A stretch of 64,000 nucleotides of DNA, from assembly GCF_024323335.1 (NCBI RefSeq), contig NC_066581.1:30438699-30502698 (forward strand), in the 5' to 3' direction. Shown here piece after piece: positions 1 to 64,000 of this stretch; positions within the stretch are counted from its first letter, which is position 1, and each line of letters starts with the position of its first letter. Origin of the DNA: Lathyrus oleraceus (lineage: Eukaryota; Streptophyta; Magnoliopsida; Fabales; Fabaceae). The notes beneath the pieces are model-generated. The model did no database searches, was not told the DNA's origin, and worked only from the letters and a program-made list of their open reading frames with translations. Both the position numbers and the translations under genes were made by a program.

Positions 1-1881
1 AGCATTCAAACATAACGTGGCAATGTCAAACGAATCATGGCCAATGGAATAGACATGCAAGCACACAATCAGCAACCACATAGCCAAAACCCTAGCAAAC
101 GAACCAGACGGCGGAGCTATTCTCCGATCAACTCCACGGCGGAGCTCCAACAAAATTTTCCAGAATTGGACAAATCATATACCAATCGAAAGCTCTTGCA
201 ACATACATCTCAAATATCATATGAATTCTTCCTAAATCATGCTAGGTTTTCCAGATCGAGCAAAAACATTATTGACATCAAAACTTTAAGTTCATCATAC
301 ATGCTCATTATTCATCCATTTTCGAATCTAAACATATCAGCAAGCTCAACTAAGTGAGATCTACACAACTATAGCAAGAAAGCAGCAAAAGGAGATGATG
401 AATTTTTCACTTACTTGAAATGCAGTTCACTATTCAAGTGTGTTCAAGGTCTCTACAGCTCCAGATCTACTCCAATATCCTTGACTTGAAGCTTTAAGCA
501 AGAAGAATCAATTGAAAACACCTAGATCCACTTCAATTTCATAAATCCATTTCCATGAAAGTGCACTCGATCTGCTTGAAATCCAGCTCAATTGAACAAT
601 CCAGATGATGATTCTTGCTCAGAATTACACCAGGAGCAAGAATATGCAAAGAGATTGAAGAATTATATGAAGAAAATTGAATTTCAAAGAGAGAGAAAAA
701 TGGAGGGAAATTGAAAATTCTAGATCTGAAATTCTGTTATTTCTTGTGATTATGGTTAGGGTTTGGCTTTTATATGGTGTGCTAATGACACTGAAATCCA
801 AATTAGGCATTGTACTAATCATGATTAGGGAAAATTGGATCAAAGTGCAAAAAATGCAAATTGAGCTAGCATGCACATGCTACACGTGAGAATCCCATGC
901 TGAGCTTCAAATTTACTCAAAATTGGCCAATGGTCATGATGGAATGGTTGTCTTGCTTGTATCATAAGCCAATTTTGAATTATAGAAATTCCCTCCAAAA
1001 TGAACACATGTGAAATAATGGGCATACAAGCCTCTCTCATGCATGGTAAGGCTTGTTTTGAGAAGTATTGGTCATGAGGAGTATTTTGCAAAAAGAATGG
1101 ACCAAAATGGAGCTTTGTATCAAAAGTTATGCCACTTTGAACTTCCATGCACACCTTTTTGAACATCATATGAACATGAAATAGGACTTTTTGAAAGGGG
1201 ATACAAAGCTCTACAACTTTCATGTTCACCAAAAATCCCTTTGAAGCTTCTTTGCTGTTGAAAAGTCGAGTTGAATGTGGATTAGAAACTTGCCATTTTT
1301 GGAAACTTGAAATTACAGGTCACTTTCCATTTTTGGAAACTTTTCCCATGACTTCAAAATCTTCAAGATAGATGTTTGAAATGACAAATAGACTTCATTT
1401 GAACATGAATGAGGTGTTTTAAATCGTCTCCCCAACCTCAAAACCATCAGTTGACTGCATAGTTGACATTTTGGTCCTCAGATGACCATGAAATGCTTTG
1501 ATGAATTTGGGCCTTTATCACTTGATGAAATGGCTTCAAAATGGAACTCTAGCTCATGTAAGCTCTTTGAAATGATCATGTGGTCCTTATACCAAGGAAA
1601 AATATCTCAGCTCTTGCACAAAGGATGCTCTTGAAGTGCTTGACCTGTGATTGCTTGAGCTACAAAACAAAAATGTTAATGACATATTTTTGTGCTTTTG
1701 GTTAGTGAAAAATAAGAAAAGCAATGATATACATTACAAGCATGCCTGGTGATCTCAAACCACTCACAAGGAGGTCCCACCAAAAGGGAAAGGAAGCCAA
1801 GATGCTGAATGATCCTTGAGGCTATGCAATGCAATGCTATGATGCCATGAGGGATCTTGGGGACAAAATTGGGGTCTTACA
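1..1881 (-). mobile_element. LTR1, 5' part of a minus-strand Ogre-type LTR (runs off the window)
   Basis: Read on the minus strand, the LTR begins at 1881 with TGTAAGACCCCAATTTTGTC, the start shared by all Ogre-type LTRs in this window. It continues leftward past base 1, so its other end and partner are not visible. Downstream, the minus strand shows the same AT-rich LTR text as LTR2 (for example the paired 'tttccaaaaatgg' phrases near 1290-1340, matching 2770-2830). It is inserted in the integrase of element A; the expected 5-bp target duplication is CCAAG at 1882-1886, with the other copy outside the window. Small ORFs here are chance readings of LTR sequence. Whether it is a solo LTR or the end of a full element cannot be seen. 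Confidence 0.85.
768..775 (-). promoter_or_regulatory. Candidate TATA box of LTR1
   Basis: The minus strand reads ATATAAAA, about 1.1 kb inside the LTR. The TATA boxes of LTR2, G and H lie at a comparable depth. Inferred from sequence only. Confidence 0.5.
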
Positions 1882-2358
1882 CCAAGTAAGATCATTACTG
1901 ATAATGGATCGAACTTGAATAACAATATGGTGGAAGCTCTTTGCAAAGACTTCAAGATTGCACATCATAATTCTTCTCCCTACAGACCTAAGATGAATGG
2001 GGCTGTTGAAGCTGCGAATAAGAACATCAAGAAAATTATCCAAAAGATGGTTGTCACGTACAAGGATTGGCATGAGATGCTCCCGTTTGCTTTGCATGGG
2101 TATCGTACATCCGTCTGCACTTCAACAGGGGTAACCCCTTTCTCCCTCGTGTATGGTATGGAAGCAGTGCTCCCCGTAGAGGTTGAGATTCCTTTATTGT
2201 GTGTGCTCATGGAAGCCAAGTTGACTAAATTTGAATGGTGTTAGACCAGGTTTGATCAGCTGAATTTGATTGAAGAGAAGAGATTAACTGCCATGTGCCA
2301 TGGTCAGTTATATCAGCAGAGGATGAAGAAAGCTTTTGATAAGAAGGTCAAACCTTGT
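1882..2358 (+). pseudogene. Element A integrase, core and start of C-terminal region (fragment 1)
   Basis: This is a 159-codon open stretch of a Ty3/gypsy integrase, read in frame from 1882. It carries the second catalytic Asp (ITDNGS), the NSSPYRPKMNGAVEAANKN segment with the catalytic Glu, and the GYRTSVCTSTGVTPFSLVYG segment typical of plant Tat integrases. The frame is broken once by TAG at 2242-2244, where relatives have CAG (Gln). Its 5' side is cut by LTR1 and its 3' side by solo LTR2; the reading frame resumes at 6815. The family function is insertion of retrotransposon cDNA into the chromosome. This copy is dead. Confidence 0.9.
2354..2358. repeat. Left target-site duplication of solo LTR2 (CTTGT)
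   Basis: The five bases before the LTR start match the CTCGT after its end (6813-6817), with one C/T difference. The ancestral integrase codons favour CTCGT, so the left copy has mutated. Confidence 0.85.
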
Positions 2359-3363
2359 TGTAGCACCTCAAATTTGCACCCCCCATTCATGCATTCATTT
2401 CATTTTTAGGTCATTAACATTACATTAACAATACCTTAACATTGCATAGTACATTGCATCTTATCAGTCAAGACTGGCATCAGGAGAATTCATTTGTGCA
2501 AGAGACCAAGCATTTCCTTGAGATAAAGGCCCTATGGTTGTTCTATAGAGCTTATATGAATCAAGGTTCATTTTGAAGCAACTTTGCCAAGTGCTAGAGG
2601 CTCAAAGTCCACAGTGCAGTTTTCGGTCATCTGCGGCCCATAAAAGTCAACTGCAAGTCAACCGAGGGCTAGGAGGTGGAGAAATGGTTTGAGACACTTC
2701 ATTCATGTCCAAAAGAGGTTTATTCATCATGTCAAACATCTACATTAAAGAATTTGAAGCCAAATCAAAAGTTTCCAAAAATGGAAAGTGACCTGTAATT
2801 TCAAGTTTCCAAAAATGGCAAGTTTTTGGACCACTTTCAACTTGATTTTCCAACATCAAAGAAGCTTCAAATAAATTTTTGTTCAAAATGAAGGTTGAAG
2901 ATCTTTCTCTCCCATTTCCAAAAAGTCCAAGATCATGAGCATTTGATGAATGGTTGAGGAGTTATGAGCAAATGATCACCAAGTGTGCATAAAACTTCAA
3001 AGTGCCATAACTTTTGAACCAAAACTCCAATTTAGGCCACTCTTTTTGCAAATTGCATGTCATGACCTATATTTTCCAAATCATTCATTGCATTGTATGA
3101 AATTTTTTCACATGATCATTTTGCCATGCATGTGTTTTTTGGAGGGAAAATCATCAATTTGAATTTGGTGCATGCTACAAGTTTTTTAACCATTCCATCA
3201 TGTTCATAAGCTCATTTTAAAGGAAAATACACCATGCATGCTACTGTTCACGTTCATATTGCCATGCATAGGGTGAATTTTCCAATTTTTCCTTACACCT
3301 CATTTTGCATTAAAATTTCATTAGCCAAGCCTAATCAGCATTAGCATGGTAATTAACACAGCA

Positions 3364-3370
3364 TATAAAA
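3364..3370 (+). promoter_or_regulatory. Candidate TATA box of solo LTR2
   Basis: TATAAAA inside 'gcatataaaaggctaatcc', about 1.0 kb into the LTR. G (48149) and H (55753) have a TATA box in a similar context. Confidence 0.6.
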
Positions 3371-4605
3371 GGCTAATCCTAACAGAATTTTCATTCTAAC
3401 TCATTCTAGATCTAGATCACATTTTTCCCTCCAAAATTTCTCTCATTCCAAATTCAAAAATTCTCCACATAGCATATGATTTTTATTGCATAATTGTGTT
3501 CAGCAAGTGTTATTGATGAAGGATCAAGCTCTGAATTGAAGATTTTCATCAAGATTCAAGCACATCAAGCTCAAGAACATGAAGATGGAAGTTGCAATTT
3601 GATCAAGATCCAAGCCATTTCAAGCTTCTATTCGTGTTTAAAGCTTCAATATACAAGTGATAGAGGAGATTTGGACATTGCTAGGCCTTTGAATCCACTG
3701 CTGCCATTGATTGTTCTTTAAGAGGTTGGAAATTCGAACCTCTTAATTCTTCTTTTTATGTGCATAGACTTATAGATCTTGGATTGCTGATTACACTGAT
3801 ATAAAATTCATTGAAAACGGACAAGAATTGCATGAGATATGAATGTTTAAAGTTTGATGCATGAAAATGTTCTTGTTCGACTCTCTTAATCTATGAAGTT
3901 TTAGGCCAAATTAGTGGTAGATTCGTGTTCCTTGTGAAATAAGCTTTCCAGCGGTATAAGCCATGCCTAGTTCTGCAAAAAAAAAATGTTGACGCCTACT
4001 GTGCAGCCACCGTCTCAAAGAAGGAGACGGTGGAAACCGCCGCTAGGAACAGTGCCCCGCCGTCGTCTGAAAACCCTATGAATCGCACTCAAAACGGCGT
4101 CGTTTTGACCTCTCGCGCGCCCTCGCTTCGATTCCCAGCGAGCGAGCTTTATTTCCATTTTAATTCTCCAAAACAAAACGCGGTCGTTTTGGAGTGCACA
4201 GGGTTCGATTCTGGCTAGAGGCATTTCCAATTCCATTATTCATGTCCATATTATTTCATGTTTTCACATTTTATTTCATTTCATTCATGTCAATTTGTAA
4301 AAATCATAAAAAATTCAAAACTAATCCAAATAATTCCAAATTTTTTCCCACATATTCCTTGAAGTGTCTACTATTTTATGATGTGATTTTCTGATTTTTA
4401 TCATTTCTGGATTTTGAATTGTGGACTGTTATTTGAACATGATGCAAAATGTGACATGCTTCATTCATTCTATTATGAAATACTCATGCTTTCTCTAATT
4501 GCTTTGAAATTTGGTGTGCTGATTCCCAACCTGTTGCATGATTTTTGAGGCTTGGTTGTGCATTTTTAGCATTTGTCATTTCTGTTTTAGGCGCATGAAC
4601 TTATG

Positions 4606-4626
4606 GTGTGACAATGTGTGTCACAC
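4606..4626 (+). repeat. Hairpin GTGTGACA / TGTCACAC in LTR2
   Basis: Perfect 8-bp arms around a 5-nt loop. The same hairpin with 9-bp arms occurs in G (49353-49375) and H (56987-57009). Confidence 0.75.
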
Positions 4627-5309
4627 ATTTGGATGTTGATCTTATTCATTTTCATATCCATGCCAATTAATGTCCTCTGATTCTAATTTTTTGCATGATG
4701 CTTGTGTTTGACATGTTGTATACACATAAAAATTTTCATGATTGTTTGATTCATTTCTGTTTTAATATGGAATTTTGATTCTTGATGTCCAATTGTGAGC
4801 TTCGTAATTGCCTTTGCCATATCTTGCTCATGAGATGACTTTTCTTAAGGCTTTATACTTGCTCCTTTTTAGGACATGTTTTTACTTGAATAAATATGCT
4901 TCATGTTGAATATTGGTTGTTGTTTTGACTTTTTGCTTTGCCTTTGACCCTAGCCTTGGTGCTAGTGGTTTGTACTCATCTTTTGAGTTTTACATTTCAG
5001 GTTCAAGCTTCTAGTCTTGATGGTTGATGTTGATCTCATGAATTGAGATGCAAAATTATTTGTCCACTAACCTTTCTTGTGTTGTAGGTTCCTTGATGAT
5101 GAACTCACTTGAGTTGTTGACTTGCATTGTGTATATTGGTTGTCTCACTGTTGACTGTTTGTTGGATTTGTCTGAATGTGAATATTGACTTGTTTGATTT
5201 TCTTACAGGTACTTTAGTAGCTTTAACTCATTGTTTGAGTTGCTTTGCTATGCTTGTGGTTGGCATACCACCTAGGTAATCATCCTCTAACTCCATGTAG
5301 TCTGGAAGC

Positions 5310-5330
5310 CCTGTCGTTTCTTTTGGCAGG
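5310..5330 (+). repeat. Hairpin CCTGTCG / TGGCAGG in LTR2
   Basis: Seven pairs, two of them G-T. The homologous hairpins in G (50423-50444) and H (57685-57706) have the perfect arms CCTGGCC/GGCCAGG, so pairing is kept although bases differ. Confidence 0.65.
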
Positions 5331-6100
5331 CATTTGGCTGAAGTCCTCCTTAAGAGGCAATGACTGTGTTTGTTTACTTTTGTGCCATGTACTTCAAGTC
5401 CTCCTAAGTGAAGAGGCAATTGGCAGATAGAAGGGACTAGCAGTCAGTCCCCTGCTATTTAGTTGAGTCTTTCATTTTGCTTGCACTACGTGCTGATGCA
5501 TTTGAATAAACACCCAAGATCCTTTGTATATAGAGTCAGTCAAGTGGAGTAGGGTCCCACATTCTGGACCCCCATGTTTTCATTGATTGAAGCTCACCCA
5601 GGCCCGGGTTAAGAGCTATGAGGTCCAATCCTCATTACCTTTCATCTGCTCACCCTGACGGTCAATGTCAGTGGTTAAGAGCCCTCAGATACCCTTCCAG
5701 TACCGGTTTGTTTGTCGAGGTTGATATGACCCCTTGACTAAAGCCTTACCCTTGATGTTTGAGCCCCTTGTTGGTGTGTTTACTTCATGATGTATGTGTT
5801 TGTGTGGCATGATTGTATCCTCATAGGATTGCTAGACTTCGCGTAGTCTCGTTTGCATGTCAGTTAAGGTAGCACGGTTCCTTCGTCTAGGACTTCCTTT
5901 CTTGCGTGAGCATCCTAAAGCACAAACAAACATTACCTTCCCTTAAGAACACGTTAACTCCTTCTACTACAGGTGAGTAAGTCTCCAAAGGTCGAGCATC
6001 CGGTAGATTGCGTAGTAACGTTGTTCATCTAAAAAATACAAAACCAACAAAAATGGTTTAGCCGAACTACGGCAACTCTGATTCTCATGTCCAGATGAGA

Positions 6101-6612
6101 TACGTAGGCACGAGATGCGATGTCTTGTCGAGTTTGACTGACAACTAACTTTGATCCTTGTCTCTCGCCCTCGTTGCGATCGAGACCTCCCTTTTCTCTT
6201 GCCCTAGTTGCAATCGAGACCCTTCTTCTTTTTGTGTGTGCGTTTGGAGTCTGATGTAAGCCCAACGATTGGCCTTCGGTTTCCAATTTGTTTGTGTGAG
6301 TTCGGAGTCAGATGTAAGACCAGCGATTGGCTATCTGTTTCTTGTTTCTTTTGCGGAGTTGGATGTAAGACCAGCGATTGGCATTCCGTTTCCAGTTGTG
6401 TGTTCGCTCTGACGTCTCAGCGTTTTGTTTCAGTGTTTTGTTTCGGCGTGCGTTAGCCGAGCTACGAGTGCTCTGATTCTTACTCTGGTTAGAGAAGATA
6501 CGTATGCATAGGATGCGACGTCCTAGCGAGCATGTTTCCCGTTTCCCCTAACTACGTCGACTCTTATGTTTGTGTCTGACAAACTACGTAGGCCCAGGAT
6601 GCGACATCCTGC
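6101..6612 (+). repeat. Three hairpins after TACGTAGGC-like boxes in LTR2
   Basis: After 'tacgtaggc', 'tacgtatgc' and 'tacgtaggc' (6101, 6489, 6585 region) follow stems of about 7 bp closed by a CGA loop: CGAGATG-CGA-TGTCTTG, TAGGATG-CGA-CGTCCTA and CAGGATG-CGA-CATCCTG. Each is followed within a few bases by CGAG. Pairing is kept partly by G-T pairs. Function unknown. Confidence 0.7.
6246..6410 (+). repeat. Short tandem repeat in LTR2 (three ~50-60-bp units)
   Basis: Three diverged units of the form 'gagt.tgatgtaagaccagcgattgg...gtttcc'. A similar tandem block sits at the matching place in LTRs G and H. Confidence 0.75.
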
Positions 6613-6812
6613 CGAGTCCGCTTTCTCCGTCTTTCATTTGCGTTTCCTTCCAGTTTTGTGCAGTTTTTGAGCAGTTTCTTAGCAACCTTATTCTATTCTT
6701 TGACGTGAGGGGGTGCTAATACCTTCCCCTTGCGTAACCGACTCCCGATCCTTGCAATCTCTGGTCGTAAGACCATTTCCTTTCCCGCCGGTTGTTTTTC
6801 ACGTATGCGACA

Positions 6813-6817
6813 CTCGT
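6813..6817. repeat. Right target-site duplication of solo LTR2 (CTCGT)
   Basis: Pairs with CTTGT at 2354-2358 and restores the integrase reading frame. Confidence 0.85.
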
Positions 6818-7018
6818 GTGTTCAGAGAAGGTGACCTTGTGCTCAAGAAGATTTTATCATTCAAGCCAAATTCCAGAGGAAAATGGACTCCCAATTATGA
6901 AGGCCCATATGTTGTTAAGAGAGCCTTTTCAGGCGGTGCATTGATTCTTACAATTATGGATGGTGAAGAGTTCACTCGTCCTGTGAACGCAGATGCAGTC
7001 AAGAAATACTTCGCCTAA
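6815..7018 (+). pseudogene. Element A integrase C-terminal end (fragment 2)
   Basis: The frame left at 2358 resumes here and ends with TAA at 7016-7018. The segment GKWTPNYEGPYVVK followed by GGALILT is the integrase C-terminal domain of Tat elements, a DNA-binding SH3-like fold in the wider family. The last residues (DAVKKYFA) agree with the ends in E and F. This stop marks the 3' end of pol and the start of the 3'UTR. Confidence 0.9.
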
Positions 7019-7039
7019 AAAAAGAAAAGAATAGCTCGC

Positions 7040-7186
7040 TAAGTTGAGAACCCGAAAGGGCGGCTTATGCAAAAATGAGCGTCTCGGTGGATTGAAAACC
7101 CGAAAGGGCGATTCAGGCAAAAATTAGAGACATAAAACAGAAAGAATTTCCTGATAAGTTGAGTACCCCACCTTGGGGAAACTTAT
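7040..7186 (+). other. Post-pol hairpin module of element A
   Basis: Three consecutive hairpins: TAAG...CCC-GAAA-GGG...CTTA (7040-7067); GGAT...CCC-GAAA-GGG...ATTC (7089-7114); ATAAGTT...CCCCA-CCT-TGGGG...AACTTAT (7154-7186). Each is followed by (G)GCAAAAAT(G/T)AG. The same order occurs in E (minus strand, 45143-45303), and two of the hairpins in F (32157-32234), with different but still complementary outer arms. Probably a structured RNA element; function unknown. Confidence 0.75.
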
Positions 7187-8510
7187 GCAAAAATTAGGGA
7201 TTATGGCAAGTAATTGTATTTTGCTGATCTTCGGTGTTTTGAAGACTTGTTTGAGCACAAGGGTTGACATTAGTTCATCTCCAGTAGTGGTCAAGAGCAC
7301 AGTAGATATCAATATTTGGTTGAAGGATGAAGGATCATTTGTATTCAATGTAACCCTTTTCCATGTAAATTACCATTTTCAACTTTGTAAAGTCTATGGA
7401 GTCTTGTCATTTAAAGACTACCATTCCATTAAATAAAGTTGAGCTTTTACCCAATTGTTTCTACTCTTATTTACTTCAGTAAATAGTTTTAAATTTTATT
7501 ATGATCATTTTAAAATTGAATTTTTAATCAAAATCAAATTTTCTTTAATATATAAAAGCAAGAATTTTTTCCAAAGCAAGTAAAAGGAAGATCAACAACA
7601 TGTCAGTAAAACACAAGTCCATAAGTGCGAGTGTTTGACTCGGTTCCTCGGCGGAGTGTTTGACCCCCAGTGGAGCTTCTTTCTTTATCCATAGTTGAGT
7701 TGGTTGATTCAGATACCCTGCGACATGTTCTTGTCCCCAACAGAGTTTCGACCTTCCCCAGCGGAGTTCGTATTTCCTCAGCAGGTGGATCGTCATTAGA
7801 AGATGTTTGATCTTCCCTAGTAGATCGTTTTGGTGTCCCCACCAATTGCCATTTGATCTTTGCTCCCAGTCAGAGTTTCCTCCTGGTTTCTGAGCAACTT
7901 TTGTTGACTGTTTCTCTGTAGGGTTGTCTCCCATTTTTATGATGTTGACCTAAAATTCCCCACAGATTGGATGTTCCGTCCTCAGCAGATCTCCTCCGTC
8001 CGCAGCTAGGGTTGAGCCCTTGGGATGTTGATTTCTCTTTTCTCCAACAGTAGTCTCCATATTTTGAGGATTGACCGAGGATTGTACCGGTGGTTCAATT
8101 TCTTTGCAACACCTCTGTATCCTTCGTGATCGTTTTGTCAGCATAATCATCATATATACATATACATATACATTCATATAATTTCATAATTCGCATATCC
8201 TGCATCTTTATATTTGATTTATTTGAGATCCTTATTCTCTGTTATGGCGGTACTTTATCCCCATACCAAATCTGGTGTTTGTCCTTTTTCAATTGTAAAG
8301 TGTCAGCCCCTTACGTAGAAAGACGTTAACCTTTCTCTGTTTCCCCACTGAGTTTGTTCCTCGTGGATGATTGTTATTTCAGTTTCCTCTCCAGCAAATT
8401 TTCTAGATTGAATTACTCCCCTTGAGTTATATCCTCATTGGGTTGAGTCTTTATTGACCATTTTCTTTCTAGTTCTTACCTAGATAGATATTTTGGTCCC
8501 CTAAGAGTCT

Positions 8511-9572
8511 ATTACCCAGTAACTGGTAATATTCTTCTTAGTTTGCAGTTTGTTACTTCTTGCCCAATACCCGGCAAAAGTATCCTTTTTATCCTCAGTA
8601 GAATCCCTAATGGATTTATTCCCCGAAAGTATATCCTTGATATGTTTATCTTGACGGTGACGAATATATTTTCTTCCCCGCAGGAGTCTATCCTTGATAT
8701 GTTCACTTTAACCAGTGACGAATATTCTCTTCTTTGGTATTCTACCCAGTAAAAAGGTAGTTGTAATCCCTATTTTGTTCCTTAGAGAGTTAATCCTTGA
8801 TATGTTCATCTTAGCCGATGACGGGTTTTCTTCTCCTTGTTGGTTTTCTACCCAGTAACCAATAGCTGTAAATCCTACTTTTTCCTGTGCAGAGTCTATC
8901 CTTGATATGTTCACTTTAACCAGTGGCGGATATTCTCTTCTATGGTATTCTATCCAGTAACTGATAGATGTAATCCCTATTTTTGCTCCCTTTTTCAGAG
9001 TCTATCCTTGATATGTTCACTTTAACTAGTGACAGATTTTCTCTTTGATTGGTCTTCTACCCAGTAACAGGTAGTTGTAAATCCTACTTTGTCCCCTCGC
9101 AGAGTTAATCCTTGATATGTTCATCCTAACCGGTGACGTATTTTATCTCCGACGGTTTTCTATCCAGTTTTTGATAGATGTAATTCCTCCCTTTTGTTCA
9201 ATTGGTATATCCTTGATATGTTCATCATAACCAATGACAGGTATCCTCCTTGACATTTTCAGGCAAGTCTATCATTGACATGTTCATCTTAATCGATGAT
9301 GGATTTTCTTCCCTGTCGAGTTTATCCTTGATATGTTCATCCTAACCGATGACGGATACTCTCACCCCTGGTCTTCTGCCCAGTAACTGGTAGTTGTAAA
9401 TCCTATTTTTTTGCAGTTTTCCCCAGCAAGGTTATTCTTACCCAGTAACTGGTAATGAATACTCCCTCTTGGCGGTTCTCAGCGAGTCATCCTTGATGTG
9501 TTCATCTTAACCGATGACGGATGTTCTTTCTATCAGATGTTTATTATCTCCTTATCCAGTAACAGGTAGTGG
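8511..9572 (+). repeat. Tandem hairpin array in the 3'UTR of A
   Basis: Diverged units of roughly 105 bp, with shorter ones of about 55 bp, alternate two hairpins. Type 1 has stem YTAYC/GRTAR around CAGTAAC-N (8511, 8742, 8950, 9057, 9160, 9376, 9438). Type 2 lies in the phrase 'ccttgatatgttca' and has stem TCAYY/RRTGA around YTAACC; I count ten copies of the phrase between about 8632 and 9510. Changes in the two arms are mostly matched. Confidence 0.8.
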
Positions 9573-10064
9573 ATAATAGACTTATGCTCCTCCTGTGTTG
9601 AAATTTTATTTCTCCCCATTTGAGTTGAGTGCGTATTTCTTTAGTGAAATCGCTCCCCTGCATGAGTCGAGTATTTCAGTGTTATCCTGACTTATTCGTA
9701 TCCCCTGCAGATGTTTGTTTCCCAGGCTGAGTCTTTCCATTTGTATGGAATTCCTCGAGTCCCCCAGTAGTTTTAAGTCGTAGCCTGGACTATGCATAAG
9801 TCCACTTTTATCCCCATAGAGTCTTTGTCTCCCTAGTGAGTTTTCCTTATGGAATGCATTATGCTCCTACTAACTTTCGGTCTCTCTGATTTCTTTTCCT
9901 TTGTGGCAATATTTCCCCACAGAGCATTAACTTTTGCATTCATATCATATGCATCATGAGGTCTCTTAGGGACCAAAATTTGTTTCTATAGGTTGTTATT
10001 TAAGCCCATTCTACTGAGTCGGGCCAAATATTTTAACCTTCACCTCCTCAGTTAGAATGTCCTT

Positions 10065-10077
10065 AAATAGGGGAAGC
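10065..10077 (+). promoter_or_regulatory. Polypurine tract of element A
   Basis: AAATAGGGGAAGC lies immediately before the 3' LTR. The matching site in E reads AAATAAGGGCATC. In the family this is the primer site for plus-strand cDNA synthesis. Confidence 0.75.
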
Positions 10078-11593
10078 TGTAAGACCCCAATTTTGACCCT
10101 AAGATCCCTCATGCAATTTCATCATAAGCATAAGCATTGGGATCATACCTTGACATCCTCCTTACCCCTTTTCATTGGGTTTATTTTGGGAGAGATCACC
10201 AAGCACTTTGTGATTATATCATACTTATATTTTATCATTTTTACTAACCAAAATACCAAATATATGTCTTTGTATTTGTCTAACTCTTTTGTAGATAGGG
10301 CATGATCTCATTGATTCATCAAGTTCATATCTAGGGTTTGAGACCCTCATGAACAAAGAGCACAACCAAGAATTGATCCAAGAATGGTTATGAGCATAAT
10401 ATATGAGTCCCAATTATCTCTACATGTTATATTGATCAAGTCTTCTTCAAGAGTTTGAGGGTGATTTGCCTTAGAAACCCTAGTTTGACTGGGTATCTTG
10501 AATAATTTCTCCAATAAGCTATCTCACCAATTGATCAAATTTCTCAAGGGTAACTTCAAATATCATAATATTATGCATATATGATCTACCATGAGCCAAG
10601 AAGGTTAAGAGAATTGGAAATTAGAAAGTTGGTTGATGGTGGTTGGCTAGATGAATTCATCTGATCAAAACTGGGTCTCCCTAGACCCTATCTCCTACAG
10701 TTTTCACCATATGAAAATTCTTCCAAGAGAAAACTTACTATAAATGACATTACAAACAACTTTCATGTTTAGATCTAGAGTTAGTTTTGCTTGGAAAAGC
10801 ATTTTCTGTGTTGAAACATTATAGGTCATTTTGTCTAAACCCTAATTTGAAAGTCAACTTCCCAAGGCCATAACTTGCTCAATTTTTATGATATGAAATA
10901 TTTCCAAGTTTCACAATCAAATTCAATGTGTCTAATTCAACTTTTATGTTTGGAGTGGGAGCTAATTCAACTTTTTTGAGCATGTGATATGAGGTTACAT
11001 TATAGGTCACTTTTGACCTATACCATTGATCATGTGATTTTTCCAAACTTCAAAATTCATAACTCTATCATTTAATATCCAAATGACATGAAATTGGTGA
11101 CCATTTTTCAGGTATTTGAGATAGCTACAACTTTTATGAAGACACCTTTCTCATTTGAAGCTCCCCTAAAACGTTAAGTAAGGTGGAATATTGAGACATA
11201 TGGCTTGACACTTAGAAAATTTTTGACATGTCAAAATTTTACAAACTTCCACCTCAAATTTATCCAAGTTCCAAGATCCAAATGAAAAAGTGTTCAACAT
11301 CAAACTTGTTCCTATAGATCTCATCTTTCCAAAGAGCTAAAATTCATTCATTCTGGACTTGAAATGCATAGGCTGCGCATGGCTTAAACAGGCTGGTATC
11401 ATTTGGCATGGATCAATCTTCAAGCATCAATGTTCATTTGCATTTCAATCTAAGCTAACTTCAAAGCATCTGATCTTCAAATTTGGACCTTCAGCTATCA
11501 TTTCATGGGCCTATGCGCGCCCATGCACCATTGCAGCATCATTTGCCAATTTTGGAAAGTGAAAGTGAGTGTGCAATTATCAACCAATTCAGC

Positions 11594-11601
11594 TATAAAT
11601 A
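11594..11601 (+). promoter_or_regulatory. TATA box of the 3' LTR of A
   Basis: TATAAATA in 'cagctataaatagagcttc', about 1.5 kb into the LTR. LTR3 has almost the same context (15732) and D has it on the minus strand (28085). Confidence 0.7.
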
Positions 11602-12804
11602 GAGCTTCAACTGCTCAGAATTCAGAACCCAATTGCGCCAACTTTGATCCCCCATTGAAGACCCTTCATTTTCAAAGGATAAACCTGATAAATTCATTTG
11701 AATTTGAGCTTGAATCTCCACTGTTTTGGAATTCAATTCTCCAAGAATCCATTGCTTCTAAACCATTTAATCCTTCTCCTGCAAGCAAGTTAAGTGAGTC
11801 CAAGCACAAGCAAGATCAAGATCTATCAAGTTCAGACCTCCATCGAAGATAACTTTTAGAAATTTTAAACTCTTTGATTCTCTCAAGTTCTTGCTCAATT
11901 CTATTGATTCTTTGGTTGTCTGAAGTACTACCAATGTAGGCAAGAAGATTGAGTTGCTTTGAGGTCAAATCGAAGCAACTCAATTCATGTACCTCAAATT
12001 TCAAATCCACACATCTCTTAATATACTTTGAATTGGAATGAATGGAGGTCAGATTCGAGCTCAGTGCCATTTTTTCTTCAAGATCATGTCCTTGTTTTTC
12101 TTTTTGGTGATGGTTCATGTTGACCAGTCCGGTGAGGTTCACCGGGGAAGATGACCGGAGCTCTGGCTCCGACGATGAGGTGTCTTGCATCTGAACCACA
12201 TGATACTTCTCCCACGTTTTAATCTTGAGCGTTTGTTTTAATTACCATTTGTGCAGCGCAGTTGACTAATGTACATGTGGAACACGCGCTAGGGACCATC
12301 AGATCTACCACCTCAATTAATGAGGGAGATCTGATGATCCACGTATTTTAGAATTTCTGAAATTTTATTTTCTTCAATGATTCATATTAAATTCAATATT
12401 GATCCAAAAAATATGGGACTTTCACCAAAAAATATCAACTATTTTTCTCTTTCATATTCTGAATTAAAATTATTTTTTGAATCATTATTAATATTTTTCA
12501 TGATTTAATTGATTTTGCATTTGTTTTTAATTGTTTAAAAATATTTTTAAATGTCCAAAAATTATGAAATTTATTCTCCAAGGTCCTTTGACCTTGTTTG
12601 ACCTATGATAAATCTCATGGCCATTTCTATGGTGTTTTGATGAAATTTTAGGAATTGGACAAAACATATTTGATTAATTGCACTATTTTATTATTTTTTA
12701 ATTTAATAAATGCCATTTAAATTTTGTTGACCAATGGTATTGACTTGTTTGAGTTTGCTTGTTTGTTGTTGGGCCTTGGTCAAAGTTGATTTGACTTTGT
12801 CAAG

Positions 12805-12874
12805 TTAATATCATTGGATTTAGGGGATTGATGGAATGTACATTCCATCTCCCAAAATGAATGACTGATATTAA
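12805..12874 (+). repeat. 70-bp long hairpin in LTR A
   Basis: Outer arms TTAATATCA/TGATATTAA, inner GGG/CCC pairs and a perfect 20-bp palindrome GATGGAATGTACATTCCATC at the tip. It lies about 1.2 kb downstream of the TATA box, so it would be in the transcript. Homologues are at 20376-20451 (B), 26804-26875 (D) and twice in the leader of H. Confidence 0.85.
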
Positions 12875-14195
12875 TTTAATAAAAGTCCTCCTTTGACCAA
12901 TTTGTGATCTCATTCATCCCCTTCCCACTTCATCTCATTCCTCTTCTTCATTCATTCATTTCCATTTGGCCTATGATATCTTAAAGTCCTAATGCTAGTT
13001 GATGGGAAAATTGACATGAGTATGGATGAGATTAGGCCACACCTTTTGCATATTTTGTGTGTGTGGTATGTTTCATGAGCATAGTTCATAATACTATGTC
13101 TCTAACATGCATTAACACCAAAAGTCTATTGCTCAGCCTCAAATAGTTGTGACTTCTACATAAGTCCAATTACGATTGCTTAACATAGCGCTAAATTTGT
13201 GACATAAAAGGCATAAGCATTCTAGTTAGTGAGATTATAAGTCTCCCCTCTTTCATGGTATTGTGTGGAAACTTGGCCTTCTTTCCTTCCTTTAGAAGAT
13301 GTTTTGGTTCAAGGATCCAAGCTTGTGATAAGTGGATTGTGTGTTCTCCAAAGAATGTCTTGAAATGAAAAGCAAAACAAAACTAATTACTAACTTACTA
13401 ACTATTAACTTTTAATTTCAAGCTTTTACTTTAATGCAATTTACTTTTAGCACTCTATTTCATTTGCCATTGTTTATATCATTCTAATTATTTATGTTAA
13501 TGTAATTTTCACTTTGTCCATTTGGACCATATTGTGTGATATATTTTGTTTGTGTATACTTTGTTTGTTTGTGTGGTCTTTGACCATTAATGTACATAAT
13601 AACAACAAAAACCCTATAAAACTTTTTGTGTGGACTGTTGGCTTGATCTTTGGACCAAATGGACTTAGAATTTAGGCAACCTCCTTTGCTAATGGACTTG
13701 GCCAATGCCAAATTTGTTGAAGAACCAAGTGCTTGCAAATTTGAAATTCATCTAATACATCTTTGAAGACCCCTTCTAGTTCATCTGCAACATGATCATT
13801 GTGAAGTTGTTATTTTGAACCTGTGACTTGTGGAATTCATCTGCTACATGGGCTATTTTTAAGAAGGTCATGGAAGGGATAAGCTTGGACGTGGACATCT
13901 TTATTTGAAGCCTTGCTCTTCAAGATAATATAATTGTGCATTTTTGTGTTGCTTGATTCAAAAAGTCCAAGGGAATTCTGGGTTTCTATTGACATACTTG
14001 TCTATTGGATTGCTATCCATTTGGTCAGACCTTTTCAACTCTAAACTTTTAATTTTTTGTGCATAGGATAGTCTCTTCATCTTCTCCCCATTTCATTAAT
14101 TTCAAAATCTCTCCCTCCACTTTAAAAATCTTCTTTGTGCGAACTACTTTTGTTCTAAACTTTGATAACTTTTGCAAAAAGATAGAAACTCTGGC

Positions 14196-14200
14196 CTTAT
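14196..14200. repeat. Left target-site duplication of solo LTR3 (CTTAT)
   Basis: Exact match to CTTAT at 19084-19088. Confidence 0.93.
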
Positions 14201-17200
14201 TGTAAGACCCTAATTTTGACCCTAAGATCCCTCATGGCATCATATCATTTTCTCAATGCATTGCCTCAAGGATCATAGCATGTGTGGCTCCTTAACCCTA
14301 GGGGTGGGACTTCTGTGAGTTGGTTTGAGACCACCAAGCATGCTTGTATTGTATATTATTGCTTTTCTTATTTGTTTACTAACCAAAAGCACAAAAATAT
14401 GTCACTAACTCTTTTTTGTTTTGAAGCTCAAGTAATCATGTGATCCCCTGCTCTTAGGAGGCTCCTATGCTCAATGAAGTGGCTAGATGAAGATGATAAA
14501 AAGCATGACAATGGTCCATAAAGCTCCTAATCGTAATATATGTATCCCAAGTATCTCAATTTTCCAATTTGATCAAGATAACCCAAAGGGCTTGAGGATT
14601 GTTTCCCAAGGAAACCCTAATTCAACTATGCATTGACTATGCCTTGCCCATGAAGCAACCTCAACCTATGATCAAATTTAATCAAGGTAAGTTCTTTAAT
14701 TCATTATTTTATGCATATATGAGCTTATGTGAGTATCCTCAATCATTCATTCATCAAGATTTGAAGTTTGGCCTTGAGAAGTTGACCAGTCAAGTCATCT
14801 GACTAAACTGAGGATCACTGAGACACAACTTGTGATGTGTTTGTCAAATGAACATGACCCCAAGATAAAAAATGTTCTTAAGAACCACATGAACAACTTT
14901 CATGTTCATAAAAAATCAATTTTAAACTTGTAAGGTCATCATTCATTTCAAAACATTATAGGTCATTTTGACTGAAACCCTAATTTTGGGACAACTTCCC
15001 AAGGACCTAACTTCCTTAATTTTTATGATTTTGAGATGATACCAAATGAATTGGGAATCTTAAGATGTCTAATTCAAATTTTATGTTGGACAAAATTTCG
15101 TAATCCTAAAAGAAACACATGTGATAATACAAAACATTATAGGTCACTTTGGACCTAAGTCATTGAATTTGAAAAATGCCCAACTTCAAGTGCCCATAAC
15201 TTTCTCATAGAAAATTCAAATGATGCAAAATTTAAGTTTAAATTGATTATCTTGAAAATACATACAACTTTGATGTTGTAGGTCTTTCAATTTGAGGTTT
15301 TCATCATTTAAACAGAAGGGCTTGAAGTTGCTTGCTTTTGGCAAAAAAATTCAAAGGGAACCTCGACATGTTTTGTACCCTAAACTTCACAGCCAGTTAT
15401 CATAAATTTCCAAACTCCAAATGAATTTTTTCCCAACAAGACTTTTGTTCCTTATTCCAAGAGATTTCCAACCATTACTCACATGACCATGTTTTAGTTT
15501 TCCATGTGGGAGTTTTGAAGAGCTTAATGTTTAGGTGCATTTTTGAATTTCACATCATAACTTGGAATGCAAGCTTGTGCAGCTTCTTGTGCACGTCCAA
15601 TTCAACTACATGTGACTTCAGCATGCATTTCCATTCATTTTTGGGCTTTGCAAGCGCCTGTACAGGCCCATGCATGAAGGATCCAAGTTTCATGCACACG
15701 AGGGAAAACACCACATTGCATCATCTCCAGCTATAAATAGGAGTGCATACTCATTCAAATTGAAACCTGAAGGAGATCTGAAACACTGTTGGATTGAAAC
15801 CACACACTCACCTAAAGGAATTTCAGTTTTCATTTTTCAATTTCAAGCTTGAATTTCAACATTCGTAGTTGATTTTCAAGTCTTAATTCCTTAGCCTTGC
15901 ATCATCATCACATTTCCAGAGCAAGATTGGATCAAAAGCTTGGTGAATTCGTGGTGTTTGAAGCTGTATTTCAGAGGTAGAACCTCAATTTTTCTCGATC
16001 TAGATCTTGCTATATGATGTGAATTTCTCTGGTTTGAACTCTTTTCTGAAGTCCTCAAGCAAGAGGCAGGCCAGTGGTGGTCTTAATTTCATGAATCGTG
16101 CTATTTCAGTTTGTGTACCATAAACTTCCAGCTCGTGTTTCTCCTTAAATAGGAACATTGCTGAGAATCCATGGTTACAGGGGTGATGTACATCACCCCA
16201 ACTTCATTTTGATAACCTACTTTTTCATTTTCATTAACTTTTGAATCCCTGCGCGTGGTGGCTGAAAATAGTTGGCAGGCCGGAGAAGATGGTGGTTTCC
16301 ACCACCATCCCCACGTGGGAGCCTCGAATCCATTGGATTGTGTTCAAATGTTTTAATCGTGGTCTTCCATTGTTATGACTTCTTTTAATTCAATGTGTTG
16401 TGCGTTTGACCAAGGCCTTTCATGCATTCGCGCCTCTGAGCCTTAGGATCTTGGCCACGTCATTTAATGAATGATTCAAGCGCGTTGGTTTTTCCTATTT
16501 TCTTTATTTCTGTTTTAATTTCATTTAATTCACTTTATTTTCAAAAATTCATAATATATTTTATTTGAAGTCACAAAAATATGAGACCAATGCCAAAAAA
16601 ATTCTTGAAAAATCAAATTTCATATTTTAATTTTTAATTATTTTTGTGACTTCATTTAATTATTTTTGTGAATTATTTGGTTTTTAATAGTTTTAATTCA
16701 TTTTAAAATACTTTTTGATATTTAAAAAATCCAAAAATATTTTGTTAACATATATGAATCATGATAAGTCAATGAAAAATAGTCTCATCAATTTCTTAAT
16801 TGATTTGAGATTTATTTGAGAGTTTAATTCATATTGTTTTATTTTATTTGTTTTTAATTGTTTAAAATAGTTACTGATTTCAAAAATTGTTGAAATTTTT
16901 TGTCAAAGCTTGTTTGACCATGTTAGACCTATGAGAATTTAATTGGACTTGTTGAAGTTGATTTGAATTGAATTTGAGGTTTGACCATGTTTTGTTCATT
17001 TTAACTTTGCATTTATTTTAATTTCAAAAATACCAAAAAAATATGTTTGACTTGTTGACTTCTAATCTTCATTTCTCTTCTGTTTAGCATTGGTTGATGA
17101 TGATTTGATTCACTTTTGACCAATTGTGTTTGACACTTTATTTCTCCATCCATTTCATTTCATCTTCATCTTATTTTCTTTTTATTTTGGCCAATGAGTT

Positions 17201-19083
17201 AATGTCTTATGGTTGGTCTTGACATATGAGAGGTTTAACCTTCTTGGATCCAAATCAAACTCAACTTGATCCAAGATCAAGTGAGTTGCTTTGTGTCCAA
17301 GATAGGTTGCTTCTTGGTCAAGCAAAAAACCTAAAGTCCATACAAGGCCTTCCTCCTTTCTTTTGGCATGGCAAGTTTTAGGAACTTGGCTTATTAGTCA
17401 TGATCTCTAACTTGTGTTTATTTGCCAATAGTTTTATTGACCGACCTCAGATAGGTGTGACTACTACATTAGTCCACTTACGATTGCTTAACATAGTGCT
17501 AAATTGTCTCATGACAAACTAACAGAACTATACTAACTACTAACTTTAATTTGAGCCTTTAATTTCTTGCACTTTTCTTTTATGCACTTTATTTCTTGCT
17601 CAATTATTCATATTGCTTTTTACTTTGCTCACTTGAGCACATATTTTATGTTTATGTCATTTTCCTTTTGCTCATTTGAGCTCATTATTGTATATAAATA
17701 TATTGTTGTCTTGTGTTTGTTTTGTGTTTGCATGTGTGAACCCAATGCAAAAAGGAGAAAAGACTTAGAATTAGGACTTACCTATGCTTAAAGGAGTTCA
17801 AGAGAAACTAGGCCTCATGCCTTTAGAATTCTAAACTTGTTGAGGAGTAACTAGGTCTCATGCCTTTAGAATGCTAATCTCAAAGATGACTTCAAATGAC
17901 TTCCTTTCCAAAACTCATTCTTTGTCCATTCCTCTTATTATGTTGTGAACTTTTTGATGTTTGTTCTTGTGTGATAGGGATTCCATCTTGAGATAGTAAG
18001 AAGGACCATTGTCATGAATAGCCAAGTTAAGAGAGACAAGCCAAATGGAGATCTTAGGAGCTTGAATCTAAAATTGTTTGATTGCTTGTTGTTTTCTAAG
18101 TCCAAAGGAAAGAAGCATCTTGAATCATATCTATGATTTCAAGAAAAGGAACTCCAAGGGTTTTATATCTTCTCTTATCTTTGTATGCTTTAGGACTAGC
18201 CCTTCTCTTCCTCTCCTCACTCTAACCCAAGCCAAACTCTTTTTGTGCAAACATTGACATTGTTTTCAAATTAGAAACCTAGGCCTTATGCCTTTGACTT
18301 TTCAAAACCCTTTTCATTAATACTCATTATGAATAAATCCTAATACAACTTTGACTTTATTTTGTAAATACACTTAACTTGTAAATACAACGCACTTCCA
18401 GTTGTTTTTGTAGTTCCAATGGCCATCTTTGTTAAAACCTTTTTCATAAACATTAGTCATAGGTTTAAGTTATCATAGTGGTTGATGTAAACCTCACCTT
18501 ATTCTTAGTGATTGGATTATAAGTCTTCCAAACTTATTATAGGATTAACCCCTCAATAGTATGTTGAAGCTCTCCTCACATGGTGGATTGTTGGTTTAGG
18601 TTGAGTTTTCTCCCTTTGATAACCAAAGACCTTAAGGCTTTTGATCAAATTAATTCACCAATCTTTGAGATTTTTTTACCCAAGAACTACGAGGTTTTGA
18701 TCCTACCTTTGTGATGGTACGTAGGCAATGGGTTCATCCATTCAAACAACAAAATTTGTAAATATAATATATTCTCTTCTCATCCCTCGAATCTTTTGCA
18801 CATATTTTCACAAATACCAACCTACAACACACATTTGCAAAAAGGGTTCCCTTAGAGTACTAAGGATGTTTTGGGTGCGTAAAACCTTCCCATTTCAGAA
18901 CCAACCCCCTTACCTAGATCTCTGACATTTTTATTAGTTTTTGATTTGATAAAACTTCTTACTTGGCTTTTGTTCACTTTTTAGCCTTTCCTTTGGATAA
19001 ATAAAAGTGCGGTGGTGACTCGAAATTGTATGTTTACTTTTGGTTTAGTCAATAAACCTAAAGGTAACGAATACCCCGCTACA
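14201..19083 (+). mobile_element. Solo LTR3 (4883 bp) inside the 3' LTR of A
   Basis: Begins TGTAAGACCCTAATTTTGAC and ends AATACCCCGCTACA, with perfect CTTAT duplications. No coding or internal region is present. The first part is close to LTR A. The last ~500 bp instead resemble G, H and E ('gtaggcaatgggttcatccattcaaac', 'gtgcggtggtgactcg'), so this LTR looks like a mosaic of types. The host LTR text joins directly across the insertion ('ggccttat' to 'gccattgc'). Confidence 0.93.
15732..15739 (+). promoter_or_regulatory. TATA box of solo LTR3
   Basis: TATAAATA in 'ccagctataaataggagtgc', at the same relative place as in LTR A. Confidence 0.7.
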
Positions 19084-19088
19084 CTTAT
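19084..19088. repeat. Right target-site duplication of solo LTR3 (CTTAT)
   Basis: Exact match to 14196-14200. Confidence 0.93.
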
Positions 19089-19312
19089 GCCATTGCATTT
19101 TTAAACTTCTTTTCTTAAATCAAACTTGTAAATAAACTTAACTATACTTGACTTAAACTTTCAAAAAATCCAAAAAGAACTAACTCATTCAAACCATTTT
19201 AGGCCTTTGTGCCTTTCAAGCCTAAATTTTGTTAAAACCAACACACCCACTTTGAAATTTGTAGCACGAACTACGAGGTTTTGATCCCTCATTTTTATGT
19301 TGGTACGTAGGC

Positions 19313-19331
19313 ACAAGACCGAAGGTCTTGT
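19313..19331 (+). repeat. Hairpin ACAAGACC-GAA-GGTCTTGT in LTR A
   Basis: Perfect 8-bp stem with a GAA loop, directly after TACGTAGGC. In LTR B the outer part is ATAAGACC-GAA-GGTCTTAT, a matched pair change. Confidence 0.8.
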
Positions 19332-20375
19332 CAAACACAAAAATATAATTAATGAATTCTTTTCTCATCCTCCCATTCTATTTGTTTGCAAACATCATTT
19401 TGTACAGAATGCATATGCACACAAAAAGGGATCCCTAGGAGTACCTAGGACACTTTGGGTGCTAACACCTTCCCTCTATGTAACCAACCGCCTTACCTGT
19501 GATCTCTGACTTTTATTAGTTTTTATTTGAAAACTTCTTACTTTTTGGGTTTTGTTCGTACTTTTTCCCTTTTCCCTTGGAAACAATGAATGCGCGGTGG
19601 CGACTCTTGTTAATTGATCTCTAGCTTTGTCAATAGCTTGATGATCATGAATTTCCCGCTACAGGATCTTCTATTTTTATGAATGTTTTGGCCAGATCAG
19701 TCTAGTGAGGTCCATCAGATAAGATAACCAGAGCTAGGGCTCCGGTGGTGTGCTGACATCATCCCAGACCATCTAATATAAGCCCTTGGTTTCAATTACC
19801 AATGTTGTTACAGGTTGACTTGGTTGCATCATGGACTACACAAGCGTGGCCATCAGATCTGTCACCTCAATTAATGAGGGAGATCTGATGGCCCTTGTTT
19901 TTCCCTTTTATTTTATTTTCTGATTTTTATTTTAAATAGCTTAATTTTTTTTAATTCATAATAATTACATTTTTAATCCAAAAAATATGGGACTTTCACC
20001 AGAAATCTTTAAACAATTTCATCTTCCATATTTTCAACTAAATTCATTTTTTGTATTATATTTGATATTTTTTGTGAACTAAATAGTTTTTGACTTGTTT
20101 TTAAATATTTTTAAGTACTTTTGACTTTATAAAAATTCCCAAATTCTTTGTCTAAGATCCTTTGACTTTGTTTGATCTAGGATAAATCCGTTGGCTATTT
20201 ATTTGGTGATTTGAAGGGTATTTGAGATTTTTCCCTTTTTAAAATGCATTTTATTTTATTTTTAAATTGATTTTTAGTTGTTTAAATGTTTAAAAATTAT
20301 GTTGAGCCATTTGGTTGACCTTGTGTTGTTTCATCTTCTGTTTGGCCTTGATCATGGTTGGTTTGAACTTCTATT

Positions 20376-20451
20376 TGATCAATATTATTGGATTTAGGGG
20401 GTTGATAAAGTGTACACTTCATCCCTCAACATGAATGGATAGTATTGATCA
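20376..20451 (+). repeat. Long hairpin in LTR B
   Basis: Arms TGATCAATA/TATTGATCA with a central palindrome AAGTGTACACTT. Homologous to the hairpin at 12805-12874, with several bases changed on both arms. Confidence 0.8.
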
Positions 20452-22321
20452 GATGAAATCCCTCCCATGATCAATTTGGGTTTCCATTTCCCTTTGCCTC
20501 TTCATCTGCATCCCTCTTCTTCCCCAATCCATCACTGACCAATGATTTCTCTACAAATCAAATGCTAGTTGATTCATCAATGACCTTATGTCAGATGAAT
20601 CAACATGAGCTTGATTGAGATAGGTCAACCCCATTTTATTTTTGTGTGTGGTATGCTTTAGGAGCTTGGTTCTTTGTACCATGTCTCTAGCATGCATTAA
20701 CACCAATATCTTTATTGCCCGACCTCACATAGTTGTGACTTCTACATAAGTCTAATTACGATTGATTAACACAAAGCTAAATCTGTCCCAAAAGGCATAA
20801 CATTCTTGTAAGTGAGATTGTAAGTCTCCTATTCCTCATGGTATTGTGTGAAGATTTAACCTTTTTTCCATTTGTGAGAGCTAGTCACATACTTGTTGAT
20901 TTATCCAAGTTGGAGCCCTTCTCATAGATGATGTCTTAGTTCATGTCTTTATGCTTGTGAGTGGATGGTTGAGTATTCTCGAAAGAATGACTTAAACAAT
21001 TGAATCCTTCACTAATATTTCACTAACATTACTTTGTTATTTCTTTATCTTTAACTTGATTTACTTAATGCAATTTAAATTTTAGTACCTTTATCATTCA
21101 TTGTCATTTACATTTCATGCAAGTTGTTTATGCTTCAGTCATCTTCACTTTGCTCACTTGAGCCATATTCTTGTGCTTGTATATAGTGTGTGCTTGTGAT
21201 TTTGTTCTGTTTGTGGTCTTAGGACCTTAAAATACCTAATAAAGACAAAAACCCTAAAAAATATGTTGGTGGAGTGTTGGACCTCTGCCTTTGACTTGAT
21301 CTGAGCTCTTGGACTTAGAATAGGAAACATCCTTTAGCTTTGAGGACTTGGACAATGCGATTATTTATGACTGAGTTATCTTGGCCAATGTCATTCATAT
21401 GAGACTAGCCTTGAGACCTCCTATTGGTTTATCTATTATTTTGTCCCTATTTTTAAGTTGTTATTTTAATCTTGTGGTTTATATGTGATGATTGTTTCTA
21501 TGAGTGTGCCACAAGGAATATTTCATCTGATACATTTTGAAGACACTGAAGAATGCTTGCTTTTGGAATACTTGCTTGGATGTTAGCAATCTTTATTTTA
21601 TGCCTCTGATCTTCATATTGATTGCTTGGGTGGTTATGCTTATTGCTTGCTTAAAAGTCCAAAGGAAATGGGTTTCTATCTGACATTCTTGTCTTATGGA
21701 TTGCATCCCATTGTCAGATCTTTTCAACTCTTAACTTTTAATTTTTTTCTAGGATAGTCCCTTCATCTCCTCCCACTTCTTTAATTTTAAAATATCTCCC
21801 TCATTTCAAAACTTTCTTTACTTGTGATTTCAAACTTAGACTTGTTTTAATGGTCAGAAACCTTGGCCTTATGCCATTGAATTTTCAAATAATTTCTTAA
21901 ATAAAATTTGTAAATAAACTTAATCATATTGATTTTAATTTTAAAAGACAAAAAGAACTAACAACCTCATTTAAGCCTTTTGGCCATTTTGTGCCTTTTT
22001 CTTTTAAACTTTTCAAAAAGAGAGCATTTAGGTTTGAGTTATCTTTGATTGAGATATAATTCCCATATTTCCATGGTATTTGATTATAAGTCTTTCCATT
22101 TATTAAAGGGTTAGTGGCATACTTGTTGATTGAATCCAAGTTGGAGCCCTCCATCTTAAATGTTGTCAAGCATTCATTATCTATGGATGTTTGGTTGAGT
22201 ATTCTCCCTTTGATAACAAAAGATCTTTAAGTTTTTGTTAAAATTAATCCACCCATTTCTTTGAAAGTTTTACCATGAACTACAAGGTTTTGATCCCTCA
22301 TTTTTATGCTGGTACGTAGGC

Positions 22322-22340
22322 ATAAGACCGAAGGTCTTAT
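22322..22340 (+). repeat. Hairpin ATAAGACC-GAA-GGTCTTAT in LTR B
   Basis: Perfect 8-bp stem after TACGTAGGC; compare 19313-19331. Confidence 0.8.
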
Positions 22341-22671
22341 CAAACGCAAAATTGTAATTAATGATCTCCTTTCTCATCCCCTCATTCTTTTTTAGCAAAC
22401 ATCATTTTCAACTAAAACACTTGCATATAAAAAAGGGCTCCCTAGGAGTACCTAGGACACTTTGGGTGATAATAACTTCCCTCTGTGTAACCAACCCCCT
22501 TACCTTTAATCTATGAAATTTTATTAGTTTTGATTTGAAAACATCTTATCTTTAGGTTTTGTTCGTACTTTTTTCCCTTTTCCTTTGGAAACAATAAAAG
22601 CGCGGTGGCGACTCTCGTTTTATTTACATTGAGTTAACTAATAGCTCAATGGTCATAAGTTTACCGCTACA

Positions 22672-23322
22672 ACAACAATCACAAACAAGGTCACACAAAG
22701 CACACAAACAAGGTCAAAGGTTCGGTGTCACAAGCATGGAGCCAAGGGTAACAACCAACTCACAATGTATGTACTAAGGATATAATCACCTATAGGACAA
22801 GGTTCTAAAAAGTTCCCAGAGTCATAATTCTATCTTTTGGATATTTTCGGTTTATATGACTACTCGTCAACCAATAATATTCTCAAGAGAAACTCGTCCG
22901 AGTGTAGTATCGCGTAACAAATAATTCAAGTCTACACCTGAATAGCCAGCACACTACATCCTAAAAGGACAAGATGGGTTAAGGGTTCTAAGGTCCTCAA
23001 CTTCTCGGGCTCCTAGGTCAGAAAAAGTAATGCCAACTACGACTACTCGTATGACATCAGTAATCCGAAAAGGGCCTCCACTTAGTGGGGGATATCAAGT
23101 CAGCTTATTAAGGATTAACTTCACATAAGCCAAACATGACTATACCACCCTCCTATCATAAGAGCTCTCAAGTCCGGGTATAGGGCTTATCTCACTACAC
23201 AGAGATCACAAAGCACCAGACAAAATAAATAATAACAAACAACAACAAACATAATATATGCATAAAAACAAGGATATGCTTAACCCACTAGGGACTGATC
23301 CACAACAGAATCGCCACTTTTC
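22672..23322 (-). mobile_element. Leader of minus-strand element C (partial)
   Basis: On the minus strand this follows the 5' LTR of C. It matches the leader of Ogre H in places, for example 'gcgatactacactc...' followed by 'tctcttgagaatat' (H, 60050-60090). It is cut at 22671/22672 by the insertion of LTR B, so ORF1, gag and pol of C are not in the window. No open frame of interest. Confidence 0.75.
23299..23316 (-). promoter_or_regulatory. Primer binding site of element C
   Basis: The minus strand reads TGGCGATTCTGTTGTGGA six bases after the LTR end. It differs at three positions from the site in H (59585-59602), consistent with age. tRNA-Arg is the known primer type for Ogre. Confidence 0.8.
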
Positions 23323-24871
23323 TGTTGTGGTAAATTTTTTGAGATTAAGATATTGATTAACTTAACTCGCAAAGCAAGAGTCGCCACCGAACTTTTATTA
23401 TTTCCAAAGGAAAAGGGAAAAAAGTATGAACAAAATCCAAAGAAGTTTTAAAACAAAACTAATAAAAAGAGAACAAGGGTCTGGGGGTTAGTTATGCAAA
23501 TGGAAGGTATTAGCATCCTAAATATCCATGGTAGTCCATAGGAACCTCTTTGAAAATATGCACATTTTAGCTTGAAAAAGGTCTTGTTTGTTAAAAGACA
23601 TGAGAGATGGGAAAATGAGCATTTTTAATATAATTTAGTGTTTGCCAAGACTTTTGATATCTCATGCCTACATACCAACAAAGTGCAATGGAGGATCAAA
23701 ACCTCGTAGTTCATGGTAAAAATAACAAAAGGAGTTTGTTTTGATTCATTTTTATGGAAAAAGACATTTTGTCATTTTAAGGAGAATACTCAGCTAGTCA
23801 CCCACAAGTATGAGAACTTTGTGTCATCATGAGAAAGGCTCCAACTTGGATAAGGATCAATAAGTATGCCACTAGTTCCCACATATGGAAAATAATTATC
23901 ATCAATACTATTAAGATAAGAGAATTATAACTCAACTATGGAAATGGCTCATGTCTAATGCCTTGAGAAAATGTTTTAAAAAAGAAAAATGTAGAAAGGA
24001 CATAAAATGGTTTGAATGAGTTAGGCCTTTTTTAGGTCTTTTGAAATTGGTATAAATATGCTTAAGATGGATTGGCATTTATTTAAGAAAAAGATTTTTA
24101 AAATCACTTGACAAAAGTCAAGGTTTATTAAGAAAGTGGTTCAAGTTAAAAAACATGAAGGTTTTGAAAAAAGAAAGAAAGTTTTTAAAATTAAAGAAGG
24201 GGAGGAGAATGAAAGACTATCCTAAAGCATAAATTAAAAGCTAAAGAAGAAAGATCTAACCAAGGGACAACAAGTTTTAGACATAAGTCAAGCAAGAATT
24301 TCCCTCCTTTGCATTAAGCCTCAAGCAAGCAAAATAAGCAAATAGTAATCCATGTGTCAGATGAAACCAAAGCAAACAATCTAAGCCCTCAAAAGGAAAT
24401 CCCAAGTCAAAGGTATCATATTAATTCCAAGGTCTCAAGTCACAATTCCCAAAGCAAAGGTCAAGATCCTAATTCTAAATTCATAACTCCATAAATATGC
24501 CAAGGATAGTAACCACAAATCAATGAATTAAGAGAAACAAGTTTCTTTTTAGGTTTTCTTAGCAATGACATAAAGAATGGTCCAAATGGACAAAGAAAAA
24601 AATGACATAAATAAAAATAATATGATATGAAATGTTAGACATAAAGCATAAAATAAATGACATAAAAAAACATAAAGGTAAATAACTTTGAAGTAAAAGT
24701 TAACACAAGTAAAATGTTAGTAAAATATGTTAGTGAAGATGAAAAGATGTTTTGGTCATTTTTTGGAGAACACTCAACTATCCACTCACAAGCATGAAAA
24801 TATAAACTTATACATGATTTATGAGAAGGGATCCAACTTGGATAAAATCAACAAGTATGCCACTAGCTCTC
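23323..24871 (-). mobile_element. 3' part of the 5' LTR of element C
   Basis: The minus strand runs through an LTR 3' region similar to 20890-22671 of LTR B (same ~100-bp phrases around 'catacttgttgat...ccaagttggagcc', present twice) and ends in a decayed ...TTTACCACAACA. The U5 block with AATAA and GGTGGCGACTC is at 23383-23402. It is cut at 24872 by LTR D. This is the most decayed and oldest layer seen. Confidence 0.8.
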
Positions 24872-25203
24872 TATAGAGGTAAATTCATGACCATTAAGCT
24901 ATGGATAAACTTAACATCGATAAAACCAGAGTCGCCGTCGCGCTTTTATTGTTTCCAAAGGAAAAAGTGAAAAGTACGAACAAAACCCAAAAATAAGAAG
25001 TTTTCAAATCAAAACTAATAAAATTCCAGAGATTACAGGTAAGGGGGTTGGTTACACATAGGGAAGGTGTTAGCACCCGAAGTGTCCTAAATACTCCTAA
25101 GGAGCCCTTTTTTATGTGTGTATGTGATTTGGTATAAAATGATGTTTGAAAAAATATAATGTGGGGATAAGAAAATAATTCATTAATTATATTTTTGTAT
25201 TTG

Positions 25204-25222
25204 ACAAGACCTTCAGACTTGT
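25204..25222 (-). repeat. TACGTAGG hairpin in LTR D
   Basis: The minus strand reads ACAAGTCT-GAA-GGTCTTGT after 'tacgtaggt': six of eight pairs are standard, one is G-T and one is a mismatch. Decayed relative to A and B. Confidence 0.6.
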
Positions 25223-26803
25223 ACCTACGTACCAACATAAAAATGAGGGATCAAAACCTCGTAGTTCGTGGTAACAATTTCAAAATGAATGGATTTATTT
25301 TTATCAAAATGTAAATTTAAAAGAGGCACAAAAGGCCTAAAAGTTTGAATGAATGTTAGTTCTTTTGGTCTTTTGAAATTTTAAGTCAATATGATTAGAT
25401 TCATTTACAAGTTTGATTGAGAAAAGAGTTTAAAAGATGCAATGGCAAAAGGCCAAAGTTTCTAATTTGCAATAAGGTCTAAGTTTAGAAATCCCAAGCA
25501 AAGAAGTTTTTGAAAGGGGGGAGAGATTTGAAATTTAAGAAGTGGGAGGAGATGAAGAGACTAATCCTAAGCAAGAATTTAAAAGTTAAGAGTTGAAAAG
25601 ATCTGACCAATGGGATTTAATCCAATAGACAAGAATGTCATATAGAAACCCACTTTTCCTTTGGACTTTTAATCAAGCAATATCAAGAAGCAAGTAGTAA
25701 TATGAAGAGCAAGGCATCAAATAAAGATAGCCACATCCAAGCAAGCAACTTCACAGTCTTCTTCTTAATCTTCCTATGTATTAGATGACATACTCCTTGA
25801 TTGGCTCAGAATAAGGCATTAGACATAGGTTCAAAGTAACATTTGCATCAAGACCATGTAGCAGATGAATTCATGTGGATCCCAATACTTGCATCAGATG
25901 GAAGCTCAAATCACAATAACTTGGTCTCAGAAATGTTGGCATTGGCCAAGTCCTTTTGCATAAGGAATGTTGCCTAATTCTAAGTCCAAAAGCTCATACC
26001 AACCTAACAGTCCACACAAACATTTTTTTAGGATTTTTGTTGTTTATTAAGTATTTTAAAGTCCTAAGACCATAAACATAAATAAAATACACAAACAAAT
26101 ATATACAATTAAAATATATGGCTCAAGTGAGCAAAGTGAAAATGACATAAAGATAAACAAGTTAAATGATATGCAAATGGCAAATGACTTGAATTTAAAT
26201 TGTGTAAAGTAAATGACTTGAAAATAAAAGCAAGATTAATAAAAGATAGTCAAATGTTAGTTGATTAGATGTTAGTGATGTTTTTCTTTTCAATTGATTA
26301 AGTCATTCTTTAGAGAATACTCAACCCTCTATTCACAAGCATGGATCCTTGAACCAAGACATCTTCCAAAGGAAGTAAGAAAGGCCAACTTTCCACACAA
26401 TACCATGAAAGGGGGGAGACTTACAATCTCACTTACTAGAATGCTATGCCTTTGGGTCAAAATTTAGCGTTATGTTAAGCAATCGTAATTGGACTTATGT
26501 AGAAGTCACAACTATCCGAGGCCGGGCAATAATTTTTTTGGAGTTAATGCATGTTAGAGATATGGTATAATGAACCATACTCCTAAAACATACCACACAC
26601 AAAAAGAAAATGATCAAAGGATGGACCTAATCTCATCCATACTTATATTAGTTTATCTAACACAAAGTTATTGATGAACCAATTAGCCTTAGGATATTGA
26701 GATTTCATTGGTAAATGGAAGGGATGTCGAAGAATGGGATTAAAGATGAAGAGGGAGGGGAGATAGGAGAAACACAAATTGGTCATGGGAGGAATTTTAT
26801 CAA

Positions 26804-26875
26804 ATTAAAATCATTCATTCATTTTGGGAGATGAAATTTACATTTCATCGATCCCCTAAATCCAATGATTTTAAT
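26804..26875 (-). repeat. Long hairpin in LTR D
   Basis: Perfect 12-bp arms ATTAAAATCATT/AATGATTTTAAT and a tip close to GATGAAAT...ATTTCATC. Compared with LTR A, one outer pair is reversed (T-A to A-T) and one tip pair is changed (G-C to A-T), both sides together. Confidence 0.85.
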
Positions 26876-28084
26876 CCAATAAAAGTCAAATCAACCTTGA
26901 CCAAGGCCAAAACATATAGTAAAACTTCACAAGTCAATAAAAATGGCTCAACATAATTTTTACACAATTAATCAATTAAAAATCAAATTAAAATGTATAC
27001 AAATTAAATTATGTTTGATCAAAAACCTAAAACCTCTTCAAAACACCAAATAATTGGCCAAGAGATTTATCATAGGTCAAACAAGGTCAAAGGACCTTAG
27101 ACAAAAAATTTCATAATTTTTGAAAAGTCATAAGTATTTTTACACAATTAAAAATATGCACAAAATAATTAAATCATGAAAAATATCAAAATTAATCCAA
27201 AAAATAATTTTAATTCAGAAAATGAAAGGAAAATATTTGAATTTTTTTGGTGAAAGTCCCATATTTTTTGGATTAAAAATGAAATTAATATGAATGAATT
27301 AAAATAAAAGGATTAAATGGAAAAATCAAAAAATCAAAAATATAAGGGCCATCTGATTTCCCTCATTAATTGAGGTAGAAGATCAGATGGCCAGGAGCGC
27401 GAATTGCACATGTACACGAGTCAAATGTGTTGCAGGCATGGTAATCACAATGGACGCGTGAGATTAGAACATGAGACTCAGATCAGATGGTCCTGGACAA
27501 GCCAACACACCACCGGAGCCCTAGCTCCGGTCATTTTCTCCGGTGAGCACCACCGGTCTGGTTCAAGCTCACCTCAACGGAAAATGAAAAGTGAATATAC
27601 TAATTTGAAGGAAAAATGCTCAGGAACACAAATGTGGCCTCAATTTTCTCCAATTCCAAGTATATAAAACGATACAGGGATTTGAATTTTGAGGATCATG
27701 AACTGAGTTGCTTCGATTTGACCTCAAATCAACTCAATCTTCTTGCCTACATTGATAAGACTTCAGACAACCAAAAATCAACAAGAATGGTGCAAAATTG
27801 AGGGGGAATTGAAGAGATGGAAATTATGAAAATTCACCTTCAATGGAGGTTCAGATTGGCACGATCTTTCTTTCAATTATGTTTGGCCTTGCTTCAGATG
27901 CTTGTTGGAAGTGATTAAGATCAAAGAAAGGCATGGACTCTTGGAGTTTCAATCTCAAAACAGATGGAGAATTAAAACTAGATTTTTAAAGAAAATCTTC
28001 AAGCTTATCCTTCAATGGTGAGGGTTTGGGATTACAGATTCAAAGCTTGGGCATGAGGTCCTTAACTCTAAGCAATGAGGATCT

Positions 28085-28092
28085 TATTTATA
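28085..28092 (-). promoter_or_regulatory. TATA box of LTR D
   Basis: The minus strand reads TATAAATA in 'ggcctataaataagatcc', the same context as LTR A. Confidence 0.65.
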
Positions 28093-28235
28093 GGCCATGA
28101 GATTGATTTCCACACACTTCCAATTTTGGCAAGAAATTAAAATTCTCCTTGCATGCTTGCATGGGCGTGTGATAAGCCCATCAAGTGATGCAGTTAGGTC
28201 CATAATTAGATGTGAATCATGCTGAAACCATGTTG

Positions 28236-28240
28236 GTAAG
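28236..28240. repeat. Left target-site duplication of element F (GTAAG)
   Basis: Exact match to 40040-40044; LTR D text continues across it. Confidence 0.95.
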
Positions 28241-28555
28241 TGTCGCCACCTGAAAATTACAGTGCGCAAAAAAAACAACCGGCGAAAGAAAATGACAGAA
28301 GAGTCGCCACCGTGCGTTATTCATCCCAAAGGAGGGAAAGGAAACGCTCGAAGTAAACCTGAAAAAGGAAAGGACAAGACGGGGTCTCGCAACCAAATCT
28401 TGGGTTCGGGAGTCGGTTATGCGAAGGGAAGGTATTAGCACCCCTACGCATCCGTAGTACTCTACGGGATCCACTTTTGTAGTTTTCGTCTAAAGGGTGT
28501 GGGTTTATCTTGTGCTGTTTGCCACAAAAAAAAGGGTTAAATGAAAATGACTCGC

Positions 28556-28670
28556 GCGGATGTCGCATCCACTGCATACGTATCTCATCTGAATATGAGA
28601 ATCAGAGTCTTCGTAGCTCGGCTGACCTATGGGTTGGGGGGATGTATGCTCGCTAAGACATCGCGTCTTA
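28556..28670 (-). repeat. Two TACGTA hairpins in the 3' LTR of F
   Basis: On the minus strand: TAAGACG-CGA-TGTCTTA after TACGTAGGCA (28654-28670) and GTGGATG-CGA-CATCCGC after TACGTATGCA (28556-28572). Each has a 7-pair stem with one G-T pair, a CGA loop, and CGAG just after. The same pair is present in the 5' LTR. Confidence 0.75.
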
Positions 28671-29608
28671 TGCCTACGTATCTCAACTGGCCTGAGAATC
28701 AGAGCAAAACGTAGTTCGGCTAACTATGGGGTTATGGATTGGGTTTTGGACGAACGACGTCACTACGCAATCTACCGGATGCTCGACCTTTGGAGACTTA
28801 CTCGCCTGTAGTAGAAGGAGTTAACGTGTTGCTTTGGGTTTTAGGGTTTGGGATGCTCAAGGGCAAAAAGGCAGTCCTTGATGAAGGAACCGCGCTACCT
28901 GCAGGGATACGAACACATACAAAACAAACATGTATAAAGTAAATGTGCCAACAAGGGGCTCAGAAGTAAATAAACAAAAGAAAACAAATGCCTCCTATCG
29001 AGGTCTTCCAGCTAAGAAAGCGATAAAATGCGGAAAAGAGGTAAAAGTACCACACGGATGAAGATCCGAAGTAACAGCGATTAAAGGAGTAAGAAACCCA
29101 GGGACCTCCCAAGCTAATGCCATCAAAGAAAAGTGAGTCAGTATAGGTAATCGGGATGAACCTCCAGGGGTTATCCCACAAATAAAGTGGGAAACCACGC
29201 AAGTTATCCCTACAAAAGTCATGTGAGCCCTCACAAAAACTCAACAAAAGGGTTAGTGAAACACCATAAACATTTTTTTCATGGATAACAGTATGGTTTC
29301 ACAAAACCTCAAACCCTGTGGCATACACTTCAGAAATCATGTGATTAAACATTCAAGGCATAGGTTTCACCCATTCATAATACATCACACATTTAGAACA
29401 TTCAAATTGAAGGCGTAAAATAATGGGAATAGGGCAAACCTGATTGGAGAGCTTGATTGAAATTGAGTTGCACCCGTGAGGCCCTTCAGGGTTTGGAGAC
29501 TGCTCTGAGTTCTCTGTCAGGTTTCTCTTCAGGTTTTGTCCAGGGTTTTGTTCCAAGGAAACCTCAGAGTATTTTGCTTCTCTTCCTTTTTCCCAAGTGA
29601 AGTCTTGG

Positions 29609-29616
29609 TATTTATA
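29609..29616 (-). promoter_or_regulatory. TATA box, 3' LTR of F
   Basis: The minus strand reads TATAAATA in 'cagtctataaataccaag', about 230 bp into the LTR. Confidence 0.65.
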
Positions 29617-29667
29617 GACTGAATTTCATGGTTTTGTGGGCTCAAATGAGAGAGACCCAAGTCCAAA

Positions 29668-29756
29668 TTTTTTTATTATATTTTATTTATTTTATTTATT
29701 TATTTTTTTTGTAAATTTTTGTTTTGTTTTGTTTTTTTTTTTGTTTTTTTTTTCGG
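29668..29756. repeat. Simple A/T-rich repeat in the 3' LTR of F
   Basis: Runs of T with interspersed A and G. The matching place in the 5' LTR (39855-39950) has a different sequence, including a (TTA)n run, so this is the fastest-changing part of the LTR. Confidence 0.8.
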
Positions 29757-29841
29757 ATCTAATTCTGATTGACATGATGAAATGCAATATGAAATGCTAA
29801 ATGAATGCATGAATGAGGAGGGCAAATTTTGGGGTGTTACA

Positions 29842-29853
29842 GCTGCCCCTATT
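29842..29853 (-). promoter_or_regulatory. Polypurine tract of element F
   Basis: The minus strand reads AATAGGGGCAGC directly before the 3' LTR, like the tract of A. Confidence 0.7.
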
Positions 29854-30003
29854 CAATCATCAGCTAAACCGAGTAGAATGAAAGCGAACAGCTTATCAGA
29901 CAAACGGGGTGAGCTGTGATTGAATACCAAACACAGACCAAAAATTTGCGCTCCGAGAACACCACAAAAACGCGGAAATACACCGTGCTGTTTATTTTTC
30001 TTC

Positions 30004-30963
30004 CGATCCTCTGGCTTAATCTGGAGTTTCGATCCTCTGGCTGAACCTATACTCAATTTAGTCCTCTGGTTGGATATTAATTTTGATCCTCGGGCTGGAT
30101 ACGATTTTGATCTTCTGGCTAGATCTTCTTCGATCTTCTGGCTAGATCTCCTCCGTTTTGATTCTCTGGCTGAATCTATTTCCTTTGATTCTCTGGCTGA
30201 ATCTACTTCGATCTTCTGGCTAGATCTGAATTGTTGCGATTTTCGATCTTCTGGCTAGATCTTCTTTGTTTCGATTCTCTGGCTGAATCTACTTCGATCT
30301 TCTGGCTAGATCTGGATTGTTTTGATGATAAATTCCCGTCATTAGGATCCCGCATCTGAGGCATGCGCTGGTTGACCCTCTTTTGAAATCTACACCCAAC
30401 CTTCATATTAGATATGCAGCTTCGAGAATATTCCACTTTTGGGCTTCGTACATATTCTTCGGGCTAGAACATGTTGTAACGACTCCTCAATTAGACTTGG
30501 GCTTGCTGGGGAAATAAAGCTTGTAGGCGACTTCACTGGGGAATCTTCAAATTGAGCCTTAGGCTGGCTTACTGGAACACGATTCTCAGGCTGAATCTTC
30601 GAAATGACCCTCAGGCTGGATCACTGGAACACGATTCTCAGGCTGAATCTTTGAAATGACCCTCAGGCTGGATCACTGGAACACGATTCTCAGGCTGAAT
30701 CTTCGAAATGGACCCTCAGGCTGGATCACTGGAAAACGATTCTCAGGCTGAATCTTCAAAATGACCCTCAGGCTGGATCACTGGAAAACGATTCTCAGGC
30801 TGAATCTTCAAAATGACCCTCAGGCTGGATCACTGGAAAACGATTCTCAGGCTGAATCTTCAAAATGACCCTCAGGCTGGATCACTGGAAAACGATTCTC
30901 AGGCTGAATCTTCAAAACGACCCTCAGGCTGGATCACTCACGCTTCATCCTCTGGCTGGATCT
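30004..30963 (-). repeat. Array of about 28 seven-base-loop hairpins in the 3'UTR of F
   Basis: On the minus (sense) strand the unit is a 5-bp stem around the loop AGCC(A/T)GA, with one- or two-base loop variants. Observed stems are GATCT/AGATC, GATTC/GAATC, GATCC/GGGTC and GGTTC/GGATC, plus weaker ones; nearly all changes keep pairing, and G-T pairs are allowed on the sense strand. Spacing is irregular at 30004-30340 and regular at 30554-30941. See Findings. Confidence 0.85.
30554..30941 (-). repeat. 52-bp tandem repeat (about 7 copies) in the 3'UTR of F
   Basis: Near-identical 52-bp units, each holding two hairpins: GATTC-AGCCTGA-GAATC and GATCC-AGCCTGA-GGGTC. The four right-hand copies share 'ggaaaacg' where the left ones have 'ggaacacg', suggesting recent stepwise duplication. 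Confidence 0.9.
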
Positions 30964-32156
30964 CATGACCTTGGTTGTAAAGTAATTCTTCAGTCTACTT
31001 GGAAGAACCTGTTTATCAGCTTATGTGTATGCTTGATATGATATGCATGCAAATGAAAATGTTATGCATGGTGTAAAAAGAAATCTGCTTGGGGAAGCAA
31101 ACTCCGGTAGGGAACAGATCGCTGTATCAATCCTTGAATGCTCTGTGGGGAATGATCCGTCTGCCGGGACCAATGAGCCACCAAAAATAAATTGGCTGCT
31201 TGAAAAGTTGACCTTGCGGGGGGAGTATCAACTATGGAAACTTTTCTCGGCGAGGCTCTGTGAGGAGAGTCTGTGGGGAAAACACTTCCTGGGGAAATGT
31301 CGTAGGAAACGACCTTTGTTGGGGATATGAACTTGCTAATCGTCCTCAAGCTGGGGATTAGAACAAATCTGTTAGAAATAATCTGCTGGGGATGAGATGA
31401 ACATTGGGAACACCACCCTCTTGTCCGTTGGGTATGCAACCACTCCGCTGTTGCTAGGAAGATACAGTCTGACACTGTCAACTCCACTAGGGATATATAG
31501 TCTGGATACTGTCAACTCTACTGGGGATAGACAGTCTGGATACTGTCAACTCTGTTGGGGAACATGCTCTGCTGAGGAGAGACTTTGTCAACCGCTTGGG
31601 GATGAGGATTCATGACTTGGCATCCGGTTCCTGTGACCTGCAACCAAAAATACACGTATGCCTCGGGGGAATTACTCGGTTTGAATTCACCGTCCGGGAT
31701 TAAGCACATTCAAAGCAATTTTAAATGTTTTCCTGTGCAAATCATCTGCAAAAGCCACCATTATGTTCATATGCAATATGTTTTATCAAAAATTCGGACA
31801 TTTTTGCAAACAAACTGATAAATGAAAAATAAAGAGGCTCTTTAACTGAATTATTCGACTCTTACTGGGGAGAAAATTTGTGCCAGGAATAGGCGAGGGT
31901 ATCAGGAAGCTGATCCCTGAAAAGAGGTGATCGCTATAAAAAGAGAACTATCCTAATGGCAATGGGGATACGGGGTCCCACCGAGTTTCGACTCTGCTAT
32001 GGCTCGTATGTCCTCAAGACGCTCTGCTCATCTTGCTTTCTGAAGTGGATGATTAGTCGATCTTTAACCTTCGAAGATTGTCGGATTGAATGAAACGGTG
32101 ATATAACACTGATGAACTCAGATCACAGTCATTCGCTTATTCCCTAACTTTTGCCT

Positions 32157-32234
32157 GGATCGCCCCCTTTTCGGGTTTTCAATCCATAGGGATACCCATT
32201 TTTGCCTGAGCCGCCCTTTTGGGTTTTCGACTCA
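32157..32234 (-). other. Post-pol hairpin module of element F
   Basis: On the minus strand: TGAG...CCC-AAAA-GGG...CTCA (32207-32234), then GGAT...CCC-GAAAA-GGG...ATCC (32157-32185), each followed by GGCAAAAA. Two more arms lie closer to pol (CTGGAC/GTCCAG near 32324-32346). Homologous to 7040-7114 in A, with matched arm changes. Confidence 0.7.
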
Positions 32235-32357
32235 CCGGGTGTACTCTTTTTTTATATCCCTAATTTTTGCCCGAACCTCTTTATTCTCTTTTTTTTTGTT
32301 CGTCGGGATGCCCTTTTTTTGCCTGGACTATTCTTTTTATCGTCCAGCGGGTCTATT

Positions 32358-32621
32358 TTATGCGAAGTATTTTTTTTTAACTGCGTCTGAGTTAATAGGG
32401 GACGGGAATCCTTCGCCATCCATGGTTGTTAGCATCAAAGCTCCGCCATAGAAAATCCTTTTAACCACGTACGGACCCTCATAGTTCGGTGTCCATTTGC
32501 CCCTGTGATCTGTGTTGGGAGGAAGAAATCTTTTGAGTACCAATTCACCGACTCGATACTCCCGAGGGCGCACTTTCTGACCAAATGCTTTCTTCATTCG
32601 TCTCTGACCGAGATACGTCAA
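32358..32621 (-). pseudogene. Element F integrase C-terminal remnant
   Basis: An 87-codon frame ending with TAA at 32358, with GKWTPNYEGPYVVK and GGALMLTTMDG as in A and E. It joins aRNH sequence directly at about 32621. The integrase zinc finger and the whole DDE core are therefore missing, and this copy cannot encode integrase. Confidence 0.9.
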
Positions 32622-33050
32622 TTCTGGGTACGTAGTTCCAGCATAGCACCTTAATCATCGAAGACAAGGTAAACAAAGCATCAACAAATTGGTTTTCTTC
32701 AAAAGAAAGTCAACAATCTTCTCGTGTAGTCTCTGTAAGGAGCCAGATGAGGCTGAGGTGTATACCGTTTCCCGTTGGTTTGATTGATGACCAAAGCTGA
32801 ATCCCCGTATACATCCAGGGTTTTAATCTCTATATTGACGGCTTCCTCAAGTCTTAGGATACAAGCTTCGTATTCGGCTTCATTGTTGGTGCAGGGAAAA
32901 GTTATTTTGGCACCAAATGGCATATGAACCCCCTTCCTGTGTGATCAATACTACACCAACTCCGCGACCATTGACGTGGACCGCCCCATCAAACATCATA
33001 ACCCATTTGGATTCAGGGTCAGGCCCCTCCTCCGGGAGTGGTTCCTCTCA
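32622..33050 (-). pseudogene. Element F second RNase H (aRNH), broken
   Basis: Contains the FDGAV start, the TNNEAEYEAC motif (catalytic Glu), DVYGDSALV (catalytic Asp) and a DALFTLSS end, which is the archaeal-type RNase H known from Tat elements. The frame shifts at about 32934-32940 (one extra G in a GGGGG run), and a few codons between the LLTFF and EENQ segments are missing. Not functional. Confidence 0.85.
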
Positions 33051-33496
33051 ATCTTTCGATTTGAGAAACATGATGTCCTCATCAGGAAAGTCAAACCTCA
33101 TAGGTTGGTAATCATCAATCGGTTGCTCTGCAAGATAGTCTGACAAGATATTTCCCTTGATGGCTTTTTGTGAAGTGTATTGGATGTCATACTCTGTCAG
33201 TATCATTTGTCACCTAGTAACCTTTCCAGTAAGTGATGGCTTTTCAAAAATATACTTGACTGGATCCATTTTTGATATCAATAGAGTCGTGTAAGTCAAC
33301 ATCTACTGTCTTAGTCGGCGAGCAGCCCATGCCAAAGCGCGGCAAGTTTTTTCGAGCAATGAATATCTTTGTTCACAGTCGGTAAACTTTTGCTAAGGTA
33401 GTATATTGCATGCTCTTTTCGACCTGACTCGTCATGCTGACCGAGCCCACAACCCATTGACCTTTCTAACACAGTCAAGTACATGATCAACGGTCT
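33051..33496 (-). pseudogene. Element F first RNase H, broken
   Basis: Starts with RPLIMYLTVLE, as in H. A one-base loss in the A-run of the YYLSK segment (around 33395) shifts the frame. Three stops follow: TAG near RLRQ, TGA at a conserved Trp, and TGA near the FLKSKD segment. In relatives this domain follows the RT polymerase; here that polymerase has been deleted just upstream. Confidence 0.85.
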
Positions 33497-33742
33497 TTCC
33501 TCTCGGCTTGTAGACTGGCCCCGATCTTGAACTCTTTCTTGTCGTCTTCGGTACCAACGTTGATGGTCTCAACCACCTCCTGATAAGGTGTAATAGCTCG
33601 GTCCTCCTGTTTCAACAATCTGGCTAACCCTTCAGGCAATTCACAATCTTCCTCAGCCCCTTCTTCGGCTTGATAGATAGGATTGTCGAAGTCATACTTG
33701 GCCATAGCAGTGTCGTTAGCAGTGAGATTCGAGTGGTCGGCT
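33497..33742 (-). pseudogene. Element F pol exon 2 start (pre-RT region), fused out of frame to RNase H
   Basis: Begins directly after the intron acceptor at 33743. The encoded segment (MAKYDFDNPIYQAEE ... KIGASLQ) matches the acidic linker before RT in E and H. At about 33500-33515 it joins RNase H sequence in another frame, so the entire RT palm and fingers, including the YVDD motif, are missing. Confidence 0.85.
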
Positions 33743-34021
33743 CTGCATGATGGAGGATCATGCTTTATTTTAGAATGAGAGATTTTTTTTTTGGAAAGAA
33801 AGAAAAAACGAAAAAAGAAACATTGCCATTTTTTTTTGTAAAAGTAGAAAAAAAACTGAAAGAAAGAGAACACAAAATTGTTTGCAAAAGCCGTCCTTTA
33901 TTGATGATAAAAATAATTGCGAAACGTAACTAAATGGATGGCCCTACAAATGAGCCGTTACACCTTGGGCAAAGTGTAAGACTTTATTATGCATGTAATA
34001 AAGGAAAACAATAAAAATCAC
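33743..34021 (-). other. Putative pol intron of element F (279 nt)
   Basis: On the minus strand, GTGATT (from 34021) to CATCATGCAG (to 33743). Splicing joins GA of the last PRO codon with A of exon 2 and keeps the frame (phase 2). Introns between PRO and RT are known for Ogre elements. E (46577-46839) and H (61338-61604) have one at the same place and in the same phase. An upstream TTTCAG (about 33857) is an alternative acceptor that would not keep this frame as neatly. Confidence 0.75.
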
Positions 34022-35790
34022 TCTTTCAGTAGAGTAACCCGGACGGTTTTTTCAGACGACCAATTGTCGAGCTTTTCTCCCGGGACACACGGGCGAATCC
34101 AGCTATCTAAGTCACAGTCGCTGTCAGCCTTGTCTTCATCTGCAGCATTGACGATGTGGGGAGAAACCAAACCCCCGCTGGAGAGAGTACCAGTTTCATT
34201 CTTCTGAGATCCCGGAGCATACCCCAATCCAAACTTGTCTTCTTTGATTACTGGCTCCACAAATTTGCCCCAGCCTTGGGCATTACCAGCTTTAACCACT
34301 TCGATAGCTTGCTTGTATGAAGAGATAGAAGTCCCGACCTTCTCAAACTCAGGTGAAAAGACAGCTTCGGGCGCGACCTCATTGATGTTTGTAGTTTCGA
34401 AGCCCTGACACAGCATCTCATGCATCTCGCCGTCCATCTCTACATACTTAAATGTAGACAGGTGGCTAACAAAAATATCCTCTTCACCACATACAGTGAC
34501 GATCTGACCTTCTAGTTCATATTTGAGCTTCTGGTGGAGGGTAGAAGTAACAGCACCAGCAGCATGAATCCAAGGCCGACCTAGCAGACAGCTGTAGGCA
34601 GGCTGGATATCCATCACATAAAAGGTGCTCTTGAACACCTGCGGTCCAATCTTAACTGGCAACTCAACTTCGCCAAAGACAGCTCTCTTAGAGCCATCAA
34701 AAGCCCTCACAACTAAGTTACTTGGCCTCAGGATGGTGTCATCGCAATCCAACTTCATTAAGGCTTTCTTTGGAAGAACATTCAGAGAAGAGCCTCTATC
34801 AACCAAAACATGGGAAAGCATCACCCCTTTGCACTCCATTGTGATATGCAAGGCTTTGTTGTGATTCCTGCCCTCAGACGTCAGGTCATTATCGGTGAAA
34901 CCTAGCCCCCGGCTAGCGTTTACATTGGAAACTACCGACTCCAGCTGGTTAACAGTTATCTCCGGTGGAACATAGGCCATATTCAGTACTTTCAACAAGG
35001 CTGCTCTGTGCGCCTCAGAGCACAGCAATAGTGAGAGAATGGAGATCTTTGAGGGTGTCTGATTTAGCTGGTCGACTACCTTGTAGTCACTTTTCTTGAT
35101 AATCCTCATAAACTCATCCACTTTCTTCTCGAATGCGGTCTTAGGAGGATCTTCCTCAGTAGTAACCTCTTCGGTGGATACCTGTTTCCCTTTAGCCTTG
35201 GCAGCTGCCTCGGCTTCAGTATTCGCGCGTAATGTTGATGGTGCAAATAGGCGTCCACTGCGAGTGAAGCCACCAACCCCTCAAACATTGTCTACAGCGG
35301 AGCTACCAATGTCAATGTCTTCTTCATTAACTTTTTGCCCCTGGCAGTAGATATCAGCCTCATAGTGCCACGGGATAGCACTGTCTTTCTCATACGGAAC
35401 ATGTCCTGGTACCGTGATGGTGATTGGACCAACCAAAGTCGGTTGAGGGCTGTCAGAGTAAATTGCGACTGGTGCTGAACTTTCGATGTTCACCGCTGCT
35501 GGTTCTGTACTTTCTGGGAAATATATTGTTGTCGGAGCGAGTCTCTCGGGAACATATATTTCTTCAGGAGTGAAATAAAACGTCACCATCGATACATCAT
35601 TCTTCACCGGACGGGCCTGATCGAACTGAAGACAACCTTCATCTATCGGCTGCTCAATACCCCTTCTCAAACTGTCACATCCGTTTTCGGCAGCTTGACA
35701 ATTTCTGCATTCTTCCCCACAGCCCGGGAAAATTTGTCCTTTCAGAAGTCGGTCTTTAACCACCGATAGCGAAGTCTTCACCTTAGTCAC
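34022..35790 (-). pseudogene. Element F protease region (exon 1 of pol)
   Basis: One reading frame from about 35790 to the intron, broken by TGA at 35281-35283. It contains the cysteine-rich IFPGCGEECRNC linker, an acidic linker, and the aspartic protease (HVLVDRGSSLNVLPKKALM, then the SCLLGRPWIHAAGAVTSTLHQ flap and core). The family's D-T/S/N-G active site reads D-R-G here, so the enzyme was probably inactive even before the stop. It ends with the LDNWSSEKTVRVTLLKE tail before the intron. The protease would cleave the retroelement polyprotein. Confidence 0.88.
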
Positions 35791-37388
35791 ATCAGAACCA
35801 AATTCAAAGTTTCCCCACTATCAACAGCATTAATCCTCTTCCCGCCGTGAGCCGACATCGGGTTCTGGATAACATTAGGGACCGGAGCGAAATTGATAGT
35901 CTGGGCATCTCTCAAATCTTGTACCTTTAACTGGAGAGCCTTGCAATTATCTGTAGTATGGCCAGGTGCGTTGGAGTGAAAAGCACATCTGGCGTTGACA
36001 TCATAACCTCTAGGCAAATTATTGGGATCGATTGGTGGGGCCAGAGTTCTCAATGTAACCAGATTCATGTCAATCAGCTTGGGAAGTAATACTGAATAAG
36101 GCATTGGGATTGGTTCGATGACCCGGTCCGTCTGCCTTGGACGTTGTTGATAGTGTCTCTGCTGACCCAGATTACCTCCTTGTTGTTGATTTTTGTACCT
36201 GGGTTGTTGTTGCGGATGATATTGCGGTTGAGGAACAGGTGTTGGAATAGTGACTGCGGCCACTTGATCTTGATAATAATTAGGGCGTCCTCTACCCCTG
36301 CCTCTGCCGGCATACACAACGCTTGCCTCGCCTTCTTTTCTTCGCTAACCGTTACCAGCAAACGGTCTCTTGGGACCTGATGAGTTAGAAGCACTATTGT
36401 CTTGAATTCGGCCCATCTTCAACAGACTCTCGATTCTTTCTCCAGCAATTACTATCTCTGCAAAGTTGATTGACGGGCAAGCAGCCAATCTCTCAATATA
36501 ATTGCCTTGAAGAGTGTTCATGAACATGTCCGCCATCTCCCTTTCGGACATAGGGGGTTGGACGGACGCAGCAATCTGTCTCCAATGTTGAGCATACTCT
36601 CTAAAGGTTTCCTTGGCAGTCTGAGACATACCTTGCAACAAGGTCCGATTTGGAGCCATGTCCAAGTTGTATTGATATTGCTTGATAAAAGCCTCTGCCA
36701 AGTCTTTCCAGCTCTTGATGGTAGTACGAGACAAATGAGAATACCATTCACGAGAAGCTCCAGTTAGACTGTCTTCAAAATAGTACATCCACAGCTTTTC
36801 ATCTTCCGTGTGAGCTCCCAACCTTCCCAAATAAGATTGGAGATGAGTGCGTGGGCAAGAAGCCCCTTTGTATTTCTCAAAAGTAGGGGGTTTGAACTTG
36901 TGAGGAATCCTTACTCCCTGAACCAGACCAAGATTTGTGACATCAAAGCCTAAGGAATTTTGAGACTCCAAAGATTTGAGCTTCTCAGCAAGCTCATCCA
37001 TACGGCGAGTGGTCTCGAGGGCCTCGTCGTGCAAAGAAAATTGATCACACTGATAATCTTCAGTAACGGGGCGCCCATTAATCTAAATTCCTTGATTCAC
37101 ATTGTACCTTCCGCCAATACCATTCCCAACATTCCCTGTGTTGCCAACATTACCCGGGTTTCCATCAGCATTTGCGTTACCCGCGTTACCAGTGTTCATA
37201 GGGTTATCAGCGTTCCCAGGGTTACTAGGGTTTCCCTCAGCATTTGGTATCTCCACCTCCGGATCAGGCCTCGGTTGCCCAACCAATTCCCTCAGCTTTT
37301 CTTGACCTGCTGCCATACCAGTCATCAATGTCATGAACTGATCCATCCTTTCACGCATATCAGCCAACTCTTTCTGTACTTGGTCCAT
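35787..37388 (-). pseudogene. Element F gag
   Basis: A single frame of 534 codons from ATG at 37388, broken by TAG at 37083-37085 and TAG at 36345-36347. Layout: coiled-coil-like N-terminus (MDQVQKELADMRERMDQ), an Asn/Gly/Pro-rich repeat, the retrotransposon gag domain (PPTFEKYKGASCPRTHLQSY ... EWYSHLS ... FIKQYQYN), an Arg/Gly-rich and Gln-rich basic region, and a variant zinc-knuckle CAFHSNAPGHTTDNC. It then shifts frame (about 35815) into the PRO linker. Gag forms the particle that packages the RNA. Confidence 0.9.
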
Positions 37389-38407
37389 CGCTAGTCGTGG
37401 ACGGTTTTCCTTTGTCGGGTATCTGTGAACTCGCTTGGGACCAATAACTGCCTGATACAGGGAACAAACATTAGACACTGCGGTGACACCTACAAAACAG
37501 ACAAGGGTTAATATGCATGGTATGCGATGCACTGCTTGTTCAGTTTTAAGGCACCCCCATTTTGAAAGGGAATACCCTGCAAATGAATAAGCATGAGATG
37601 TTGGATGCAAATATGCAGATGATGTTATGCAATGCAAAGGCATGTCAATCAGAATTTATGGATCCGCTTGAACATTTGTCAGGTTGCACTGCCTGGAGAG
37701 AAATTCACTGAGGAATATAATACAAGACCAAAACTCTGCTCCAGAAAACCGGGTTGGTTGGAGGTTAAGGTTTCTTGAATTTAGCCCACCCCTCACTGGT
37801 AGGTTCCAAGAACAGAAGTTCGTCAGCTTCAGCCCTTCAGTCGCGAATAATACGTTTACCACTGAATGTTTGGCATTATTACGGGATAAAAGACCTCCGC
37901 TGACTCCCCTCAACAGGACATCCTAAAGCAAGTTCCCACTCTCGGGGTCCTCGGATTGATCAGCGAGAATGCGCCCACCAGAGCTAACATAATCACGTCT
38001 CGGAGGAGAGGCCTCGACTGAGTTCTCGGGAAATGGTCACCAGAGTCGACGATTTCTAAAGGAACACCATGTCGTTACGGAACATCCGTAGGACATAATA
38101 TATCCAAAAGAAACCTCGTCTGGGTGTGGTTCTTCACGAACGACTTAACGTAGCAACATGCCACGCAAGCCTCATGATCATCCACTCTAAAACCTGTGTG
38201 TACACTCAAGCCTGGGTAATGGGCTTATCTCTCATAGAACATCCCATCCCAATAAACAAACAAACAGATCCAATAGATACAACAGATGTATGCAAGCAGG
38301 TAAGCAAATAAATGTACAAAAGCATGAACACCCAATAAACAAGAAATCACAAAAGCTAGGAGGGACTCGCTTAGGGAAGATGGACCAGCAAGAGGTCAAC
38401 TTCTTAG
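37389..38407 (-). other. Leader of element F
   Basis: About 1.0 kb between PBS and gag. No ORF1 is present, unlike Ogre E. It contains 'ctcacaggcgac'-type segments shared loosely with other leaders; no gene seen. Confidence 0.75.
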
Positions 38408-38425
38408 TCCCCAACAGAGTCGCCA
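38408..38425 (-). promoter_or_regulatory. Primer binding site of element F
   Basis: The minus strand reads TGGCGACTCTGTTGGGGA two bases after the LTR end. One base differs from H. tRNA-Arg type. Confidence 0.88.
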
Positions 38426-39795
38426 GCTGTCGCAACCTGAAAAATACAGTGCGCGAAAAAAACAACCGGCGAAAGAAAAAGACAGAAGAGTCGCCACCGT
38501 GCGTTATTCATCCCAAAGGAGGGAAAGGAAACGCTCGAAGTAAACCTGAAAAAGGAAAGGACAAGACGGGGTCTCGCAACCAAATCTTGGGTTCGGGAGT
38601 CGGTTATGCGAAGGAAAGGTATTAACACCCCTACGCATCCGTAGTACTCTACGGGATCCACTTTTGTAGTTTTCGTCTAAAGGGTGTGGGTTTATCTTGT
38701 GTTGTTTGCCACAAAAAAAAAGGGTTAAATGAAAATGACTCGCGCGGATGTCGCATCCACTGCATACGTATCTCATCTGAATATGAGAATCAGAGTCTTC
38801 GTAGCTCGGCTGACCTATGGGTTGGGGGGATGTGTGCTCGCTAAGACATCGCGTCTTATGCCTACGTATCTCATCTGGCCTGAGAATCAGAGCAAAACGT
38901 AGTTCGGCTAACTATGGGGTTATGGATTGGGTTTTGGACGAACGACGTCACTACGCAATCTACCGGATGCTCGACCTTTGGAGACTTACTCGCCTGTAGT
39001 AGAAGGAGTTAACGTGTTGCTTTGGATTTTAGGGTTTGGGATGCTCAAGGGCAAAAAGGCAGTCCTTGAAGAAGGAATTGCGCTACCTGCAGGGATACGA
39101 ACACATACAAAACAAACATGTATAAAGTAAATGTGCCAACAAGGGGCTCAGAAGTAAATAAACAAAAGAAAACAAATGCCTCCTATCGAGGTCTTCCAGC
39201 TACGAAAGCGATAAAATGCGGAAAAGAGGTAAAAGTACCACACGGATGAAGATCCGAAGTAACAACGATTAAAGGAGTAAGAAACCCAGGGACCTCCCAA
39301 GCTAATGCCATCAAAGAAAAGTGAGTCAGTACAGGTAATCGGAATGAACCTCCAGGGGTTATCCCACAAATAAAGTGGGAAACCACGCAAGTTATCCCTG
39401 CAAAAGTCATGTGAGCCCTCACAAAAACTCAACAAAAGGGTTAGTGAAACACCATAAGCATTTTTTTCATGGATAACAGTATGGTTTCAGAAACCTCAAA
39501 CCCTGTGGCATACACTTCAGAAATCATGTGATTAAACATTCAAGGCATAGGTTTCACCCATTCATAATACATCACACATTTAGAACATTCAAATTGAAGG
39601 TGTAAAATAATGGGAATAGGGCAAACCTGATTGGAGAGCTTGATTGAAATTGAGTTGCACCCGTGAGGCCCTTCAGGGTTTGGAGGCTGCTCTGAGTTCT
39701 CTGTCAGGTTTCTCTTCAGGTTTTGTCCAGGGTTTTGTTCCAAGGAAACCTCAGAGTATTTTGCTTCTCTTCCTTTTTCCCAAGTGAAGCCTTGG

Positions 39796-39803
39796 TATTT
39801 ATA
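39796..39803 (-). promoter_or_regulatory. TATA box, 5' LTR of F
   Basis: The minus strand reads TATAAATA, identical to 29609-29616. It would drive the element transcript. Confidence 0.65.
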
Positions 39804-39918
39804 GACTGAATTTTATGGTTTTGTGGGCTCAAATGAGAGAGACCCAAGTCCAAAATTTTTTATTATATTTTATTTATTTTTTTATTATTATTTTTATTTA
39901 TTTATTTATTTGTAAAAA

Positions 39919-39944
39919 ATTATTATTATTATTATTATTATTTT
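39919..39944. repeat. (TTA)n microsatellite in the 5' LTR of F
   Basis: About eight ATT/TTA repeats. The 3' LTR has poly-T with G at the same place. Confidence 0.85.
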
Positions 39945-40039
39945 TTTTTTTCGGATCTAATTCTGATTGACATGATGAAATGCAATATGAAATGCTAAAT
40001 GAATGCATGAATGAGGAGGGCAAATTTTGGGGTGTTACA

Positions 40040-40044
40040 GTAAG
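40040..40044. repeat. Right target-site duplication of element F (GTAAG)
   Basis: Exact match to 28236-28240. Confidence 0.95.
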
Positions 40045-40495
40045 CCATGCAATCGTGTATGAAAAGTGGAAGTGGAAATCATCCAAATGGTCCTTCAGTT
40101 TGCACCCATGCGCAAGTCCTTCATACTTTGGCCAAATCAGATGATTTTGGACTCTCTGGAAATGTGAGATCAAGGGGAGCATCTTTCATGTTGAACACTT
40201 TTTCATTTGAAGCTTGGATAATGATGAATTTTGAGGTGGAAGTTTGGGAAATCAAACATATTTGAAAATTTTCTAAGTCCCAAGTCAAATGTTCACTTCT
40301 TCCACCTTGGATAACATTTTTTATGGACTTAAAATGAGAAAAATTCCTTCATAAAAGTTGTAGCTCTTTCAAACCTCTTCAAATTTGACCTCATTTGGAT
40401 TTGGCATGAAGGAGTTATGCATTTCAGAAGTTGAGGAAAATTACTTATTCATGGTATTGGCCTAAAATGACCTATAATGTTTCCTCTTGGCACAT
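40045..40495 (-). mobile_element. Minus-strand LTR D, second visible part
   Basis: Continues LTR D after element F. The minus strand carries the 'aggaaacattataggtcatttt' phrase that also marks LTR A (10830, 10990) and LTR3 (14950, 15130). Cut at 40496 by the 3' LTR of E; the predicted target duplication of E is CACAT at 40491-40495. Confidence 0.85.
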
Positions 40496-41934
40496 TGTAG
40501 CGGGGTATTCGTTACCATTAGAGATATTGACTAAATCCAAGGTAAATCATACAAGTCGAGTCACCACCGCACTTCTATTTATCCAAAGGAATGGTTAGAA
40601 AGCAAACCAAAACCTAAAAGTTTTATCGAATCAAAAACTAGTAAAAATGTCAGAGATCTGGGTAAGGGGGTTGGTTATGCAATGGGAAGGTATTAGGCAT
40701 CCAAAGCTTCCTAGGTACTCCTAGGGAGCCCTTTTCACATTTGTTGCAAAGGTTGTTGTTTTTTATTTTGAAAAATTATTTTTGCAAACATGATTGAAGG
40801 GATGAGAAAAGCGTGTATGTTTATCTAATGTACTACTTACTAAAAGAAGGACCAAAAGAAAATGACTCGCACGGACGTCGCATCCACTGCATATGTATCT
40901 CATCTGAATCTGAGAATCAGAGTCTTCATAGCTCGGCTACCTATGGGTTAAAGAGGAGTGTGCTCGCTAAGACATCGCATCTTATGCCTACGTATCTCAT
41001 CTGGGATGAAAATCAGAGCAAAACGTAGTTCGACCAACTACGGGTTAAGGGTTGAACGACGTTACTACGCAATCTACCGGATGCTCAACCTTTGGAGACT
41101 TACTCGCCTGTAGTAGAAGGAGTAAACGTGTTCTTAGGAGAAGAAAAATCAATGAGTTTGGGGTGTTTAGGGATGCTCATGCAAAAAGGCAGTCCTAGAT
41201 GAAGGAACCGCGCTACCTTAAATGACATGCCACGAGAGGCTATACGAAACCTAAGAAATCGGTAACATGCGAGAAAAGTAAAGGGATCAAGAGATCTACC
41301 ATACGGATAAAGATCCGAAGTAACAACAATTAGATAGATAAGAAACCCAGAGATCTCTCAAGCTAGCACCATCAAAGAAAGTGAGTCAGTACAGGTAATC
41401 GAAATAGACCTCCAAGTGGTATCCCACAAATAAAGTGGAACACCAGGCAAGCCATCTCTGCAAGAGTCATATGAGCCCTCACAAAATAAAACTCAACAAA
41501 CATGTTAGAGAAACAAGATAGGGTAATCAAGAGTTGCCCCCAAATCAAAATGTAACCACATGAATCATGCCATTAAAATTCACAAAAAGCTCACAAAAAG
41601 CAACCAAGGGTAGGAGGCCTAAACCTCTTGTCAAACACATGCATCAAAAGGGTATCAAATTCATCCATAATACCTCATACATTCAGAGCATTCAAATTAA
41701 AAGCATATAGTAATGGGAATAAGGCAAACCTGACTGGAGAGATCGATGAAATTGAATGGCACAGTTGGGTTTGCAAAGCACTCTTAGGGTTTATATGAGA
41801 GGGAATTGGTTCTTTGCCGATGAGTTCCCTTCAGTCTCTGGAGGTTGCTCTGAACTCTGTTAGCTCTTCTCTCACTATCTTTTTCCCTGCCAGGGTAATA
41901 GGAATATAATGCTTTTGTTTCACTGAAACTCTGA

Positions 41935-41941
41935 ATTTATA
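41935..41941 (-). promoter_or_regulatory. Candidate TATA box of LTR E
   Basis: The minus strand reads TATAAAT in 'caggttataaattcag'. Confidence 0.55.
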
Positions 41942-42002
41942 ACCTGATTTTTGTGGACCTGTAGGCTCAAATGAGAGAGGCCCAAGTCCAAAATTCTTCT
42001 GT

Positions 42003-42055
42003 TATATTTTATTTATTTATTTATTTATTTATTTTATTTTATTTTAATTTTTTTT
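42003..42055. repeat. A/T-rich simple repeat in LTR E
   Basis: (TTTA)n followed by T runs, at the place matching the microsatellite of F LTRs. Confidence 0.8.
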
Positions 42056-42138
42056 TAAACACGTGGGCTTCGCCTAGCGAGCATGACAGTTCAAGAAATT
42101 CCTCTGAGTGTAGGTGATTCTGGTGGCTTTTCTTGGGA

Positions 42139-42172
42139 CTCGCTAGGCGACCCATTCTGCTCGCCTAGCGAG
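42139..42172 (-). repeat. 12-bp perfect inverted repeat in LTR E
   Basis: CTCGCTAGGCGA and TCGCCTAGCGAG around a 10-base loop. A third copy of the arm plus 'catgacag' lies at 42070-42088. Much more GC-rich than its surroundings. Confidence 0.85.
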
Positions 42173-42552
42173 CATGACAGCTCATGAACAAACTTTTGCT
42201 CCTTCAAGAATAACGTTTTGACTGACGAATAGACCCCACTTGAACCTGTTGGAAGTATCTCAAGTCATTCCTTTGTGTTGACTGATCATCTAAATAGAAC
42301 CCACAAAGTGTCTTGGATGATACTCAACCTTCAAACAAAAGATGTTAGTGACACATTTTTTTGCTTTTGGTTAGTAAACAAAAGTAAGAGAAACAATGAT
42401 GTATAATTCAAGCATGCTTGGTGATCTCAAACCAATCACAAGGAGTCCCACCCAAAGGCAAAGGGAACCAAGATGCTAAAGATCCTTGAGGCAATGCAAA
42501 TGCAATGTTATGATGCCATGAGGGATCTTAGGGTCAAAATTGGCGTCTTACA

Positions 42553-42565
42553 GATGCCCTTATTT
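42553..42565 (-). promoter_or_regulatory. Polypurine tract of Ogre E
   Basis: The minus strand reads AAATAAGGGCATC next to the 3' LTR; compare A (10065-10077). Confidence 0.65.
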
Positions 42566-43039
42566 AAGGTCATTCTAGCCAGAGAAGTGAAGGTTAAAAT
42601 CTTCGTCTCGACGGGGTAGAATGGGCTTAAATAATAACAAAGAGATGGATTTTGGTCCCTAATTGACCTCATGATGCAAATGTAGGTATGAAAAATGGTA
42701 GCACTCTGTGGAGATATGTGTCCACAAAAGCAAAGAAATCAGAAGCCACTGATAATCCATATGAACAATTCACTCCATGGGACCTAGACCCTGGGGACTC
42801 TCCTGGGGATAGAAAAGGGATAAAAATGCGCGAGCAGGTCACGACTCAAAGCGTGGGGAACAGAATTCCAAAGGGAAAAGATCCAATGGAAAGACTCAAG
42901 CTGACTCGAAGATGAATGTATTGGGGAATATGCCAATACAGCAAAAAACTATCCACAGTGGATACTTCGGATAAAATCCGGATGAAAACAATCCACTAAG
43001 GGACTTCGCTGGGGATGTCCATAAGGACACTCCTGGGGA

Positions 43040-43560
43040 AGCAGCGGGACGAGGTATTACCGGTTACTGGGTAATAAGCTCAAAGAGACATGTGATCTGA
43101 ACGCCAGGTATGAGGGTGAAAGATACAACATGCTCAGGAAGAGATGAATATCCAAGACCGGCATAAGGGTGAGATATATCAAAACTTCAAAATGTCTGAG
43201 GAAAACCTAAAAGGTATACTTCAACTCAGGGATTCTGACTCCACAGGGGACAAAAAGTCATAATAGGGAGCAGAGAGGAAGGAACACCAGGGATACCGGT
43301 TACTGGGCATATAATAGGTGACCAACCAAGGCGTGAATTGGGGAATATTCCCAAAACACTCATCATCCAAAAGAGGGCTAAAAGCAAACTCAATTACAGG
43401 ATGGATATTCGACTCCACAGAGGGGATACGAATCTTACTCAACTATGGAAGAACAAAAGGCTTCAGACCCGAGAGTGCATGAGATATACTATCTATTACC
43501 GTCAGAACATAGATAATATACTCGCATGGACGATTATCCACAACCGGTTACTGGGTTAAT
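43040..43560 (-). repeat. CAGTAAC-loop hairpins in the 3'UTR of E
   Basis: On the minus strand: TATTACC-CAGTAACC-GGTAATA (about 43055-43076), ATGCC-CAGTAACC-GGTAT (about 43292-43309) and AACC-CAGTAACC-GGTT (about 43542-43557). Loops agree with those of A; stems differ in matched ways. Confidence 0.75.
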
Positions 43561-45142
43561 AAAGGATAAATCGACCGAAAAGAAAAGGCATCGGGATACT
43601 GAAACTAGGTATATAATGATGACCAATTCAGGAGAGAAACAATCGTCACCAACAACAACAAGGTAGACGAGAGATGACCCGCTGGGGATAAATTGCGTAA
43701 TCAAGGCAATTATCCAAGCAGATGAGGGGATATCATCACCGAATATTGGATGAAGATAACTGTCACCAATTAAAGATGAGCAAAAATAGTTACTCTACAA
43801 AAAGGGAAGAAATAGGGTTTACAACTACCGGTATGAGGGTAGAGAAACACAGACTCCGTCGGGGATAATAATTACTAATTATTGAGAAATTATTCATTTA
43901 CCACGGGGAAACATGAAAAGAGTCTCAAGAGACCGATCTAGGATCAAACTAGATAGGCACACCAAATCAAGACTTGTCCCGGTGAGGATATAACTCAATG
44001 GGGAAAACCATCCCAGTATATGTGTTGGGAAGGAACAAAAACAATCAACATCCACGAGGATATAACCCGGTGGGGAATATGGAAGAAAGGATAGACGCTT
44101 TCTGCTTATGAAGCTGACTCTATATGGAGAGATCAGACACACACATCTGCTCGGGGAAGTATATCACCAAATAGCAGGAGACATCAAACAACGATATATG
44201 GCAAAGAATGCAACATGAATATCTGAATGTTATAATTATGCATGAATATGCGTGGTTTATGTATGATGTATGCTGACAGACAGACATATCTAACACAACC
44301 AGGTCCAGGAATCAACCACCCGATACTACATCTCAAGAGAGAAAGCCAATTTCACCGGGGAGTATCCAATCTGCTGGGGATCAGAGATACCAGGAAGCAA
44401 AGAACTCTGCAAGGGATGAATCATCAATTATTCCAGCTGGGGACGAGAGTTATCACAGACAAGGTCCACCACACCAACAACTCTACTGGGGAATCTATCC
44501 GAGGAGATAAAGTATTTATCGGGATCAACCACCAAATACCGCTCTTGCCCAAAGAGATCCAAGTTGCTGAGGAAGAAAGATTGCTACTCTGTTGAAGGGA
44601 AGAGAGGTGACTCTCAATAAGCAATCCACTTGGTAGGATAAACCACAAGGAGTTCCGGAGGGAGGAGATACAGTCATGCCAGGAATATGGACAAAAATCT
44701 TACCCTGTTGGGGATCGTACCACCCTTGGGAGAGAACTCAGGATCTCCTAAGTATCCTTTCGTCATTGTGAATGTTCACTTTGTTTAAAAACAAATTATA
44801 AGAATTTGATCGTTTAAAACAATGATATTTTCTTAATCAAAACATGCAAAACATTTGTTGAATAGAAACAGATAAGAGTGCCAATAATTGGATAAAAGGC
44901 TCAAATTTATTTGATAGAATGGTAGTCTGCGAATGGCAAGACTCCATAGATCTTTACAAATTTGAAATTGTTGATATATATTGGAAAAGGGATACATTGA
45001 ACATAATGACCATTTCTCCACCAATTCTGAATCCGATGTATTTGAAGCTTTGGCTGATAATGAGCAAGGATCTCTGACGGACGACAGTTGTAGAACAAAG
45101 TCTTGTCAGGATGCAGTTACTTGCCAAATCCCTAATTTTTTC

Positions 45143-45303
45143 CTAGACTGCCCCAGGATGAGGTACTCAATCTAGCGGGATACATATATTCATCATTATA
45201 TTTTTTTTGTGTCTCTAACTTTTGGCTGGATCGCTCTTTCGGGTTTTCAATCCACCGAGACGCTCATTTTTGCCTAAGCCACCCTTTCGGGTTTTCAACT
45301 TAG
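45143..45303 (-). other. Post-pol hairpin module of Ogre E
   Basis: On the minus strand: CTAAG...CCC-GAAA-GGG...CTTAG (45274-45303); GGAT...CCC-GAAA-GAG...ATCC (45228-45253); CTAGATT...TGGGG...AGTCTAG (45143-45175). Same order as in A, arms differently spelled but paired. Confidence 0.75.
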
Positions 45304-45335
45304 CGAGCTATTCAGTTTTTATTTTTTTAGGAAAA

Positions 45336-45726
45336 TTATTTCTTGACTGCATCTGAATTCACAGGACGAGTGAAATCCTCCCCATCCATAGTTGTAAGTA
45401 TCAAAGCGCCGCCTGAAAAGTCTCTTTTAACAACATACGGACCCTCATAATTTGGAGTCCACTTGCCCCTGGAATCGGGCGCGAAAGACAAGACTTTCTT
45501 GAGCACGAGGTCACCTTCTCGGAACACACGAGGCTTGACCTTCTTATCAAAAGATTTCTTCATTCTCTGCTGATATAACTCACCATGGCACATAGCCGTC
45601 AATCTCTTCTCTTCAATCGAATTCAGCTGGTCATAACGACTCTGAACCCATTCAGCATCAGTCAACTTGGCTTCCTTCAAGACTCTCATTGATGGGATCT
45701 CCACCTCTACAGGGAGTACAACCTCC
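45336..45726 (-). pseudogene. Ogre E integrase C-terminal remnant
   Basis: From LPVEVEIP through the RMKKSFDKKVKPRVFREGDLV and GKWTPNYEGPYVVK segments to DAVKK, then TAA in place of the usual Tyr codon, three residues early. At about 45721-45726 it is fused to RT sequence just after the catalytic YVDD motif, with a short shared GAGGTT at the joint. The RT thumb, RNase H, aRNH and integrase core are deleted. Confidence 0.9.
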
Positions 45727-46576
45727 GATCTTGACTTAGCGATCATATCGTCAACGTACACCTCAATCTCCTTGTGCATCATATCATAAAAACAAGGTGG
45801 TCATAGCTCGTTGATACGTGGCTCTGGCGTTCTTCAAACCGAAGGGCATCACTCGATAACAGAATGTTCCCCAAGGTGTGATGAATGTTGTCTTCTCCAT
45901 ATCCTCGGGTGCCATTTTAATCTGATTATATCCAGAAAATCCATCCATAAACGAGAAGACATTGAATTTAGCTGTATTATCTACCAACATATCAATATGT
46001 GGTAGAGGGAAATCATCTTTCGGACTAGCTTTATTCAAGTCTCTATAGTCCACGCACATCCGGACTTTTCCATCTTTCTTAGGCACGGGCACAATATTGG
46101 CCACCCATTGAGGATATATAGAAGTCACCAGAAACCCCGCATCAATTTGCTTCTGAACTTCCTCTTTGATCTTCACTGCCATATCAGGATGAGTTCTTCC
46201 GAGCTTCTGCTTTACAGGCACGCACGCAGGCTTTAAAGGTAGGAAATGTTGCATAATATCAAGATCTAGACCAGGCATGTCTTCATATGACCAGGCAAAG
46301 ACGTCAACATATTCTCGTAGCAACTTAATCAACCCCTTCTTAACAGATTCTTCCAGAAGTGCCCCAATCTTTACCTCTCGCACACAATCTTCAGACCCCA
46401 AGTTGACTGTTTCTAGATTCTCGAGATGCGGCTAAATGATCTTCTCTTCATGCTCAAGTAGACGGGTGATCTCATCAGGAATCTCTTCAACATCATCTTC
46501 CTCTGCCTCAAATACAGGGAATTCAAAATTGGGAGATGGTGTTGGGTCATTATGTTTAATGGGTTTAGAAATCAAC
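45727..46576 (-). pseudogene. Ogre E RT polymerase, truncated and frameshifted (pol exon 2)
   Basis: Begins after the intron acceptor. An in-frame TAG at 46432-46434 stands where H has CAG in the IIQPH segment. RT motifs follow: VPVPKKDGKVRMCVDYRDLN, FSFMDGFSGYNQ (first catalytic Asp) and TPWGTFCYRVMPFGLKNA. One extra base at about 45790 ('ttgttttta' against 'ttgtttca' in H) shifts the frame just before YVDDMIAKS. The protein would copy RNA into DNA; this copy is dead. Confidence 0.9.
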
Positions 46577-46839
46577 CTGCGTAATAATTTTTGGATATGA
46601 AAAGCTTTTAAAAATCAAACAAGGAAAATCATTATGCATATGAACAGATCGATTTTATTCTTATTTAGGGTTTTATGTGATCACCAATTTCATGCAAAAG
46701 CAAAAAGGGAAAATAAATGGAAAAACAAACATTTAAAATGAATTTATTGAATGAAAATATCATTGCACTTATGCGCCAACAATGTCATCGCTCCTCCTTT
46801 TGGCATGGGAGAAGGGTTTTTAAACAAAGTGATTATTAC
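46577..46839 (-). other. Putative pol intron of Ogre E (263 nt)
   Basis: On the minus strand, GTAATAATC (from 46839) to TTACGCAG (to 46577). Joining AC with G gives one codon and keeps the frame (phase 2), as in H and F. Confidence 0.78.
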
Positions 46840-47003
46840 GTTGACTTATGGACAACTGCTGGAATATCCACAGCGACCCAATTATTGCAGACCCCTCCAG
46901 GGATGATGAAATTGTCAGAGTCCTCTGTATCTTCTTCCAAGACAGTAGCAGCTTCCTCATCTTGACCGGTGTGGATGAAACCTCCACTCTTGAATAACCC
47001 CTG
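46840..47003 (-). pseudogene. Ogre E protease tail, fragment 2
   Basis: Encodes GLFKSGGFIHT ... IIPGGVCNNWVAVD, the end of pol exon 1, matching 61179-61337 of H. Separated from fragment 1 by solo LTR G. Confidence 0.88.
46999..47003. repeat. Left target-site duplication of solo LTR G (CCCTG)
   Basis: Exact match to 52430-52434. Confidence 0.95.
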
Positions 47004-48148
47004 TGTAAGACCCCAATTTTGTCCCTAAGATCCCTCATGGCATCATATCATACCATATCATTGCCTCAAGGATCTTTGTGCACCTTTGCTTCCCTTCTAG
47101 TGGGTGGGTTATCTTGTGAGTGTGGTTCTTGATCACCAAGCATGTATTGCATTTGTATATCATTGCTTTTCATTTGTTTACTAACCAAAAGTACAAAAAT
47201 ATTGTCATCTAACCATGTTACTTGCAGATGAAGCAAGCTAGGTCAAATCAGTCAAAACAGTCATTGAGCAATAGGTGGTGGCCATTCTTGAAGAATTTGG
47301 GCACCATAATCATTCATCAAGAGTTCATATGAGTTGTGACATCATTTTGAATCAAGATCTCAAGTGGTAGGGGCTTGGAATTCATCAGAACATGGTTAAG
47401 TCAACCAAAACCCTAGCAAAGTCAACTGTGGTCAACTGTGCATTTAATTAGTGATTTGATGGTGGGAATTGGTTTGAGAGGTCTCATTCATGTCCATATA
47501 AGCCTCATATAACATGTCAAACATCATCAGTGAAGAATTTGAGGTCAGACAACAAAATTTCCAAAAATAGTAAGTTGACCTGTAATTGGAATTTGCCAAA
47601 AATGGAAAGTTCTTCTCCTCATAATTACTTCATCATACAAGCTTCAAATGAATTTTTGTCCAACATGAAAGTTGAAGATCTCGTTCTCCCATTTCCAAAA
47701 AGTCCAAGAACACTCATTTCTCATGTGTGGTTGGCAAGTTATGATCGAATCATTCTCAAGAACTTTTGAACTTCAAAGTGAGATAACTTCCAAACCATTT
47801 GGCCAAATTGAGTGAGGTTTTTTGCTACAAGTCATATTTGATATGCTTTATCCAAATCCTTCATCACATTTCACCAAAAATCATCCAATCAAAATGGCCT
47901 TTTTCAAGTGCATTGAATTAAAAAAGAGAGGGGTGAAAAATGAACTTTCAAATTAATCATTGTCCACATATTTTACCAATTGCAAATGACTGAAAACCAC
48001 ATTTGGAGATTGTTTAAGCCCATTTTCGCACTGTAGCATGCCATGCACATGCCACTTGAGTAATTTCACTAATTGGCCAAAAACATTTCCATTTGAGCTA
48101 AATTCAATTACCATTCCACTAACCAAGCTTATGCATTATTAAACAGAG

Positions 48149-48155
48149 TATATAT
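48149..48155 (+). promoter_or_regulatory. Candidate TATA box of LTR G
   Basis: TATATAT in 'cagagtatatatgactc', about 1.1 kb into the LTR; H has 'gagtatataagtg' at the same place. Confidence 0.6.
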
Positions 48156-49352
48156 GACTCATTTCTGATTGAAAAACCCTAGCCACTTTTGACAAACGAG
48201 ATCTGAATCATTTTCTCTCAAAAACACTCAATTCTTCATCTGAATTTTTTTTCTGAAAATCTGCAAAGAACTTGTGCTACTGTCCATTGTGCCATCATCT
48301 ACCAACATCTTTGGAGCCTTAGCAAGCATCATTTCATCACTGTAAAGCCAAGGAACCGCATTGTTGCATTGAAGCTCTCACATGGCAGCTGTTGATTTGG
48401 ACCTCACAAAGCATTGTTGAGCCACGATTCCTCACTTATTCATCATTTGGAACATCATTGTGCATCTGTTTCAGCTCAACACGGCCAAATAACCACTGTT
48501 TCATCACTGCACCGTCAAAGAGGTTGGTTTTCGATTCTCTCTATTCCTGAAATCATGCTATGCTTATTAAAGATCCTCCCATGCTGATTATATTGAACTT
48601 TGAATCGTGAGAAATGTTTGTGTATTGAGAGAGAAACATGGATTTAAAGTTTGTTGGTCAAATGTTGTTGTGCTCATTTCTTTCTTGTTAGCTTGAATTA
48701 GTGAAAATCAAGGTTGGATTTGTGATGTACACTGTTAGATGATTTGAATGCTATGCTTGTTTCCAAATTCTGGGAAATTTTTTCATCACGATGATGAACA
48801 AGTTGCTGTAGCTTAAAACCCTAATTTCTCTGTACCCAGAATCGCGTTTGGCCATTTGGAGCTTTTGTCTTGCATGAATCCACTGTTCCATTGCCATGCA
48901 CCAATCAGCACACGACACATCCTTAAGTGAAAGGCAGCGTTTCACTTAAGGGACCAACTATTTACAAAATTGCCACTGTCGTGTTTAATTTATTTAAATC
49001 ATTTTCTCTTTTCAATATTTATTTCATTTTGTATGCCAATCTTCAAAAATTCATAAGTTCTTCAATATTTGTCCAAATTTGATGGGATTTTTTGTGAAAT
49101 GCTCCTCATGATCTCTAGTTTACTATGGTGATTTTTCCAGATTTTTTGCACGTGTAGATTTTTAAATGTGCTAGGGTTTGTTCATGTGTGTCCATTTTGT
49201 GTATGCCATGCCATTTTGCTTGTGAAATGATGATACTTAATCCAATGCCTCTGAATATTTTTGTGCTTAAACTAGACATGTGCATGGTGATTTTGGTGTA
49301 GAGTTTGTGAATTTATCATTGCTGGTTGATGAGATATGATTTTTTGAATAGA

Positions 49353-49375
49353 GGTGTGACAATTTGTGTCACACC
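49353..49375 (+). repeat. Hairpin GGTGTGACA / TGTCACACC in LTR G
   Basis: Perfect 9-bp arms with a 5-nt loop; conserved in H and LTR2. Confidence 0.8.
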
Positions 49376-50422
49376 ATTCATGTCCAACTTCATGGTTTTA
49401 ATTACCATGCTTATTGAACTCAAAATGGTCTGGATTTTTGCATGAATATACTTATGGATGTTGAGAATACATGTGAAATTTTTCTGGAATTATTGATGGC
49501 ATTTCCTATTTGATTGGAATTTTCTCCCCTGTTTGGTCATTTGTTGACTTTTTGTGATACATGTTTGTATTTGGTTTGTGAAATTCTGGTTATTAATTGG
49601 ATGGATGTGAAATTTGACATGTGGATTATAGACATCTTAAAGTTTGTCATGGTTTTAGTCCCATTCATTTATCATGTGTTGTCACTGTTTTATGATTAAT
49701 TGAAGTTGGTGCATGTTTTGATGCTTTGTATGAGTTTGCTTGAACTTGCTTTGATTTCTGATTTTCATTGACCTACTTCCCTTGATCCAAATGAGCTGAA
49801 ATTTGGTATGCTTATCATGTTATGGATGATGTTTGATCATGAATTATTTGAGGATTTATTGAAATGTTTGTGATTGGATTTGAGTGGAGTCTTTCTGTTG
49901 ACTTCTTTGAGGTTCTATATGACATGCCTTGACCTAATTTGTTTGTGAAATGATAATGATGAATGATATGAACATGAAACCACTTGGGTTTGTTTCTTAA
50001 TTGTTTGAACTTAATTTTGGATAGCTTTCACTTGCTGTTTTTGATTTCTTATCTCTTTTTGACCCTAGGCTTGTCCTAGTGGTCTTGTTTCTCATGTTTA
50101 AGTTTGCTTTTCAGGTTAAGAAGCAAATTCCTTAAGGAGACTTATGCAAGTTGATTAAGTTTGATTGATTATCATGAACTAACTTGTTTGTTTTGTAGGA
50201 TGCTTAGCTCATATGCTTTGAGCTTTGTGCATTGCACATTTGACTGATTATGTTGACTGTTGATCCTTATCTTATATTGGTTTTGAGTTTGAATTGTATA
50301 CTGATTTTGTTTGACTGGTTTCAGGTACCATTAGTTGCTCAGTTCTTTTAAGAACTTGCTTTGCTTTGCTTGATAGCATTTGCATTGAGGTAGAATCTTT
50401 TGTCTTCATGTAGTCTGGAAGA

Positions 50423-50444
50423 CCTGGCCTGTTACTTGGCCAGG
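50423..50444 (+). repeat. Hairpin CCTGGCC / GGCCAGG in LTR G
   Basis: Perfect 7-bp arms around TGTTACTT; H keeps the arms but has the loop TATTATGT. Confidence 0.8.
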
Positions 50445-51002
50445 CAACTGTCTGAAGTCCTCCTTAAGAGGCAATGTTTGTGTTTGTTTAACTTTGTCCC
50501 CAAGCAGGTAAAGACCTCATGTGAGGCAATTGGTAGACAAAAGAGATATGTAGCCTATCTCCTACTATTCTGTGAGTCACTCACCTTGCTCACACTACTT
50601 GTGTTGATGCATAGTGAGTAAAAACCCAAGATCTATCGAGTCTAACTTGTGGAGAGAGTTCCATCTTTCTGAACTCCCACACCTTCTATCATTTGAAGCT
50701 CTCCCTGACCAGGGATAAGAGCATGAGGCACACCCCTCATATCCTTTCATCTGCTTCACCTTGGCTCTCAATGTCAAGGTTAAGAGCACCATTAACCCTA
50801 TTCCAGTTGGCTTCAATGCCTAACTCTTTGTATGAGCCTAATTGTTTGGTTATAGAGTGTGCTAAATGACTTTGGTTGATTGATTGCTTACTCCATATGC
50901 ACATGTTTGCTTGTATGATTTGTGCATTTATCATCATTAATTGCTCATTAGTGCATGATCATTTCATTTGTCTTTGTGACATATCTTTGTTGTTTGCCCA
51001 TT

Positions 51003-51395
51003 GAGGACAATTGTAAGACCATTCACTGGCCATTGTTCCTATGATATGGAAGTAAGTATAAGACCATTTCATTGGCCACTCATCTTCTCTTTGCTTGATG
51101 CATTTGTTTGATTTATGTGAGGATGCAATTGTAAGTCCATGTAATTTGGCATTTGTTTTCCTATGATCATATGTTGGAGGATAGAGTAAGCCCAGATAGA
51201 TTGGCATCTGACATCCAAGTGTTTGCTTTGTTGTTGGAGATTGGTATAAGCCCAGATAGATTGGCATCCGGTATCCACTTTTTATTTCTTTGTTGAGGAG
51301 ATTGGTATAAGTCCATAGAGTGGCCTCTGATATCCAGTTCTGTTTAGGAGATTGGTATAAGTCCAGTGATTGGCATCCGGTATCCGTTTTTGTTG
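51003..51395 (+). repeat. Tandem repeat in LTR G (~50-60-bp units)
   Basis: Units 'gagattggtataagcccagatagattggcatccggtatcc', at least three clear and three decayed. Confidence 0.85.
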
Positions 51396-52429
51396 ACTTT
51401 CCTCTTTTGCTTTGCTTGTTTGTTATTGCTCATTGTCTATTCCAAAGGACACACTTGAGTCATCTTCTATATGATTTCAAGAGGTGAACCTTCTAGGAAG
51501 TTTTACACTCCATCTTCATCCATTCATCCCTCTTTGTCCTAAACCTTTTCACACATTACTTTCAAAACTTGAGATAAATATTGTGCAAACATCTTCATGC
51601 TTTTAAATTAAAAACCTGGACCCCAAGTCCTTGACTTTTTCAAACTCCATTTCATAGTACTTCTTTTGAATCAATCTTAATCATACTTTGACCCTCCTTT
51701 TGTGAATAATCATAATCAATTAACTTCACCCATTCAATTGTTTTGTGGCTTTGTCCATTCTTGTTAAGCTTTCATACATTAGCCATAGGTTTGATTTATC
51801 CTAGTTGGTTGATGTTAATCTCACCTATTTGTCCTTAGTTGATTGAATTGTAAGTCTTCCTTGCTTATTATAGGGTTAACCCCTCACTAGCAAGTTGAAG
51901 CTTTTCTCACATGGTGGACTCGTTGTTTGTATAAGGTTGAGTTTTCTCCCGTGGATAACGTAAGACCTTAAGGCTTGTGTTTAAAATTGAATCCACTAAC
52001 TTTTGGAAATCTTTTAGCCGAACTACGGCGTTTTGATCCTTTACCTTTCATGGAAAGGTACGTAGGCAACGGGTTCATCCGTTCAAACACAAAAATAATT
52101 AAATTGTATATTCTTTTCTCATCATCCCAATCATGTTTGCACAATAAATATTTCATAACAAATAACAATATAGTACAACAAGTGTGAAAAGGGCTCCCTA
52201 GGAGTACCTAGGACGTTGTGGGTGCCTAACACCTTCCCATTGCGTAATTTACCCCTTACCCAGACTCTCTGATCTTTTCATTAGTTTTCTACGTGTAAAA
52301 CTTCTTAGGCTTTTGTTCGCTTTTTAGCCAGTCCTTTGGATAAATAAAAGTGCGGTGGCGACTCGATTCATTGTATGCTTTGCCTTTGATTTAATCAATA
52401 AATCATATAGCGACGAATACACCGCTACA

Positions 52430-52434
52430 CCCTG
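52430..52434. repeat. Right target-site duplication of solo LTR G (CCCTG)
   Basis: Exact match to 46999-47003. Confidence 0.95.
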
Positions 52435-52774
52435 CTTGTTGAAAGTACCAGAAGAAAAACCTATGCCAGCCCAGGACTCGTTGTTTTCTAACTCACTCAT
52501 TTTTCCTAAACCAGTGGTTGCACCACGCTCAATGGCCAACTTTGCATCTTTGTAGGAAGCAAATGAAGGAGTTCTCTTCTCAATAGTCTCAGCTATAGAT
52601 AAAGCTTGGAAAGGAGTTCCAATTTCAACCTCAGCATCTATATAAGAGAAGGAAGACAAATGGCTAATCAGGATAGCCCTTTCTCCCCCTACCACCACCA
52701 GCTTCTTGTTTTTCACGAATTTCAATTTCTGGTGTAGGGTGGACGTCACGGCGCCTGCCTCGTGAATCCATGGT
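52435..52774 (-). pseudogene. Ogre E protease C-terminal half, fragment 1
   Basis: Encodes PWIHEAGAVTSTLHQKLKF and on to the FNKQG segment, where LTR G interrupts. The part with the catalytic Asp is missing. At about 52774 it joins the first codons of gag out of frame, so gag and the N-terminal half of PRO are deleted. Confidence 0.88.
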
Positions 52775-53098
52775 CTAAGTGATCCATCAGTCTTGAAATA
52801 TTGGCTCTAGTGTAGTACCGGTCAGTCAGCTTGTCTTCAAAATAAATGAAGGACACAGAGTCAGACCATAGGGCAAGGGACCGGAAACAAAACCTGCTTA
52901 TGCATATGATGCATGCAATGTTTGTGTATATGATTTGTTTTTTATTTCAAAGGAACTTTAGAGTTTTATCTGCAAATTTTGGAAATATTAAGCATTTTAT
53001 CACATATGGAAATATCTCATCAAATAATATCTGGGAAAAGAAGTGCAGCATCGTCAATCATATACAAGAGAAAAGGAAAATAATCGTCCTATGGATCC
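52775..53098 (-). other. ORF1-gag spacer and gag start codon of Ogre E
   Basis: About 310 bp of AT-rich spacer, closely matching 60630-60860 of H, ending in the gag ATG at 52787-52785 (MDHL). Only about five gag codons remain before the deletion joint. Confidence 0.78.
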
Positions 53099-54550
53099 CT
53101 AGAAACAATCATCTAAAGCTCGGGACACAGGAAGATAAGATGCGCGAAGCCTCTTCACCTCCCTCTCGTAGGCTGCCTCCATATCGGCCTTCTCTTTGGC
53201 GAGTCGATCATACCTCCTCTTCCAGAACTTAGAAGACTGAGGAAGTAGAGAAGTCCATACATCATCAGGGTCATCAATAACCTGATGCTCAAGAAACTCA
53301 ATCAACGCATCCTTCTCCTTAATCTGCTGAAGCAACTCTTCACGTTCACGGATCCAGGCACGTGAACGGTCTTCGTCTCTCAACTCCTCTACTCCTTGAT
53401 TAGGGAGCGTTGAAGGCCCAGCCATAATCATAGGTGTAGGCCTCGGATACTCGTAAGGCATGAGATACTCAGACGCTCTCTTCCTTACCCAAACAGTGCA
53501 AGGCTCCAAAGCGATGCAATTCTTAGGACCCAACTCTTTCCTTCCTTTTTTATGAATCTTGCGCCAAGCGCGGACCATCCTAGCTTTCAAGCCTTGGGGA
53601 TCTTTACCATCCTGAAAGAATACACCCTCTAACAGAATGTTATTGGGTTTATCCTTTAAGGGGAACCCAAGCTGCCGACGTGCCAAAACAGGATTGTAGT
53701 TAATCCCACCACATGTACCAAGAAGAGGTACATTGGAGAATTCGCCACAAGAGTCAATAATCTGCACACCATCATACACATGGTTATACCAAGAGATATC
53801 ATCATTAGTGAGAGACATAAGTCTCGTGGACCACCGTAGACATTCCTTGTTCTCCTTGAAAGCGACCGTCTGAGGTAAGTGAGAAATAAACCACTTATAC
53901 AACAGAGGCAAACAACACACAATGGCGCCACTACCCTTTGCATTCCTCATATGCAAGGAGAAGTAGGTATCGCCCAACAGAGTCGGAACGGGATTAAGAG
54001 TAGAGAAGATCCTAATAGCGTTCACATCCACAAACTTGTCGATGTTGGGGAACAATACCAATCCATCGATGAGAAGTACAAATATGGCTTCAAAGGCATC
54101 CTCACTCACGGCCTTCCCATAACTAGTAGCTTGAGCAATGAGGAACTCATAAGGGAGACCTTGAATTCCACCTTTGGTAGTCATTCGAGCATCAACCAGA
54201 GATTCATCTATGTGCAACATGTCAGCTATCTCTTGAGAAGTAGGAATACTCTCCAAGCCACTGAATGGCAACTGGTCTAGAACAGGTATACCCACAAGAT
54301 AAGCATACTCCTCAAGGGTAGGCAAAAGCTGGAAATCCGGAAACGTGAAGCAACGGTACAAGGGATCATAAAACTGCACCAATACACTCACCAATCCTTC
54401 ATCCACCTGAGTAGTCAGAAGAGGAAGAAGCTTCCCAAAACAAGCTTTGAAACCCAAGGGATCTAATACATAAGATGTCAAATTCCTTAACTCTTTCAAG
54501 TCTGGTTGTCTGAACCTGTACTTCTTTGTATTCCTTCTTTGTCTTTCCAT
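53099..54550 (-). CDS. ORF1 protein of Ogre E (483 aa, intact)
   Basis: Complete frame from ATG (54550) to stop (53099). ORF1 upstream of gag is the defining extra gene of Ogre elements; its role is unknown. Most of the protein (roughly residues 15-340) resembles the plant protein class with a helical domain near the plant-mobile-domain type: DPLYRCFTFPDFQLLPTLEEY, GLPYEFLIAQA, EAIFVLLIDGLVLFPN and the SGAIVCCLPLLYKWF segment. The C-terminal third is charged and likely coiled coil (REREELLQQIKEKDALIEFL ... AAYEREVKRL). No known catalytic motif is visible. Intact although the rest of E is destroyed. The LTR of H now lies 82 bp upstream in the opposite direction. Confidence 0.85.
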   Translation of the reverse strand: MERQRRNTKKYRFRQPDLKELRNLTSYVLDPLGFKACFGKLLPLLTTQVDEGLVSVLVQFYDPLYRCFTFPDFQLLPTLEEYAYLVGIPVLDQLPFSGLESIPTSQEIADMLHIDESLVDARMTTKGGIQGLPYEFLIAQATSYGKAVSEDAFEAIFVLLIDGLVLFPNIDKFVDVNAIRIFSTLNPVPTLLGDTYFSLHMRNAKGSGAIVCCLPLLYKWFISHLPQTVAFKENKECLRWSTRLMSLTNDDISWYNHVYDGVQIIDSCGEFSNVPLLGTCGGINYNPVLARRQLGFPLKDKPNNILLEGVFFQDGKDPQGLKARMVRAWRKIHKKGRKELGPKNCIALEPCTVWVRKRASEYLMPYEYPRPTPMIMAGPSTLPNQGVEELRDEDRSRAWIREREELLQQIKEKDALIEFLEHQVIDDPDDVWTSLLPQSSKFWKRRYDRLAKEKADMEAAYEREVKRLRASYLPVSRALDDCF

Positions 54551-54631
54551 GTCTGAAAATTTTGCAAATAAACCTCTTAAGTTCCTTGAAAATTTTCTTA
54601 TTATTTTGATGATATGAATGCAAATGGGTGC
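54551..54631 (-). other. Ogre E leader, last 81 bp
   Basis: 'caaggaacttaagaggttta...gcaaaattttcagac' before ORF1 matches 60570-60607 of H. The rest of the leader and the 5' LTR were pushed out of the window by H. Confidence 0.8.
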
Positions 54632-55752
54632 TGTAAGACCTCAATTTTGTCCCTAAGATCCCTCATGGCATCCTACCATATCATTTCATTGCCTCAAGAA
54701 TCATTGTGCACCTTACCTCCTTCCCATGGGGTGGGTTATCTTTTGAGAGTGGTTCTTGATCACCAAGCATGTTTTGCATTTGTATATCATTGCTTTTATT
54801 TCAATCACTAACCAAAAGTACAAAAATATGTCATCTAACCTTGTTACTTGCAGATGAAGCAATCAACAATCAAAGACAGTCAAAGGCATTCATTGAGCAA
54901 TAGATGGTGGCCATTCTTGAGAATTTGGGCACCATGATCATTCATAAGAGTTCATATGAGCTATGACATCATTTTGAATCAAAATCTCAAGTGGTAGAGG
55001 CTTGAATCTCATCAAGGCATTCTTCAGTCAACTGAAACCCTAGCCAGTCAACTGCAAAGTCAACTATTGGATTTGGAGGTGGGAAGTGATGGGAAATACT
55101 TCATTCATGTTCAAACAAGTTTCATTTGACATTTCAAACATCAACATTGAAGAAAATAAAGTCAGGTCAAAACTTTCCAAAAATAGAAAGTGACCTATAA
55201 TTTGGATTTGCCAAAAATGGAAATGTTTTCTCCTCAAGATTACATCATCAAGCATGCTTAAAATGAAATTTTGTTGAACATGAAAGTTGTAGATCTTTCT
55301 CTCCCATTTCTAAAAAGTCCAAGATCATTCATTTATCATTTGTGGTTGAAGAGTTATGATGAAAACATGGCCAAGTGTGGAATGAACTTCAAAAGTGCAA
55401 AACTTTCACACCATAGCTCCAAATCATGTGGCTCTTTTTGCTAAATTCTTGTCATGACCTATAATTTCACAATCTTGCATAACATTGCATCAATTCTCAT
55501 TTCATGAATATTTGCAAAAATCTTGAATTTTGGAGGGAATTTTCACAATTTAAAATTGGTGAATAATTTGGATATTTTACAATTGCCAATGGTTTTAAAA
55601 TGCATTTTTAAGTGAAATTAACATAAATTCGTGCACTGTTCATGCACCACTTTCATGCAAGGGTGAAAAACCACATTTTGTCCAAACACCTTGTTTTCAC
55701 TAATTTCAATTACCATTTGTTAAGCTTGATTAGAAACTTGATTAATAGGGAG

Positions 55753-55759
55753 TATATAA
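55753..55759 (+). promoter_or_regulatory. TATA box of the 5' LTR of H
   Basis: TATATAA in 'gggagtatataagtgaaaacc', about 1.1 kb into the LTR. Confidence 0.65.
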
Positions 55760-56986
55760 GTGAAAACCTAACAGAAAACACTAACCACAATTCACAAATT
55801 TCAGATCTCAAATTTTTCTCTCAAATTTCTCTCAAATTTTCTCTCATTTTCTTCAATCAATTCACAAATTCTGGCTTCATTCATCATCTAACATCATCAC
55901 TGATCAAGATGCAAGCAAGAACCACTTGAATCCGTGCCATTTGAAGCAGCTCAAAGCAAGAATTCATCAATGGTGAAATCCTCATTCTGTTGATTCAAGC
56001 TCGATTGGACATCAAGAACTCCTCCAATCCACTCCATAAGCTTGCTAGAGGAAGATCTAAGTGCTACAAGGCCAGGAACTCGTGGATTTGAAAGTTGCTC
56101 TTCAAGAGGTTTGAAATCGATCCTCTCTTTTCTTAATTTCATTATGTGAATCTTGTAGATCTCTCTCTTGTGAGCATGCTGAGCTTTGAACCGTTTGAAA
56201 CCGTGCATTATTCACTTAGATTCATCGATTTAAAGTTTGCATGTGGAAATTTACTTTGATCGATCCGTGCGATTTAGGTTGTTAGAAGCTTGATTATTGA
56301 TTGATTCATGCTCTCCATGGTTTAGGCAACATGTACATGTGCTTAATTGTTGATTCTGGGAAATTTGTTCATCCATGTTCATGCTTGTGTGTTGTTTTCT
56401 GGAAATATGAAGAAGATGATTGCAGGTGCTATGGCAACGGTTTTCTGGTTGTTTACACCACGCTTTTCTGTTTCCCATAGTTCCTGAAAACCGTTGCCAA
56501 ATGTTAGGGTTTTTGTATTACTGGATGCATGCGCGCGTCATGAGCGCGCTCTGATTGGCTGATGGCATTTTAATTAAAACGCACCGTTTTGTCCTAGGCG
56601 CCAAAAGCCTCATTTCAAATTAATTCATACTATTTCATTTAAATACTTCATTCCATTTCATATTTTATTTTGTTTCTTCAAAAATTCATAACTAATTCAA
56701 TGTTGATCCAAATGACATGGGGATTTTTGCTATGGTTTTCTCTTTCCCTCTAGTTTTTTATCAGCATGATAATCAAAGTTGTGCCTAGCCTGGATTTATT
56801 TTTGTCTAAGGTTCTTGTTCATGTATACTATTTTGACATTGCTTGCCTTTTCCTTTGTGAAATAATGTGTGTTGATCCAATGCTTCTAGAAATTTGCATG
56901 ATGAAACTAGACTCTCTAATTGACATTTTGGTGTTGAGTTTGCAATTTTATCATTTGTGGTTTCTGGTTTGTGAATTTTCTAAATA

Positions 56987-57009
56987 GGTGTGACAATTTG
57001 TGTCACACC
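56987..57009 (+). repeat. Hairpin GGTGTGACA / TGTCACACC in LTR H
   Basis: Identical arms to the hairpin in G. Confidence 0.8.
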
Positions 57010-57684
57010 TTTGCATGTTCATCTTCTGCCATGTGTTTACCCTATCAAATGATGCTCAATTGTCCTGATTTTTTGCATGCTGATCATATGAGATGTCTTG
57101 AACATGTATGAATGTTTCCAGATTTTTGTGAATCATTTCTGATTTAATTGAGATTTTTTCATTCTGTTTGGTCACATTTGGACTTTAAAGTTACCTCGAA
57201 CTTCAAATGACCATGAAATGGATTTGGTAAATGATATTAATGTGAGACTTTTTGCAGTGTGTCAATAATTGTTTGAAGTTTCATCATGTCAAATTTGAGC
57301 TTCTGTTTTAAATTTTTTACTCATCTTTGACCCTAGGCTTTGACCTAGTGGTTGGTTGCTCATGTTTGAAGTTTTGTTTCAGGTTACACATACAAGTTAC
57401 ACAATTGATGATGCCTCATCTTGAGAGCATTTGATATTTTCTTTTGCTTACTAATGTGTGTTTTGTAGGTTGATGTTGACTCATTTGAGCTTGACTTGTG
57501 TCTTATGCCTTTGCTTATTGGGTTTGACTGTTGATATTAATTGTTGGTTGTTTATCTGAGTTGTATACTGATTTGTTTGATGTTTCAACAGGTACATTAG
57601 TTGCTTAAGTTCACTTTGAACTTGCTTTTGCTTGGTTGCTTAACCACTTAGGTATAACCTCTCTTCTTCATGTAGTCTGGAAGA

Positions 57685-57706
57685 CCTGGCCTATTATGTG
57701 GCCAGG
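57685..57706 (+). repeat. Hairpin CCTGGCC / GGCCAGG in LTR H
   Basis: Same arms as G, different loop. Confidence 0.8.
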
Positions 57707-58254
57707 CACCTGTCTGAAGTCCTCCTTAAGAGGCAATGCTTGTGATTGTTTACTCTTTGTGCCAAGCAGGAAAAGTCCTCATATGAGGCAATTGGTAGAT
57801 AAAAGAGATGTGTAGTCCATCTCCTACTATTCAGTGTGTCATCCCTTTGCTCACATAACTTGTTGATGCATTGTGGATACTAACCCAAGATCTATAGAGT
57901 CATTCACTTGTGGAGAGAGTTCCAACTTTCTGAACTCCCACACCTTCTAATATTCAAAGCTCTCCCTGACCAGGGATAAGAGCTATGAGGCACACCCCTC
58001 ATCTCCTTTTCATCTGCTTCACCTTAACTCTCAATGTTAAGGTTAAGAGCACAACTTACCCCATTCCAGTTGACTGTAAAGTCTAACCTTGCTTGAGCCT
58101 AATTGCTTGTATATAGTGTGTGCTAATTGACTTGTTTGTCTGATTACTTGATTCATCTGTGCATAGTTGCTTAAGTGTGCCTTTGTGCATTTATCATCAT
58201 CATTTGTATATCATTTCATAAACCTTGCTTTATAGCATTTTTGCTTTGTCCATG

Positions 58255-58555
58255 GAGGAGACAAGCATAAGTCCATTACTTGGCAGTTGTTCCAATGATA
58301 TGGTGTGAGACTAGTATAAGCCCATTGATTGGCATCTGGTATCATTGTTTTGTTTTAGGAGATTGGTATAAGCCCATATAGATTGGCATCTGATATCCAT
58401 GTTTTGTTTTGCTTTAGGAGATTGGTATAAGTCCATTTATTGGCATCTGATATCCCTGTTTGTTTTAGGAGATTGGTGTAAATCCATTGATTGGTATCCA
58501 GTATCCACCTTTGTTTGTGAGATTGGTGTAAGTCCAGCAATTGGCATCCGGTATC
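58255..58555 (+). repeat. Tandem repeat in LTR H (about five ~52-bp units)
   Basis: 'gagattggtataagcccat...ttggcatctgatatcc' units at about 58303, 58360, 58418, 58470 and 58520. Confidence 0.88.
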
Positions 58556-59584
58556 ATTTGTTTTGCTTATTTGTTATTGCTCATTGCTTATTCCTAAGGA
58601 CACACTTGAATAATCTTCCATATGATTTCAAGAGGTGAACATCTGAGAAGTTTTACACTCCCTCACCCTCCATCCTTTTGTTTCTTTGAACCTCCTTTTG
58701 CATGTTAAAACCAAAACTTGAAAACTATTGTGCAAACATTTTCACTTCTCTTTTCAAATTAGAAACTTAGGCCCTAAGCCTATGATTTTCAAACTTCTCG
58801 TTTTCATAACATTTCTTCTGAATCAATTCTAATCATACTTTGACCATACTTTTCATGAATACTCAAATCAATTAATCTCACTCATTCAATTGTTTTGTGG
58901 CCCAAGCCCACTTCTCATTCAAGTTTTCATACATTAGCCATAGGTTTGATTTATCCTAGTTGGTTGATGTTAATCTCACCTTTTGTCCTTAGTGATCGAA
59001 CTGTAAGACTTCCGTACTGAAAACAGGGTTAACCCCTCTAGTACGTCGAAGCTATTCTCACATGGTGGACTTGTTGTTTGTATAAGGTTGAGTTTTCTCC
59101 CGTGGATAACGAAAGACCTTAGGGCTTTTGTTTTAAAATGAACCCACTCATATTTTGGAAATCTTTTAGCCGAACTACGGCGTTTTGATCCTTACCTTCC
59201 ATGGAAAGGTACGTAGGCAACAGGTTCATCCGTTCAAACACAAAAATAATAAACTTGTATATTCTTTTCTCATCTTCCCAATCATGTTTGCACAATATGT
59301 CATAAACAAATAAACTTTTTTATACAACAAGTGTGAAAAGGGCTCCCTAGGAGTACCTAGGACGTTTTGGGTGCCTAACACCTTCCCATTGCGTAATTAA
59401 CCCCTTACCCAGATTCTCTGATCTTTTCATTAGTTTTCTACGCGTAAAACTTCTTAGGCTTTTGTTCGCTTTTTAGCCATTCCTTTGGATAAATAAAAGT
59501 GCGGTGGCGACTCGATTCTTTGTATGCTTTGCTTTTGATTTAATCAATAAATCATAAAGTGACGAATACACCGCTACAGAAAAG

Positions 59585-59602
59585 TGGCGACTCTGCTGGG
59601 GA
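59585..59602 (+). promoter_or_regulatory. Primer binding site of Ogre H
   Basis: TGGCGACTCTGCTGGGGA, separated from the LTR by GAAAAG. Ogre elements are known to use tRNA-Arg. Confidence 0.92.
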
Positions 59603-60270
59603 TAACATTAGGCCTTCCTTGGTGGTTTTGCCTACTTTTCACCCTTATTGAATGATATTGTTTATTTGTTATATGACATATTTTTGTACAATTTGGGATA
59701 ACTGTATTGATTGTAATGTTTGAATTGCTTGATATACAACTGTTGTTTGCTTTGGTGATCTCTGTGAGATGAGTTCTATACCCGAACTCGAGTGCACCTT
59801 AGGATAGGAGAATGGCGTAGTCTTGTTGACTGGTGTGGAGTATTCCTTAGCCAGTTAACTTGCGAGTCCATTTACTTGGTGGAGGTCATGTTGGATTAAT
59901 AATGTCACACAAGTTATTTGTGGTTAGGCATTATTCTTTGAATCATGTGCCTTAGACGCCAAGGACCTTAGTTTACCAAGCCCATCTTGGCCTATTTTTA
60001 GGACGTAGTGCGGAGGTCGTTCAGATGTAAGATCTGATGTGATTGTTACGCGATACTACACTCATAAGAGTCTCTCTTGAGAATATTTTTGGAATACGAG
60101 TATTCGTTCCTCCGATAATATTCGAAAGATGGGATGATGACTATCGGAACCTCTGGTAGAACATGCTCGGCAGGTTTAAACCCTAGTACACTCCCTTTGG
60201 GTGGTTCTTAACCAGGACTCCATGCTCGTGACTCTCAGCAAACCCGTGATTCATGGTTGAGTCGTTCAGA

Positions 60271-60351
60271 CATCCTTAATATCAATGGAACTTGGGCGTT
60301 GATAAGGTGTAAACCATAATCCGCCAAAATGGACGGTTGATATTAAGGATG
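60271..60351 (+). repeat. Leader hairpin 1 of H
   Basis: Perfect 15-bp arms CATCCTTAATATCAA/TTGATATTAAGGATG, with inner GGCG/CGCC. Related to the long hairpin of LTRs A, B and D. Confidence 0.85.
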
Positions 60352-60372
60352 ATTGAGTCGGTTCATGTATTT

Positions 60373-60443
60373 TTAATATCAATGGAACTTGGGTGTCGAT
60401 AAGGTGAAAACCATAATCCACCAAAATGGATGATTGATATTAA
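60373..60443 (+). repeat. Leader hairpin 2 of H
   Basis: Arms TTAATATCAAT/ATTGATATTAA; inner GGTG/CACC where hairpin 1 has GGCG/CGCC. A tandem duplicate of hairpin 1. Confidence 0.85.
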
Positions 60444-60607
60444 GGATACTATGAGCTTTCCCATGACCTTTGTCTGGTGTGCTTTGCTTGATCCTTGAGT
60501 GTGATTGTTGCATTCATGCATTCATGCATTCATCTGCATCCATATCATCAAAAAATGAGAATTTTTTTTCAAGGAACTTAAGGGGTTTCTTTGCAAAATT
60601 TTCAGAT

Positions 60608-60860
60608 ATGGAAAGACAAATAATTATCCAATGAGATATTTCCATATGCAATAAAATGATTAATATTTCAAAGTTTGCAAATAAAACCCTCGAGTTCCTT
60701 TGAAATAAAATCAAAGCATATGCACAAACATTTCATGCATCATATGCATAAGCAGGTGTTTTGTTCCGGTCTCCCGTCTTGTGGTCTGATCCCCGTGCTC
60801 TTCATTTATTTTGAAGACGCACTTCGCCGGTACTACACCAGAGCCATCTCTGCAAGATTG
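60608..60860 (+). pseudogene. Ogre H ORF1 remnant and ORF1-gag spacer
   Basis: The ORF1 start ATGGAAAGACAA is followed at once by the sequence that lies after ORF1 in E ('gagatatttccatatg...'). All but about four codons of ORF1 are deleted. The spacer up to the gag ATG is conserved. Confidence 0.82.
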
Positions 60861-60944
60861 ATGGATCATCTTGAGCAAGAGAATTGTGAACTCGAGGAGG
60901 AATTTGCCAGACTAGGTGCTTTTGATGGATTTATTCCTGGTTAG
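60861..60944 (+). pseudogene. Ogre H gag remnant
   Basis: ATG plus about 26 codons (MDHLEQENCELEEEF, a coiled-coil start), then a joint near 60930 and TAG at 60942-60944. The gag domain and zinc knuckle are gone. Confidence 0.82.
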
Positions 60945-61337
60945 CCACTTGTCTTCTTTCTCATACATTGATGCTGAGGATGAAGTTGGAACGCCTTTCC
61001 AAGCTTTATCTATCGCTGAGCCAATTGAGAAGAGGTCTCCTTCATTTGCTTCCTATCGCAATGCGAAACTGGCCATTGAATGTGGTGCAGTTGCTGGTTT
61101 GGGGAAGATGATCGAGCTTGAAGACAATAAATCCCGGGCTGGCATTGGCTATCCTTCTGGGGCATTCAACGAGCAAGGTTTGTTCAAGAGTGGAGGTTTC
61201 ATCCATACTGATCAAGCTGAAGAAGCTGCTACTATCTTGGAAGAGGATGCAGAGGATTTGAGCAACTTCGTCATACCTGGTGGTGTCTGCCACAATTGGG
61301 TCGCTGTAAATGTTCCTACAGTCATTCATAGATCAGA
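60935..61337 (+). pseudogene. Ogre H protease C-terminal remnant (pol exon 1)
   Basis: Frame from LVSHLSSFSYIDAED through the GLGKMIELEDN segment to IPGGVCHNWVAVN, matching E. The catalytic half is deleted, and the joint with gag is out of frame. Confidence 0.88.
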
Positions 61338-61604
61338 GTAATGGTTCACTTTGTTCAAAACCCTTCTCCCATGCCAAAAGGAGAAGTGATGACATTGTTG
61401 GCAGCATTTATACAATGATATTTCATTCAATTAATGCATTGTTAAACATTTGTTTTTCCATTTGTTTTCACTTTTTGCTTTTGCATGAAATCAGTGATCA
61501 CAAAAAACCGATAAAAACAAGAATAAAAGCAATCTTTTTCATCTGCATAATGATTTGCTTGTTTAAATTCTAAAGTTTTTTCATTAACCAAAATCATTAT
61601 GCAG
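61338..61604 (+). other. Putative pol intron of Ogre H (267 nt)
   Basis: GTAATGG to CATTATGCAG. Exon 1 ends GA, exon 2 starts G: the frame is kept in phase 2. AT-rich, with a pyrimidine-rich end only in part. Confidence 0.8.
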
Positions 61605-63249
61605 GTTGATTCTAAAACCCATTGAACATAATGATCCAACGCCATCTCCCAATTTTGAATTCCCTATATTCGAGGCAGAGGAGGATGATGTTGAAGGGAT
61701 CCCTGATGAGATTACCCGTCTTCTTGAGCACGAGAAAAAGATCATTCAGCCGCATCTCGAAGATCTGGAAACAGTCAACTTGGGGTCTGAAGATTGTGTT
61801 CGCATGGTGAAGATTGGGGCACTTCTTGAAGAGTCTGTCAAGAAGAGGTTGATCAGTTTTCTACGAGAATATTCCGATATCTTTGCTTGGTCGTATGAAG
61901 ACATGCCGGGTCTAGATACAAATATTGTGCAACATTTCCTGCCTTTGAAGCCTGAGTGCGTGCCTGTGAAGCAGAACCTCAGAAGAACTCATCCAGATAT
62001 GGCAGTAAAGATCAAAGAGGAAGTTCAGAAGCAAATTGATGCGGGGTTTCTGGTGACTTCTACATATCCTCAATGGGTGGCCAATATTGTGCCTGTGCCT
62101 AAGAAGGACGGAAAAGTCCGTATGTGTGTTCATTACAGAGATTTGAATAAAGCTAGTCCTAAAGATGATTTTCCTCTACCACACATTGATATGTTGGTAG
62201 ACAATACAGCTAAATTCAAAGTCTTTTCCTTTATGGACGGATTTTACGGTTATAATCAAATCAAGATGGCACCCGAGGATATGGAGAAGACAACATTCAT
62301 CACACCTTGGGGAACATTCTGTTATCGAGTGATGCCCTTCGGTTTGAAGAACGCCGGAGCCACGTATCAACGAGCAATGACTACCTTGTTTCATGATATG
62401 ATGCACAAAGAGATAGAGGTCTATGTTGATGATATGATCGCTAAGTCCCGAACGGAAATTGAACATGTTGAGCATTTGTTGAAGCTTTTTCAGCGTCTGA
62501 GGAAGTTTATACTTCGTCTGAATCCGAACAAATGTACATTTGGAGTCCGTTCCGGCAAGTTGTTGGGTTTTGTTGTTAGCGAGAGAGGTATTGAGGTTGA
62601 TCCTGCAAAGGTCAAAGCAATACAAGAGATGCCAGCACCCAAAACTGAGAAGCAAGTCCGAGGTTTTCTCGGCCGCTTGAACTATATTTCCAGATTTATA
62701 TCCCACATGATTACCACATGTGCGCCGATATTCAAGCTCCTCCGAAAAGATCAATCTCATGATTGGACCGAGGATTGCCAGAAATCTTTCGACAGTATCA
62801 AAGAGTATATGTCTGAACCTCCGATCTTGTCTCCGCCTGTAGAAGGAAGACCTCTGATCATGTATCTGACTGTTCTTGAAGACTCGATGGGTTGTGTACT
62901 CGGTCAACAAGATGAATCAGGGAATAAAGAATCTGCAATCTACTACCTCAGTAAGAAGTTTACTGATTGTGAGTCTCGATACTCTATGCTTGAGAAGACG
63001 TGCTGTGCTTTAGCTTGGGCTGCTAAGCGTTTGCGCCAGTACATGATAAATCATACAACTTGGTTGATATCCCGAATGGATCCAATCAAGTACATCTTCG
63101 AGAAGCCTGCTTTAACCGGGAGGATTGCCCGTTGGCAGATGTTGTTGTCTGAGTATGATATCGAGTATCGAGCTCAGAAAGCTATCAAAGGTAGTATCTT
63201 GGCTGACCATTTAGCGCACCAGCCGATTGAAGATCATCAGTCTGTTTAG
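61605..63249 (+). CDS. Ogre H reverse transcriptase and first RNase H (pol exon 2, ends at an in-frame TAG)
   Basis: 547 codons read without a stop after the intron. An acidic pre-RT linker (about residues 1-60) is followed by the RT polymerase: VPVPKKDGKVRMCV near 165-175, first catalytic Asp in FSFMDGFYGYNQ near 211, TPWGTFCYRVMPFGLKNA, and YVDDMIAKS near 273. The connection/RNase H (RPLIMYLTVLE ... MLLSEYDIEYRAQ) begins near 414. The usual CVDYRD reads CVHYRD at 176. TAG at 63247-63249 replaces what is Gln in relatives, and the frame continues open beyond it. With the stop, aRNH and integrase are lost. Confidence 0.9.
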
Positions 63250-64000
63250 TACGACTTCCCAGACGAGGAGATTCTGTATTTGAAAATGAAAGATTGTGAT
63301 GAGCCTACACTTGATGAAGGTCCAGAACCTGGTTCCAGATGGACGATGGTGTTTGATGGCACTGTAAATCAGTATGGAAATGGAATTGGGGCGGTAATCA
63401 TTACTCCTCATGGCACACATATTCCGTTTACAGCAAGGCTAACTTTCAAATGCACGAATAATATGGCTGAGTATGAGGCCTGTATTATGGGACTAGAGGA
63501 ATGCATTGATTTGAGAATCAAGCATCTTGATGTGTATGGTGATTCGGCCCTGGTTGTCAATCAGATCAAGGGTGAATGGGAGACGAATCAACCTGGTCTC
63601 ATTTTGTACAAAGATTATGCAAGAAGGATTTCAACATTCTTTATAGAAGTTGACTTTCATCATATTCCTCGAGAGGATAATCGGATGGCAGATGCTCTTG
63701 CTACGCTTGCTTCGCTGATTATGGTCAAGTATTGGAATGAAGTGCCCAACATTGCCGTGATGCGCTTGGATAGACCAGCTCACGTGTTTGCAATTGAAGA
63801 TGTGAATGATGACAAGCCTTGGTATTTTGATATCAAGAATTTCCTCCAGAACCAGGTCTACCCGCCAGGGGCATCTGTGAAAGATAGGAAAACTTTGAGA
63901 AGGTTGTCAGGCAGTTTCTACCTCAGTGGTGAAGTACTGTATAAGAGAAATTTTGACATGGTTTTGCTCAGATGCGTGGATAGACACGAAGCAAACCTGT
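63250..64000 (+). CDS. Ogre H second RNase H (aRNH) and start of integrase, in frame after the TAG
   Basis: Open to the window end in the frame of the preceding RT. aRNH with all four expected acidic residues: MVFDGTVN, NNMAEYEACIMGLEE, DVYGDSALVV and REDNRMADALATL. Then the pre-integrase linker (YFDIKNFLQNQVYPPGA) up to LRCVDRHEA, the entry to the integrase zinc finger. The archaeal-type RNase H after a degenerate first one is typical for Tat elements; it degrades the RNA strand during reverse transcription. Translation would need readthrough of the TAG. Confidence 0.88.

Follow-up and report, generated by a model that had tools for sequence, protein, structure and literature searches.

The 3′ untranslated region (3′UTR) of F, a probable Tat/Ogre-like Ty3-gypsy retrotransposon in the window (the whole 64,000-nucleotide stretch of Lathyrus oleraceus DNA analysed here), together with the tails of related Tat/Ogre-like elements that carry other loops, appears to encode arrays of short RNA hairpins in which a 5-bp stem is free to drift while it pairs and a loop of 6–8 nt stays mostly fixed. 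The hairpin arrays are real, general and, to our knowledge, undescribed; their function is offered here as a hypothesis. At the level of sequence we demonstrate pairing and covariation in three hairpin families, the fixity of the family I loop, the close spacing of the hairpins and the reshuffling of units between copies. As to structure, our case is strong in family I and good in families II and III. As to what the arrays do, we regard it as an even call that our explanation is right as a whole, namely that the loops are read by a protein, with the element's own Gag as the favoured reader.

Results

Element F and its tail

F consists of two LTRs around gag, with tandem repeats between pol and the 3′ LTR, as in Tat/Ogre-like Ty3-gypsy elements (Table 1). 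Its pol is broken and shortened by stops and a deletion, and a polypurine tract read by eye (AGGGGCAG) adjoins the 3′ LTR. In a single comparison, protein of F matched a further element of the window, which we take to be an Ogre, around its gag-pol junction (29% identity over 141 aa, E 5e-13). The motif CX2HX5HX4C lies in the gag region, and a six-frame scan of the window gave no other match to it; it departs from the usual form of the zinc knuckle, CX2CX4HX4C. Elsewhere in the window, a 513-aa frame with DUF7745 (PF24924, E 8e-132; 53099–54640, minus strand) is presumably ORF1 of an Ogre-like element.

The tail of F also contains a 34-bp repeat (31454–31552, minus strand), the first unit of which holds GACAGT-ATCCAG-ACTGTC, while the following units pair less well. 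A second candidate stem, ACAGCT/AGCTGT between the array and the LTR, proved unsupported in the 12 copies in which it was tested, both arms having changed in one copy and one arm in several.

Table 1. Features of element F and of two other tails in the window (window coordinates).
Feature	Position	Strand	Remarks
5′ LTR of F	38428–40040	−	LTR comparison
3′ LTR of F	28241–29842	−	96.8% identical to 5′ LTR
gag domain of F	36345–37079	−	PF03732, E 6.3e-14
Atypical zinc-knuckle-like motif CX2HX5HX4C, gag region of F	35943–35987	−	motif scan
Approximate 3′UTR of F, broken pol end to LTR	29843–32340	−	about 2.5 kb
Family I hairpin array of F	30005–30962	−	29 loops AGCC[A/T/C]GA or near variants
52-bp tandem repeat	30541–30938	−	7.6 copies; two hairpins per unit (GATCC/GGGTC, GATTC/GAATC)
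Irregular part of array	30005–30312	−	GATCT/AGATC, GATTC/GAATC, GGTTC/GGATC and others; neighbours mostly 23–35 nt apart
Isolated 9-bp hairpin ACATGTTCT-AGCCCGA-AGAATATGT	30450–30474	−	one G-U; family I loop type
Hairpin AAGCC-AGCCTAA-GGCTC	30554–30570	−	4/5 pairs; in array
Tail U2	7017–10077	+	families II and III
Hairpins of U2	8510–9569	+	family II loop CAGTAACN or variant; family III loop YTAACC and variants
Tail U3	42553–45340	−	family II
Three family II hairpins of U3	43055–43558	−	TAACC/GGTTG, ATGCC/GGTAT, TATTACC/GGTAATA

The family I array in the window

An earlier, sequence-only reading of this DNA had described about 28 hairpins with a constant loop in the 3′UTR of F. The LTR pair bears out the location, and 28 hairpins with at least three stem pairs are indeed found (30957 to 30042), along with a 29th loop, at 30016, in which the closing pair is broken. 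All of these AGCCNGA-type loops (30016–30957) lie on the minus strand, usually as a loop of 7 nt on a stem of 5 bp, and all five stem pairs form in 24 of the 29 hairpins, at least four in 28. The motif AGCC[AT]GA occurs on the minus strand 25 times in kilobase 30 and at most once, on either strand, in any other kilobase. Fourteen of the loops fall inside the 52-bp tandem repeat that the same reading had reported, and the remainder are irregularly spaced. Every stem it listed is present in the array, but two of its details do not hold: AGCC/GGCT, placed 'near pol', actually lies within the array at 30565, and changes are not limited to stem positions 3–5. There is, besides, a longer hairpin, ACATGTTCT-AGCCCGA-AGAATATGT, at 30465.

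A different hairpin, CGCAT-GCCTCAG-ATGCG, occupies 30352–30367 (minus strand). The GCCTCAG loop has a paired stem in 17 of its 18 occurrences in the F set; the stem is identical every time, and there is therefore no covariation.

For a covariation test confined to the window, 21 of the 29 hairpins were aligned, giving 11 distinct rows. In this alignment 89.1% of cells were paired; shuffling gave 79.3%, with a single shuffle of the 500 as high. The covariation score was 0.505 against 0.286 (0 of 500 as high), while shifting the partner by one column left pairing at 54.5% or 38.6%. The count of further pair types was not unusual, 77 of 500 shuffles being as high. The test is modest because distinct stems are few; copies from across the genome turn it into a strong one. 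A scan of the whole window for covarying hairpins was noisy (295 pairs on the plus strand versus 161–201 in five shuffles); it was led by kilobases 30 (59) and 8 (19), with kilobases 14 (14) and 49 (12) near kilobase 9 (13).

Pairing and covariation across genome copies

The family I copies compared all come from the window's own 3.8-Gb genome, in which the pattern GATYCAGCCWGAGRRTC, allowing one mismatch, has 57,148 matches, whereas the pattern reversed has 26. The LTR-adjoining tag, which lies beyond the array, has 3,162 exact matches versus none for its control, and this figure is a lower bound on the number of F copies. Eleven copies were found with the hairpin pattern, their pairing being partly ascertained, and 20 more by the tag, without use of the hairpins. 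In the 12-copy set (the 11 and F; 248 loops) pairs 1–5 are formed in 97, 98, 100, 99 and 91% of cases, and position 6 pairs in just 11–12%. Over all 32 copies, the five pairs are complete in 561 of 645 hairpins, representing 59 distinct stems; the 645 are AGCC[ACT]GA loops that have another loop no further than about 140 nt away. When arms were swapped among all distinct stems, none of 10,000 permutations paired as well as the hairpins' own arms, and this was so in families I, II and III alike.

Shared descent was allowed for with a home-made tree-based null (a FastTree tree and 100 simulations of independent columns). Among 561 column pairs, pairs 1 and 2 of family I come first and second, and both exceed the 95% point of the maxima obtained in the simulations. 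Pair 4 comes fifth and pair 3 53rd; at neither did any of the 100 simulations reach the observed score. At pair 5, where 23 of 100 did so, covariation is not significant. Ranks 3 and 4 go to non-stem column pairs, and 19-28 and 5-29 score high. Thus the covariation expected of a conserved RNA structure is found under this home-made phylogeny-aware null, although some stem pairs fail. The compensatory changes that the sequence-only reading had seen in paired stems are upheld, and the lack of covariation over many copies that it had named as evidence against itself is, in our form of the test, not what family I displays.

The stems step through G-U, as in GATCC/GGATC, GATCC/GGGTC and GACCC/GGGTC or in TCATC/GATGA, TCATC/GGTGA and TCACC/GGTGA. 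Among the 645 hairpins, pair 2 is C-G in 355, T-A in 223, T-G in 59 and C-A in 2; pair 3 is T-A in 554, T-G in 86 and G-C in 3, with no C-A listed.

A fixed loop on shifting units

Loop conservation was assessed in 531 family I hairpins selected from their stems alone, the loop being ignored. Conservation in the seven columns of the loop is.99,.95,.99,.95,.62,.98 and.98, whereas 17 of the 20 flanking linker columns lie at.34–.60 (the other three at.62,.75 and.82). Column conservation thus indicates a loop in which only the fifth of the seven bases varies freely and the other six are fixed, in agreement with the constant loop first described. A shared loop motif on changing stems is also what packaging-signal-like sites display.

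In a scan for loops that occur with many different stems, AGCCTGA came first in the F set (170/190). Loops of 6–9 nt yielded 4 groups in which double changes affect at least two pairs in the F set and 4 in the family II set (up to 357 and 201 sites, respectively). The control scan with other loop lengths was not empty, giving 0, 0, 0 and 1 groups in the F set and 1, 2, 2 and 1 in the family II set, all with at most 34 sites.

Where neighbouring loops are less than 60 nt apart, 438 of 550 distances are 23–29 nt. The 12 copies carry 15–28 loops each, which differ in order and number, and the arrays are visibly reshuffled; the LTR-proximal flanks, in the 11 of 12 copies with the required motif, are 84–99% identical. 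Turnover of stems accompanies turnover of units, and the spread by duplication that had been suggested is supported.

Two further hairpin families in other tails

The sequence-only reading recognized one hairpin family; that family stands, but the view was too narrow, as two more occur in other tails of the window. Families II (loop CAGTAACN) and III (loop YTAACC) are new in this analysis. In U2, family III and family II hairpins are often about 40 nt apart. A 106-bp repeat runs through the same region (8684–9570, plus strand), its unit often carrying a single hairpin of each of these two families. Three other regions tried as tails, U4–U6 (28210–25450, 11477–14200 and 19847–22200), are without family II loops and look by eye like other parts of elements.

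In the window's own genome the family II sequence YTACCCAGTAACNGGTAR has 41,380 exact matches versus 1 for the control; in the first 100 places listed, the ends are Watson-Crick in 89, T-G in 8 and C-A in 3. The family II set comprises 62 sequences, namely U2, U3 and 60 loci that remained after 10 of 70 were dropped for overlap; the loci were found with the hairpin pattern and their pairing is partly ascertained. Over these 62 sequences, CAGTAACN hairpins are fully paired in 178 of 242 cases and family III hairpins, located by an upstream anchor, in 193 of 236. The multi-copy family counts used an anchor outside the stem. A first family III count in the window had taken in unrelated rows (9546 and 9688), and its p value of 0.17 was set aside. 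In the tails of this set the many-stem loop scan placed CAGTAACC (112/153, 13 stems) and CTAACC (103/156) first.

Under the tree-based null, pair 4 of family II ranks first and pair 2 third of 595 column pairs, rank 2 being a non-stem pair (4-29) above the simulated 95% maximum. Pairs 4, 2 and 1 of family III occupy ranks 1–3 of 528. No covariation was found at pair 3 of family II or at pairs 3 and 5 of family III. Just before the LTR, loci of the family II set also hold a hairpin that scores on the antisense strand only, with loop GTTAAAAT and stems TGAAG/CTTCG and others (35/54).

Sense RNA or DNA

G-U pairing is possible on one strand only, and an excess of G-U over A-C on the sense strand therefore points to sense RNA. 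The 397 family I hairpins of the 20 tag-found copies contain 121 G-U and 13 A-C, which confirms the sense-strand bias in wobble pairs claimed previously, and 347 of them are fully paired in sense RNA versus 263 in antisense RNA. For the 645 hairpins the corresponding figures are 561 and 411, so that equal support for the antisense strand, named beforehand as a sign against RNA structure, was not found in family I. Counted by stem types, G-U : A-C is 36:7 in family I, 28:26 in family II and 14:11 in family III; pooling gives 78:44 (p 0.003), an excess due to family I. Stem types present in at least three copies gave 17:8, which is not significant (p 0.11), and wobble did not differ between shared and private stem types (p 0.49). 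At pair 4 of family I in the 20 tag-found copies, A-C (8) is about as common as G-U (7). Decay of CpG where the loop meets the stem may account for some of the C-A in family II. These comparisons strongly suggest that family I adopts its paired form in sense RNA; they argue firmly for a sense-RNA structure in that family and tentatively in families II and III.

It could be argued that the inverted repeats act as DNA, either binding a DNA-binding protein or extruding as cruciforms. Consistent with such a dyad, most family I stems pair on the antisense strand too (411/645), the hairpin with loop GTTAAAAT is antisense-only (35/54), and parts of PMC11963269 describe antisense proteins of Retand tails that are predicted to bind DNA. 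A dimeric DNA-binding protein, however, would not tolerate the variation seen in the arms, and double-stranded DNA would carry no strand bias. We regard a DNA-level role as highly improbable.

A second possibility is that the arrays have no function: templated repair or strand switching, in reverse transcription or replication, would perfect palindromes by altering both arms together, and the arrays would be the known hypervariable repeats. The reshuffling between copies fits this mechanism, and tandem repeats in such tails are ascribed, in sections of PMC7004042, to strand-transfer errors in element replication. Repair of this kind predicts, however, that G-U pairs are lost, and 27 of the 32 copies have GATCC/GGGTC, just as 26 of 36 have TCATC/GGTGA; it predicts no strand bias, and family I shows 121:13; and it leaves the conservation of loops above linkers unexplained. 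Overall we consider it distinctly unlikely, while for families II and III it retains some plausibility because the strand bias is weak.

Folding stability and database searches

Twelve short hairpins gave −1.8 to −4.5 kcal/mol and are thus weak singly. Folding z-scores of 80-nt windows fail to single out the array, where they are slightly negative (−0.58 on the sense and −0.24 on the antisense strand) and none of 22 windows falls below −2; in U3 they display no sense preference. Global folding was rejected as evidence. Among the lowest z-scores in the window are those of three stretches related to one another (19841–19920, 12281–12360 and 27321–27400; −9.0, −7.2 and −6.0), in which CCTCAATTAATGAGG is flanked by the inverted repeat CCATCAGATCT...AGATCTGATGG or one like it.

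The 4227 Rfam models gave no match at the gathering score in the whole window and none at E up to 1 in 29841–32340. The hairpin pattern matched 10 stretches of viral contigs, once each, and at least 118 stretches of genome contigs, where the matches listed are single and lie in prokaryotic records; both were taken as chance. A reverse-transcriptase search of viral contigs found no relative.

Discussion

A 2009 study by Macas et al. is said to have named the hypervariable 3′UTR tandem-repeat region of Tat/Ogre retrotransposons. In the relevant parts of PMC7004042, PMC11963269 and PMC3305785, Tat/Ogre-type tails are described as hypervariable and repeat-rich, with function or origin unknown; soybean Gmr9/GmOgre has minisatellites in its 3′UTR (PMC3305785, in part), and 3′UTR repeats seed satellite DNA (PMC7004042, in part). 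The arrays reported here share with these repeats their place between pol and the 3′ LTR, their tandem units and their turnover between copies. The two papers, however, describe repeats in these passages and not RNA hairpins: 'hairpin', 'stem-loop' and 'palindrom' are absent from the main texts of PMC3305785 and PMC7004042, as are 'secondary' from that of the former and 'secondary structure' from that of the latter. Similarly, the POL-3′LTR region of Retand is long, carries tandem arrays and is of unknown function according to sections of PMC11963269, the main text of which differs from our account in being without 'hairpin', 'secondary structure' and 'stem'. A text search found none of six hairpin sequences in 5.39 million open-access papers. 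Searches of the open-access literature, judged by titles and abstract openings, turned up no hairpin arrays in plant retroelements, in line with the initial impression that they had not been described.

Among known systems, dispersed packaging signals whose loops have a motif in common come nearest in the way they work, and the likeness is at most a functional one. MS2 and satellite tobacco necrosis virus provide examples of such signals. In hepatitis B virus, dispersed stem-loops with the motif -RGAG- act as packaging signals, of which PS1 has −3.7 kcal/mol (PMC8677749, in part). F-type arrays likewise combine many stem-loops of low stability with a fixed loop motif and a presumed reading by the coat protein. 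In contrast with those signals, which are spread through coding sequence, the F-type array consists of 15–28 adjacent untranslated sites.

We propose that a protein would read the loop, the stem serving as a mere platform, and that many weak adjacent sites would confer avidity for the right RNA and tolerance of single losses. That the hairpins are selected at the RNA level is very likely; that the loop is read by a protein is probable; that this protein is Gag we place just short of an even bet. Support for an RNA-level structure whose loop is read is good in family I and lesser in families II and III, where the excess of G-U over A-C is weak. The loops are family-specific, which suggests a reader coded by the element; Gag would be the natural candidate, and the gag region of F has the knuckle-like CX2HX5HX4C. 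Less surely, Gag of F would use the array to mark genomic RNA for the particle, the array being a natural counterpart of the laboratory MS2 stem-loop array. Because a full pol is impossible in the window copy of F, this copy would need proteins from other copies, and a strong RNA address would help an element so dependent on foreign proteins.

Alternatively, the array may recruit a host RNA-binding protein for the export or stability of a long, partly unspliced RNA, much as do retroviral elements that follow the last gene and precede the 3′ LTR. Its position is that of known retroviral export elements, among which the CTE lies near the 3′ end. Known export elements are nevertheless single folded domains, not 15–28 small hairpins, and the loops differ among families I, II and III, whereas one host factor would favour a common loop. 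The export elements RTE and MTE, covered in parts of PMC12786077, are likewise cis RNA structures in LTR elements, but of a single complex fold as opposed to small-hairpin arrays with one loop. The same parts of this 2025 review of plant LTR elements, in which 'hairpin' and 'stem-loop' are absent, present plant export as without direct study and Ogre elements as having introns, which leaves room for a transport role. On balance we judge that role unlikely. Other RNA roles, such as control of translation versus packaging, dimerisation or shielding from small-RNA silencing, are compatible with the structure and its place and have no specific support; 5-bp stems are too short for Dicer, and AGCCNGA loops have, by eye, no useful self-complementarity. 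We consider such roles quite improbable.

The reading of the loops by Gag can tentatively be extended, in a form that we hold possible but lean against, to the group as a whole. Tat/Ogre RNA would be tagged by 15–28 hairpins carrying a family-specific loop 'password' (AGCCNGA; CAGTAACN with YTAACC) that is read by the element's own Gag, and the hypervariable repeats would be replicating packaging addresses. If this is true, repeat hypervariability would reflect selection on site number and loop and not junk slippage. Should the units prove to be RNA hairpins under selection, some of the satellite DNA of large legume-type genomes would have begun as RNA-binding sites, and the choice of particle RNA in plant retrotransposons would become testable with a defined 17-nt RNA.
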